Positions 1 to 64,000 of a stretch of 64,000 nucleotides of DNA are shown piece after piece. Location: positions 27,394,912 to 27,458,911 of the forward strand of contig CM051028.1 of assembly GCA_027627225.1 (NCBI GenBank), given 5' to 3'. The stretch is from Congeria kusceri (taxonomy: Eukaryota > Mollusca > Bivalvia > Myida > Dreissenidae). Below the pieces are notes generated by a model. The model was not told the origin of the DNA. It saw only the letters and a list, made by a program, of their open reading frames with translations, and searched no databases. Both the position numbers and the translations under genes were made by a program. Each line of letters opens with the position of its first letter. Within the stretch, counting starts at the first letter, position 1.

Positions 1-863
1 CATTTTACATGCAGTCCAATATACTTAAACTGAATGGGGAATATGCGGCGAGGAAAAAAAGTTACAGAAAAATAACAGTTATATTTTACCTCCCCTCCTT
101 GATATTTTTGGAGATGTAAGCGGAAACTATAGCAGAAACCAACCCGTTATTGTTTTTGGCCTTATATCAAGTTTTCGTGAATGAAAAATGTAAACCAATT
201 AATCAGGTTCTCAAGAGAACAGCATACTAGAGAACATGTGTAAAATATATATAATTGTACTGACCTAAACATTTAATATTGAAATATCACACTGTAATGG
301 TATTTGTCGAACAATTCAAATACACCACATATTTAAATTTCAAAATGACTTTTTGAACAAAAATGTCTTCACAGATTTATAGAATGGAAACCTACTTAGT
401 ATGTATAATCATGAGTCACAAACTTCAAGTTCATAATACAGCTCTCTGTGCGGTGCATTATGTACAGATACACAATTTGTACATCAGTTTTAAAGTCCCT
501 GTATGTTAGTATATCGGTGGTCGAATTAGCACAAGTCCGTAAGCCTTGGCAAATTTTGAGCTGGGCTTGCACAGATTCTTAGTTTTACACAGGTGGGATT
601 GAAGCATTTTCTTGCTAACAAGTTATAATATAAGGCTTCGGGCATGCTTAGGCTAAATGCTGATTTGATGACTGGTATACATGTATATGAGAAAGGATGT
701 ACCTGTAAATCAAATACAGTTATATTTTTGTTCAGCTAAAGCCATTTTTCACCTTAAATAAATTCTACATAAAAGGACTTTAAAATCACAATTGAACATT
801 TTACATTTAAAATAACTGGTTCCATAAATAATTTCTGGTGATTATTGATCGTAATCCCAAAAT
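1..863 (-). other. Downstream of TMEM63 stop: 3' UTR and flank
   Basis: Unique-looking AT-rich sequence. I found no AATAAA on the minus strand here; a weaker ATTAAA lies near 275-270. The 3' end of the transcript is not resolved. Confidence 0.4.
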
Positions 864-992
864 TCAAGATGAGTCCCCCTCCATTTGACTGGTCGGCTGG
901 GTGGTATCCATGGTACCGTAGGACTGGGCCAGAGTGCTGGAGGCAGATGGCATAGTACCCTGGGGCCCCGTCAGTACACTCGCCACGAATTG
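864..992 (-). CDS. TMEM63: TMEM63 exon 23: C-terminus and stop
   Basis: Acceptor TTTTTTCACAG at 994-993. Encodes QFVASVLTGPQGTMPSASST and on to GDSS, then TGA (866-864). 'QFVASVL' corresponds to the vertebrate tail 'KYIAQVLQ'; the rest is Ser/Thr/Gln-rich and probably disordered. Confidence 0.85.
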   Translation of the reverse strand, partial: QFVASVLTGPQGTMPSASSTLAQSYGTMDTTQPTSQMEGDSS

Positions 993-3900
993 CTGTGAAA
1001 AAATACTTGTACAATTAACTTTATTGCAATTATTGATCTTAAAAGAAATAAGAACTATAAATACAATTAAGTGGTTTACAGACATTGTTAAGTCGGTGTG
1101 AATGGCAATAACGATTGTTTTATATTTACATTTGCAACCTGTTTGGTCCAGATCAGCCTGTCAATCCATGCAAATTGACCTGGTTTTATATACAATATGT
1201 ACTTGAAATTGTCCCAACAAAACCACTAAGCTAGCTACCAATTTAGCAAAAGGCTAGTACAGGGGTGTGATTTAAGATTCAAAAACACATCATTTCTAAA
1301 CAGATTCATCAAAGTTTAAAGTACATAATTTATGCATATCTAGAAGAATCCCACTCCTGCTTTCATATAAATTATATAAATAACACAGGACCGAAAAGGT
1401 AAAATTTAACATAAGAAATTTTATATCAACCGAGGCGTAAACCAATATACAATTGTTGACAAGATTGGCCATTGGACATGGTCTGATCTTCACTGGATGA
1501 AAATCATGTTGACTGAGTTATTGTTATATAATGTATAAAAAGTTTTACTCGCAAAATCAATGAGCAGATAAACTTATTATAATCCAACACTGATCTGCTA
1601 TTCTATTTATCTCACCAATTCTGATAAATTCGAAAAATAACCAACTAAATCAAACGAAACACATAAAATGACGTCACAACAATCAACAAGATGACGTCAT
1701 TGCTGTTCGTAAACAGAAAAGAATGCTGTGCTGGTTTCACTGTTACTTGTACAGTTTTTAATGCACTTGCCGGGAACCAAAAGTTATATTCCACAAATCT
1801 ATTTTTAGCTCATATGACATTAATTTAGGTAAGAGTTCTGGTTCCTGTTGCTGTGTGAATTTTTTTTGTAGAAATCCACATATATATTTTTAGCCCATAT
1901 TAAGACCTGAGTTTAGGCCACTTTCATTGTTTGTTTGGATTTTTCGCCATTTTTAACAGTATTTGAGTCATATCACGTAAGTCACTTAACCTTCTCACAC
2001 TTTTGCTGGGCAAGCTTAGCCGATCTAAGCAGTTTACCAGTACTAAGTGCACATACCTATGCCAGTAACTGACAACTGCCCTACTTGAATCAGAGGTAGG
2101 GGGAGAATGGCCATAGAAATAATTTCATGAGCAATCACCACACAAGTTATGTGGCCGGGCTTGGGTTCCGAGATCCCCGGCTTGACAGTCCAGCGCTCTA
2201 CCAACTGAGCTAGCCGGGCCTGGTATTAAGCCACTTTTATATTCAGTCACCGGTGGCTATTCAGACCAATGGGACAGCGTCCATTTATAGATTATACAAC
2301 AATGATTCTTATCAAAAATGTATGACAAAATAACAATAATAAATAATATTAAGAACATTTAATTTACATTACACTTATTATATTGCAAACTTTCATATCA
2401 GCGCCATGACGATAAAGATTTCTGAAATCAACATTTTATTAATAGAAAACAACTTCTGTTTGAGCATGGTGACATGAAAAAATATCACCCTGTGATATAA
2501 CATTAGCTGTATAGACAAAATACATAGAGCAGTCACAGGAAGTATAATATTTTCAAAATACATAGAGCAGTCACAGGAAGTATAATATTTTCAAAATACA
2601 TAGAGCAGTCACAGGAAGTATAATATTTTCAAAATACATAGAGCAGTCACAGGAAGTATAATATTTTCAAAATACATAGAGCAGTCACAGGAAGTATAAT
2701 ATTTTCAAAATACATAGAGCAGTCACAGGAAGTATAATATTTTCAAAATACATAGAGCAGTCACAGGAAGTATAATATTTTCAAAATACATAGAGCAGTC
2801 ACAGGAAGTATAATATTTTCAAAATACATAGAGCAGTCACAGGAAGTATAATATTTTCAAAATACATAGAGCAGTCACAGGAAGTATAATATTTTCAAAA
2901 TACATAGAGCAGTCACAGGAAGTATAATATTTTCAAAATACATAGAGCAGTCACAGGAAGTATAATATTTTCAAAATACATAGAGCAGTCACAGGAAGTA
3001 TAATATTTCAGCAGCAGGTTTAATATAAATGAGGTGTGTCGTGGGAAAAAAGCGGGCTTAATGCATGTGCATAGTGTTGTCTCGGACTAGCCTGTGCAGT
3101 CTTCACAGGCTAATCTGGGATGACACTTTTTGCAAACAGTGGATTTATGTTTAGAAGAGACTTTCTTGAAACAGAAAATACCATAAAAGCGAAAGTGTCA
3201 TCCCGGATTAGCCTCTGCACAGGCTAATCCGGGATGACACTTTACGCACATGCATTAAGCCCAGTTTTCCCATGACACGCCTCAAATATTTTACCTGATT
3301 GGAGTCTTCCCTCTTGTTGGAGAGGCCTGTCTGCTCTTCCAGCTGCTAAAATGCCAAAGTTGTGGACATTCAGTACTTAGTGGGACACACATATTATTTA
3401 AGAAGCTTGAAGAGAAAATATCACACTACTAGTATAACTTTTCATGCAGGTTATATATTAATACAGTATTGATATTATAAGGCATGTATGTCTACGGCAA
3501 AATAAAATATCAAAATCATATGTAATGGGTATGCTTGAAAAGTAATGTCAGTTTTCTAACTTTTATTCATACAAACATTCTAGTAATGTTTTGATATGCA
3601 ATTTGGTATCAAAATCCATTGAAGTGATCGAGACTTATACATGTACCTATAACATATAAAAACCACAAGGCATACATAACGCTGGTTTGGGTATGACATT
3701 TTTTCTGATTTATCATGTTTTACCACATTCCCCCATTAAAATATCAAAAGATGATGTAGCATGCATGCATGAACTACATGTAAGAAGCAGCTTTATAAGC
3801 AAAATGCATTTTACCACATTTAAAACACATGTAGATAGTAACTGTAGCAGAAACATTTTGATTTCTGACATGATCTATTCAAATTTACCGCCGACCCTTA

Positions 3901-6900
3901 TAGATACTGTATATTTCCTATTTAATGCCCCTAGTTTAATTAATGACCACCAGTTTTTCTACAATACCCAAAACACAATGCCGCCATTTTAAACATTCAA
4001 GTAACGCACGTAAAACACTTATTTTTGTGAAACTTTGAAAGAAATGTTTGCAGAAGAGCCTACAGGTCTTTTTTTTTGTTGTAACATTTTTATTTCTGAA
4101 ATCAAACATTTTTACAGACATATTTACAAACATATAACATTTTGCAAATTGTGCTACAACAAACATGATTGATCACGGTTAAGATTTCAGAAAAATGTTT
4201 GTTTTTTTTAAGAGATGAAATTAAAAAATTGGTGGGTTCATACGGATGTATTTTCGAAAACGTTACTCCACCTTTGCCTAAAAAGATCGTGTGTGTATTT
4301 AATGAGTGATATTATTTCCTCTATTTTCAGTCACTGCGCTAAATAGCTCAAGTATTAGTTAAATAATGGGGTTACATTTTCACATTTGCATTTAAAAATA
4401 AAATAGCCTACAGGTCTTAATAGTCAAAGGACGAGAATTTGATTGAAGATAAATTTCTAATAGGCATTGTCTTACAATAATTAAACAGTACTGAATGTTT
4501 TGTTGTAGTGCAAGCCGCATGAATGTTCTTGGTTTAAAGAACTCTTATCTGCCAAAAAAATATATAATTTTGCATATATCCATTATTATTTTTTCATGTC
4601 ATAACAAAATTCTTTTTATTCTGCAAATAAAATGTATTTATTCCTACTTAAGGTAAATATGCCAGTCAAATTTGGAATTTCTTAAATCTGCCACAAACAA
4701 CTATGAGATGTCTTACAAATACTGGTATGTATTATATTATATTTTATGTTATGCTTTGTGACTGACCAATGAACAAAATGGCCACCACATGTGTTTATTT
4801 ATATTACTTACAATGTAAGTAACTCAAGAAACATAAAACATTTGTGAAATTCCTAAAAAGCTGCAGGGATTCCTAGCTTCAAGCTTTTTCAAATTTTTCC
4901 AAGGTACATCTACAAACCTTGGTGTCTGCCATGTTGGTATCGTTACTGGTGACAGGTTGTTCCACCATATTTAAATATAAATTTCATAATGTAGGTTACA
5001 CATAGGTTCACAATTAAAATAGCTTTTTTGGTGTTGAAAAAAATATAGAAAGATGAATGTGTAAACAATAATAAATAATTAAAACCTGTACAATATTTAA
5101 CATCCTACTTCTCATTTTAAGTTTACAAGTAGTTGTTTTTTTTATCTATACCATATTTCTAACATATCAAAATAACTGACTGAAAAAAATGAACTTGTGA
5201 CAATGGTAGGTATAAGTTTACTAAATTTAAACAATGTTTGACTATATTATACAATACCTGGTATCTGTTGGGGTTAAATGGAGTGATCGACTGGAAACAT
5301 CCAAAGCACAATTTCCCGAAAAACACCACAAGAATGATAAACAGGATGGCTGAAGAAAATATGAATATGGGCTGACCTGAACCTGAAAACGGACGAGAAA
5401 ATAGTGTTATTCAGAAATTAACATGACACTCATTATCAAACATGTATGTAGCGAAAGTAAGTTACCAGCAACATACCCCATTCTGTTAACATGTATAGTT
5501 CTTAATGTGTATTACTTATTTCATCTTATTAATGTTGGTCAATACCCATGACAAATGGCAACAGGCTGTGACACATGTGTACAAATTTACACAACCAACT
5601 TCACTAAAACAAGTTCTCAGAACACCATTCTAGCATAATATTCTGTATTTATCTTGCCATTACTCACTTCCTCTTATAACAGAGAAGAATACAAAGTTGA
5701 ACTGCAGAAAGATGACGGCGATGATGACGTAGTTGACGGCGGTGGAGTGAATGTTGGGGCAAATCTTTGACGGCTTGTAGGCAAAGTAGAGGTTGTACCG
5801 ATCCACCAGATGCTTGAACACCATGTACACCAGACCTGCGAACACGTACAATATATGTGGTGCGTCGTGAGAAAACCAGTCTTAATGCATGCGCGTAAAG
5901 TGTCGTCCCGGGTTAGCCTGTGCAGTCTGCACAGGCTAATCCAGGACGGCACTTTCCGCTTGTATGGTATTTTCTGTTTCAAGGAAGTCTCTTCTAAACA
6001 TAAATCCACTGAAGGCGGAAAGTGCCGTCCTGGATTAGCCTGTGCGGACTGCACAGGCTAATCCGGGATGACACTTTACGCACATGCATTAAGACTGGTT
6101 TTCTCACAACGCGCCACATATCATCCATTTAAAGCCAGGAGGTGTCATCAGTATATGTGCAAATAAGGCTGACTGCCCCTTCTGGCCTAAAAGAGATGAC
6201 ATATATTGAACATTGGTGATAACATGCAATTTGTAAATGGAAGCTGTCATTATTCACAGCTATTCTGATTATATGTGAATTCACAGATGCCTTAATGATT
6301 ATGTGCAGACTTTTCGTTGTTCCTTACAATTGTTCACAATATATTAACAATTATTTCATTAAGATCCTCCATACAGACACAAACGCATGAAAAGTATATG
6401 CACGAGTATAATAACATGATAGGCTCAGCCAAGGAGTGTTTACGCGTTCTCCACTATGGTCACCAAGTTCAGGTTCATTGTAGCATTAGAAGTAAGGCCC
6501 TGTGCCAATATTGCGCTATTTTTTATATGGGCAATATTTGCTGGACGGCCAAACCACCGAAGGACCAAAACTGTGGTGGAAAGTTGGCCCTATATGTCTA
6601 TAGAGTAACGACAGGATTTTGGTCGCTACTTTCAAGCGCTGAAAAGGCATGGTTAGCATTAATATTTCTTAATAAAATTTACATACCTGCAAAAAGAATT
6701 TATTCCTCAATAATGTTTCATAAATATTTGTATGATAACTACACACTTCCATTTTGGATGCAATACCAATTCAAACCTACACACTATTGCATTTTCAACA
6801 CATCTCACTGTCCTCCACTGTGTAAACTTTAATTGATATTCTGCTACACTGAAACGATTGCGTCATTTCAATTGGTCATTCAAATCTATCATTCATCATC

Positions 6901-9900
6901 CGATTGGTTGAAGCATATTTGAAGGGTTAAACAAGGCAAGGTAAACATGGCGGTCTGTAAATGAAAGTAGATTTATACAAAAGTTTAAATCTGATTTATA
7001 CGCATGTCCTAGGTAAATTTCGGCACATGTTAAGCAGTTAGGTGTTGTTTAAGTAAAATACATTAATGGGTAACTTATATTGTGCAAATAATGGAAATTT
7101 AAGAAATTTTAAACTTTCAGTTTTCCACCACGTAAAATGCCTTTTGGCAATGAGTCGTTACAGCGAATTTAGCCCAATCTGACAGACATTCCAAAAAGTG
7201 CCCGTCCGTCGGACCTGACCGGTGATTTTTGTATTGGTCCTGTAAAAATTAGAAGGTAGCTGGTTCGAATGTCCGACAATAATTGCCATCAACATAATGT
7301 TATAATACTTTAATCAGAAGGATGGATCGAAACATCTCTTGGAGCGACTCGTCTCGTTGCCATTCACTCTGAATAGGAAATGGTAAAAGTTATATGCACA
7401 CTGTACATCCGGGGGAATTCTTTGTTTTCATCCAGGTAACTCATGGTACAGAGAATTACCGAAACTAGGTCGATACGAAAAACCTAATTTGTTTAGATGA
7501 AAAGTATGATCTACAAAAGGCCATTGAATATAATTAAACAACACAAATTATAATAAAGTCCTTTCTTGTTTATACTTGCAGAGACTTTAACTAGAAATCA
7601 ATTATTCTATAGTTTGTTATTTGTTGTTAAACTTTAAATACTTTAAAAGTATTTACTAAAAATTTATTTCGGTTTTAAGTCGAACCGTACAGTTCTGGTT
7701 TTCTAAATTATTTTTGGGACAATGGTAAACATCGTCAATATTTGTGACTTATCATGAATTTATTACGTAATTTGAAGGGGCAAAACCTGGACTTAAAAGA
7801 GCTGGTGAACATGACAAAAAGGGAGATAAAAAAATTTAATAAAAAATTTAAACACACAGACCGGAAAGGTCATTTTTCACATCATGGCATTCCAATCGTT
7901 CATGGTTGGAGTTCGATGAATCACAACATCACATGACTTGCTCATACTGTGTCTTATTTTTTAAACCAACGATTCCTTGAAAGTGGAGGGGAATCAGTGT
8001 CTCCCCTGACAGCAGACTCTCAATGATTTCGATGCTCTGAGTGATGCAGATAAAGACCACTGGAATGACTTTGATGAAGAGATATTCAATGACGACAAAA
8101 TAATAACATTGTCAAAAGAAATCTGGAATCTAAAGAGTTTCTAATTACATGGCAATTATGAACGGAAATAAAGTTATAATATATTAGGATGTTTTATGGT
8201 ATTTGTTCGGTCCTGTGAAAGTACATTCGGTCCTGTGATTGTTACTGGATCACAGGACCGAATGTCCTGTAAGACTCCGAGTCTTTTCGGAATGTCTGCA
8301 ATCTAAACAAGTAGCACTAAATTTGCGTTTAACATCTCATTTATTAGACTAAGGTTCATTGTGACCAGAGCTAGGTTATGATTCAGTGAGGACTCACCGA
8401 ATGGTGTGATCACTGGGCACGATATGTTGTAAAGCTCAGGCATGTTATTAAAGCAACTCACCGAATGGTGTGATCAGTGGGCACAAGATGTTGTGTGGCC
8501 ATGGCATGTTTGTAAAGCAACTCACTGAATGGTGTGATCAGTGGGCACAAGATGTTGTACGGCTATGGCATGTTTTTAAACCGAATGGTGTGATTAGTGG
8601 GCACAAGACGTTGTACGGCTATGGCATGTTTTTAAAGCAACTCACCGAATGGTGTGATTAGTGGGCACAAGACGTTGTACGGCCATGGCATGTTTTTAAA
8701 GCAACTCACCGAATGGTGTGATCAGTGGGCACAAGATGTTGTACGGCTATGGCATGTTATTAAAGCAACTCACCGAATGGTGTGATCAGTGGGCACAAGA
8801 TGTTGTACGGCCATGGCATGTTTTTAAAGCAACTCACCGAATGGTGTGATAAGTGGGCACAAGATGTTGTACGGCCATGGCATGTTTTTAAAGCAACTCA
8901 CCGAATGGTGTGATCAGTCGGCACAAGATGTTGTACGGCCATGGCATGTTATTAAAGCAACTCACTGGTGTGATCAGTAGGCACAATAAGTTGTAAAGCT
9001 AAGGCATATTTTTAAAGCAACTCACCGAATGGTGTGATTAGTGGGCACAAGACGTTGTAAAGCTAAGGCATATTTTTAAAGCAACTCACTGAATGGTGTG
9101 ATCAGTGGGCACAAGATGTTGTACAGCTATGGCATGTTTTTCAAGTAGGGATGGGACCGAATACTGAAATAAATATCTGAATATTCGTTTAAGTTATTCA
9201 AATATATTCGAATATTCGTTTTGTAAATACTACTATATACTACTACATACGGCACTCTGTCCGAATATTTACCTATCCGAAATATGTATACTACGTGTAT
9301 GTAGTTGTTTTACCTTGTTTCAGTTGTAAATGAGCGATATAATTTAGTGAGTGTTAGGCAAATATAAAGATATGTATGATATTGTTAAATGTATTGTTAA
9401 TTTATTTGTTAATCGTTCCGTTTTTTTTTCTTCAGAACTATGCAGCTTGTATCTGCTGTGCAGATTACACGTTGCCTGGGTTTTGTCTAATGACCGCGTA
9501 AAGTACTTCCAACCACGTGATGAAGGCATTGTTTATTAATAAAGACTCTTGTATAATATATGGTGTTGATATAATGGATAATAATTTACAAGTTACGTAC
9601 AAGTGACGTAGATTAAGATTGACCAGATCATGCTAATTTTGTTAAAGAAATTGATTGGCTGATAATGGATTCATTTTGATTGGTTTACTTAGAGAGTAAT
9701 TGTAATTTACTGTAAGCAAGTTAACCGTATACATGTCACTTAAGGATAATGAACGACAATGTACGCCTTGTGCAAACTGTGAAACCGTTATCACAACATG
9801 GCCCAGTTTTGTTATTTGTGGTTACAATGCGTCATATTCGCGCCTCCTACAAACCGTTAATTCGCGGCCCTTGTAAAGACGTGGCCACTCTGCCAATTAT

Positions 9901-12900
9901 CAATTGTCGTTAATTGGACATGTTTGGCATGTGTTGTAAAAACGTTACACTGCCCACGCCCATCTGCTAGGCAGGAAATGCGACTGGAATTCATGTTAAC
10001 TTTGCAATCAAACTGGAAAAAAACATGATTTTTTTAAAGAAATTTGAAAATCGAATATTCATATTCGTTTTTTTATATTCGAATATTATCCGATATTCGA
10101 ATATTCGGTCCCATCCCCATGTTAAAGCAACTCACTGAACGGTGTGATCAGTGGGCACAAGATGTTGTACGGCTATGGCATGTTTTTAAAGCAACTCACT
10201 GAGTGGTGTGATCAGTGGGCACAAGATGTTGTACGGCCATGGCATGTTTTTAAAGCAACTCACTGAGTGGTGTGATCAGTGGGCATGAGATGTTGTAAAG
10301 CTATGGCATGTTTTTAAAGCAACTCACTGAATGGTGTGATTAGTGGGCACAAGATGTTGTAAAGCCATGGCATGTTTTTAAAGCAACTCACTGAATGGTG
10401 TGATCAGATGGCACAAGATGTTGTAAAGCTATGGCATGTTTTTAAAGCAACTCAATGAACGGTGTGATAAGTGGTCACAAGATGTTGTACGGCTATGGCA
10501 TGTTTTTAAAGCAACTCACTGAATAGTGTGATCAGTGGGCACCAGATGTTGTAAAGCTAAGGCATGTTATTAAAGCAACTCACCAAATGGTGTGATCAGT
10601 GGGCAGGAAACGCTGTAGGACATGATGATGGCAAACACACACAGGAACCAGGCGTACTGAACCCCATACTGGAACTCCCATATCACATGCTGGGAAATAA
10701 AAAGAAAAACACATATTTAATGTCATTGATTACTAATTTAAACTTGGGACAAAATAACTATCTAATGGTTGTAAGATGATTCATACAACAAGAGGGCCAC
10801 TATGGCCATAGGTCGCTCAACTGATATCTATGTATGAAGTTTCATTAAAATATCTCAATAGGTTTTCAAGTTATTGAGCGAAAACTGTTTTTCTATTTTT
10901 AGTAACAGTAACCTTGACCCCACCCACCACATACATTAAGCAAGGTCTAGATATAAGGTATCTACGTATGGAGTTTCATTAAAATATCTCAATGCGTTCT
11001 TAAGTTATTGAGCTTAAACCGTTTTTCTACTTTTAATAACAGTGACCTTGACCCCACCCACGCCATAAGAAAACCCAAGTGAGGTCTCGATATAAGATAT
11101 GTGTAATAAGTTTCATTAAAATATCGCAATGCTTTCTTTATCAAGTTATTGAGCGGACACTGTTTTTCTATATTCAGTAAAGTGACCTTGACCCCACCCA
11201 TCCCATATGCAATCCCAAGCAATGTGTTGATACAAGGTACTTATGTATTAAGTTTCATTAAAATAGCTCAATGCGTTCTCAAAATATTTAGCGGAAACCA
11301 TTTTTCTATACTTAATAATGGTGACCTTGACCTTGACCCCACCCAAAATGCAATCCCAATCGAGGTCTCAAAATAATGTATTTATGTGTTAAGTTTCATT
11401 AAAATATCTCAATACGTTCTCAACATATTGAGCGGAAACTGTTTTTCTATTTTTAGTAACAGTGACCTTGACAATGACCCCTCCCACCCCATATGCAATC
11501 CCATGCGAGGTGTCAATATAAGGTACCTATGTATTAAGTTTCATTAAAATATCTCAATGCGTTCTAAAGTTATTGAGCGGAAACCGTTTTTATATTTTCA
11601 GTAACAGTGACCTTGACCCCACCCACCCCATATGCAATCCCAATCGAAATATGAAACCAAATATGAAACCTCTGGGCCTTCTTTGTTTCAGAGAAGAATT
11701 TTAAAATCATTTTGCCATTTACGTCTATATAAACCATGTGAGCCCCGGGGTGTGCCCAGCTTTGACCCCAGGGGCATCATTTGAACAATCTTTATAGAGG
11801 ACCACTACACAATGTTACATACCAAATATAAAAAATCTAGGCCTTGAACTTTCAGAGGAGAACATTTTTAAAGTCATTTTGCTATTTAAGTCTATATCAC
11901 CCATGTGACCCCGGGGTGTGGCCAGTTTTGACCCCAGGGGCATCACTTTAACAATCTTTGTAGAGGACCACTATACAATGTTACATACCAGATATGAAAG
12001 CTCTGGGCCTTGCGGTTTCAGAGAAGATTTTAAAAGTCATTTTGCTATTAAAGTCTATAACATCCATGTGACCCCCCGGATGTGGCCAGTTTTGACCCCA
12101 GGGGCATCATTTGAACAATCTTTGTAGAGGACCACTATACAAAGTCACATACCTAATATGAAACCTCTGGGCCTTGCAATTTCATATAAGATCTTTAAAG
12201 TCATTTTGCTATTCAAGTCTATATAAACCATGTGTGCCCCTGGGTGTGGCCAGTTTTGACCCCAGGGGCATCATTTGAACAATCTTTGTAGAGGACCACT
12301 ATACAATGTTACATACCAAATACGAGACCTCTGGGCCTTTCAGTTTCAGAGAAGATTTTTAAAGTTATTTTGCTATTCAAGTCTATATAAACCATGTGAC
12401 CCCCGGGGTGTGGCCAGTTTTCACCCCAGGGGCATCATTTGAACAATCTTTGTAGAGGACCACTATACAATTTTATATACCAAATATGAAACCTCTGGGC
12501 CTTGCGGTTTCAGAGGAGAAGTGTTTTTAAGTCATTTTGCCACTCAAGTCTATATAAACCACGTGACCCCCGGCTGTGGCAAGTTTTGACCCCAGGGGCA
12601 TCATTTGAACAATCTTTGTAGAGGATCACTATACAATGTTACGTACCAAATATGAAACCTCTAGGCCTTGCGGTTTCAGAGAAGATTTTTAAAGTCATTT
12701 TGCTATTTAAGTCTATAAAAATGATGTGAGCCAAGGGGTGTGGCCAGTTTTCCCCCAGGGGCATCATTTGAACAATCTTTGTAGAGGACCTATACACATT
12801 GTTACATACCAAATATGAAACCTCTGGGCCTTGCAGTTTCAGAGAAGATTTTAAAAGTCATTTTGCTATTCAAGTCTATAACAACCATGTGACCCCCGGG

Positions 12901-15900
12901 ATGAGGCCAGTTTTGACCCCAGGGGCATCATTTGAACAATCTTTGTAGAGGACCACTATACAATGTCACATACCAAATATGAAACCTCTAGGCCTTGCAA
13001 TTTCAGATAAGATTTTTAAAGTCAATTTGCTATTTAAGTCTATATCACCCATGTGACCCCGGGGTGTGGCCAGTTTTGTCCCCAGGGGCATCACTTTAAC
13101 AATCTTTGTAGAGGACCACTATACAATGTTACATACCAGATATGAAAGCTCTGGGCCTTGCGGTTTCAGAGAAGATTTTAAAAGTCATTTTGCTATTAAA
13201 GTCTATAACAACCATGTGACCCCCGGGATGTGGCCAGTTTTGACCCCAGGGGCATCATTTGAACAATCTTTGTAGAGGACCACTATACAAAGTCACATAC
13301 CTAATATGAAACCTCTGGGCCTTGCAATTTCATATAAGATTTTTAAAGTCATTTTGCTATTCAAGTCTATATAAACCATGTGTGCCCCTGGGTGTGGCCA
13401 GTTTTGACCCCAGGGGAATCATTTGAACAATCTTTGTAGAGGACCACTATACAATGTTACATACCAAATATGAGACCTCTGGGCCTTGCAGTTTCAGAGG
13501 AGTAGATTTTGAAAGTCATTTTGCTATTCAAGTCTATATAAACCATGTGACCCCGGGGTGTGGCCAGTTTTCACCCCAGAGGCATCATTTGAACAATCTT
13601 TGTAGAGGACCACTATACAATTTTACATACCAAATATGAAACCTCTGGGCCTTGCGGTTTCAGACGAGAAGTTTTTTAAAGTCATTTTGCCACTCAAGTC
13701 TATATAAACCACGTGACCCCGGGGTGTGGCAAGTTTTGACCCCAGGGGCATCTTTTGAACAATCTTAGGAGAGGACCACTACACAATGTTAAATAAATCA
13801 TGTGAGCCAAGGGGTGTGGCCAGTTTTGACCCCAGGGGCATCATTTGAACAATCTTTGTAGAGCACCACTATACAATGTTATATACCAAATATGAAACCT
13901 CTGGGCCTTGCGGTTTCAGAGGAGAAGATTTTTTAAGTCACTTTGCTATTCAAGTCTATATAAACCATGTGTGCCCCTGGGTGTGGCCAGTTTTGACCCC
14001 AGGGGCATCATTTGAACAATCTTTGTAGAGGACCACTAAACAATGTTACATAATAAATATGAAACCTCTGGGCCTTGCGGTTTCAGAGGAGAAGATTTTG
14101 AAAGTCATTTTGCTATTCAAGTCTATATAAACCATGTGACCCCCGGGGTGGTGCCAGTTTTGACCCCTGGGGCATCATTTGAACAATCTTTGTAGAGGAC
14201 CACTATACAATGTTACATACCAAATATGAAACCTCTGGGCCTTGCGGTTTCAGAGGAGAAGATTTTGAAAGTCATTTTGCTATTCAAGTCTCTATAAACC
14301 ATGTGACCCCCGGGGTGTGGCCAGTTTTGACCCCAGGGGCATCATTTGAACAATCTTTGTAGAGCACCACTATACAATGTTATATACCAAATATGAAACC
14401 TCTGGGCCTTGCGGTTTCAGAGGAGAAGATTTTTTAAGTCACTTTGCTATTCAAGTCTATATAAACCATGTGTGCCCCTGGGTGTGGCCAGCTTTGACCC
14501 CAGGGGCATCATTTGAACAATCTTTGTAGAGGACCACTAAACAATGTTACATACCAAATATGAAACCTCTGGGCCTTGCATTTTCAGAGGAGATTTTGAA
14601 AGTCATTTTGCTATTCAAGTCTATATAAACCATGTGACCCCGGTGTGTGGCCAGTTTTGACCCCAGGGGCATCATTTGAACAATCTTTGTAGAGCACCAC
14701 TATACAATGTTATATACCAAATATGAAACCTCTGGGCCTTGCGGTTTCAGAGGAGAAGATTTTTTAAGTCACTTTGCTATTCAAGTCTATATAAACCATG
14801 TGTGCCCCTGGGTGTGGCCAGCTTTGACCCCAGGGGCATCATTTGAACAATCTTTGTAGAGGACCACTAAACAATGTTACATAACAAATATGAAACCTCT
14901 GGGCCTTGCGGTTTCAGAGGAGAAGATTTTGAAAGTCAGTTTGCTATTCAAGTCTGTATAAACCATGTGACCCCCGGGGTGGTGCCAGTTTTGACCCCTG
15001 GGGCATCATTTGAACAATCTTTGTAGAGGACCACTATACAATGTTACATACCAAATATGAAACCTCTGGGCCTTGCGGTTTCAGAGGAGGAGATTTTGAA
15101 AGTCATTTTGCTATTCAAGTCTATATAAACCATGTGACCCCCGGGTTGTGGCCAGTTTTCACCCCAGGGACATCATTTAAACAATGTTTGTAGAGGACCA
15201 CAAAACAATGTTACATACCAAATATGAAACCTCTGGGCCTTGCATTTTCAGAGGAGAAGATTTTGAAAGTCATTTTGCTATTCAAGTCTATATAAACCAT
15301 GTGACCCCCGGGGTGTGGCCAGTTTTGACCCCAGGGGCATCATTTGAACAATCTTTGTAGAGGACCACTATAGAATGTTACATACCAAATATGAAACCTC
15401 TGGGCCTTGCGGTTTCAGAGAAGAAGATATTTAAAGTCATTTTGCTATACAAGTCTATATAAACCATGTGACCCCCGGGGCGTGGCCAGTTTGACCCCAG
15501 GGGCATAATTTGAACAATCTTTGTAGAGGACCACTAGAGGATGTCAGATATCAAATATGACAGCTCCAAGCCTTGTGGTTTCAGAGAAGTTTTCAGTTTT
15601 TAAATCTATTTTTAGCTCTGGTGACCTACATATGCAGCGGACCAAAACGATTTGAACAACTTTGAAAGAGGGTCACCCAATGATCATTTCTGTGAAGTTT
15701 CATGAAAATCTGCCAAGCGGTTTAGGAGGAGATGTCGATTATATGAAATGTTGACGCACGACCGACAAAAGACGATCACAAAAGCTCACCATGAGCACGT
15801 TGTGCTCAGGTGAGCTAAAAAGGGCATTCTCAAAACAAACACTGGTTCTATCCAGCAAAAGGACTTAGAAATGACTCAATCAGTTTCAATTTTGTGTTCC

Positions 15901-18900
15901 CAATAAAACAAGCTGAAATAACTAAGTTAAAACTTAACATATTAAAAGTTAGTCAAGAGACTTTTTTTTCAGGTATCTTGACAATCATCTACTTTTCATG
16001 CAACAAAGTCCAATATGTATACCAATAAATAACATGTTTATCCTGTTACACAACAAATACTATTGCAGACACGTAATTATAATGCAGAAAATGGCGAAAT
16101 GATTGTTTAAGAGGAATAAAATTAATTCAACTAATCCTACTCTCACCTTCCTGACGGAGGTTCTCTCTGCGGAGGATCGCGCCATGAGGATCTTCACGCC
16201 GTACATAAAGAGTTCCGAGAACCGCAGCAACTCCAGCGCCGTGCCAATGAACGCAGACGTGATGATGTAGTTGATGAAAAATGCACCGTTTCCAGACAGG
16301 AAGATGCAGCTGCCGATAAAAATGTGTTGTTTTTTCCTCAATTGTCAATGGATGTGTGATTAACCAGCAGAGCTCCAGATAAGAGCGGTATTTGTGTAAA
16401 TACCCTTTAAAATATTGCAAATACCCTTTAGAAATTGTAAATAGGGGGTACTAGTACCCTTTAGAAAGTGTAAATAGGGGGTACTAGTACCCTTTAGAAA
16501 TTGTAAATAGGGGGTACTAGTACCCTTTAGAAAATTAAAGTGGGGGTTATGGCTAACATTGAAAATGTTGCCAAAAACTTATTAACTTTGATATACAAGT
16601 TTCTTAATGTATCTAATTAAACACTGATAGTACTTTACAATATTAACATGCACATTTATATACTTCTTACTTAATAACATGGGATTAAAATACCATTATA
16701 GGCCCACTCCTATCTGAAGCTCTAAAAATACCCCTTTACGATTCTCCAATACCCTTTAAAACTGATGGTCCCTGGGTAAAATACCCTTTGACAAAAGAGG
16801 TCAGTGGGTACAGTACCCTTGAGCGTTAAACTTTATCTGGAGCCCTGATACCAGATTACTGTTTCCATGGTTTAAGCAGGTCTTTCATCGATTGACTGAT
16901 TGATTCAACTCAAGCCGCAGCTAACAAAAATGAAGCATTATTACTGACCGTGAATTAAACTTGCATTAAAGCAAACTGATTTTGTACCGTTTTGATCATA
17001 ATACTGGGGTCTTATTTCCAAAGCAAAACGAGATTCTGTGTTTGATAAACACACATGCCCCCAGTTGGTGCTGGGTAGCCCATTTTTAAGTCCAAATTAG
17101 GTCAAGGTCAAAGTGAGGTTGGGTGATATGGGTGGATTGGGAACGGTCAAAAGTAACAACTGAGTAAATATGGAAGTGTTGTAGTAAGCGGTGTTGGTGC
17201 TTGACGAAACGGTAAAATCTAGTTAACCAAGAAATGGCACTTTAGAATTATTATAAGTCCAAATTAGGTCTAGGTCAAAGTAAGGTTGGGTGATATGGGT
17301 GGATAGGGAATGGTCATAAGCAACAACTGTGTAAGTATCAAAGTGTTGTAGTAAGCGGTGTTGGTGCTAGACGAAACGGTAAATCTACTTAACCCTGTCA
17401 CGGACGGAAGGACGGAAAGACGAAAGGACGGACAGGACGATCACTATTTTATGCCTCCTGCATCAAGTGGAAGGTGCTGGGAGCATAAAAACATAAATTT
17501 CTTATAATCATAAATTCCTTAAGTCTGTGGCTTTTTTATGTCTAGGGTGATTTCCATTAAGACATACAGTCAAAATGCGATACTGCGAATCACGATACTA
17601 CGAAAAGACGGGATACTACGAATAAGGCTGTCGGTCCCATCCGTTTTTCTTATATGTTTAACTAACAAAAGATGCGATAGTACGAATTTGCGATACTGAC
17701 AAAGATGCGTTACTACGAACAAATTTTCCAGTCCCGTCATTATGTGTGCATTGAAATCTTAACCAATACTACGATTCATATTGTCAAGGAGACTTTTCGC
17801 ACCTTAATTCTGGATGAAGATTTCACACATCTATCGGGTCAGACACCTAGCCAGTTTGTTCGCATTATGCTCAAAGAAAGTTGTTACAGGTTTAGTTACA
17901 CCTAAAGCCAGTCTAAATGGTGCAGTGTGAGATTTGACTTAAAAACTTTTGCGTTTGCTGATAATATGATATTGCGAAATAGATTATTGTGCGCAGATTT
18001 TATACTTTAATTATATTTTTCTTTATAATGCGAACACATACACAAGTGTTTGTAAAATGTAATTAGCTAAATAAGTGCATTAATGTTTGTTAACGCTACG
18101 ACATGACATGCATAATAACACTTCATGTGAGAAGTAAACGTCACTACCGTAATTGCTTACAGATGCGATACTACGAAAAACGCGATACTATGAAAAACGC
18201 GATACTGCGGACAAATCCATGTCTTCCATGCCTTTTCGTACTATCGCGTTTCGACTGTATTCGTCTGATAGAGATTAGATGATATTTTACCACAGTTTTT
18301 TCATACTATTTATTAAATTTCAAAATTAAAATTCATTCCAAAATGTTCACTTAGGCATACTGTTAAGTTACGGTTTTTATTAATGGATACCATACCTACT
18401 TACTGTTACTCATCAACATTTATCTATTGATTAAAAGTACTGATTATTGCCATATCAATTATCTATAGCCTTATTTTTCTACATTACACTCACTCAAATT
18501 TTAACTCACAACAAGAAAACTGTTTTCTCATTGTTGTTATGGTAAATTTTGCTTTAAATGCAACAAAATTTATACGTACCCCCAGTTAATATTCTTCCCA
18601 TAGTCCCTCAGAAAGATGTCAAACAATGCACTGGCACTGAAAATGGAGAAAATATTGAACAAATGAAACTACAGATGGGAAATCTTTCTAATTCTCTTAT
18701 TGAATTAAAATACATAAAGCATACAGCAGTTGGTTGTGCTAAATACTATTCAAACAGCATGACAACTAAATTTTGTAATGTTTATGCATTTAACATGAAA
18801 GTATATTACTTTAAACGGACCTGTACACAGATTGGCAAATTGACAATTTTCAAAATGTGTGTCCTAGATCACAAACAGAAAATGACATTATATAAATTAT

Positions 18901-21900
18901 AAACAAGCAAAATAACACTTCTGACAAAGGAATATATATGAGGGGCGTCGTGGGAAAACCGGTATTAATGCATGTGCGTAAAGTGTCCTCCCGGATTAGC
19001 CTGTGCAGTCCGCACAGGCTAATCCAGGACGGCACTTTCCGCCGATAGAGGATTTATGTTTAGAATAGACTTCCTTGAAACAGAAAATACCATAAACGCA
19101 TAGCGGAAAGTACCGTCCTGGATTAGCCGGTGCGGACTGCACAGGCTAATCCGGGACGACACTTTACGCATATGCATTAAGACCGGTTTTCTCACGATGT
19201 GCCACATGTATATAGGAAATATAGTGTCGTTAATAGATACTCGTTAACTGAAATGGATAAATTATAAAGCATTTGTAAAGCTTTTCATCGAAATTGTGGA
19301 ACACAAGTACCACCTTCAAAGAGTTAAAAATTCACTGCTATTTAGTAAGTCAGAATGACCGAGTGGTTAGATCGTCAGTTTTTTTTTTCCCGCAGGTCGT
19401 AGGTTTGAGCCCAGGCGAAGGCAAGTTTTGTATTTACTTTTTGTTTTCCGTATTTAATATTTGTTATTTGTTAGTTCAGATGCTTCAGATTTTGCAGTTA
19501 AGAGATTTAATGGATTTTTTTTTCCAAAATACGTAAAATCTGTGAACAAGTCCCATGCTACTAAGTAAGGTACATGGTAAATTGCAACAAGATTCTGTGT
19601 TTTATCAACCCAAAAGCCCCCGGTTGGTGCTGGATAGCCCATTTTTTAGTCCAAATTAGGTCAAGGTCAAAGTGACGTTGGTTGATATGGGTGGATTGGG
19701 AACTGTCATAAGTAACAATTGTGTAAATTTCTAAGTGTTATAGTAAGCGGTGTTGGTGCTAGATGAAATGGTAAAATTATTAAAAGTCCAAATTAGGTAA
19801 GGTCAAAGTGAGGTTGGGTGATATGGGTGGATTTGGGATGGTCATAACCAGCAACTGTGTTAGTATCCAAGTGTTGTAGCAAGTGGTGTTGGTGCTAGAC
19901 GAAAAGGTAAAATCTTGTTAACCAAGAAACATCCCATTTGAATTATTCTAAGTGCAAATTAGGTCAAGGTCAAAGTGAGGTTGGGTGATATGGGTGGATT
20001 GGGAACGGTCATAAGTAACAACTGTGTAAATATACAAGTGTTGTAGTAAGCGGTGTTGGTGCAAGACGAAACGGTAAAATCTAGTTAACTAAGAAATGGC
20101 ACTTTTGAACTATTATAAGTCCAAATTAGGTCAAGGTCAAAGTCAAAGTGAGGGTGGGTGATATAGGTAGATTGGGGATGGTCATAAGCAACAACTGTAT
20201 AAGTATCCAAGTGTTGTAGCAAGCAGTGTTGGTGCTAGATGAAACAGTAAAATCTAGTTAACCAAGAAACAGCCCATTTGAATTATTCTAATTGCAAATT
20301 AGGTCAAGGTCAAGGTCAAAGTGAGGTTGGGTGATATGGGTGGATAGGGAATGGTCATAAGCAACAGCTAAGTAAGTATCCAAGTGTTGTAGTAAGTGGT
20401 GTTGGTGCTAGACAAACCGGTAAAATCTACTTAACCTTGTCACGGATGGACAGACGGACGGACGGACAGGACAGGACAATCACTATATGCCTCCCACATC
20501 AAAATGCCGGAGGCATAAAAACGTTCTTAACGCTTAGGCTGATTACTGTACAAAACTAAATAATAAGCATACCCACTTAAATCATCATAAATGATAATGT
20601 AATTACAAGCAACACAGTACAGGTAAATTAATATCACTCATTGCGTGCTTTAACTAAGAGAAAGTACCATATTTAATCTATGCTTTCGGACACTATGTTT
20701 TCGGACACCCTCAAAATCAGCAAAAATAATCATTTTTCGTGTCCTATGTTTTCAGACAAGGAATTAATTTAAATCGTCAAAAATAATGATTTTTCGTGTC
20801 CTATGTTTTCAGACAAGGAATTAATTTGCTATCTATGTTTTAGGATACTTCAAGAAAAGAAATTTATTTGCTATCTATGTTTTTGGGCCACTTTAAGGAA
20901 AGATATTAATTTGCAATCTATGTTTTTGGACACTTTAGTAAAGGAGCTGATTTGCTACCTTTGTTTTTGGACACTTAAAGAAAAGTAACTAATTTGCTGT
21001 CTATGTTTTTGGACAATTCCAGAAAAGGAATTAGTTTGCTATCTATGTTTTTCTGTCACTTTGAGAAAAGGAATTTATTTGCCATCTATTGGGCATGTAA
21101 AACCCATTTTAATGGCTTCAATATACCATCTTGTGTCATAAATAAACATATCCAGCGATAAACATACATGTAGATGATAAACATAGATAACTGTACTGAC
21201 AAAAGTGTCCCTTATTTGCAATTTTTACGACCTTAAAATAAAATATTTTAGATTCTATGTTACAGATTTCAAACAAATAATTTTTAGAGATTCAAAATTT
21301 TTCGACACTGAAGAAATAATAACAATTTTTAAGTGTCCGAAAACTTATATTAAATATGGTATGCTTAACTTCCGGATAAGCACCCATCAACGATATTACC
21401 TTGTGAGGCCCAGTGATGGCAGAATCAGAATCATCAACAGCAGGAAAACAAACGTCTTCTGCATCACAGCATGATGCTCAGAACTCCTACAACAACAACA
21501 GCAATATTTCAAATGGTGAGCCTTAAAACACACAAGACAAAATGTGTGTTTGTATTTTTGGAAAGAACACAAAGGACTGATTTACATATTCCACATTTCA
21601 AATAACTGCTTGGGATGGGGTGGGTATAAAATGGAATAGATTATAACATCGAGCCTGTCGCATGAAACCTGCAGACAACTTCTGCATGTGGTCTTTAAAT
21701 TTATACAAACAATGAAATAACATTCAGCGAAACTCTCCAATGTTGGTTAAGAACAGGCAATCATTATCATTAAATTAACTAATACAAGTAATATTTGATG
21801 TTCTCTTTAAGGCAATTTTTATTCACTCTTTTTCTTCACATTCATGTACACATTAGTCATGTCTTTTTTTCTTTTCTTACAATGATATTACTTGTACATA

Positions 21901-24900
21901 TAACAGCTTGTCCCTTAGACTGTGTATGCCTAAAAACTGAACAATGAAAGCCAATCATAGCTGATGTGTACCAACTCATTTCATTAGTCAATATTTTAGG
22001 TTAAGATAAATTTAAGATTGAGAAGTCAGGTCCAATGGACTGAGTAGTTATGGGCCCACGATATTAAATCATGGTCACTTTTTTGAACTGACCGTGTCCA
22101 GTGTCCCACAAACTGGTCAGCAAAGGCCACGACATTGGGCAGCAGGGCTGTGAAAGTCCACAGGAGCAAGGTGGGCAGAAACTGGATCAATAGGGCACTC
22201 TGCAACAGAAATAGAACATAGAACTAAACACATGAAAGTCCACAGGAGTAGGGTGGGCAGAAATTGGATCAACAGGGTACTCTGCAACAGAAATAGAACA
22301 TAGAACTAAACACATGAAAGTCCACAGGAGTAGGGTGGGCAGAAATTGGATCAACAGGGTACTCTGCAACAGAAATAGAACATAGAACTAAACACATGAA
22401 AGTCCACAGGAGCAGGGTGGGCAGAAATTGGATCAACAGGGTACTCTGCAACAGAAATAGAACAAACTAAACACATGAAAGTCCACAGGAGCAGGGCGGG
22501 CAGAAACTGAATCAACAGGGCACTCTGCAACAGAAATAGAACATAGAACTAAACACATGAAAGTCCACAGGAGCAAGGTGGGCAGAAACTGAATCAACAG
22601 GGCACTCTGCAACAGAAATAGAACATAGAACTAAACACATGAAAGTCCACAGGAGCAGGGTGGCAGAAACTGGATCAACTCTGCAATGGGAATACATGTA
22701 AATCACAGGACTGAACATACATGTATGAGGAGCATCAACAAGGAATGTGGAACAAATGATATTTGATGTGCTTTCTGAAACTACTTTACTTTTAAACAGA
22801 TCAAGCTAACTAAAGCACTAATTTGTGTAATAAAACAATCTTTGTTTGTTTGTTTGTTTGGATTTTTCGCCATATTCAACAGTATTTCAGTCATATAACG
22901 GCGGTCAGTTAATTTACTCACACTTTTCCTGGGTAAGCTGGTTTACCAGTACTAAGTGCTCACACTTATGCCAGTAACTGACAACTGCCCTACTTGAATC
23001 AGAGGTAGTGGGAGAATGGCCGTAGAATAAAACAATCTGAGTAACATAATGATATCATAGTATTCAAATGTCAAAGGTAATTATTGATGTTTCAAATAAA
23101 CTGGAAGTTAAAGGGACTTGTTCACAGTTTGGCAAAATGACAATTTTCAAAAAAATTGTCATAGATTCAAAAAAGAATGTATGCATTATATTCACACAAG
23201 CAAAATACCACTCCTGACTAAGAAAAATGTTAAAAAGATATGTTCGTTTATTTATAATCATCAATCGAAATTGGAAAAATAATAAAGCGTTTGTAACGCT
23301 TTTCATAGATAATTTAGCAAAAACGTGTATTACCGACATAGCGTTTAAACTGCCATCCAAAATCAAAAGCCTGCGTGGTGTAGTGGTAGCGCGTTAGATT
23401 TTGCTTCTAGGGGTCCCGGGTTCGAACCCCAGGGCAGGCACATTTTTTATTTTTATCTTTTTCCTTGTTATTATAATTATTTAAAACTATTCCAGATATG
23501 ACAGTTTTGTAAGTAAATTCATTTAATGACATTTTTCAAAAATACGAAAATCTGTGAACAAGTCCCTTTAAAACCATCTTATTACTTTAAAAAAATAAAT
23601 GTTATACAAACACCGGGATGTGGAAAAATAAGAATCTCCCCAACTAGATGGTGAGAAATTATTTAAATACTGGTACAACTAGGATCATACCCCAGTTTCT
23701 TCAATATATGCCTTGTAGTTCAGCTTATCCAGGTTGTTAAGGACGATGGCAGGCGTGGTGAAGAAGAACAACAGAATGATGACGAGGAAGTTGATCAGGA
23801 TGGTCCTCACCCACCGCCCCCACCCATACAGCTTCAGCTTTGCCCTGCAAATAAGTCAGAGAAAGCAGTGTGCACACTATCCTGATGGTGCAAAAATATA
23901 CCCTAATTCAATGAAAATCTAAATTTGACTATCTGGTATGTTTATAAGTGAAATTATATGGGACCATACAGCTTCTGCTTCCCTTTGCAGAGCAAAAGGT
24001 GTGCAGAATATCGTGGTAAGGCAGAACTTAGGACAAGAACAATGTACACAAGGGGCTACAGAAAAGGAGCAGGTAAGGCAAGCCAGATCAGCTCTTTCAC
24101 ATTCTTTAAAATAATTTGATAATTTCAGGTTGTTGTTTATATCTTAGTAATGCTTCTAATTAGCTTTTTTACCATGGTACCTTCATTTGTCATTGCATAT
24201 TGGCAAAAATACATTAAATTTCAAAAGAGATTCAACATTCCCCTGTTGACCAGCTCTGTGGGCTAGCAGGGGGAACCAACAGGAACAGCTGAACCCGGCC
24301 AGCTCAGTTGGTAGAGCGCTGGACTCTCAATCTGGGGTTTGTGAGTTCGAGCCCCAACCCGGTCACATAACTAGCGTGGGGATTGGTCATGAAATAATTT
24401 CAACGGCCATTATCCCCCTACCTCTGAGTAGGGCAGTTGTCAGTTACTGGCATAGGTATGTGCACTTAGTACTGTTAAACCGCTTAGATCGACTGAGCTG
24501 CCCAGGAAAAGTGTAAGTAGGTTAACTAACCGCAGTTATATGACTGCAATACTGTTAAATACGGCAAAAAATCCAAAGAAACCAACAAAAACACAGTGCA
24601 ACACCCTGCTATTTCGCTCTAGATATTTCTCTCACTGGTGCAACCCAAATTTAAAGGAACGTAAAATCAACTCTTTTTTGTTTTTCTTGTTTAATGTGAG
24701 ATTACTTTGGATTATGAATATTAGAAACATATAAATGTAAAGGTTATTTTGATAAATTATTATTATTTTCACATAACACAATTATAACTACAGTATGTAA
24801 CATATTTTATGTTGACAGCCTAGGGAACCTAACAATTTACATTTACGCTGTCTACATGTCGCTCCCAAAAACTGAAAGAGAGTAGCCGTCTGTAGACAAA

Positions 24901-27900
24901 GGTTACATACCAGTAAATGTTCTCAGGGGCGGGTGCGTAGGACACCTCCCACTCTACAACGTCCAGCTCCACGTGTATGGTCGAGGGCTGGGGATTTTGG
25001 GAAGCCTTGCACGACGGCTGGAAGTCATGCCAGATCCTGCAACAATTAGAAATGTAAGAAACTAATGTTAATTGTTAACCCCCAATTAATTTCGTCACAC
25101 GTTTGCTCAACATAGCTTAAATCTGTGTAATTAGTAATGCAAATCATGCTTCATGTTAGTGGCTGATAGCTTTTATCTACAATCTACTGCCAGTCGTGGA
25201 TATAATAATATACAATAGTGCTTTTTTTAAATATATGAATACTAAATGACTGCATTGAACAATGAACTTACTGACAATCTTTATTATTGATTGTCAACCG
25301 AATTGTTGAAGAAATAGTACTGGTATGTATGTTCAAGCGTAAATACACTACACCTCGCGTGGTGTTTGCCTACATCCACGCATCATCGCATTCTACTGCT
25401 GAGGGAAATTCCACACTAGTCACCATGGAATCGTGCGATTTCATGGAACACGAGGACATTGCCGTGGAGAATCGCGGTGATACCATTTTGATTAAATACC
25501 GATAAGAAATCGCAGTGGATCCCCGCGGTTATCAGGGATCAAATACAGTGGATCCCCGCGGTTATCAGGGATCAAATACAAAAACAAGACAATTTAAGCA
25601 TAAAGCAATGTACCGTTAATGTGTAACCTATACTGTTGTAGCACTGTATGTACATGCATGTACCTTTTATGATTATTAATTTGCTTACTAGTATGTGCTT
25701 TTTTTATATTTCAGGTACACAGAAAACTATACTGTTATTGTACAGTTATCATCATTAATATACATTGATTGTTTGCGAAGTTTACAATTTAAAGCCTATG
25801 ATTTAGTATATTATGATGTTTACGTTCATTTATGTTGAATAATGAAGTATAATACATAGAGCTACTTTATTTTGCCGGTATTAAGATTAGTTTACAAGTA
25901 TTCCAGAGACGCTAATTTTATAAAAACAAGAACTTAGCAAGTCGGATGTGTCGTCTACGATAAGAGCAATTATGCCAAAAACTGAACTTGACCTTCCTTT
26001 TATGCCTACTAACACTTCCATAAAGTTTCATAATGATTGCATAAAAGCTTCTTAAGTTATTGTCTGTACAAGCCTTAACTGAACTTTCTTTATTTTTAAA
26101 AAGGGCATAACTCAAGTACGATAAGAGCATTTATGCCTGAAAATCGAACTTAACCTTCCTTTTATGCCTACTAACACTTCCATAAAGAAACACTTTTTAA
26201 GTTATTGTCTGCACAAGCCTTATTTAAACGATTTTTCATTTTTTAAAAACGTTTGCAACAATTATTTCCTTTTTTTTCCGACGACAGATTTTCACAAGCA
26301 TGTGTTAATGTATCTTAAAACTAAAAAGTCTTAAAAAATAGGGGTCACCGGCCTTGTTCCAGAAATGTTGGGGTTTAAATACCGTACCTGTCGAAGCCCT
26401 TTTTTCAGTTTGTGTGACTAGCAATGTTCCATTATATCAAGCGTTCATATTCAAACAAGGACGGAGATTTTTAAATGCATCTGTTTTAATGTTTCGTTTG
26501 GCAACATACAAGTGGAGTTTAATGATAAAACGTGCTTTATCAATAGTCACCATTTAAACAAATGACTTTTAATGGACACTTAATGAGGTTAATTATGCAT
26601 TTAATATGCCTTTGACAACATCAATAAATAATCAAATATACGAATATCTTTTGTTCCAAACGACAGATTTTGTTTAAAAATTCCATATACATGTGTCATT
26701 GTATACTGAAACTAAAACAGTGTTAACAAATAGGGGTCACCGGCCTTTTTCCGGAAAGATTGGGTTATGAATACAGTACCTGTCGAAGCCCCTTTTTTCG
26801 GTTTTGATTTTTTATCAATGTTTTAAGTATATAGGAGCTTTTTTCAAACAAGCTTATGGTTCTTTCTACTGATATGTTTTCACATGTCTTGTTTGGCAAT
26901 ATAAAAGTGTATTTTGGTAATATAAAAAGCGCTTTACCTTTAATTAGTGATAAAATAATGAATTTGGCAGGACATTGAAGTAGGTCAAATGGGTACTAAT
27001 AATACCTTCTGAAACGTCATTTATTATGCATCAATATATTTTGTTTCAAACGACAGATTTTCTTTAATTTTCGCCCATACATGCACCAATGTATACTTAC
27101 ACCAAAACATTAATAAAAAGAATGGGTCACCGAACTTGTTTTGGAATATTGGATTTTAAATATAGGATCTGACACGAGTTGTCATTTCATACCATATTTT
27201 ATTAAACTCGTCCAGGAAATTCGTTAGTAAGCTCGCCAAAGACACAGCTACATAACTTAGCAACAAATTGTTAACTGAGATGACAAGTGCTTGCATAATA
27301 GTCCCTACCGTAGGATATTCGATGTCAATCCGTAGTGCGTAGTTTATGTGGTAAAATCGTAGCAAATACGGACAATCTGTAGAAGTAAACAGGTCTGCAT
27401 CCATTCAAAAGAAATGGACAGAGAGAGAATGCTTTAATTTGTGAATGGTCCACAATGTATTTGGAAAAATTTAATTTCAATAGGAGCCATAACTCTGTCA
27501 ACATTTGTGGTTTGTAACCAAAGTTGAACTTGATCTTTATTTTGTGATGTTACACCTATGTACCAACGAGTGTCAGATCTTTTTAATTACATGCTTTTAA
27601 ACGAACATAAAATGTCTAATTTTTACAAAACACATGTTGATAAATCCTAAAAGTTGTGTATTGGCATGACGTCATTTCATGTTGACGACGTCATTTCACC
27701 AAAATAATTTCATGCGATTAGTCAGTCACAAAATATGTAGCCAATGAAAACGCTCAAAATGTTATCTTACACATGTGCGTTTGAGTAATTATTAAACAAT
27801 ACATGTATATACGCACGAAACTTTAGTGCTATTAAGCAATCGAAAAAAAATTAGCAAACAAACATTATCGTCGTAATCGTAACAGTAAATGTCAACACTA

Positions 27901-30900
27901 GAATTGTCACATGAGTGACGGATATACCCCAACATTATGGCCTTGTCAAGCTTTGTCAGTAGTCGCACAAAGTTGTATCAGTAGTTTTTGGTATCTGTCA
28001 GTAGTAACTAACAGTCAACCAGTGTTTTACACAACAAAGATTTATTAACCAAAAAATGAAAAACATGGGTATTAATAAATATATAGCAATATTCTGTATC
28101 AAATTCCAAATATCTTTAATGTTTGACACTGAAATTCAGCATTAAACAACTGATAAAGTTTAAAAATGTGACATGCTTACTACAGATTTCTCAACAGTGG
28201 TTGAATTTTATGAATTTATTGAATATAAACTTTAACCTGAAAATCTGTCAAAATACAAAACAGAGTTATAGGGAATGTTGCCCTTGATACTGGAGTTGAT
28301 GACAAAGTTTAGTTCCAACTTTCAAGTTAATTACTTATGTAGTTTTGAAGTTACCAAACTTTTGAATATCAACTTTAAACAGAAAATCTAAGTGAAAAAG
28401 GGGGCATAACTCTGTCAAAATACAAAATAGAGTTATGGGGAATGTTCACCCTGATACTGGAGTTGATGAAAAGGTTAGTTCCAAGTTTCAAGTGAATAGC
28501 TTGTGCAGTATTGAAGTTACACAACTTTTGAATATAAACTTTAACCAGAAAATCTATGTGAAAAAGGGACATCACTCTGTCAAAATACAAAACAGAGTTA
28601 TACAGAATGTTGCCCTTGATACTGGAGTTGATGACAAAGTTGAGTTCCAAGTTTCAAGTGAATAACTTATGTAGATTTCAAGTTATAAATTTTTTGAATA
28701 TAAACTTTAACCAGAAATCTAAGTGAAAAAGGGGCATTACTCTGTCAAATTACAAAACAGGGTTATGGGGAATGTTGCCCCTGACACTGGAGTTGATGAC
28801 AAAGGTATATTCCAAGTTTCAAGTGAATAACTTATGTAGTTTTGAAGTTACAAAACTTTTGAATATAAACTTTAACCAGAAAATCTAAGTGAAAAAGGGG
28901 CAGAACTCTGTCAAAATACAAAACAGAGTTTTGGGGAATGTTGCCCCTGACACTGGAGTTGATGACAAAGGTATATTCCGAGTTGATGACAAAGGTATAT
29001 TCCAAGTTTCAAGTGAATAACTTACGTAGTTTTGAAGTTACAAGACTTTTGAATAAAAACTTTAACCAATTCAGACGTGGACGTTGACGCCTGGGGTAGT
29101 AGGATAGCTCACCTATTCTTTGAATAGTCAAGCTAAAAATTGATTTAAAATCTTGTTATTAACGTTCGTTTTCATCCCTACAATAATCAAACATTGAATA
29201 GAGGCCTTGTGCGAGACAGCAGACTCAGATTGTTGGGCATGTATCGGACACAGCTACGTAACTTAGCAACAAATTGTTAACTGAGATGACAAGTGCTTGC
29301 ATAATAGTCCCTACCGTAGGATATTCGATGTCAATCCGTAGTGCGTAGTTTATGTGGTAAAATCGTAGCAAATACGGACAATCTGTAGAAGTAAACAGGT
29401 CTGCATCCATTCAAAAGAAATGGACAGAGAGAGAATGCTTTAATTTGTGAATGGTCCACAATGTATTTGGAAAAATTTAATTTCAATAGGAGCCATAACT
29501 CTGTCAACATTTGTGGTTTGTAACCAAAGTTGAACTTGATCTTTATTTTGTGATGTTACACCTATGTACCAAAAATAATTTAAATATGTGAATCCTTTCA
29601 TGAGCTATTGTCCATGTTTTTGGGGAATTTAAGTCAAAAAGGGGCCATAACTGTGTCCAAATTTAGTGGTTTGTAACCAAAGTAGAACTTGACCTGTATT
29701 TTATGATGCTACACAGGTGTACCAATAATTATTTAAATATGTCAAACTATTGTTGAGTTATCGTCATGAAACCATGTTTTTAGGGATTTAAGTCAAATAA
29801 AGGGCCATAACTCTGTCAAAATTTATTGGTTTGTAACCAAAGTCGAACTTGACCCGTATTTACTGATGCTACACATGTATCCCAAGAATTATTTAAATAT
29901 GTCAAGCCATTCTTGAGGTATCGTCCGAAAATCATGTTTTTAGGGAATTTTAAGTTGAAAAGGGGCCATAACTCTGTCAAAATTGTGTGATCTGTAACCA
30001 ACATCGAACTTGACCTGTATTCTATGATGTTACACATGTGCACCACAAATAATTTGAATATGTCAAGCCTTTCTTGAGTTATCATCCGGAAACCATGTTT
30101 TTAGGGAATTTTAAGTCAAAAAGGGGCCATAACTCTGTCAAATTTTAGTGGTTTGTTTTAAGTCAAAAAGGGGCCATAACTCTGACAAAATTTAGTGGTT
30201 TGTAACCAACATCGAACTTGACCTTTATTCTATGATGTTACACATGTGTACCAAAAATTATTTGAATATGTCAAGCCTTTCTTGAGTTATCCGGAAACCA
30301 AAAACCAACAGGCGGACAGACCGACAAGCTCACTCCTATATACCCCCCCCCCAAAACTTCCTTTGTGGGGTAATAAAAACATAAAGTAAGCAAGTGAACA
30401 ATAACATGAAAGTGTAATTTAACAATACTTAACGTGTTTGCTGTTAAATAACTGCAACGAGAGCAACAAATTCAATGGATTTTTTAAGTACAAAGTTGCA
30501 AAAATTACATATACACGATGTACACATGTACATATGTAAAATAAATTACATGTATAAATACACTGTGTAAACGAATGTAGTAGCTTTGTCACTTGGTACA
30601 CCATTTACATGTATGTCATGGCAAATCGCCACGATCACGTGGACCACCGTAGAATCGAAATTGATCAGGTCTACGGTGGTCCTTTGTAATCACCAAGGAT
30701 GGCATGTGTTAAAACACCTCAAATATCGCGGTGATTCTCAACGGCTATATACAATTTTCCATGGTGGGAAAAAAGTATTAGCAAAAATCATGCAAAGTGT
30801 AGTGTAGCAAGTGGTAATATAGGATAGTGGTGATAAGTGAACAGGAAGTAAATAAAATGCAATGGACTGCGAGTAAGCTGGAAGGGGAATCAAAGAACTT

Positions 30901-33900
30901 TGGCCTAAAAAAATAACAGTTGTTTTTCAGGCAGCATGGTAAAAAAATGAAGGGTCGGTAGATCGGCATTTTTTATTTTTATTTCAAGACTTAAGTTTGT
31001 GTGAATTATCCATGGGTAAATCTTATTATTTTAAAGCATTGTATGTCCATAAATTTCAAGTAAAGGGATTTGTCTACGTCCTGCAGCAGTTTTAGTATGA
31101 TCTTGGATCATCAGTAGCAGTTCTATTTAATGAACTGCAGAAGTCTTGAAAATAAATTAGGGTCGGCATGAAGAAAGTTGGGTCAGTAGGGCCATCAGAA
31201 ACATAACAATTTTTTTTAACTTAGGACGACACTTTCCGCCTACCGGATTTAATGCATGTGCGTAAAGTGTCGTCCCGGATTAGCCTGTGCAGTCCGCACA
31301 GGCTAATCCAGGATGGCACTTTCCGCCTACAGTGGATTTATGTTTAGAAGAGACTTCCTCAACACAATAAATATATCCTTAACACGGAAAGACCGAACTG
31401 GATTAGCCTGTGCGGACTGCACAGGCTAATCCGAGACGACACTTTACGCACATGCATTAAGCTCGGTTTTCCAATGACTTGCCTCATTTTTTCTATGGCA
31501 TGATGACTGTAGTTTAACGATGTTGGCTGAACAGGGAAATAGTTTGTACATGTGCATTTTGATGCTGCAGCAATGACTTGCTAGGGACACAAAAATGTTG
31601 CCTTTAATATTGTTTGGTTCTCAAAATATCCCGCAATGTTGGTTAACAAGACTGATACATTCTGCAAACAAAAAGATGCGTAAAGCAAAATAAATCAAGA
31701 ATTATTCCAAGCCGAAGGCAAAATTCATATGCATACTATAACACAGTTTAAAACATTTTTACCTTTAAATTACCCCAAAATATAACATAGACAGACATTG
31801 ACAAAAAACAAATCAAATTTTTTTTCAGATTTTTTTTTTCTGGCAAATTTTAAACAGTGGTGCTTGTTACAGTGACTGTGAAAGGATTTCTCCATCTCCA
31901 CAATAATCTATGGGATTTCCGGATTTTTATGGGATTTACAGCAATTACATTTTATGTTTCAATCAAGAAAATACACCACTCAGACGCTCGCGCTTCCCAT
32001 TCAAGGTGTAATGAGCCTGTGTTTATATTTATTTTTTAGACTGCCAAATTAATTTTATGGATGAAATCTCACTGCAAAGTGACAAAACTGCAAACCAGAT
32101 CGAGCATTGTGTGTTGTATGGCAGCATTTTTTATTTATATTAATTTTTTTTTGTAGAGACCTAAATTTCCATCGGTGAACATTTCTTTGCGATTAGTATC
32201 AATTTTATGTGCAAAAGTCACATTTCGCATGGGTTTCCCAGTCACTGTTGTTATACTCACAGCGCTTTAGGATATATGGTATACATAAACATAAAAAGAT
32301 CAAACACTAACTACTTTAGATAAAAAAGTTTGTTTGTATCATCAATGATGGCCTCCACTTGATATTTTACAGTACCTTTCTGCCATTCCAACATTCTCGA
32401 AGGTGACGAATGCGACTCCGAGAGTATTCTGATAAGCGTTCACTTTCTCCTTCTCTATCTCCGCCACCAGACGGCTTTCCTCGTCTGCGTAGTACGTGAT
32501 TGCATCCACCTGCAAAATGACAAAATGATAAATGGATCTTGTTTTATGGTGTGGTTTCAATATTTGTCTTTCAACACAAAATGTTCTTTAAAACGTAATA
32601 AGGTAAAATTTGACATGAAAAGAAACTAAGTTTTAACCATGTTCTTGACATGAATCATCTGTCATCTGACACTGATTTTTTTCACAGCTTTGCAAATGGG
32701 TCAGATGGGGGGATTTTAGCATTGTGAAATCTTACTAATGGGGAAAAAATGATAACACAATTTGGTCATTGATTATTAAAACTAATATTGTTTAAACTCA
32801 GTGTTTAACGATTTTTTAAAATAAACATTCAAGTCATTGGGGGTTTCAAAACTAGACTTCACATTTTCTACCGTATGTTCTTTTTAATTATTTTGTTATT
32901 ATTGGGAATTTTTCATTCCCATTGAGGAAAAAAATTGTGATTGGGAATAGGGCCTTTCACAGGACCGTATAGGTACATGGATGAAGACTTCACTGAATCA
33001 CTATAATAGTCTTTGGTTGCATTACAGCCATTGGATATCAGAGCTTTCTTTCCATGCTGTTTCCAAATGTCACTCACATGTAATATAAACTTTCCATGGT
33101 ACTGAAATCAAACATCCTTAATAGAGCTTTGCTGGTATTACCACAAACTGTTTAAAATACTCCTCAGGCCAAAACAAAAAAAGTTCTGTGTTTCGGGCAA
33201 CCCGACCCTACAAGCGAAAACCCCGACCCTAACGTTTTTAGAGACGATTGTTTTCCGTGAAATCTGAATATGTCCGATAAAAGGTGTTTTATATTATTAA
33301 CTGAGTATTCTGGATCTTTTCATGGATGAATAGTATTGCCGGTTAAGTGCTTGTCATTCGTTTGGCTTTTATGGCTAGACTTAAAAAAAAACAACTTAAA
33401 AACAAACAAACTCAAAACACACCACAAGCTTTACCATATGCCTTTTTTGGTGTGAAATAGATTAAAAGTTATATGTGATATCAATGTGCAATGATCAGCT
33501 AAAATTGCAGATTACTTTGCATATGACTGACATTTGTGAAAGCATCTGTTGTATTTACAAATTGCTTTCATTTGGAAAGGAAGTCATTAAAACCCAGTGC
33601 ACAGATTACCTGTCTACACCCACATGCAGTGCAGTTTCTGAGTATTGCTCACTGGCAATATAAAGTTTGTACGATCCTGAAATTAAACACCACCAGGCGC
33701 CAGTCTACCTGCTTACACCCGCATGCATCTCCACAGCACAGTAGCTGTCCACAGCAGTATGGACTCAGTGTCGGCCGGTGACCAGTCTTCTGAAGCTCAA
33801 CCTCGGAATTGAGTCGCGCCTCTATCGCCAGGGATCTGTGAATTACATTTGAGGAGCGTCGTGGGAAAACCGGTCTCAATGCATGTGCGTAAAGTGTCGT

Positions 33901-36900
33901 CCCGGATTAGCCTGTGCAGTCTGCACAGGCTAATCCGGGATGGCACTTTCCGCTTTTATGGTATTTTCTGTTTCAATGAAGTGTCTTCTAACCATAAATC
34001 CACTTTAGGCGGAAAGTGTCATCCAGGATTAGCCTGTGCAGCAGACACAGGCTAATCTGGGATGACACTTTACGCACATGCATAAAGTCCGGTTTTCCCA
34101 CGATGCGCCACATTAATTTTGTTTTAAACAAAACATTGTACAATTTAATGAATGTGTGTACAATTTAATAAGCTATATTGTGTGATAAATTTGATAAGTT
34201 TTTAAATTATAAATAAATGTGTATAACTATAGATAATATAATATAAGATATCATTGTGACAAAATATTTCTAAACACAAATTATCTAAATGTACTTGTCT
34301 AGAATAAGCTCAATCGCACGAGTGATAAATGTTAGTAAACAAACAGAAAAAAAAACATATTGTTACATTTCTTGTTAAACTTTAGGGGCCTGTAACATGT
34401 GCCTGGTATTCATATTTTCTATATTCTTATTTAATTTTAGGCATTGTCCTATTATTGTTTTCTGTTAAATGTTAAAATATCAACGAAGGTAAACTGCTTT
34501 TCCCTGGCATTATTAAATCTGATATGAAATTGTGAATATAAATGAATGACAAACCTTTTGGCATCAAGGTCCATTAGCTTTTCAATATCATATGCGAAGG
34601 TGACATCTCTGATAGATACTTCAGGATAGCCCTCTCTGTAACATAAAGTTTCATCCTACATACATGTGCCCATTCAATCTCATAAAATACACTTATACAT
34701 GATTATATGACACAGGCAAAAACCTACTCAGTTGCTTTTTTATATTTATTTTCTTTTAGAATGTATGCCACACATTATACAATGTATACATTGCATAGTA
34801 TTGTTCTTTCAAATTCAACACTTCAGGAATTGGTATCATTTGAACATTAACAATATTTGGATACAAATTTAAATTTTAAAACAATAAATAATAAACAAAC
34901 CAAAATGAACATGACAAAAAAATCTGTAATTAAAAACAAGTACTATTAATCTGTAAACAAGTACTATTAATCTGTAAACAAGTACTATTAATCTGTAAAC
35001 AAGTACTATTAATCTGTAAACAAGTACTATTAATCTGTAAACAAGCTTCGAAATAACAATCAAAATGTAAATATGATTAAATCAATAAATATTCTGTCTT
35101 ACTGGAAATGCTGCACTATCATGTTCTTGAAGCACTTCTCCTTGGGGATGTTTGCAATCATCAGCGTCTTAGACACCTGCAACAGAAACCAGATATATCA
35201 ATACAATGGAGTCCAGGGGCTGTATCCACAAAGGTCCTTAGGGCAAACATGAGTAAATTTATTAAAATCATAAAATTTCTTACCAGTAAGTCGGTGTCTG
35301 GCTCATTGAAAGCGTATTTTGACTTAAATGGTTTTAATCTGGTAAATAATCAACAGATGCTTCTTATTTAACCATATTTAAAATATAAAATATTGATTTT
35401 CTCATGGAAAATTGACGTTACGACGGACCGATGACTGACAGGTCGATTAGCCAATCAGATCGCAGAACTGATAAGCATGTGTTTCAGCCGCCATTTTGTC
35501 CGTCAAACTTACCAACATGTCGGACATTCCTGTAATTGTTATATTTTGTAGTCACCTTTTGGTGGCGTGTAACCTTTAGAAAAAGTAACAGTGAAAGTTC
35601 GTTCAATTCTACGGAATTCCTAGATTCTAAAAATTATGTGCATACGTGTAATATTGACGTAGATTTAGTTTACACAGTCACATGATTTAAAAGCACAAGT
35701 GGTGTAAGAGAATTCAAGATATATAAACTCGTAGATCTGCGTTAAAATTGTCAAACTATCGAAAATGTACTGTGAAAGTATGTTCAGAAAGCGATTACTT
35801 ATACGTAAGTGTTTTCTATATTGGTTAAACACGGATTTATCTTCAAAGTTTACATTTTTTCTGGAGCATCTTGATTCGTTCTACTGCTCTCTCTATAAAA
35901 TCCACATCAACTTTAAGAGTGACTGAAGAAGATTCCAATCTTGGATGGACGTTCATTAATGTGCCGATCGGACACAAAATGACCAACCAAGAATCGAAAA
36001 GTGATCGTAATATGTACGAAAAACGACTGAAAACAAACGTTCACATTTCGGTCATCAATACAAAATGGCGTCCGGGAAAAAGACAAAAGAACGCTGTACT
36101 GTAGCTACATTAATTTTGAAAAACATTATGGTGATTACTGGATATAAATACTTAGATAGGGTCTACAAATAAAAACATGTCTTAAATGAACAATTGTAAT
36201 TACATATTTGAGGGTAAAATTAATTTATTTTGCAATTAAAGAACCGTCAACGACAGCATTAAAACGTATAAACAAACGGAGATTATGCGAGTTTAGCAAC
36301 ATTAGCAAGTGAAAGTACCGACGTAATGTGTGGACTGAATAAAAAAGCTAAAGATAAATCAATATTTAGGATGATAAAATGCAGTGTGGACCAAGATGAC
36401 TAGCTCCAATGCTTTGTGGACTTAACTTACCACAGACATTGTCTGTTAGTCGTCTTGGACAAATGCAACTGTGGCAAACCAAAGCAAGTATCAAAGGTAA
36501 GTTACTTCAATAATTTATATTATGTAACTGAAAAAACAACACAAACTCGCAATATAACGGTATTTTTTTATTTGTTTACATTTGCAGAAAGATTCTGTCC
36601 AACGCGTTTTCGTTGATGTCGATCACATTATCAACATGTTTACTTTCTGACACTACTGTACTGGTATGGTAGATCTTCCCGTGAATTTTATGATTTCCTA
36701 AACGGTCATGCGTAATTTTTTCATTGTAAATGGCAGACACAAAAGCTGGTGGCTTTTGCTTGAAATACGAACCGACCAGCGACTCGTGATGTCTTTTTTT
36801 TTTTAACGGACATAAACAGAGTAGTCTCCCTTGAAATCGGTGGGCGTAGTTAACCTGGCTCTGTCGTAACGTCAATTGTATTTGACAAATTCAGTTAAAT

Positions 36901-39900
36901 ATGACTTTAAATATGAAGTTAAGATTTTCCTTAGGATCTTTGTGGATATGGCCCCAGCTTGGTATACATGATATGGCCCCAGCTTTGTATACATGATATG
37001 GCCCCAGCTTGGTATACATGATATGGCCCCAGCTTGGTATACATGATATGGCCCCAGCTTGGTATACATGATATGGCCCCAGCTTGGTATACATGATATG
37101 GCCCCAGCTTGGTATACATGATACGGCCCCAGCTTGGTATACATGATATGGCCCCAGCTTGGTACACATGATATGGCCCCAGCTTGGTACACATGATATG
37201 GCCCCAGCTTGGTATACATGATATGGCCCCAGCTTGGTATACACGATATGGCCCCAGCTTGGTATACATGATATGGCCCCAGCTTGGTATACATGATATG
37301 GCCCCAGCTTGGTATACATGATATGGCCCCAGCTTGGTATACATGATATGGCCCCAGCTTGAAATACATGATATGGCCCCAGCTTGGTATACATGATATG
37401 ACCCCAGCTTGGTATACATGATATGGCCCCAGCTTGGTATACATGATATGACCCCAGCTTGGTATACATGATATGGCCCCAGCTTGGTATACATGATATG
37501 GCCCCAGCTTGGTATACATGATATGGCCCCAGCTTGGTACACATGATATGGCCCAAGCTTGGTACACATGATATGGCCCCAGCTCGATATACATGATATG
37601 GCCCCAGCTTGGTATACATGATATGGCCCCAGCTTGGTATACATGATATGGCCCCAGCTTGGTATACATGATATGGCCCCAGCTTGGTATACATGATATG
37701 GCCCCAGCTTGGTACACATGATATGGCCCCAGCTTGGTATACATGATATGGCCCCAGCTTGGCATACATGATATGGCCTAATGTTTATTTATCATTGGCT
37801 TGATTACATTTTCAGTACTCAGGTTACTATCTCTACTAAGACATACAATATTTAATAATAAATACCGAGCGCAAGCTTAAAGTTGCGAAATAAACCAAAA
37901 GCCACTAACTGTAATACCTAATTAGAGACAATTCTGTTTGGCTATAAAATTGACTACTTAAGCCCTAGAAATTTTTCACAATTTAAAAATACATTTTTTT
38001 TGTATAAAGATTTCAAAATGTTTGGCTAGATATTTTTTTTTAGCCCAAAGCTGGTATCGGCTAAGCATCAAAAGCAATTTATCAATTATTTTCACTTAAG
38101 CAAAAGTTTAATATATTATCAGTATTACCAGTACTGTAGACTTAATAAATATGGTAGTATATTATTGACCTTCTTCAATATACATTTTAGAATTTTTAGT
38201 ACATCTGTCATTTAAAAAATTTACTTTGTGCTGCACTGTTTCTATAGGGAATTATGCAGATAAGGCTATTTCCAGAGTAACGGTTAAGGATCATATCTAA
38301 CGTAAGATGCTTAGTAAATACCGCCACAAAATCCATGATTACCAATGAATATTTATAAAGTTTGAATAAGAAGGACAATGTCTTACCATCTCATCCTTCT
38401 CGAACCTGAGGTTGACAGAGAAGTGCCTCATGAAGCCGATGGCCAGCCCCAGGTAGAAGATAGACAGGAACACGTGCACCCACAGTAGGTTGGAACTGCG
38501 CCATAGAGATACAGTATGGGGCAGACAAAATGAAACAATTCTGTAATCTCGGACAGAAAGTCCAGTGGTAAAACTACCCGTAGTTTCAGTAAAACCTACA
38601 TGACATTTTTTAAGTTGATTTTTGCTGGAAAAAAGACCACTAAAAACCAAAATTTTCTAAAAAATACATGGACTGACATTTATAATTGGAAAGTAAACAG
38701 TACATATTTGTTCAAAAAGATTACAGTAAAAATTTCTTTCAACAAAATTAGTTTGACATATACTGAATAAACACATGTAAAGAGTTTGTATATTGATTCA
38801 ATTCGATTGTACATGGAAACTATATAAACATATTTTTGTCCATAATTAAAGTTGAAAGATGTCGTAAAAAGTACATGTTCCCCAAAATGAAAGGTTACAG
38901 TAGCAGACTGGAATTTTTAAATTTCTAGAGCCCAGAAAATATATTACCAAAAAGCCAGTACAAATACAGGGAGGATTTTGAAAGCACTTGTTAGTTCCAG
39001 AGAAAATATACAGTGTATTTCCAGCTGGCCCTAATTTTGTTTCGTTTTTTCTGCCCCGTACTGTAGCAGATTAATTAGAACACGGAGAGCTAATTAATAT
39101 GTGTCAAAGGAAAGATAGCACAACATACTCATACTAAAACCATCCTAAATTAAACATGTGAAACACTTTGAAAAATGATTTTTTAAACATAATATGTAAG
39201 ATACATTGAGAAGAATGTTGCCTAATTAGTACCCGCTACCTTATTAATACAATGAAGAAAACACAGTAAGAAAGCAGCTATTGATACAAATCACCAAAAT
39301 AATTTTGTTTTATATCACTGAGATTTAGCATCTTGTAAAAACTGCAAAACATAAACAGATATGTTGGGATTATAAATAACAACAAATATGTATCAATTTT
39401 TGTTTGCATTCTTTACATGATAATTTACCCAGTAAAAATATTATAAGATATTGTACTAAGGCTTCCAAAACTTACTTAGCATCAAGGTTGGCTATAGTGG
39501 TATGTCCCAAATCTGTGGCATTACCCACTGAAAACACACAAACAATGCTGCGACTAATAGGTATACAAATTTATTCTTAATTATAAATAATAATTAATTG
39601 TAATGGTCAACAGGAACTAATGGTTGTCTTGATTTTGGAAGCAGATAGTTAATATTTATCATAATTATGTTTACTTGTAAAAGTAGTAGAAAATGCAGTT
39701 GCAGCAGAGGAGTCTGAGACACTGTCACATGAAAAGTTGTGAACAATAAAAATTGCAATCCAAATAACAGCATTGTAGTTTAGTTTAAACCTATTTATTT
39801 TTATCTTGAGATACTTTTGAGTCTGTTTCATCATAAGAACCAGTACTTGGTGTCTCTGATAAATATTACTCGAGCTCTCTCTGAGTATTGCAGTATTAGG

Positions 39901-42900
39901 GTGGTCATTGAAATTCCGAAATAAAATTCCCTGACGTTTTCCTGAGTTTTCCGTGACCGGAATTCGATTTTCTATCACATTTATCGTCAAATTACCGGTA
40001 AAATTAGTGCAAAGTTCCATTTACATTTTTAGCCATTTTTACTATTGTAAACTTCTTATTCTAAGCCAATATGATAATTGTATTGGTTTATTGTATTGGT
40101 TTATTGTATTGGTTTCACTACTTCACTTTGGATGTGTTCTAACACTTTTTGGCAAATTCCCTGAATTTTCCATGATTTTCGCCAAATTTTCAAATTCCCA
40201 GAATTTTCCCTGCACGGAATTTTTTCCCACTTTTCCCATGTTTTCCCTGTTTTCCAGAGTCAGTGGCCACCCTGAGTACGGCAGACACTACACCTCTGTC
40301 ACTCCAATGAACTACGCCTCTTTCACTCCAATGAACTACACCTCTGTCACTCCAATGAACTACACCTCTGTCACTCCAATGAACAGTATGGCAGAAACTA
40401 CACCTCTGTCACTCCAATGAACAGTATGGCAGAAACTACACCTCTGTCACTCCAATGAACAGTATGGCAGAAACTACACCTCTGTCACTCCAATGAACAG
40501 TATGGCAGAAACTACACCTCTGTCACTCCAATGAACAGTATGGCAGAAACTACACCTCTGTCACTCCAATGAACAGTTTTGCCCGTACCGTTTGATCCGG
40601 TGAAGTTGACAGGTATGATGATGGCTGTGGAGAGGATACACACTATCAGAATGTACAGCAGGATGTAGCGCTGGAACTGGAGGTACTGCACTGCGTCGTA
40701 ACCACACTTCTTGGCAATATCAGAATCCCTAAAAATAGAGTTGGTCATTACATGTTGGACTATGTCAGGGTAACCACGGATATTCCCTAGTAAAATTTAT
40801 GGAAGGGAATATCCGCCTGTACATGCATGTTGCTAAATGATAATTGCATGTTGCTAAATGATAATTGCATGTTGCTAAATGATAATTGCATGTTGCTAAA
40901 TGATAATAGCATGCTGCTTAATGACAATTAAATACTGCAGTGTGCTATTCGTTACAAACTAACTGCAACTTCCGTGCGTCTTTGTGCTTCTTTCGATCAG
41001 TTAGTGGCACGTAGCTTGCATCTGTCGTTACTCAATAATTGTAAATCACATATTCTTGCGTGTAAATGACAAATGAAAAAAAATTGTATTGCTTTGTACA
41101 TTTCACTTTAGGAAGTTGATTTTTCAGAAGTAATTCTGATTCATGTAATAAAAATTGAAAGTTCCGCAAGGCGAAAGCAATAAGCACTAAGCTCTACGCA
41201 TTGTTAAGTTAATCAAATGCGACTTGACCATGTGTAATATCTAATTCATACGTAACCGGGAACCAGAAATTCCGGCAGTGTCCGTAAAATCGCTGGGAGA
41301 TATATAACTCCAAGCTACTTGTTGACTAGTAAAACTCCTGGCTATTTCGGTCGAAAGAAGGTCCCGTTGTTAGTCCCGCCTCTGCGAATCAGTAAACAGC
41401 CGAAGAAAGCTAGTCTTCGTGAGCACAAGCATGGCGATGTTGAGCCAATACTTTGTCTGTCAATACGTTCGTCCGTACGTCCGGGTACCTGTCCGTCACA
41501 AAGCATGTCCGATCTATATGCTTTAACCATTTTTAAGGAATTAATTGAAGAAAGATAGTAATGTGTTCAGTGTATCAGTCCTGACGGCTTGCGGACTAAT
41601 TAACTGCCTTCCCGGCCGTCTGTCCGTACGGATGACTTTCAGACATACATCTTGTCCGTTCTACAACTTCTGAATAGCTTGAAGCACTGTCCAGCTAGCT
41701 CAGTGGTTAGTAGACTCGCTTTTTATTTAGGCAGCCCGGGTTCACTCCCTACTCGGCGCATTTGAGTATGGTTGGTGGTCAACATACCGGATAGCTGGGG
41801 TTTCCTCTTGTACTCCACCCTCCACTGTGTACTGCCCTTCACGAAAAAGTGTATTTAATACGCATTTAATGCGTATAATACGCTGCGGTATTGGCACCAT
41901 ATATTTTCTGCGTTTAATACGCGTTTAATACACTTGAAAATGCAGTAAAAATACACTTATTAAAGAAACAATTGTATTTTTTCTGCATTCTCCCTGCATT
42001 AACGCACTTAAGTGCATTTAAAGTGTATTCTATTCCATGAAAAATGCACTTTTTCTTCAAAAAAATGCACTTAAGTGTATTTAAGTGCATTTTCTAGTAC
42101 ATTAATAAACTTTTTTGTAAAAAATGCAGAAAAAGTACAGAAACAATACACTTTGTGTACTAAAAGTGTATTTAATGCGCATTAAATGCAGAAGAAATAC
42201 GGTGCCAATACCGCAGCGTTTAATACGCTTATTTGAGAAGGGTGAGCGCCCCCTCCCCCCAAACAGCACAACCCACACCAAAATTAAAAAAATACAACAG
42301 TAAAAGCTATGATTCAAAATTCGTCCCAACTTGTGATGAGTTTAAAAGTAAATAAGGCAGGGGCGCTGGTACACACCCCGGGTCCCCACGAAATGCAGCA
42401 GCGCGGAGGGACCTCACAAACTACGAAATACACACATTCAATACACACACGCACGCACACACACACACACATGTCCACCCGAGTGTCCGTCCGCCCGTCT
42501 GTCCATGACTGTGTATACATATGTAAAAAATATGTTGATCTATTTACTGCTTGGGTTACTCTTGAATATTCATGAAATTGATAATAGAGATCCACAACAA
42601 CATAAAATCGCTATTATTCGTCTATATATATCGTATTTTGTTTATTATTTCATGTTTGTTCTGTAATTAAAATTCTTTGTTTAAGAAATATTCTTAACGA
42701 TAACATTTTTACGCGAAATGTACGTTCAACAAAACTAGCTCGGACTCTGAAAGTGTTATTTCGACAAAAGCAGTCTGCATATCTCCGGAAACTATCGAAC
42801 ATCTGAATTTGCTGTCGAGAGTTGTCTCCCGTATATAGTAATTTGCGCTAGAAAGTCAAATTCCTATTGGTTTCCTGTATTTTTATAATGCATTAACAGG

Positions 42901-45900
42901 CTTAGAACGATCCACTAGTTAGTTAATCGCTTGTGACAACCAGCAACAACAAAGTGAAATGCGCATAGGAATGCAATATGGAAAAGTATGAATAAACATT
43001 TCAATATTGCAATAAGCAAAAAAAAGCTTAAAGCACTGGTCAATTACATGCAAGCAGCAAGAACTTGGCATAAGCAAGCATTCAGTTACCACGTAGCAAA
43101 ACGCATATGCGTGTAAATAACATAACAATGTCATTAACTGGTGGATAGATATGTCGTTCCATTACGATTATCATAATGCAATAGGCAATTGTCATTTAGC
43201 AACCTGCAATTGTCATTTAGTTACATGCATTTAGTGGCGGATATACCCTTCCATAGATATTTCCCTAGAGTGTTATTTTCATAGATATTTAATACTGTCA
43301 GATTACTGATTCAGTTGGTGCACAGTGGTTACAGTGATGACAAATATAAGGCAGCAATTCTCACTTTCGACCTGTTTCTACCAAAATTTACTTTATATTC
43401 TAAAACAATATAAATTTAATTGTTTTACTGTTGCAATAATCTAATTATTTCTAAGATTCTTTATTCCACTTTTTCAATTTTTTTTCTTTCACTTTTTGTT
43501 AAAATTCCCTGATTTTTTTTAAATATTTTAAATTCCCTGATTTTTCCATGCAGGGAATTCTTTTGCAGTTTTTCCCTGTTTTCCTGAGTCCGTGGCCACT
43601 CTGTATGTAGTGGCTGGATGTCACCATGATGGGGCAAAACTGAGCACCATTCATCATTGTTTTCTCAACAACGACTGGTATCTAATATCCTCTATTAACA
43701 ATAATGGGCAATAAAATATATAATATGCCAAACTCCAGCCGCATCAGCGGGACAGAATCCCTTATTAACAATATATGGTACTTTATTTAGGGCAAGTGAC
43801 AAATTTCCAATTCAACAAATCAAGAAAGGTATTACAGAATAGTGACATTCTAGATTTCACACATTTAAAGCGCCTGACTTAAGCTCTCAAAAATGATTTA
43901 TCATTAGAACTACAGGCATAATTAGCACATTAAGATACTGAATACTGGTACATAGAATTTACATTTGTAAGCAGTTATATTAGTGGCAGTATGATTTTTT
44001 TTTAACAACTGGCATGAACCCTAAATCAAAATACATTGTAAACTTTTGTTATACGTGTACCAGGTACATGGTGTACTATGATACTGATAACGTGTACAAG
44101 AAATTGTTTTGACTAGCTTAATTAATAGTAAACTGGGGCCTAAATATATTTAGGTCATATTACTTTGGAATTCTTATAAGAAGGCAGAAAGACTTACTTC
44201 ACTCTAATGAAGGCCATTATCCAGGTGCATATGCCCTGGAAAAAAACAAACATGTTACTTATTATCTGATACAGCGTAACTGTGAACATATTTTTTTCAA
44301 TATTAAAAAAACACTTATTTATCGCACAAATGAATTGACTGGTATACATGTAGGTAACTCAGTTTTCACTGAGATGGGATTACCTACCCTGTCTTGAGCG
44401 TGGATCTGAGTGTCAAGGGATTCAATCGACCCCGGGTTCCGATTGTCATCGCGATCACCGTAAAACAGAGATGTCCATCTACAAAGTCAGACTTTTATCA
44501 TTTCATGTAACAGTACACCAATTACAATCAGACATGTGTATGAATACATGATGTAACAATAATCCTATGGTTAAAAAAAAATAAAATTGTGAATTTTTTT
44601 TTTTGGAAACATTCTGTCACATGTGATGTCATCTGTTAATGAAACTAATACTAAATAACAAAATTGCTTCAACATTTGCTGTACTTCATACTTTTACTAT
44701 ACTGTACTTGTTAGATATAATGTTCTGACTTTAATAAACATTGGTTATATTGTGCCTTATTTCACATTTACATGATATGATAACAATGAACATGTATATA
44801 TGAGACGTGTCGTGTGAAAACCGGGCTTAATGCATGTGCGTTAAGTCTGGTTTTCCCATGACACGCCTCATATGTATTATTTAAAAAAAAAAACACTGTT
44901 ACAATGACAGAATAATTATTATGAAAACATGTAAGTGCTCTTGAAATCAAAAGAATTACAGAAACAATACATTGGTATTAACAAATGTTCAGACAGAAAC
45001 TACGACTTTCTAAATTGATAAAAGAACCAGAAGGCATGGCTGACATAAAACTGACAGGCTGTCCAGCTTTGAAAATGATTTATTACCCTGATACTAGATC
45101 CTTGAGGAATAATGCATACCAGAATTGTGCCACAAAATAAATATTTTTCTGCTGTATTTATGAATATGTTTTATGGTAATTTTACTAAGGCGTTAAAAAA
45201 ATAATATGTTTGTTTCAGGTTACCCGACCTACCCTAAAAAAATGCCCCAACCCTAGAACATCTTATTGGGTTTGTCAGATTGATTTTTGTTTTATTTACC
45301 TTCTTGAATAATAAAATGTGTTTTTGGATAAATAAGTGTTTTGTTTTCATAGTAACCACTTATAACAATGTTTAAGGATATTCCTGATATGTTTTGAATA
45401 TTTATTCAGTTTTAGAATCTTCAAGTTGACCATTTACCAAATAAAAACAAGAGGGCCATGATGGCCCAAAGCGCTCACCTGAGAACTGGTACAGATGAAG
45501 ACCATACTGTTTGTGACAGGTTTGAAAATTAAGGTATCTGAACAATACACAGTGGGGGTAGGATCAATTTTGATTTAACACATCGGTAAGTACAATGGGC
45601 TAACTAAAGTATGAGTTGGGTAGTGGATGTGCATTTTTTTGCTGATGGTTCTCAAATCATTGACAATTCTGGAAAATGCACAAACAGTAGATTTTTATGT
45701 CTTTTTCGCAAACAGTTTTGGAAAACTAGTTGCAATGCAATAATTACTATGTAGTGTTTTATCCAGGAAGGCAGAGGGGCATGGCGCAATATATTCAAAA
45801 AGGGCATTTAAGCGCGGTGTCCTTTTAAAAGGGCACATGTGTTTCAGAGTATTGGCTATGAGTATCATGATATGATTAACTATTAATTATCATGTAATTA

Positions 45901-48900
45901 CCTGAATATTTAAATGATTGATGTATTTTCAAAACAAACAGTTATTCCAAAACATATATTTTTTTATGAGTTTTATATTTTTATGCAATAAACAGCATAG
46001 CATAAGTTTTAAACAGTAACATAATACATCGACACAAAATGTACTATTGTTATTATAATGTTATAATGTTATAACTATTTTTGAAACGATGTTTTTTGGG
46101 GCGTGTAAAGAAGTGTAAAACAAGATAAACACTAAATATACATCTTATACCAGTATAGTTATTAAAATCGCCATCACGTCGCAGTGACGTACATTCGATC
46201 TTCAACTAGACGCCATAATTATTTATATCATCACCAGGTCTTTTATTTCCAGTCTAATGTATTACCACCGAAAAACTCACGGTGATTGATTTAATACCAC
46301 TACAAGTAAATAGTTTCTTGAAATAACACGACATTTTATGCACTACAACATTTATTGATTTTTCTATAAATAATAATAAGAACTGTCAGTTTCAATAATT
46401 ACACTACAATTTATTATAATTAATAATTAAAATGTTCAATAATATAAACGCTGTACAGCAAGTCAGATGGTGCGAATCGTTACATGCGGGTGATCGTCAT
46501 AAAAAGCGGGCAGAATTTACACGAAGTGCGCCATTAAAATAGCGGGACGTATAAATCTATATACACATTTTATATTTAAAAAAAACTCTGAAAGCATGTT
46601 GTCACATTTATTCCGAATATATTTATGACAAAGTTTTGGCACACGAAATATTTACACTGATTGAACATAAGAAAACAATCGCGTTTGATGCATATCTGTC
46701 TGACTCGTTCGTTTTTTGCAATTCTCTTTATATAATGCGAGTAAATAGTACGAGGCATGTCCGTACACAGTACTACTGAGAAATTTGGGAACCGAGGCAA
46801 GTTCTGTGGACCACATAATTATATTCTAATTATTTACAAATCGATAGCTTATATTTACAAACATAAAGAATCGTAGCAAATATATAATTACCGTTCGGTT
46901 ACGTCTGTTCTCTGCACAAATTACAATAAACTAACGTTGTTTTTTGCCACTTTTACATTCTCCTTTTGAAGTTGTGCCAACCTCCGTTTACACGACGGCA
47001 TTTTCAGTCTCACAAATATAAACAACAAGTTAACTTAAACAACTTCTTCCAAAATTTTTGTCCGACAATCGTTTTAAAATAATAGAGAATCTGTAATGAA
47101 AACTATTTGTGTGGGTCAATCTTAACTGACACGTCCGGGTATATTTTGTAGGGGCTAGTATTTTCTTGACACTTGGGGCCCAATAGGTGTTGACAGGTAA
47201 GTCATATTTGACACGCATGCCAATATACAACTGGGTTCCCTTTTACACCTCAAGTCTCCAGATAGAAAATTCCACTATTGGACTCGTTCAGTAAAGTTAC
47301 TGACGGGTTGTCAATCAATTAAGTAAAATTTGTTAATAAGTGTAAAAACAACTGAATAAAAATAATAAATCGCCTGAATATATATACGATTACACACATA
47401 CATACTATAGTAAATTTTTCAGGTGCCAATATTTGTAATTGTACATGTTCGTTGTGTTAAAAGTATTTGCCAAGAGGAATAATTAATCATATTAATTATA
47501 GAAAAAATCAAACGTTACCAGAGATCTATTAATGTTTATTTATGGGTCTTATACGTAACGAACACGGACAGTGGGAGGGGGAATGTGGCAGTTAATGTTA
47601 TGTACGTTACCCGTATATAGATAGCATCGTCACTTTAGTCGGTTTAAGATTTAACTTTCCCTAAAGCGGCTGACAATCAATAGTACAGTACTCGCTTAAA
47701 TCTAATCGCTTAGAAATGTATGTAGGCAATAAGTCGAGCACAGTAATCGATTAAATCTTATCGATTAGAAAACTAAGTATGCACTGAATCGAGCACAGTC
47801 AGAGTGACAATAACACAAAACAGCGCGTGTCTTTTCCGCTAACTAATGGCAAACAAAATATAGTCACGAGGCAATTAAGATCGTTTCAATTAGGGCGAGT
47901 GGCGGCTTTTGCCTTTGAAAAGGGCAATGTGGCGCATCAAAAAAAGTGTGTGGTGCCGCGCCGCGCAAAAAGGGCCTGAATAAAACACTACGATGGCTGT
48001 GCTATAAGGTAAAGTTTTGCTTTTTCTTTGATAATTTTCTTTCCAATAATGATAAATGATGTTCATGCAGGCTCTGAAGACATCAAAGTTGGAAAATAAA
48101 TGTTATCAATCAATTTTTATGGTCATGCGCAAACTGTGCAAGTTTGGTCAACATTGAATCAAAAATCGTGTGTGCAAGCCAATCATTGATAACTTAATGA
48201 TGTGTTTTTCCAAACACAAGGGGCAATAACTCTGTTGTTTCTGGCCCGATCATGCTTGTATTCTACTTCACCTGTAGTCTTACGCTCATAGACAAACTGT
48301 ACACGATTGGTGAAGATTGGATGAAAAATGAAGTCTCTATCCGGAATAATGTCCATTTTTGCATATTTTTTTCCACAAACTAAGGGCAATCACTCTGGTG
48401 TTTCTGGTCCTATCTTGCTTATATTCGACTTCACCTTTAATCTTATGGTCACAGACAAACTGTGCAAGATTGGTATGCTTATATTCGACTTCACCTTTAA
48501 TCTTATGGTCACAGACAAACTGTGCAAGATTGGTAAAGATTGAATGAAAAATGATATCTCTATCTTGTATAATGTCCATTTTTGCATATTTTTTTCAAAA
48601 AAGGCAATAACTCTGGTGTTTCTGGTCCGATCTTGCTTATATTCGACTTCAACTGTAATCTCATGGTAACAGACAAACTGTGCAAGATTGGTGAAGATTG
48701 GATTAAAATGTCTCTCTCTATCCTGTCCATTTTTGTATATTTTTTTAATAAACAAAGGGCAATATCTCTGGTGTTTGACAAACGATCTGGCCCATTTTTG
48801 ACGTCTGCTGAGATCTGATGGTCATACACAAACTGAGAAAGTTTGGTTAAGATTGGATGCAAAATAAAGTATATATGTTGGAAAAGGGCACTTTAGCACT

Positions 48901-51900
48901 TTTTTTGCATGAAAAAGGGGCAATAACTCTGGTATTACTGGTGTGATCTGACCCAATAACAATCCCATCCGAGATTTTATGGTCTTACACAAACTGTGCA
49001 AGTTAGGTCAATATTGAATAAAAAATGTAGGCTTTATAGCGATAACGGTCCAAATTGTTGACGGCACCTTGACAATGGACGACGGACGATAGACGATGCC
49101 GGAGAGGTCCCCTATACCAATAGCTCACCGAGTACTTCGTGCTCAGGTGCGCTAATAAAAAAATAATAAATAAATCCCGACCTACCTACCCTAATTTTTT
49201 TGGGCATGTAACCTAAAACAAACTTTTTTTTATGCCTAAATTGTGATATAACCAATAAAATGCATATGTTTCACAATAATATATCATAGAAATTAGCAGT
49301 TTTGAAAAGCAAGCCCAAATTCTTACATTATTTCTTTAGACCAACAAAATGCTAAACATTTACCAATGCAGGACATTCAGACAGATTGTGCAAGTTTCAA
49401 CCACTTATAATAGAGGCGTGTCACGGAAAAACCTGGCTTAATGCATAGGCGTAAAGTGTCCTCCCTGATTAGCCTGTGCAGTCGGTACAGGCTAATCCAG
49501 GACGGCACTTTCCACCTACAGTGGATTGATGACTTCCATGAAACAGAAAGACCCATAAAAGCGGAAAGTGCCGTCCTGGCTTAGCCTGTGCGGCACTTGC
49601 CGCTTTTATGGTATTTGCTGTTTCATGGAAGTCTCTTCTAAACATAAATCCACTGTATGCGGCAAGTGCCATCCCGGATAAGCCTGTCCAGACTGCACAG
49701 GCTGATCTGGGATGACACTTCACGCACATGCATTAAGCCCAGTTTTCCCACGACACGCATCATATATTTTTACAAAGTACCATATTTAATTAAAACATGT
49801 TTGTGCTGCTATTATGAGAAAACGATACAGGTTAGAATGGGAGATCACTGTTATGAGTAAACAATACAACTTGGCAGGGAAGATCACTGTGTGGAGTTTG
49901 GTACAGCTTAGCAATGAAGATCACTGTGAGGAGTTTGGTACAGCTTAGCTGGGGAGATCACTGTGAAGAGTTTGGTACTGCTTAGCAGGGGAGATCACTG
50001 TGATGAGTTTGGTATAGCTTAGCTGGGGAGATCGCTGTGAGGAGTTTGGTACAGCTTAGCAGGGGAGATCACTGTGAGGAGTTTGGTATAGCTTAGCTGG
50101 GGAGATCACTGTGAGGAGTTTGGTACAGCTTAGCAGGGGAGATCACTGTGCTGAGTTTGGTACAGCTTAGCAGGGGAGATCAATTTGAGGAGTTTGGTAC
50201 AGCTTAGCAGGGGAGATCACAGTGAGGAGTTTGGTACAGCTTAGCAGGGGAGATCACTGTGATGAGTTTGGTATAGCTTAGCAGGGCAGATCACTGTGAG
50301 GAGTTTAAGCATAAAGGTAGTTAAAGCATACAAAAATATTATAATTATATGCCCCTTCATTAAACAATATGAAAACAAAAATAAAAGAAAATAATAATAA
50401 AAGCCCATTTACACATTGTATTTGTTTTCTTGGGCTCCGTTTTCATTGATGGTACTTGACTCTCGTACTGCACTGTCAAATAAAGTCACAACACCAAAAT
50501 AATACACAACATTCATCCACTTGTGCACAATAACAAAAATAAACTACAACACAGTAATCACTTCTGATTTCTTCTGAAAACTCATCACTAATAAACACAA
50601 TTCTCACAATTCTTTGGTAGTGTATTGAGCAAAACACATAAATTATTATCGAGTTCTGTTGAATTTATTCAAATGCAAAAATATTGAGATACAGATTTTT
50701 ATTAAGAAAATTATACAAATGAAGATCAGTTGCAATTTAAGCAATTACAGTTTCAAGAAACTCTAGAGCAGATTTAAGCATCCATTGCAACCCATTTTCA
50801 AATTGCAGGTACTTGTGAACTTTGCAAGAACTATGTCAAATTTCACAAATGAAAATGTAATCAAATACAGAGCAATATTACAAAGATTTTCAGAAGAGAC
50901 CGAATGAATATAGAATAGGTACTAATCGATTAAAGTCTAATATGTGTGCGAAAATAAAAATAACTTCTACATGCCCTTACAGAAATTATATTTGAATGTG
51001 AATGTATATACAGAACTCAATACAAAAAGCTGGTGCTTTGGAATAGGAAAATCAAACACTTTTAACAAGTTAATACAAACAAACATAAAGTCAATTTATT
51101 ACTTTATTTGACCTGCAATTCTTATCACACATATCGATAAACTTCAGACAAAAGAAGTCATTTTAATAAAAAAAGATTAATTAAATTATTTATAATTAAA
51201 TTAGAAAACACTTGTTTTTCCCTTAAAATAGTTTTATTTGAAAATACTTACTTGTCTATAATATTATGTTTAAACTGTCAAAACACACATCTATTTAACT
51301 GTTACTAAAGTTACAAAATTAACTATGCTTCAAGCTAAAATTATTGACAGAGATGAACAATCCAATTGGAAAAGAGTTTTGATAAAGATCACTAAAAAAC
51401 TTCCTGTTTCAGAAAAGGAACGAGAAATCACAACAGCAAACACAATATAAATACATGTACTATACAGCTACGCCTGACTATGAAAACAAACACAAGTACA
51501 CTGTACTACAACTATATGCCTCTAAGACGCATATGAGGTTGGTTGTGGGAGAATATGGCTTTATGCATGTGTGTTAAGTGTCGTCCCGGACTAGCCTGTG
51601 CGGTCTGCACGGGTTAGTCCGGGATGATACTTTCTGCTTACAGTGGATATATGTTTAGAAGAGACTACTTTGAAACAGAAAATAACAAAAAAGCGGAAAT
51701 AGCCATCCTGGATTGCACAGGCTAATCAGGGACGACATTTTACGCACATGCATTAAGCCTGATTTTCCCAAAACACGTCTCATATATAGATAACTCATGA
51801 CAATACAGCGAGGGTCTTACTTTTCCTCCTGCCGCGTAACCAGAGCAATTTTCCCATAGTCCCAGGCCAAACGGCGCAGAATTGCGAATAGCAAGAGGAG

Positions 51901-52556
51901 CAGCTGTAATAATGACAATATATCGCATTAGCTGATGATTAAATCAGTTTTGTTAGGTACCATGAGACTTAGAAACCTCACAATGGAACATTAATTCGAC
52001 GGTATCAACCTTGAAATGTACAAAATATTCTATAAAATTTTGATAATTTTCATGACAGTAAAAACAACAACAAATTGCAATTACAAATCAAAGGAACTCA
52101 ACACACACAGCTTGCTTTTGCTTAAAAAATTGCCAGTGTGTTATAAATGGGTACATGGCATGTATTACACTGAGTTTTATGGTAGTCGATGTTTTTAAAT
52201 CATGTAAATAACATGTGAAAACTGTAAATGAATAAACATTTCAAAACCTCATTATTCTGTGCCTACAACATATAAATGCAGTTTTAATAGTAACCAAGTG
52301 ATGTATGGAAAGTCAAAATGAAATAATTATTCATGGTACTTTTTAAAATAGCCTGGTGCTGGCATGAAATTTTACTTACCAGCCATACGACAGCATTAAT
52401 CACCAGTGTCTCAGGAATCCCTCCATACACGAACCCAATACTGGTCTTGTTGTGATACGTGAGCGATTCCGAGCAAACCCTGAGGTCCGTTTCATTCCCG
52501 AACACTTTAATTTGATAGGGATCAACAGTTGTCGTTTCATCAATAAACTCTTTCAT
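864..52556 (-). CDS. TMEM63: TMEM63 / CSC1-like mechanosensitive cation channel, whole split gene
   Basis: Seen: 22-23 exons on the minus strand join in frame to about 791 aa (807 with doubtful exon 21). Coding segments, 5' to 3': 52556-52380, 51903-51821, 44478-44388, 44235-44198, 40728-40589, 39527-39476, 38495-38387, 35176-35103, 34635-34555, 33835-33709, 32509-32376, 25036-24911, 23844-23691, 22199-22093, 21486-21400, 18636-18580, 16309-16147, 10689-10584, 5835-5668, 5382-5258, (4965-4918), 3342-3295, 992-864. Recognised landmarks include WDYGKIALV, DAVQYLQFQRY, PVNFTGSN, LGVAFVTFEN, VSYAPAPENIYW, FFFTTPAIV, FLPTLLLW, NGAFFINYI and FKHLVDRYNLYFAY. Domain order is that of the family: N-terminal three-helix region (exons 1-7), cytosolic RRM-like domain (exons 8-12), multi-pass membrane domain (exons 13-20), hydrophilic tail (exons 21-23). 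Known for the family: mechanically or osmotically gated cation channels in plasma and endolysosomal membranes. Inference: a single mollusc TMEM63; assignment to A, B or C is not attempted. Confidence 0.95.
1927..2222 (-). repeat. tRNA-derived SINE, full head and body
   Basis: Minus-strand head (from 2222) carries TAGCTCAGTTGGTAGAGCGC, an A-box-like tRNA start, and a degraded B box. The body contains 'agggcagttgtcagttactg' and ends near 'aaaaatccaaacaaac'. The same body recurs at 24294-24580 and 22836-23030. Lies in intron 22. Confidence 0.8.
2515..3010. repeat. 38-bp minisatellite, about 13 copies
   Basis: The unit starting 'acatagagcagtcacaggaa' repeats every 38 bp with almost no differences between copies. 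It lies in intron 22, immediately before a foldback element. Confidence 0.95.
3031..3283. mobile_element. Foldback element copy a
   Basis: Inverted ends (GAGGTGTGTCGTGGGAAAA / TTTTCCCATGACACGCCTC) and two internal palindromes built on GATTAGCC...GGCTAATC. About 250 bp, no coding capacity. Eight copies occur in this window. Its left-hand edge lies 11 bp from the exon 22 donor. Confidence 0.88.
3295..3342 (-). CDS. TMEM63: TMEM63 exon 22 (48 nt): cytosolic tail
   Basis: Acceptor ATTTTAGCAG, donor GTAAAA, phase 0 both ends. Encodes LEEQTGLSNKREDSNQ, hydrophilic. Supported by position, both splice sites and frame rather than by strong similarity. A foldback repeat begins 11 bp beyond the donor. 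Confidence 0.75.
3400..4910. other. Intron 21, no recognisable feature
   Basis: AT-rich sequence with homopolymer runs. Open frames of 76 and 101 aa on opposite strands overlap each other, lack recognisable motifs and are judged chance. Confidence 0.5.
4918..4965 (-). CDS. TMEM63: TMEM63 exon 21, doubtful: no AG acceptor
   Basis: A 48-nt open segment VEQPVTSNDTNMADTK with a usable donor (GTTTGT) fits the tail position after 'RYQ' (compare vertebrate 'YKIEHTETDT'). The bases before it, TTTAAATATG, contain no AG. The only nearby AG (ACCAG, inside the segment) would give an immediate TAA in the incoming phase. Exon 20 also joins exon 22 in frame without it. It may be skipped, eroded, or use a non-canonical acceptor. 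Confidence 0.35.
5258..5382 (-). CDS. TMEM63: TMEM63 exon 20: residues 692-733
   Basis: Acceptor CGTTTTCAG, donor GTATTG, 125 nt, ends phase 0. Encodes the last membrane helix (FIFSSAILFIILVVFFGKLC) followed by FNPNRYQ, equivalent to the start of the vertebrate cytosolic tail ('SAHNYKIE'). Confidence 0.92.
5668..5835 (-). CDS. TMEM63: TMEM63 exon 19: residues 636-691
   Basis: Acceptor ACGTGTTCGCAG, donor GTGAGT, 168 nt, phase 1 in and out. Encodes GLVYMVFKHLVDRYNLYFAY, the most conserved motif of the family, then a hydrophobic helix ending FFSVIRG. A foldback repeat starts 21 bp upstream of the acceptor. Confidence 0.96.
5857..6117. mobile_element. Foldback element copy b
   Basis: Same family as 3031-3283: ends GTGGTGCGTCGTGAGAAAAC / TTTTCTCACAACGCGCCAC, internal palindromes around TAGCCTGTGCAGTCTGCACA. 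It starts 21 bp upstream of the exon 19 acceptor. Confidence 0.9.
6118..8385. other. Intron 18, left part: mostly unique sequence
   Basis: Contains a 171-codon plus-strand frame (6317-6832) and a 60-codon frame (7754-7936), neither with recognisable domains. At 8005-8143 an acidic plus-strand frame (DALSDADKDHWNDFDEEIFN and more) ends in TAA and is followed by AATAAA at about 8167. This could be the remnant of a retrocopy or transposon gene; no identity claimed. Confidence 0.4.
8390..9141 (-). repeat. 64-bp array derived from exon 18 donor, distal block
   Basis: About 12 units. On the minus strand each reads roughly TGTGCCCACTGATCACACCA, TTCG, then GTGAGTTGCTTT: the end of exon 18, its 5' splice site and the start of the intron. 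Some units have CAGTGAGT instead of CGGTGAGT. Unit length is 64 bp (for example 8701 to 8765). Confidence 0.93.
9146..10118. mobile_element. hAT-like non-autonomous element inside the exon 18 donor array
   Basis: Ends are a perfect 16-bp inverted repeat, GGGATGGGACCGAATA (9148-9163) and its complement (10102-10117), with further 'CGAATATTCG'-rich subterminal sequence. Flanks TTTTCAAG (left) and TGTTAAAG (right) both resemble the host-unit sequence TTTTAAAG, giving a degenerate 8-bp target duplication as in hAT elements. No transposase frame seen. Confidence 0.75.
10121..10620 (-). repeat. 64-bp array derived from exon 18 donor, proximal block including the true donor
   Basis: Eight units, the last being the real exon 18 3' end and donor (10583-10582 GT). 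Copies match the exon across CCCACTGATCACACCATT and the donor, then diverge upstream, where they read TACAACATCTTGTGCCC against TACAGCGTTTCCTGCCC in the exon. Confidence 0.93.
10584..10689 (-). CDS. TMEM63: TMEM63 exon 18: residues 601-635
   Basis: Acceptor TTATTTCCCAG, donor GTGAGT, 106 nt, phase 1 out. Encodes HVIWEFQYGVQYAWFLCVF, then a helix ending SYSVSCPLITPF, matching 'YEFQFGAAYAW' and 'TYSITCPIIVPFG'. The last ~30 nt and donor are the first unit of a 64-bp tandem array extending 2.2 kb into the intron. Confidence 0.96.
10783..11655. repeat. ~140-bp tandem repeats with TGACCTTGACC motif
   Basis: Six to seven diverged units containing 'gtgaccttgaccccaccca', 'catatgcaatcccaa' and 'tttcattaaaatatctcaat'. 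The run opens with 'acaagagggccactatggcc', a known-style bivalve repeat start also seen at 45450. The same family is at 60020-60800. Confidence 0.9.
11656..15560. repeat. 167-bp tandem array, about 23 copies
   Basis: Unit includes 'tatgaaacctctgggccttg', 'aagtctatataaaccatgtg' and 'ccaggggcatcatttgaaca'; spacing is 167 bp (14059 to 14226). Copies differ by a few percent to ~15% and some higher-order two- or three-unit blocks recur (13850-15030). It fills most of intron 17. Short plus-strand frames in it (11918-12127, 13066-13275) are repeat-derived. Confidence 0.93.
15561..15823. repeat. Terminal module of the intron 17 composite repeat
   Basis: Single-copy end: 'gacgcacgaccgacaaaaga', then 'gctcaccatgagcacgttgt' and 'gctcaggtgagctaaaaa'. 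The parallel end at 49130-49155 ('gtgctcaggtgcgct') shows that 10783-15823 is one composite element whose middle is an expanded array. Confidence 0.7.
16147..16309 (-). CDS. TMEM63: TMEM63 exon 17: residues 546-600
   Basis: Acceptor TTTATCGGCAG, donor GTGAGA, 163 nt, ends phase 0. Encodes CIFLSGNGAFFINYIITSAF, then a second hydrophobic stretch and ILMARSSAERTSVRK. Matches 'FLPDNGAFFVNYVIASAFIG' and 'LARSAAERRNVK', the core pore-lining helices of the family. Confidence 0.96.
16369..16850. mobile_element. Inverted-repeat element with 33-bp internal repeats
   Basis: Ends AGAGCTCCAGATAA and TTATCTGGAGCCCT. Inside, 'gggggtactagtacccttta' recurs at 33-bp spacing (16428, 16461, 16494). Starts 60 bp upstream of exon 17. 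Confidence 0.65.
17020..17490 (+). repeat. ~160-bp unit repeat with AGGTCAAGGTCA, short copy
   Basis: Begins 'gattctgtgtttgataaaca', contains 'aattaggtcaaggtcaaagt' and 'ttgggtgatatgggtggatt', and ends with 'gacggacaggacgatcacta' and '...gcataaaaac'. The same orientation and ends are seen at 19585-20521. Confidence 0.85.
17567..18258. mobile_element. Tc1/mariner-like MITE
   Basis: Ends CAGTCAAAATGCGATACTGC and the complement of CAGTCGAAACGCGATAGTAC, flanked on both sides by TA. About 690 bp, no transposase. 'gatactacga' motifs recur just inside both ends. Confidence 0.7.
18580..18636 (-). CDS. TMEM63: TMEM63 exon 16 (57 nt): residues 527-545
   Basis: Acceptor CCATTTTCAG, donor GTACGT, 57 nt, phase 2 in and out. 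Encodes SASALFDIFLRDYGKNINW, equivalent to 'SLDLFFRWLFDKKF' of vertebrates. Sequence similarity is modest, but position, length and phase fit exactly between exons 15 and 17. Confidence 0.87.
18813..19554. mobile_element. Inverted-repeat element carrying a tRNA-Ser-like segment, with nested foldback copy
   Basis: Ends AAACGGACCTGTACACAG and CTGTGAACAAGTCCC, related to the element at 23110-23569. Internal 'gaccgagtggttagatcgtc' and 'gtaggtttgagcccaggcga' resemble tRNA A and B boxes. The foldback copy at 18940-19205 sits inside. Confidence 0.7.
18940..19205. mobile_element. Foldback element copy c
   Basis: Ends GAGGGGCGTCGTGGGAAAAC / TTTTCTCACGATGTGCCAC, same internal palindromes. Inserted into the tRNA-bearing inverted-repeat element, so younger than it. 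Confidence 0.9.
19585..20521 (+). repeat. ~160-bp unit repeat with AGGTCAAGGTCA, long copy
   Basis: Five or so tandem units of the same family as 17020-17490, each with 'ggtcaaggtcaaagtgaggt' and 'gtaagcggtgttggtgctag', ending 'atgccggaggcataaaaac'. Confidence 0.88.
20666..21363. mobile_element. Inverted-repeat element with ~58-bp internal repeats
   Basis: Ends TACCATATTTAATCTATG and the complement of TACCATATTTAATATAAG, continuing into shared 'TTTCGGACAC'. Inside, 'tgctatctatgtttttggac' recurs six times. It ends 37 bp from the exon 15 donor. Confidence 0.7.
21400..21486 (-). CDS. TMEM63: TMEM63 exon 15: residues 498-526
   Basis: Acceptor TTGTTGTTGTAG, donor GTAATA, 87 nt, phase 2 in and out. 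Encodes SSEHHAVMQKTFVFLLLMIL then ILPSLGLT, the family 'TTMHKCYTFLIFMVLLLPSLGL' helix. An inverted-repeat element ends 37 bp beyond the donor. Confidence 0.94.
22093..22199 (-). CDS. TMEM63: TMEM63 exon 14: residues 463-497
   Basis: Acceptor TTCTGTTGCAG, donor GTCAGT, 107 nt, phase 2 out. Encodes SALLIQFLPTLLLWTFTALL and on to HWTR, matching 'ITQFFPTLLLWCFSALLP...HWTR'. Its first 49 nt and acceptor are the last unit of an 82-bp tandem array that runs upstream to 22690. Confidence 0.95.
22151..22690 (-). repeat. 82-bp array of the exon 14 3' splice site and exon start
   Basis: Seven units, starting at 22151, 22233, 22315, 22397, 22476, 22558 and 22640 (the last truncated and degenerate). Each holds, on the minus strand, a pyrimidine-rich tract, TTGCAG and then AGTACCCTGTTGATCCAATT and the next ~30 nt of exon 14. 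Composition per unit: 33 nt intron-like plus 49 nt exon-like. The leftmost unit contains the real exon 14 start. Confidence 0.96.
22836..23030 (-). repeat. SINE body lacking the tRNA head
   Basis: Matches 1927-2120 ('gatttttcgccatattcaac', 'gccagtaactgacaactgcc') but stops before the tRNA-like part, so 5'-truncated as expected for a retroposed copy. Confidence 0.8.
23110..23569. mobile_element. Inverted-repeat element carrying a tRNA-like gene
   Basis: Perfect 18-bp ends AAAGGGACTTGTTCACAG (23110-23127) and CTGTGAACAAGTCCCTTT (23552-23569). The interior matches parts of 18813-19554 ('acaagcaaaatacca', 'aaagcgtttgtaacgctttt'). Confidence 0.8.
23369..23440 (+). tRNA. tRNA-like sequence, possible anticodon TTG, probably not functional
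   Basis: 72 nt. Acceptor arms GCCTGCG / GGCAGGC pair at six of seven positions, A box TGGTGTAGTGGTAGC, perfect B box GGTTCGAACCC. The T stem pairs at only three of five positions and position 37 would be C, which is atypical. It lies inside an inverted-repeat element, so a tRNA-derived passenger is more likely than a working gene. Confidence 0.4.
23691..23844 (-). CDS. TMEM63: TMEM63 exon 13: residues 411-462
   Basis: Acceptor CTTATTTGCAG, donor GTATGA, 154 nt, ends phase 0. Encodes GWGRWVRTILINFLVIILLF then FFTTPAIVLNNLDKLNY, the first pore-domain helix and the conserved TTPA motif. Confidence 0.95.
24294..24580 (+). repeat. tRNA-derived SINE, full copy
   Basis: Head CCAGCTCAGTTGGTAGAGCG and GAGTTCGAGCCCC (B box), then the same body as 1927-2222 in opposite orientation, ending 'ggcaaaaaatccaaagaaac'. 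Confidence 0.85.
24911..25036 (-). CDS. TMEM63: TMEM63 exon 12: residues 369-410
   Basis: Acceptor AATTGTTGCAG, donor GTATGT, 126 nt. Encodes IWHDF then a polar linker and WEVSYAPAPENIYW. The 'YAPAPENIYW' motif is the family signature at the end of the cytosolic domain, directly before the pore-domain membrane helices. Confidence 0.95.
25516..25581. repeat. 32-bp direct duplication
   Basis: 'cagtggatccccgcggttat' and the following 'cagggatcaaata' occur twice back to back. Unusually GC-rich for this intron. Confidence 0.8.
25885..27170. repeat. Intron 11: diverged ~390-bp repeats
   Basis: 'aggggtcaccggcctt' followed by 'gaatacagtacctgtcgaag'-like sequence recurs near 26340, 26733 and 27125. 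Preceded by a duplicated 'gaacttgaccttccttttat' block (25983, 26145). Confidence 0.7.
27241..27566. repeat. 326-bp dispersed direct repeat, copy 1
   Basis: Matches 29247-29572 with a constant 2006-bp offset and only one difference that I noticed (cataac/cgtaac). The 50-odd aa frame that starts MDADLFTSTDCPYLL appears in both and is not recognised. Confidence 0.9.
28240..29080. repeat. ~145-bp tandem repeats, about 6 copies
   Basis: Units with 'gggaatgttgcccctgacac', 'tggagttgatgacaaag' and 'tttgaatataaactttaacc'. Ends at 29065-29125 with 'gacgcctggggtagtaggat', a typical end module. Confidence 0.85.
29247..29572. repeat. 326-bp dispersed direct repeat, copy 2
   Basis: See 27241-27566. It lies at the start of the next tandem block. 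Confidence 0.9.
29450..30380. repeat. ~165-bp tandem repeats ('ggccataactctgtc')
   Basis: Five units with 'ggggccataactctgtcaaa', 'cttgacctgtattttatgat' and 'tcaagcctttcttgagttat'. Ends with 'ggcggacagaccgacaagct' and 'tggggtaataaaaac'. A common bivalve interspersed repeat design. Confidence 0.88.
30381..31220. other. Intron 11, no clear feature
   Basis: AT-rich. A 13-bp inverted pair 'gaccaccgtagaa' / 'tctacggtggtc' near 30640-30680 is the only structure seen. Confidence 0.4.
31222..31485. mobile_element. Foldback element copy d, rearranged left end
   Basis: Core palindromes and right end present (to 'gacttgcctc'). The left end starts within an internal 'ggacgacactttccgcctac' block instead of the usual terminal sequence. 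Confidence 0.85.
32376..32509 (-). CDS. TMEM63: TMEM63 exon 11: residues 325-368
   Basis: Acceptor CATTTTGCAG, donor GTACTG, 134 nt, phase 2 out. Encodes VDAITYYADEES and LGVAFVTFENVGMAE, the conserved 'VEAIEYY' and 'GMAFVTF' (RNP1-like strand) motifs. Confidence 0.94.
32510..33700. other. Intron 10, no clear feature
   Basis: AT-rich unique sequence. 33180-33240 ('aacccgaccctacaagcgaa') resembles repeat termini at 45215 and 49175. The 62 and 81 aa plus-strand frames at 33475-33781 partly overlap exon 10 on the other strand and are not genes. Confidence 0.4.
33709..33835 (-). CDS. TMEM63: TMEM63 exon 10: residues 282-324
   Basis: Acceptor GTAATTCACAG, donor GTAGAC, 127 nt, phase 0 out. Encodes an amphipathic helical stretch and the Cys-rich segment CCGQLLCCGDACGCK, matching the family cysteine cluster just before the second half of the RRM-like domain. 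A foldback repeat starts only 15 bp upstream of the exon, so the branch point probably lies inside the repeat. Confidence 0.92.
33851..34111. mobile_element. Foldback element copy e
   Basis: Ends GAGGAGCGTCGTGGGAAAAC / TTTTCCCACGATGCGCCAC. It starts 15 bp upstream of the exon 10 acceptor. Confidence 0.92.
34555..34635 (-). CDS. TMEM63: TMEM63 exon 9: residues 255-281
   Basis: Acceptor TATGTTACAG, donor GTTTGT, 81 nt, phase 2 in and out. Encodes EGYPEVSIRDVTFAYDIEK, corresponding to 'EEAYPNCTVLEARPCYNV' in vertebrates, in the cytosolic domain. Confidence 0.9.
34934..35047. repeat. 21-bp minisatellite, five to six copies
   Basis: 'aagtactattaatctgtaaac' repeated; because 21 is a multiple of 3 it produces a VYRLIVL-type repeat frame on the minus strand. 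Lies in intron 8, about 55 bp from the exon 8 donor. Confidence 0.93.
35103..35176 (-). CDS. TMEM63: TMEM63 exon 8: residues 231-254
   Basis: Acceptor TTCTGTTGCAG, donor GTAAGA, 74 nt, phase 2 out. Encodes VSKTLMIANIPKEKC and onward, the first strand of the cytosolic RRM-like fold (family 'RTLFINGIS'). Confidence 0.92.
35410..36880. mobile_element. Possible inverted-repeat DNA element
   Basis: AATTGACGTTACGACGGA at the left and the complement of AATTGACGTTACGACAGA at the right (36862-36879). About 1.47 kb, GC content a little above the intron average; no transposase recognised. Confidence 0.6.
36946..37778 (-). repeat. 25-bp minisatellite, ~33 copies
   Basis: Unit 'atatggccccagcttggtat' + 'acatg'. 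Nearly homogeneous, with scattered single-base variants. The unit has no stop in any minus-strand frame and 25 is not a multiple of 3, so all three sense frames stay open for 260-297 codons and give the same 25-residue repeat. It lies in intron 7 of TMEM63, in the same orientation as the gene. Confidence 0.97.
37779..38386. other. Intron 7, no recognisable feature
   Basis: AT-rich sequence between the 25-bp array and the exon 7 donor; nothing identified. Confidence 0.4.
38387..38495 (-). CDS. TMEM63: TMEM63 exon 7: residues 194-230
   Basis: Acceptor ATGGCGCAG (poor pyrimidine tract), donor GTAAGA, 109 nt, ends in phase 0. Encodes SNLLWVHVFLSIFYLGLAIG, the third N-terminal membrane helix, then the basic/acidic cytosolic entry RFEKDEM. 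Confidence 0.92.
39476..39527 (-). CDS. TMEM63: TMEM63 exon 6: residues 177-193
   Basis: Acceptor GTGTTTTCAG, donor GTAAGT, 52 nt. Encodes VGNATDLGHTTIANLDA, the luminal/extracellular loop with the strongly conserved TTIANL motif and a sequon NAT. Confidence 0.9.
40293..40576. repeat. 24/38-bp minisatellite abutting exon 5 donor
   Basis: First four 24-bp units ('ctacacctctgtcactccaa'), then 38-bp units that add 'cagtatggcagaaa'. The array ends 12 bp from the last base of exon 5. Confidence 0.92.
40589..40728 (-). CDS. TMEM63: TMEM63 exon 5: residues 130-176
   Basis: Acceptor CTATTTTTAG, 140 nt. Encodes KDSDIAKKCGYDAVQYLQF, then a hydrophobic helix ending in the conserved PVNFTGSN. The donor used here is the weak GTACGG (phase 1), chosen because it joins in frame to exon 6. 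A 38-bp minisatellite begins 12 bp into the intron. Confidence 0.9.
41693..41765 (+). repeat. tRNA-like sequence (SINE head)
   Basis: 'agctagctcagtggttagta' (A-box-like) and 'cccgggttcactccc' (B-box-like), 40 bp apart. Arms do not pair well, so a SINE remnant is more likely than a gene. Confidence 0.5.
41836..42243. mobile_element. ~400-bp inverted-repeat MITE
   Basis: Ends CCCTTCACGAAAAAGTGTAT and the complement of CCCTTCTCAAATAAGCGTAT. Shared inverted inner segment 'taccgcagcgtttaatacgc' / 'gcgtataatacgctgcggta'. Rich in 'tttaatacgc' and 'gtgcatttaa' motifs. Confidence 0.75.
44198..44235 (-). CDS. TMEM63: TMEM63 exon 4 (38 nt micro-exon): residues 118-129
   Basis: Acceptor TTTTTCCAG, donor GTAAGT. 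Encodes GICTWIMAFIRV, equivalent to the family 'FCSWL.A.FRIK' segment that leads into the second helix. Phase 2 out joins exactly to exon 5. Confidence 0.9.
44388..44478 (-). CDS. TMEM63: TMEM63 exon 3: residues 87-117
   Basis: Acceptor CTTTGTAG, donor GTAGGT, 91 nt, ends in phase 0. Encodes the cytosolic loop starting with WTSLFYGDRDDN, which matches the vertebrate 'WTSLFF/YG' stretch and is otherwise acidic and polar. Confidence 0.9.
44802..44869. mobile_element. Minimal foldback copy f (68 bp, ends only)
   Basis: GAGACGTGTCGTGTGAAAAC ... then directly TTTTCCCATGACACGCCTC: only the two terminal arms remain, joined through 'atgcatgtgcgttaagtc'. An internal deletion derivative. Confidence 0.85.
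45446..49160 (+). repeat. Composite repeat with ~165-bp units
   Basis: Starts 'acaagagggccatgatggcc' and ends 'cgtgctcaggtgcgct'. After the inner insertion it holds about five units with 'ggcaataactctggtgtttc' and 'cacagacaaactgtgcaaga', including an exact 60-bp local duplication (48416-48535). Confidence 0.85.
45751..47991. mobile_element. ~2.2-kb hAT-like element nested in the composite repeat
   Basis: Ends GTAGTGTTTTATCCAGG and the complement of GTAGTGTTTTATTCAGG. Near both ends 'aaaagggc' and 'gcgc' motifs recur. No transposase frame recognised; target duplication not clear. Confidence 0.65.
49413..49762. mobile_element. Foldback element copy g, enlarged by internal duplication
   Basis: Ends GAGGCGTGTCACGGAAAAAC / TTTTCCCACGACACGCATC. 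The central 'gtgccg...cttttatggtatttgct' arm is present twice in inverted form, making the copy ~90 bp longer than the others. Confidence 0.85.
49876..50310. repeat. 37-bp minisatellite, about 12 copies
   Basis: Unit 'cagcttagcaggggagatca' + 'ctgtgaggagtttggta'. Copies show single-base variants. Located in intron 2. Confidence 0.93.
50311..51530. other. Intron 2, no recognisable feature
   Basis: AT-rich unique sequence with no long open frame; nothing identified. Confidence 0.4.
51535..51781. mobile_element. Foldback element copy h
   Basis: Ends GAGGTTGGTTGTGGGAGAAT / TTTTCCCAAAACACGTCTC, with one inner palindrome partly deleted. It stops 39 bp from the exon 2 donor. Confidence 0.85.
51821..51903 (-). 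CDS. TMEM63: TMEM63 exon 2: residues 60-86
   Basis: Acceptor ATTATTACAG, donor GTAAGA, 83 nt, phase 0 in and 2 out. Encodes LLLLLFAILRRLAWDYGKIA and onward, the end of the first helix and the family hallmark WDYG. A foldback repeat starts 39 bp into the following intron. Confidence 0.93.
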
Positions 52557-52669
52557 CTTGAAGCGAGAAGGTTTCCGTCAACGGCTTCAATATGACACTG
52601 ATGATCTGGTTAAGACAGGCACCTTGTCAGCAGGCTGGTAAGAAGTTCTGAAGGGGCATTTTGACTCAC
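52380..52669 (-). CDS. TMEM63: TMEM63 exon 1: 5' UTR and residues 1-59
   Basis: Coding part is 52556-52380. The ATG has A at -3 and an in-frame TGA lies eight codons upstream (52580-52578), which supports this start. Residues 1-45 are hydrophilic with two sequons, NET (N21) and NKT (N36), fitting the extracellular N-terminus of the family. The conserved YGGIPETLVIN begins the first membrane helix. The donor is GTAAGT and phase is 0. On the 5' side a TTATCATTGCAG acceptor predicts an exon start at 52669, so a non-coding first exon should lie further right. A 10-codon upstream ORF (52659-52627) would then sit in the 5' UTR. Confidence 0.9.
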
Positions 52670-52812
52670 CTGCAATGATAACAAATTTAAAGGGTCTATG
52701 TCCATGAAAAGGGCCCCAAAGGGGCAATTACAGTAAAAAATCTGAAAATTAAATATTAATATGTTATTTTAATGTTATATAATAAAGGTTAAAATACTGC
52801 ACATATAATGGA

Positions 52813-52957
52813 AAGAGTTTATGCATTCTGAGAAAAAAATCATTATATAGGAGTTTATGCAGTCTGAGAAAAAACTCATTATATAGGAGTTTATGCAGTC
52901 TGAGAAAAAAATCATTATATAGGAGTTTATGCAGTCTGAGAAAAAAATCATTATATT
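52813..52957. repeat. ~36-bp minisatellite, four copies
   Basis: 'gagtttatgcagtctgagaa' + 'aaaaatcattatata' repeated, just upstream of TMEM63 exon 1. Confidence 0.92.
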
Positions 52958-53055
52958 ATTTAGGTTGTGTTTGTTTGGACCTATTATTGTTTACACTTTG
53001 ACGTCAGATTCGTGTGTATCTTACATAACCATAGTATGCCCATTCATTTTCATAA

Positions 53056-53137
53056 GTCAGAATAGCGCAGGTGGTTACAGCGCTTTCTACTGTCATTAGT
53101 TCTAACAACTCCGGCGTCGTGAGTTCGATACCTACTC
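53056..53137 (+). repeat. tRNA-like sequence
   Basis: 'gtcagaatagcgcaggtggt' parallels 'gtcagaatgaccgagtggtt' at 19350; 'gtgagttcgatacct' is B-box-like. Pairing is poor; probably a SINE head or fossil. Confidence 0.4.
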
Positions 53138-53892
53138 TGGGTTTTCATTTTTCAAGTAGTTTTCTTTATTGTTTTTAACAAAATTATCATTATGTAGTAA
53201 ATTATTCATACGTCATTTATTGTATACATCTTTGTATTGCTGATTTATTTATTGTAATAATATTAAATAGGGGTGTCACAATGTACTTGTATATTGGTTG
53301 ATTGCAATATTCGATTCTGCAATAAAATAGTGCAATATGAATGTCCATACCGTTATATTGCATTATTTGGTATTTTTACAGTTCTGTGTTTTTTCTTGTT
53401 ATTACTAAGTTGATAACAAAACGTTTGACTGAATTAAAACACTCTTTTTGTCAGTGAGAAACAATTGAAAGACATCATTTTGTAAAGTTGATAGTTTTGT
53501 AGGGGTGAAGGTCAAAAGCCAGGCAATTATAGACTGTACTGGCAACCAATAATGTTTAATTTATGTTTGGTATATATGTTTTCTCTTCAAATGTTTCTGC
53601 TTTATAATACATTAAACCTGACATTGTTTCCGGTTTAAAAAAAGAGTGTAGTACATAGATAGTTTATGCACAAAACACAAATACATCATGAATACCTATC
53701 ACTCTGTATGTAATATAATAAATACAGTGAAAAGCAATGACAGACGGTTTGAGAGTGTTGCCCATAATTGTTTTGCTTTTCTATCTGCTGTTTATATGTT
53801 GCTATTGTTGAGACTGTCATCAACATCGGTGTGAATAAAAAGTAAAAAAAAACACATCCTATAAAAATGTAAATATTGCGGTCCATAGGGCC

Positions 53893-55935
53893 AAAAATAA
53901 AATATTGTTTGTTTCCCCTCCCACGACCCATGCTAATAAATGGTGGGTCGTTAGGTTGGAAAAAATATTTTATTTTTATACACATTAAGTCATTTTCATT
54001 CATGTTTTCCTTATGTTCGAAATGTTACGTTATAGTATAAATTCTTAATATTTTTGTTGTAGTAGATTAATAACGTTCTGCTTATTTACGTAATACTATG
54101 TTCTAATTACCTTACAATAATTTATCAAAACTGAACAAACAATAACATACGTTAAAAACAAGAGCGCTAATAATAAAACTGAGGAGTAATAGCGTGACGT
54201 TGCAATTTGCCGGGCATCCAAAACAGAACTCTGTTAGCAACAGCCATAGCATAGGTGACTGTAAAACTGCGGCTAGCAATTTGTAGCTGAAAAGCGTGTT
54301 ACGCGCTTAGCACGTGGATAGTGTTCAAAAGCATCAATCTGTAATACTCTATCTGAACAACGCAAATGCTAGAGCATAAAAGAATTAGCATTATATGGAA
54401 ATAAAAAGAAATAGGACTTTGTTCATTAATAAAAAGAATGCAACAGAACGTTTTTGATAAATTAAAATAAAAAGAAAAGGCGCTGAAGTTTATTTACTTA
54501 CATTTTTAACAAGGAATTAATTCAAATGTTGCCTCAGCCAAAGTTTTTGCATAATTCTAATCCGTGTGCATTGATGAGTTTGAATAACACTTTCGTTAAT
54601 TATTACTAGATCTAGTAATTGTATTTGTTAACAAAATAAGACGTTTGACGCGATCAGTTTGTCGAGTTACATGACATCGTAATTCATATTCTTAGTAAAC
54701 GGTTCCGTTCACCAAAAAATTCACCAAAATTATGATATTTATTTATAAATATTTATTTATTTACTACATTTTAATTTGTAGTAATTTATTACAAACGCGG
54801 CTGTTAAAAACATGCATATCTATAATAAAACACATAACTAACGAAAATGTATTACAAATGACTTGCACCTTTACCAATTAAAATTAGAATGAGGGCGTGA
54901 TAAACTTTCTAACGACGACTCTCATTTGCATGTTGGAAATTGTATGCGTTCTCATTGGCGGACTGTTTGGCTCTTGTTAAGCTGACTCCTCCTGCGTCAA
55001 GATTTTATCGATAATCAACACTTGGGTGCATAAAGGCGAGTCTCTTAATTGCCGGTGGGCGTTCTTTGTCTTAAAAACAACAACATGCATATCCGAGCGT
55101 CAATGGTTGTGCCCTAGAATCTGACACTGAATGTTATGGCGTCCTTTTCGTAAAAGAATGCGTAAAACAAAATAAGACGTTTGACGCGATCAGTTTGTCG
55201 AGTTACATGACATCGTAATTCATATTCTTAGTAAACGGTTCCGTTCACCAAAAAATTCACCAAAATTATGATATTTATTTATAAATATTTATTTATTTAC
55301 TACATTTTAATTTGTAGTAATTTATTACAAACGCGGCTGTTAAAAACATGCATATCTATAATAAAACACATAACTAACGAAAATGTATTACAAATGACTT
55401 GCACCTTTACCAATTAAAATTAGAATGAGGGCGTGATAAACTTTCTAACGACGACTCTCATTTGCATGTTGGAAATTGTATGCGTTCTCATTGGCGGACT
55501 GTTTGGCTCTTGTTAAGCTGACTCCTCCTGCGTCAAGATTTTATCGATAATCAACACTTGGGTGCATAAAGGCGAGTCTCTTAATTGCCGGTGGGCGTTC
55601 TTTGTCTTAAAAACAACAACATGCATATCCGAGCGTCAATGGTTGTGCCCTAGAATCTGACACTGAATGTTATGGCGTCCTTTTCGTAAAAGAATGCGTC
55701 AAAATACGCTATATTACGCGTTACCGAGAACTGTCCTTTTAAAGTCATTTTATAAGCGTCTTTTGAAAGTAAGATTTGTACACGCTCTCGGATTCTTTTT
55801 ACGGATTCGCACCCCGCATTTTCACACACAAATAAAATAAAGTATTGTTTTCTTTGGTCTATAAATTTTTTTGGGTCGCTGCGATTTTGCTGGGTCGGTC
55901 GCGGGAGGGGAAACAAACAATATTTTATTTTAGGC
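53893..55935. mobile_element. Inverted-repeat element nested in the hAT-type element
   Basis: Left 'aaataaaatattgtttgttt' + 'cccctcccacgaccca'; right, inverted, 'gggtcggtcgcgggagggga' + 'aacaaacaatattttatttt'. About 2.04 kb. It contains the 536-bp tandem duplication. Confidence 0.8.
54631..55702. repeat. 536-bp tandem duplication
   Basis: 54631-55166 and 55167-55702 look identical at every position I compared ('acaaaataagacgtttgacg' through 'ccttttcgtaaaagaatgcg'). Confidence 0.93.
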
Positions 55936-56319
55936 CTAGTGATTTTATCAGTCTTAAGCTTATTAAATACATAAATACAGCTCGCAATATATCGCAATAA
56001 ATATCGTGATAAATTAAAAAAGATCGCAATATACTGCAATATGGATTTCTAATATTGTGACACCCTTAATATTAAAATTGCTGAAGGAAATCACTTTTTC
56101 ATTGACATAGTCCTTTTAAGTGCCATTTTAAATGGGTGAATCAGAAATTTAGGGCAGCATGTTTTGGGAGTGCTTTTTGTGTTGAAGTATAGCAGAATAT
56201 AATCAATTTGCCATTTGCTTACTGGTAAGCCTTCATTTGTGACAAAAAAGGTTTTATTAAAAATCTACGTGAAATGTAAATGAAGCATTTTACTTCATTT
56301 CTTTATTTGTACCATGCAG

Positions 56320-56722
56320 CAGGGCTTTCATTAACTTTTGAAAACTGGAAGTTTGAACATCCTGGTCTCTGATTTTGGAAGTTTTGCTCATAATATTTAG
56401 AAGTTTTTACAGTATTGCGTGACATAAATATGTATATTACAATGTTCACAGCACTTATCACTACTCTTAGTATAGCTATTATTGTACTTCAGTCATGTTT
56501 TTCACTTCATATTGTTGTTTTTCAGACCTATTGTAAACCTTGACTTATAATCAGGGCTTGGACATAGGTGAAATGCTGGAAGTCCTCACTTCTAAGTGTT
56601 GGATATTGGAGGTTTTAAAAATTCTTGTTGACTTTTTTATACTTCCATGGCTGCAATTTTGGAAGTCCTGTGACAAAAACTGGGAGTAAATTACTCCCAA
56701 ACTTCCATTAATGCAAGCCCTG
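56320..56722. mobile_element. ~400-bp hAT-like MITE
   Basis: Ends CAGGGCTTTCATTAA and the complement of CAGGGCTTGCATTAA. The inner part contains inverted 'ggaagtttg' / 'aaacttcc' pairs. Target duplication not clear. Confidence 0.65.
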
Positions 56723-58700
56723 TAGCAGTGATCTAATTACATTGGTGAGTAATCAATATGAACTGTATTGTCTTGGCAAATCAGTAATTACTATAAGCAG
56801 TAACTTCTCAGTTGGCAGTAGACACAGTTTATTTAATTCTGAGGGGAATTACTTTTCCCCTTAATGCATAATAAATGATGCCTCAAGCTTGAAACTAAAA
56901 GTTTCTGTTTCAGCATTATCAATATATTTTGGTCAGAACATATTAATCATAGTATAATAAAATGTCTCAATGTATTGTGTAGGTGATAAAGCATAATAAA
57001 ACACTATAAAAGACTTCAAAAGACTGCTTTAAAAAGATGAAGTTTTGGCAAATTAATAGGATCATCTGTGGGTGACAGTTCAAGCCACCCATAATCTATA
57101 AAGGGGGGTAAAACTTTTGGCCATTTCTATGGAGATACTGTTCAAGTCAATTCATGATAGCATACATTCATGCTAAGTTTACATAAATAAAGCATTTTGC
57201 TCATGATAAAAGCATTAAGTAACTGTAGACTTTTAAATTACAGTAAAACCAGTAACAAAGTCAATTTTGAATAACTGAAAAAATGACAACTCAAATGAAT
57301 AACAAATGACTTTCAACCATACATTCAGGACATCGCCAAATTATCATCAGGAAATTATCAGCCAGGTTTCTTTGGAATGTTATCTCTAAGGAATCACAAG
57401 CTGCCAGGTCCTGGTCAACTTAGAATATCCCTATATGGAAATTATATTGATCGGATTCACAACAGCCTTTTTTTCGGAGTAAAAAGAGGTGCGGGTTTCT
57501 TCATGAATTGAATGTTATCATACCATTCATGCTTATACAGAAAAACTCTGCAAATAGTGAAATACCTGTCAGAGGTTTTCCATGAGAGGTGCTGCATGTC
57601 TATCACATGTAAAAATGGATTTAAACTGCAGAAGATCTGTGTTGATTTAGGTAAATGATCGAATTTGATATCTAAATATTTTCCCAAGTGTCAGAGCCAT
57701 GAGTGAAATTTTCTATTATCAACTGTGAAATAAAATTTGATCACTCAACAAAATCAACAAATTTTGTTTTTATTTTATGCTTTCGCACAATAAATAAAAT
57801 TGGTTTAGATAAGCTTAAATGTCACATGTTTGTGTATTCTGGCATTTTGTGTTTTATTATATATTTTCAATGCAGTGGAAATATAAACTTTTATATTTTC
57901 ACTGTTCCAACAGCGAAAATATCAAATTTTATTTCACCAAAAAAAATCTATATTTGACTGACAAAGCATTTAATAAATTAATCAATTTATTTTGTTTCGT
58001 GTCAAATAGTTCGTTCTCATATTAGCTTCACAGTCCTGCTGTCACATGACTGAAGTAGATGCTTAGTATGATTTACAGCAGAGGCGTATCTATGATCTAC
58101 AAAAGACCTTTCCATCATTGACCAGAAACAGTTTAAACTTCTCACCAGCTATTGTTAACAGATTAATTTGTATGTATCGAACATTACAAACACAACCCAA
58201 GCTTTACCACACGCTATTTTGTGTACAACAGGTTAACCATTCAACACAATAATATGATACAATAATTCAATAAAATTGCAAATTAATTTGCATAATGATT
58301 GACATTTGTGGAAACACCTATAGACATTAGGAATTCAGTGAACTGATATTCATTGCAATAACAGACTATGCATTTTTGAAAACAATATGATATTCATTCA
58401 AGACTTGGCAAGGTTGGTATTTCCATACGCCTTAGAATTTATTTGTTTCAAATTTAACCACAAAATGCACCACCTTATTTGAGACATTCATATACGATGC
58501 ATAAAATGATTTTTGCAATGTAATATCATATTTCACTGCAGTTAAGACAATATATCACTTCAATTTTTGAAAATAAACCTTAAACCAAAAATTGAAAACC
58601 AATGTTTTGAACAAAATATTCCCTTACAAACTGCAAATTATGTTTTAAGTTCTAAAGCCAAATAGCATTGTACAGTTATTTCATCTCACAGCAGTACTTA
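56723..58700. other. 5' flank, no recognisable feature
   Basis: AT-rich. Open frames of 68-84 aa at 57457-58025 are AT-driven and lack motifs. Could contain a non-coding first exon of TMEM63, which cannot be recognised by eye. Confidence 0.4.
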
Positions 58701-58719
58701 CAAGAATATCGGTAGAACC

Positions 58720-59230
58720 GAGGGATGTTCCCCGATGCCGCTTTGACCTCTAAATGTGGCCATGACCTTTAACCTCAGAACCTTATTCATACAGAGACAC
58801 GTTGTCATGTTCAGGCTAACATTCGTTTAAAGTCTCAAAATCAACTGAAGTTAAAAGTCTGGAGAAGCAAAAGGCCAATTTAAACTTTTGACCTTTAAGT
58901 ATGACATGACTTTTGACCTACATATCTAGTTCATGCTTGTAACATGCTGTCTCATTAAGGCAAACATTTGTGCCATTTAATTGGAAAATAGGTCAATCTA
59001 TGACCAACTTATAGTCAGGACAAGGAAAAAGCAAATTTTAACCTTTGCCCTCTAAGTGTGACCTTAACCTTTGACGTATGGATCTGGTTTATATGCACTT
59101 CATGTATTCTCACTGAGGTTAACATTTAGATTTTAAAATCCATGGCAAGTTAAATCACAGACAAGCAAAGTGTCAATTTTGCCCTTTGACCTCTAGGTGT
59201 GACCTTGACCTTTGACCTAGGGACCTGATT
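58720..59230. repeat. ~150-bp repeats rich in AGGTCA half-sites
   Basis: Units with 'tttgacctctaagtgtgacc' and 'ttgacctttgacct'. Minus strand at 59201-59220 reads AGGTCAAAGGTCAAGGTC. Confidence 0.8.
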
Positions 59231-59279
59231 TATGAGTGGTACACACCAGTTGATTGCAGCAAATGGCCAAAATATATTT

Positions 59280-59735
59280 TGGACAAGCAAAATGGCCAAT
59301 TTATAATCAAAGGGCAATTACTCCCTGAAAAATCATCAGACCGGAACGACCTGACAATATGCGCATGTCCCTTGGTAGGAATGCTGCATATGAAGTTTCA
59401 TTGAATTCAAGTTGTTAGTTCCGGAGATCTTGCGTGGAAACGAAAATATCCCATTTAAATGTATTATATATTTAATACAAAAAGGGCAATAACTCCCTGA
59501 AAAATCATCAGACCAGAACGACCTGACAATCATCATGACGCGCATGTCCTCTTGGTAGGAATGCTGCATATAAAGTTTCACTGAATTCAAGTTGTTAGTT
59601 CCCGAGATCTTGTGCGGAAATGAAAATATTCCATTAACATGTATTATATTTTAATATAAAAAGGGCAATAACTCACTGAAAAATCATCAAACAGGAACAA
59701 CCTGACAATATGCGCATGAAACCCGACTTCCGGCG
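59280..59735. repeat. ~185-bp tandem repeats, three copies
   Basis: 'agggcaataactccctgaaa', 'catcagaccggaacgacctg' and 'tcaagttgttagttccggag' recur at 59310, 59484 and 59660. A related fragment is at 62640-62760. Confidence 0.85.
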
Positions 59736-59869
59736 ACTTTTTTCCTAGCTTGCCATATAAAGTATATTATAGATCTAATACCAAGCGGCTTTTAAAACTT
59801 GTAATTGAAATTTTTAAAACCACATGTTTTTTATTAAATATTTTTAAAAAAAATCATAGAGGATATATG

Positions 59870-61305
59870 TTACAACAAGAGCTGTCAGAGGACAGCGCGC
59901 TCGACTTTTCTTGTGCTTGTTACTGGCATTTTTTTCTAACACAAGAAATATGGAAATTCCACACACACAAAAATTTCAAACGAAATGCATTAAAGTCAGC
60001 ACATCAATAAAATTTTTAGTAAAAGTGATCTTGACCTTGACCCAACCCACCCCATATGCAATCCCAAGCGAGGTCTCGATATACGGTATCTATGTATTAA
60101 TTTTCATTAATGCAATCTCAAGTTAATGATCGGAAACTGTTTTTCTATTTTTAGTAACAGTGACCTTGACCCCACCCACCCCATACGCAATCCCAAGCGA
60201 GGTCTTGATATAAGGTATTTATGTATAAAGTTTCATTAAAATATCTCAATGCATTCTCAAGTTATTAAGCAGAAACCATTTTTCTATATTAGATACAGTG
60301 ACCTTGACCCTATATGCAATCCCAAGTGAGGTCTCGATATAAGGTATTTATGTATTAAGTTTCATTAAAATATCTCAATGCGTTCTCAAGTTATTGTGTG
60401 GAAACCGTTTTTATATTTTTAGTAACAGTGACCTTGACCTCACCCACCCCATATGCAATTCCAAGTGAGGTCTCGATATAAGGTATCTATGTATTAAGTT
60501 TAATTAAAATATCTCAATGCGTTTTCAAGTTACTTAGCGGAAACCATTTTTCTATTTAAATAGTAACAGTGACCTTGACCTTGACCCCACCGATCCCATA
60601 TGCAATCCCAAGTGAGGTCTTGATATAAGGTATCTATGTATCAAGTTTTATTAAAATATCTCAATTTGTTCTTAAGTTATTGAGCGGAAACCGTTTTTCT
60701 ATTTTTAGTAACAGTGACCTTCACCCCACCCACCCCATATGCAATCCCTAGCGAGGTCTGGCTATAAGGTATCTATGTTGCAGTTTCATTACAATAGCTT
60801 AATCCGTTCTCGAGTTAGAGAGTGGAAACGAAAAGTTGAGAAACTAGCTTACAGAAAAACTTGAACCTGTCCATATAGCTTATAAGTAAAATTTCTAAGT
60901 GTAAAAAGGCCCATAATTTTGACAAATTTCTAAGTAGAGTTATCAAAATTGGCCCATGACTTCATTTTAATATAGGGAATAAGTGTTATACGTTTGAATG
61001 AAATCCCTTAAGCCATTCCTGAGAAACCAGCTTAACGAAAAACTTTAACCTGTCCATATAGCTCATGTAAAATTTCTAAGTGTAAAAAGGCCCATAATTT
61101 TTACAAATTTCAAACTAGAGTTACCAAACTTGACCTATAGGTTCAGTCTAATGTGCCGAATAAATTTTAAAGTTTGAATGAAATCCCTCAAGCCATTCCT
61201 GAAAAACTAGCTTACCAAAAAACTTTAACCAGCTCTGACGCCGAAGCCGACGCCGGGGCGAGTAGAACAGCTTGCCTTTTCTTCTAAAAGTCGGGCTAAA
61301 AATGA
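59870..61305 (+). repeat. Composite repeat with ~140-bp TGACCTTGACC units
   Basis: Begins 'caacaagagctgtcagagga', has six units of the family seen at 10783-11655, then two ~195-bp units ('aaaaaggcccataatttt'), and ends 'aagtcgggctaaaaa'. Confidence 0.88.
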
Positions 61306-63115
61306 ATTATTAGAACTAAATGTTGTATCGTTTAAAATTCATTACTAAGGCCACTGACCGTACGACAGGTATCCCGAAAAAATGTAGTCTCCTTGCCTCA
61401 TCTTAAACGGTTGTTTTCCATACATAAATATCACGAATGAACATATGTTCTCTCAATGGATACTGTACTTAGTTATCTGTCTGCAGAGGGGTCTGCGGGG
61501 ATCTTATCAAATTGCTCTTAGAACAATATCACTAATTTGTAATGCTTTGATGATCAAGATCAACATGCAGAGACAACTAACATGTCTCACTTTGTCTCCA
61601 TTGTTTGCGCCTCAAATTAAAGTTTATCTCACATTTTAAAATGTTGTTGTCTCCTTTGCTGTTCTTTGCCTTTCACTCTATGAAATTTCGCCACCTTATT
61701 GAACAGAACAGAATTAAAAGCATTAAAAACTTTTTCGAATTGATAAATTGGTTTAAATTAAAGAATGAAATAATATAGCACAGCATTTAATTTAAAATTA
61801 TGGAGAATTGTAAGGTGGTGTACATTGAAGAGTTCATTGTGTTTGTTTTTTTCTAAAACATACGGGAATTAGCTGCTACGATAATACAATTTTGTTTGTT
61901 TACCACGATTCAGACAGAAATGAAGAAATAATCTCTTTAATACAACATAAACTATAAAATTTATTGAGGAGTGACATCATCTTTACTTACTGTAATTTTG
62001 TGTTAATGGTAATTAAAAAGATGATATTTTTTTGTTACATTATATTTCAAGATTATAACGAGCATGTTAAAGCACGGTATAATATTTAGCACACAACAAG
62101 AATATCTGCAAGGAAATTACTTTTAAAGTTACACAAATGTGCATAGAATTTAAATAACAAGTTGCTGTCAAAAACATCGGAATTACATACACTCAAACTT
62201 TCTGTGATGATACCTTACTTTCGTATTTTTAGTCGCCAGAAGAATGTTAGCTTAGAGTAACTTAGCAAAATCATTTTACTAAAAAATGGCTTAATTGATT
62301 TATTTTATTTAATAACACAAATTTAATACGGGATGAAGGCATAGGTTGTTTAGATACTAAAATAGCTATTTTTGTGTTTTATTGCATAATAACCGTTAAA
62401 CGTACTGTGTAGCTTGTTTGTCAATCTTCAAAGAGTAGTAGTAAAAAATCAAAATAATATCAAATTGATAAATAATGTACATGGTGTATATTATATACGT
62501 ATGTTGATATTTTTAATTTCATTTTAACGACATCGCAATTTTAAGATTGAAAAGCAAATATATTGTATGTTTTCCTTTAAATATGAATACGCTTATCCCG
62601 CCTTATAATCAATAAAAATCGCCGGAAGTGAACAGGGGACATCACTCGTGATTACCCAAGGGAAGTAACCTAGTTTTGGGAAAGGCCTATAGGGATGCTG
62701 CTTATAAAGTTTCATCAAATTCGGGTCATTAGTTCCTGAGATCTCGCATGGAAACATATTACTGGATGGACGGAAGGACAGACAGTTCTAACGAATGGAT
62801 ACTGATGAGGCTAAACCAACACTAACCCTAACCCTTAAATAGTCATGTAAGAGAAATTTTTCAAATTTTAGCCATCTAAGCACAAAATCTTTGTTTTCAA
62901 CTGTTTTATTAGCCACGTAAGTACGTATTCGTGTGTAAGGAAAGATGGAAGGACGGACGGACATGGAGTAGGATGGATAAAATCATCTGAGAAATTTGTT
63001 TCACACCTGGACAAACTGAATTGCAGTGAAATTAGAATTCGGACGGATGGACAAATCGGCGACTATATAAAAATTGTATCCTCTTCCCTTCCCTTTTCTT
63101 AAAAGCTCACCTGTT
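61306..63115. other. 5' flank, no clear gene
   Basis: AT-rich. 62640-62990 holds fragments of interspersed repeats ('tggatggacggaaggacaga'). No convincing exon or promoter recognised. Confidence 0.4.
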
Positions 63116-63118
63116 AAA

Positions 63119-63809
63119 TTGCTTAAAGCCCCAGTCACACATTCCCGAATATGGCTCCCGACAGTGACCCGACTGCGCTTCAATACAAATAATAAAAAAG
63201 TCGGGAATATCGGGACGCTGTCTGGAGCTGTCAGGACGCTGTCTTGAGAATCGGGCATTATCGGGACACGTTCGGCGTTATCGGCCAAGCACTCCCGATA
63301 GTTAAGGTTTTCCCTGAACATAACGGAGACTCAGCAGAATTTGTATAGTTGGGATAGATTCGGCTATATCAGATATGGGACGGTGTTGAGGCGGTATCAG
63401 AACAATATCCGGTGGAACGGGAATGATATTGCATAAACATATTATATATATACATATATCACGTCTTTTGTATATATCGTGTTTGTTGTGCATGTTTGTG
63501 TGCGTTTGTCATTCAGCGCTACGATACAAATAATAAAGTCGGGAATGCCGGTATGCTGTCGGGACGCTGTTGGGAGCTATCGGGACACTGTCGGAACTCT
63601 GACCGAATTCATTCGGGTAAATCGGGACTCTGTCGAGACACTATCGTGACTCTGTCGTGACCATATTCGATCTTTGGATCAGAACAAAAATTGAATTTCG
63701 AGCCCCAAATCTCACAATATTGTCCCGACTTTTGACATAAGTGATTCGGGACGCTGTCGGCTCAAGAACGGCAGGAAAAACGGGAATGTGTGACTGAGGC
63801 TTTAAGCAA
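63119..63809. mobile_element. ~690-bp inverted-repeat element
   Basis: 29-bp ends with one mismatch: TTGCTTAAAGCCCCAGTCAC + ACATTCCCG, and the complement of TTGCTTAAAGCCTCAGTCAC + ACATTCCCG. The interior is rich in 'tcgggacgctgtcggga'-like short repeats. The 106 aa minus-strand frame inside is repeat-derived. Confidence 0.88.
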
Positions 63810-64000
63810 CAAGTTTTTCTGAGTTATAAAAACTGTCAACTTTAAAAACTAAAGAGTAGTTTTAAGCTAATATGTACTGCAGGACCTATGCAAAAACGAG
63901 TACATTTAATATGTTAATCACATGAAAATTACAATGCATGCATATACCGATAAAATAAGAACATTCACAGATTTCAGAACATCAATTTGTTCAGCACACG

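Follow-up and report, generated by a model that had tools for sequence, protein, structure and literature searches.

Tandem copies of a splice donor in a TMEM63/CSC1-like gene of the bivalve Congeria kusceri

Why should an intron of a bivalve gene hold copy after copy of its own exon's end, most with a splice donor attached? We addressed this question in a window of 64,000 nucleotides from the Congeria kusceri genome, and modelled the exons of the host gene on the minus strand with a Dreissena polymorpha protein as guide. The model has 22 introns, all GT-AG. The guide protein ('calcium permeable stress-gated cation channel 1-like', P0001) was the best of 650 protein relatives below 1e-20 (7996 candidates scored; the best 120 of the 650 were listed), and 705 of 819 aligned columns (86%) are identical between it and the model. 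A rough joined translation of the gene matched CSC1-like protein 2 in PDB (8ehx) at E = 8e-124. Searching the 1.549-Gb genome with the D. polymorpha protein found no second TMEM63/CSC1-like locus, as all 17 matches (25 candidates scored) fell inside this gene. This search thus found no paralogue or haplotig that could be the source of the array.

Exon 19 ends at position 10584 with ...CCA TTT G, directly followed by GTGAGT, and when joined to the next exon (GLVYMVFK) it is collinear with both the D. polymorpha protein and the CSC1-like protein in PDB; the true junction is accordingly the one that serves the coding sequence. Because the exon ends there, the edge of the donor array lies 22 bases within it; these last 22 nt belong to the 64-bp array, and the likeness extends weakly up to about 34 nt. 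The junction 10583/10584 falls within the proximal half of the array, so that the tandem unit spans the exon-intron boundary. TRF returned the array in two halves (Table 1), confirming the 64-bp period and the location given by an initial annotation of this DNA. That annotation had counted about 20 units, about 19 of them intronic and carrying the exon end with GTGAGT; we count 20 units including that of the true junction, hence 19 intronic copies, and find GTGAGT intact in 17 of the 19. Between the halves lies an insert that may be hAT-like.

Table 1. Coordinates in the window of the TMEM63/CSC1-like gene, its junctions and its arrays. Exons 19 and 15 correspond to exons 18 and 14 of the initial annotation.
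Feature	Position	Strand	Remarks
TMEM63/CSC1-like gene	864..52574	minus	23 modelled coding exons; 5' end not fixed
Coding exon 19	10584..10689	minus	gene model and register comparison
True 5' splice site GTGAGT of exon 19	10578..10583	minus	phase, and collinearity with D. polymorpha protein and PDB 8ehx
64-bp donor array, proximal half	10122..10605	minus	TRF, 7.6 copies; true junction included
64-bp donor array, distal half	8392..9145	minus	TRF, 12.0 copies; two irregular units, 60 and 56 bp
976-bp insert splitting the donor array	9146..10121	.	inverted ends, which share GGGATGGGACCGAATA
Coding exon 15	22093..22199	minus	first 49 nt within acceptor array
82-bp acceptor array	22151..22679	minus	true acceptor, 5 complete upstream decoys and a partial unit
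38-bp array	40358..40577	minus	begins 12 bp from exon 6 donor, junction uncrossed

The same gene repeats one of its acceptors. The 82-bp array at exon 15 keeps the TTGCAG acceptor in all five complete upstream units, bearing out the claim that this one gene has had both a donor and an acceptor act as founders of minisatellites. The initial annotation knew of no named class for such arrays, but one exists. Work on amphioxus describes tandem repeats over exon-intron boundaries, 5' and 3' alike, that were named 'mirages' (PMC3087553), with RT-PCR suggesting that regular splicing was undisturbed (PMC3087553); the genes reported there are Adh3, the globins BflGb6 and BflGb9, troponin C and PGBD5 (PMC3087553, PMC3902484), the last having repeats of 60 and 108 bp that cover splice sites of both kinds, 5' and 3' (PMC3902484). 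As in the TMEM63 arrays, the mirage unit spans the boundary and carries the GT or AG signal, and PGBD5 resembles the gene studied here in having both donor and acceptor arrays. The donor array differs in its bivalve host, in its transposon-like insert and in being known here from DNA alone; its 19 copies also exceed the 3 and 6 of the two BflGb6 haplotypes.

Three other known systems lie close to this one. A minisatellite with several splice donors was described in human IFI6 (6-16) in 1995 (Turri 1995), where two downstream repeat units are used and isoforms are made (PMC4526556); it likewise supplies several donor sites from a minisatellite at a donor, but its repeat donors give isoforms, whereas all 17 decoys tested here predict a premature stop. 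Introns may also be gained when splice signals are duplicated in tandem, as has been proposed (Rogers 1989; Zhuo 2007; Gao and Lynch 2009; cited in PMC3087553) and reported for potato RdRp (PMC4974935). There too the duplicated segment holds splice signals, but the donor-array copies sit inside one intron, and collinearity of the protein with that of D. polymorpha is kept. In human segmental duplications, internal tandem repeats at exon-intron boundaries alter gene structure (PMC2812944); those repeats occur in recent paralogues, are retained in exons or form novel introns, whereas the bivalve gene was found once in its genome. A literature search of limited scope found no bivalve mirage and yielded nothing further of use on molluscs or bivalves, multiple donors or decoy sites, and the available part of the zebra mussel genome paper (PMC9210306) makes no mention of such arrays. 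What is new here is a mirage-type array in a bivalve, with more copies than the amphioxus globin example; the phenomenon itself was already known.

We read the donor array, with a probability of about 0.8, as neutral minisatellite growth at a junction, of the mirage type described in amphioxus. A 64-bp segment over the exon 19 donor, with about 22-34 exonic and 30-42 intronic bases, would have been tandemly duplicated, and slippage or unequal exchange would then have lengthened the array as in any ordinary minisatellite. The copies would carry a donor because the founder held the junction, and the array would be neutral, with the spliceosome normally keeping to the exon-proximal donor. Several observations support this reading: the unit is found only here, its copies show a pattern of turnover, the donor is not specially conserved, junction crossings are near their null, and two further genes carry such arrays. 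The undisturbed splicing reported for amphioxus mirages points the same way, as do base differences that would fit CpG decay.

The decoy donors are not equal in sequence. Positions 8390-10620 hold 18 instances of GTGAGT on the minus strand, namely the true site and 17 beyond it; one of the two copies without it reads TTGAGT and the other lost the motif through an 8-base deletion. Position -1 is a weaker A in the eight copies nearest the exon and in the copy at 8525 (TCA/GTGAGT, once TCA/TTGAGT, the slash marking the junction), or 9 of the 18 copies having a base there, and the distal copies read TCG/GTGAGT. A U1 duplex estimate covering 17 copies, with the two irregular units left out, put the true donor at -8.8, eight distal copies at -9.0, eight copies that have A at -1 at -5.3, and the TTGAGT copy at -2.3. 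With 17 intact GTGAGT motifs, of which eight equal the true site in estimated U1 complementarity, the array offers a clean natural experiment on splice-site choice. A recursive splice site was considered and rejected: the regular copies read TTCA/GTGAGT, CTCA/GTGAGT or TTCG/GTGAGT, and AG never stands before GT. Copies vary between TTCG and TTCA where the exon has TTTG, a pattern that would fit CpG decay. The weaker decoys are those nearest the exon; this could be selection, and it counts against a neutral reading.

A downstream decoy donor, if used, leads to a premature stop at the positions tested. Placed in the coding frame, 17 out of 17 decoy donors (the regular units, the TTGAGT copy among them; the two irregular units left out) run into a stop at residue 665 of 818, the protein then ending in PFGELL, just as had been predicted from the earlier reading, and the five decoy acceptors of exon 15 all give stops at residues 542-546 of 818. 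With every tested position predicted to end the protein early, and with eight distal donors equal to the true site in the U1 estimate, the two arrays might be taken for a poison-splicing device, in which decoy donors and exon 15 decoy acceptors divert a tunable share of transcripts and array length sets TMEM63 output. The argument from premature stops is weak, however, because reading intron sequence leads to a stop by default. Moreover, the donor bases are no more conserved than the rest of the unit, and unrelated genes have crossing arrays at a frequency near the matched null, so we consider such a device quite improbable.

Conservation within the unit also bears on a selective role that the initial annotation had offered, in which the repeated donors act as a sponge for splice factors. 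Seventeen copies of GTGAGT beyond the true one would be the raw material for it. Over 17 decoys, however (the distal edge unit and the insert-cut unit left out), the donor hexamer has 1 mismatch, and 13 of the 59 unit hexamers, the donor included, are equal or better, which gives no indication that the donor itself is being preserved. Nine copies carry the weaker A at -1, one of these also lacking GT, and stoichiometry is unfavourable, as the 19 sites that a transcript offers are negligible beside the U1 of the cell. We therefore give the sponge almost no credence, and this part of the earlier proposal falls away.

Neutral growth of a minisatellite agrees with how the copies relate to one another. 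The 18 internal copies have a mean identity of 91%, and neighbouring copies are more alike than distant ones (Mantel P = 0.007). The true-junction unit is 80-88% identical to 18 of the 19 copies and 69% identical to the distal edge copy, which diverges 3' of its donor. Internal copies that are alike and edge units that diverge are as expected from turnover sparing the edges, and the donor array in this way shows the concerted evolution that marks mirage minisatellites. When a 501-base piece of the array was searched against the genome, very common words being skipped, the unit was not found elsewhere: all 3 matches (2 candidates scored) lay in the donor array itself. A dispersed satellite that happened to hold an exon end was rejected on this search.

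Long tandem arrays can be mis-sized in assembly, and the copy number given here could be off. That the donor array as such is an assembly artefact is very hard to believe, since its units differ from one another, it contains an unrelated 976-bp insert, it sits on a 94-Mb contig, and two further genes carry such arrays.

How far the founder reached into the exon is less clear-cut. The initial annotation had seen a codon-compatible variant of the exon upstream of the repeated donor, and the match is present but weak: 7 of 12 bases agree (P = 0.012 by shuffling), a level equalled by 50 of 2204 exonic 12-mers, for a P of about 0.01-0.02. This is suggestive, but not proof, of a founder unit that would have reached to -34.

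Acceptor arrays resembling that of exon 15 were seen in two further genes of this genome. One is a DNAH8-like gene on a different contig, where upstream copies of CTCCAG/GCTCTGG or close variants, in units of 95-121 bp, precede the exon starting at L045:5094. In a TXNDC16-like gene about 50 kb left of the window (Pfam PF24509 at E = 4e-5, under that family's cut-off), the acceptor recurs in an array of about 14.7 units of 44 bp, which takes in no more than five or six exon bases and has the AG altered in several units. Both genes carry acceptor mirages.

Tandem arrays are dense in this DNA, with 128 merged arrays covering 39,028 of 284,000 bases (about 14%) in a 284-kb region that takes in the window and its surroundings. 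Four of the 87 junctions examined are crossed, in three genes, and two of these four crossings are the TMEM63 arrays themselves. We compared crossings and near-junction starts with pseudo-junctions set in the same DNA (arrays merged, one-sided, small sample). In the TMEM63 gene, 2 of 44 junctions were crossed against 1.64 expected (P = 0.49) and 5 of 44 had near starts against 3.49 (P = 0.27); in the other genes, 2 of 43 were crossed against 1.13 (P = 0.31) and 4 of 43 had near starts against 2.39 (P = 0.22). These 43 junctions comprise 22 DNAH-like, 10 TXNDC16-like, 4 FEZ-like and 7 from six single coding segments (one edge only of five segments, both of 217353-217463), with exon edges placed by inspection, guided either by homology or by coding score together with GT/AG signals. 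Segment 267861-267583, whose edges were unclear, and most remaining coding segments of the 284-kb contig, weak or repeat-like, were left out; the independent sample is small because that contig yielded few genes. Its null, taken from the 284-kb contig, is 2.6% per junction (1.4% for L044 alone, 5.2% for L045 alone).

Array density is enough to account for the crossing counts. Four such arrays, spread over three genes in a single bivalve genome, suggest that mirages may result from a high density of minisatellites rather than from lancelet biology or splicing selection. Tentatively, and with rather more doubt than confidence, junction-spanning minisatellites could be a regular part of this genome and lie across a few per cent of its splice junctions, with many genes having near-perfect decoys beside the real site yet splicing correctly. 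If true, such arrays would be natural multi-copy tests of how the spliceosome chooses among equal sites beyond local sequence, and also a reservoir for new introns.

Tandem duplication might instead be biased towards junctions in this genome, for instance through slippage or R-loops there. Under a founding-unit null, the 37 arrays of any period in the TMEM63 gene predict 1.95-2.49 crossings and 2 were observed, but the 12 short-period arrays (at least 3 copies) predict 0.18-0.36 against the same 2 (Monte Carlo P = 0.016). Of 28 short-period arrays, moreover, 9 come within 120 bp of a junction, where 3.0 would be expected (P = 0.0018). Both P values stem from subsets of this gene chosen after looking, and for that reason we give them little weight; the merged matched tests on 44 and 43 junctions found no significant excess of either crossings or near starts. 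The overlap of repeats with junctions, which the initial annotation had put forward for a genome-wide scan, was thus near expectation in the matched test on this local sample, and rose above it only in the post hoc subset. An excess of junction-crossing arrays is possible but not shown, and we regard a junction bias as unlikely, if less so than poison splicing. Several arrays do start 10-24 bp from junctions, namely at the TMEM63 E3 and E6 donors, a DNAH donor (24 bp after it, junction uncrossed) and a FEZ-like acceptor; in the FEZ-like gene (PF07763), arrays start 18 and 42 bp from the two ends of one intron and cross neither junction. At the exon 6 donor of the TMEM63 gene, the 38-bp array is adjoined by a 24-bp array at 40287-40384.

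The insert inside the 64-bp donor array of the TMEM63/CSC1-like gene is 976 bp long, has inverted ends and may be a hAT-like element; one end is matched at 75% at another place in the flank. Near the donor of exon 6, 24-bp and 38-bp arrays start 12 bp past the donor and do not cross it. Another array consists of 33 copies of a 25-bp unit, and all three of its minus-strand frames are open.

At a TXNDC16-like exon in the left flank lies a 44-bp array of 14.7 copies, in which the repeated part is the acceptor plus 5 or 6 exon bases. Most of the intron of a FEZ-like gene is filled by 20-bp repeats, which reach to 18 and 42 bp from the intron ends. A DNAH8-like gene carries an acceptor mirage: the acceptor, together with the start of its exon, is repeated upstream about five times in units of 95-121 bp. 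Two stop-free dynein-like frames of 506 aa with equal scores are possibly duplicated intronless copies.

Coordinates of the features (G000, C. kusceri assembly; C1, C4, C5, its contigs; L045, a 6-kb piece of C1)
Feature	Location
Insert	window 9146-10121
24-bp and 38-bp arrays	window 40287-40577
25-bp array	window 36945-37778
TXNDC16-like array	G000:C5 ~27346118-27346764
FEZ-like gene	G000:C5 ~27520136-27521485
DNAH8-like acceptor mirage	L045:5084-5584 (in G000:C1:51461001-51467000)
Dynein-like frames	G000:C4:78971807-78973261 and 83294863-83296317
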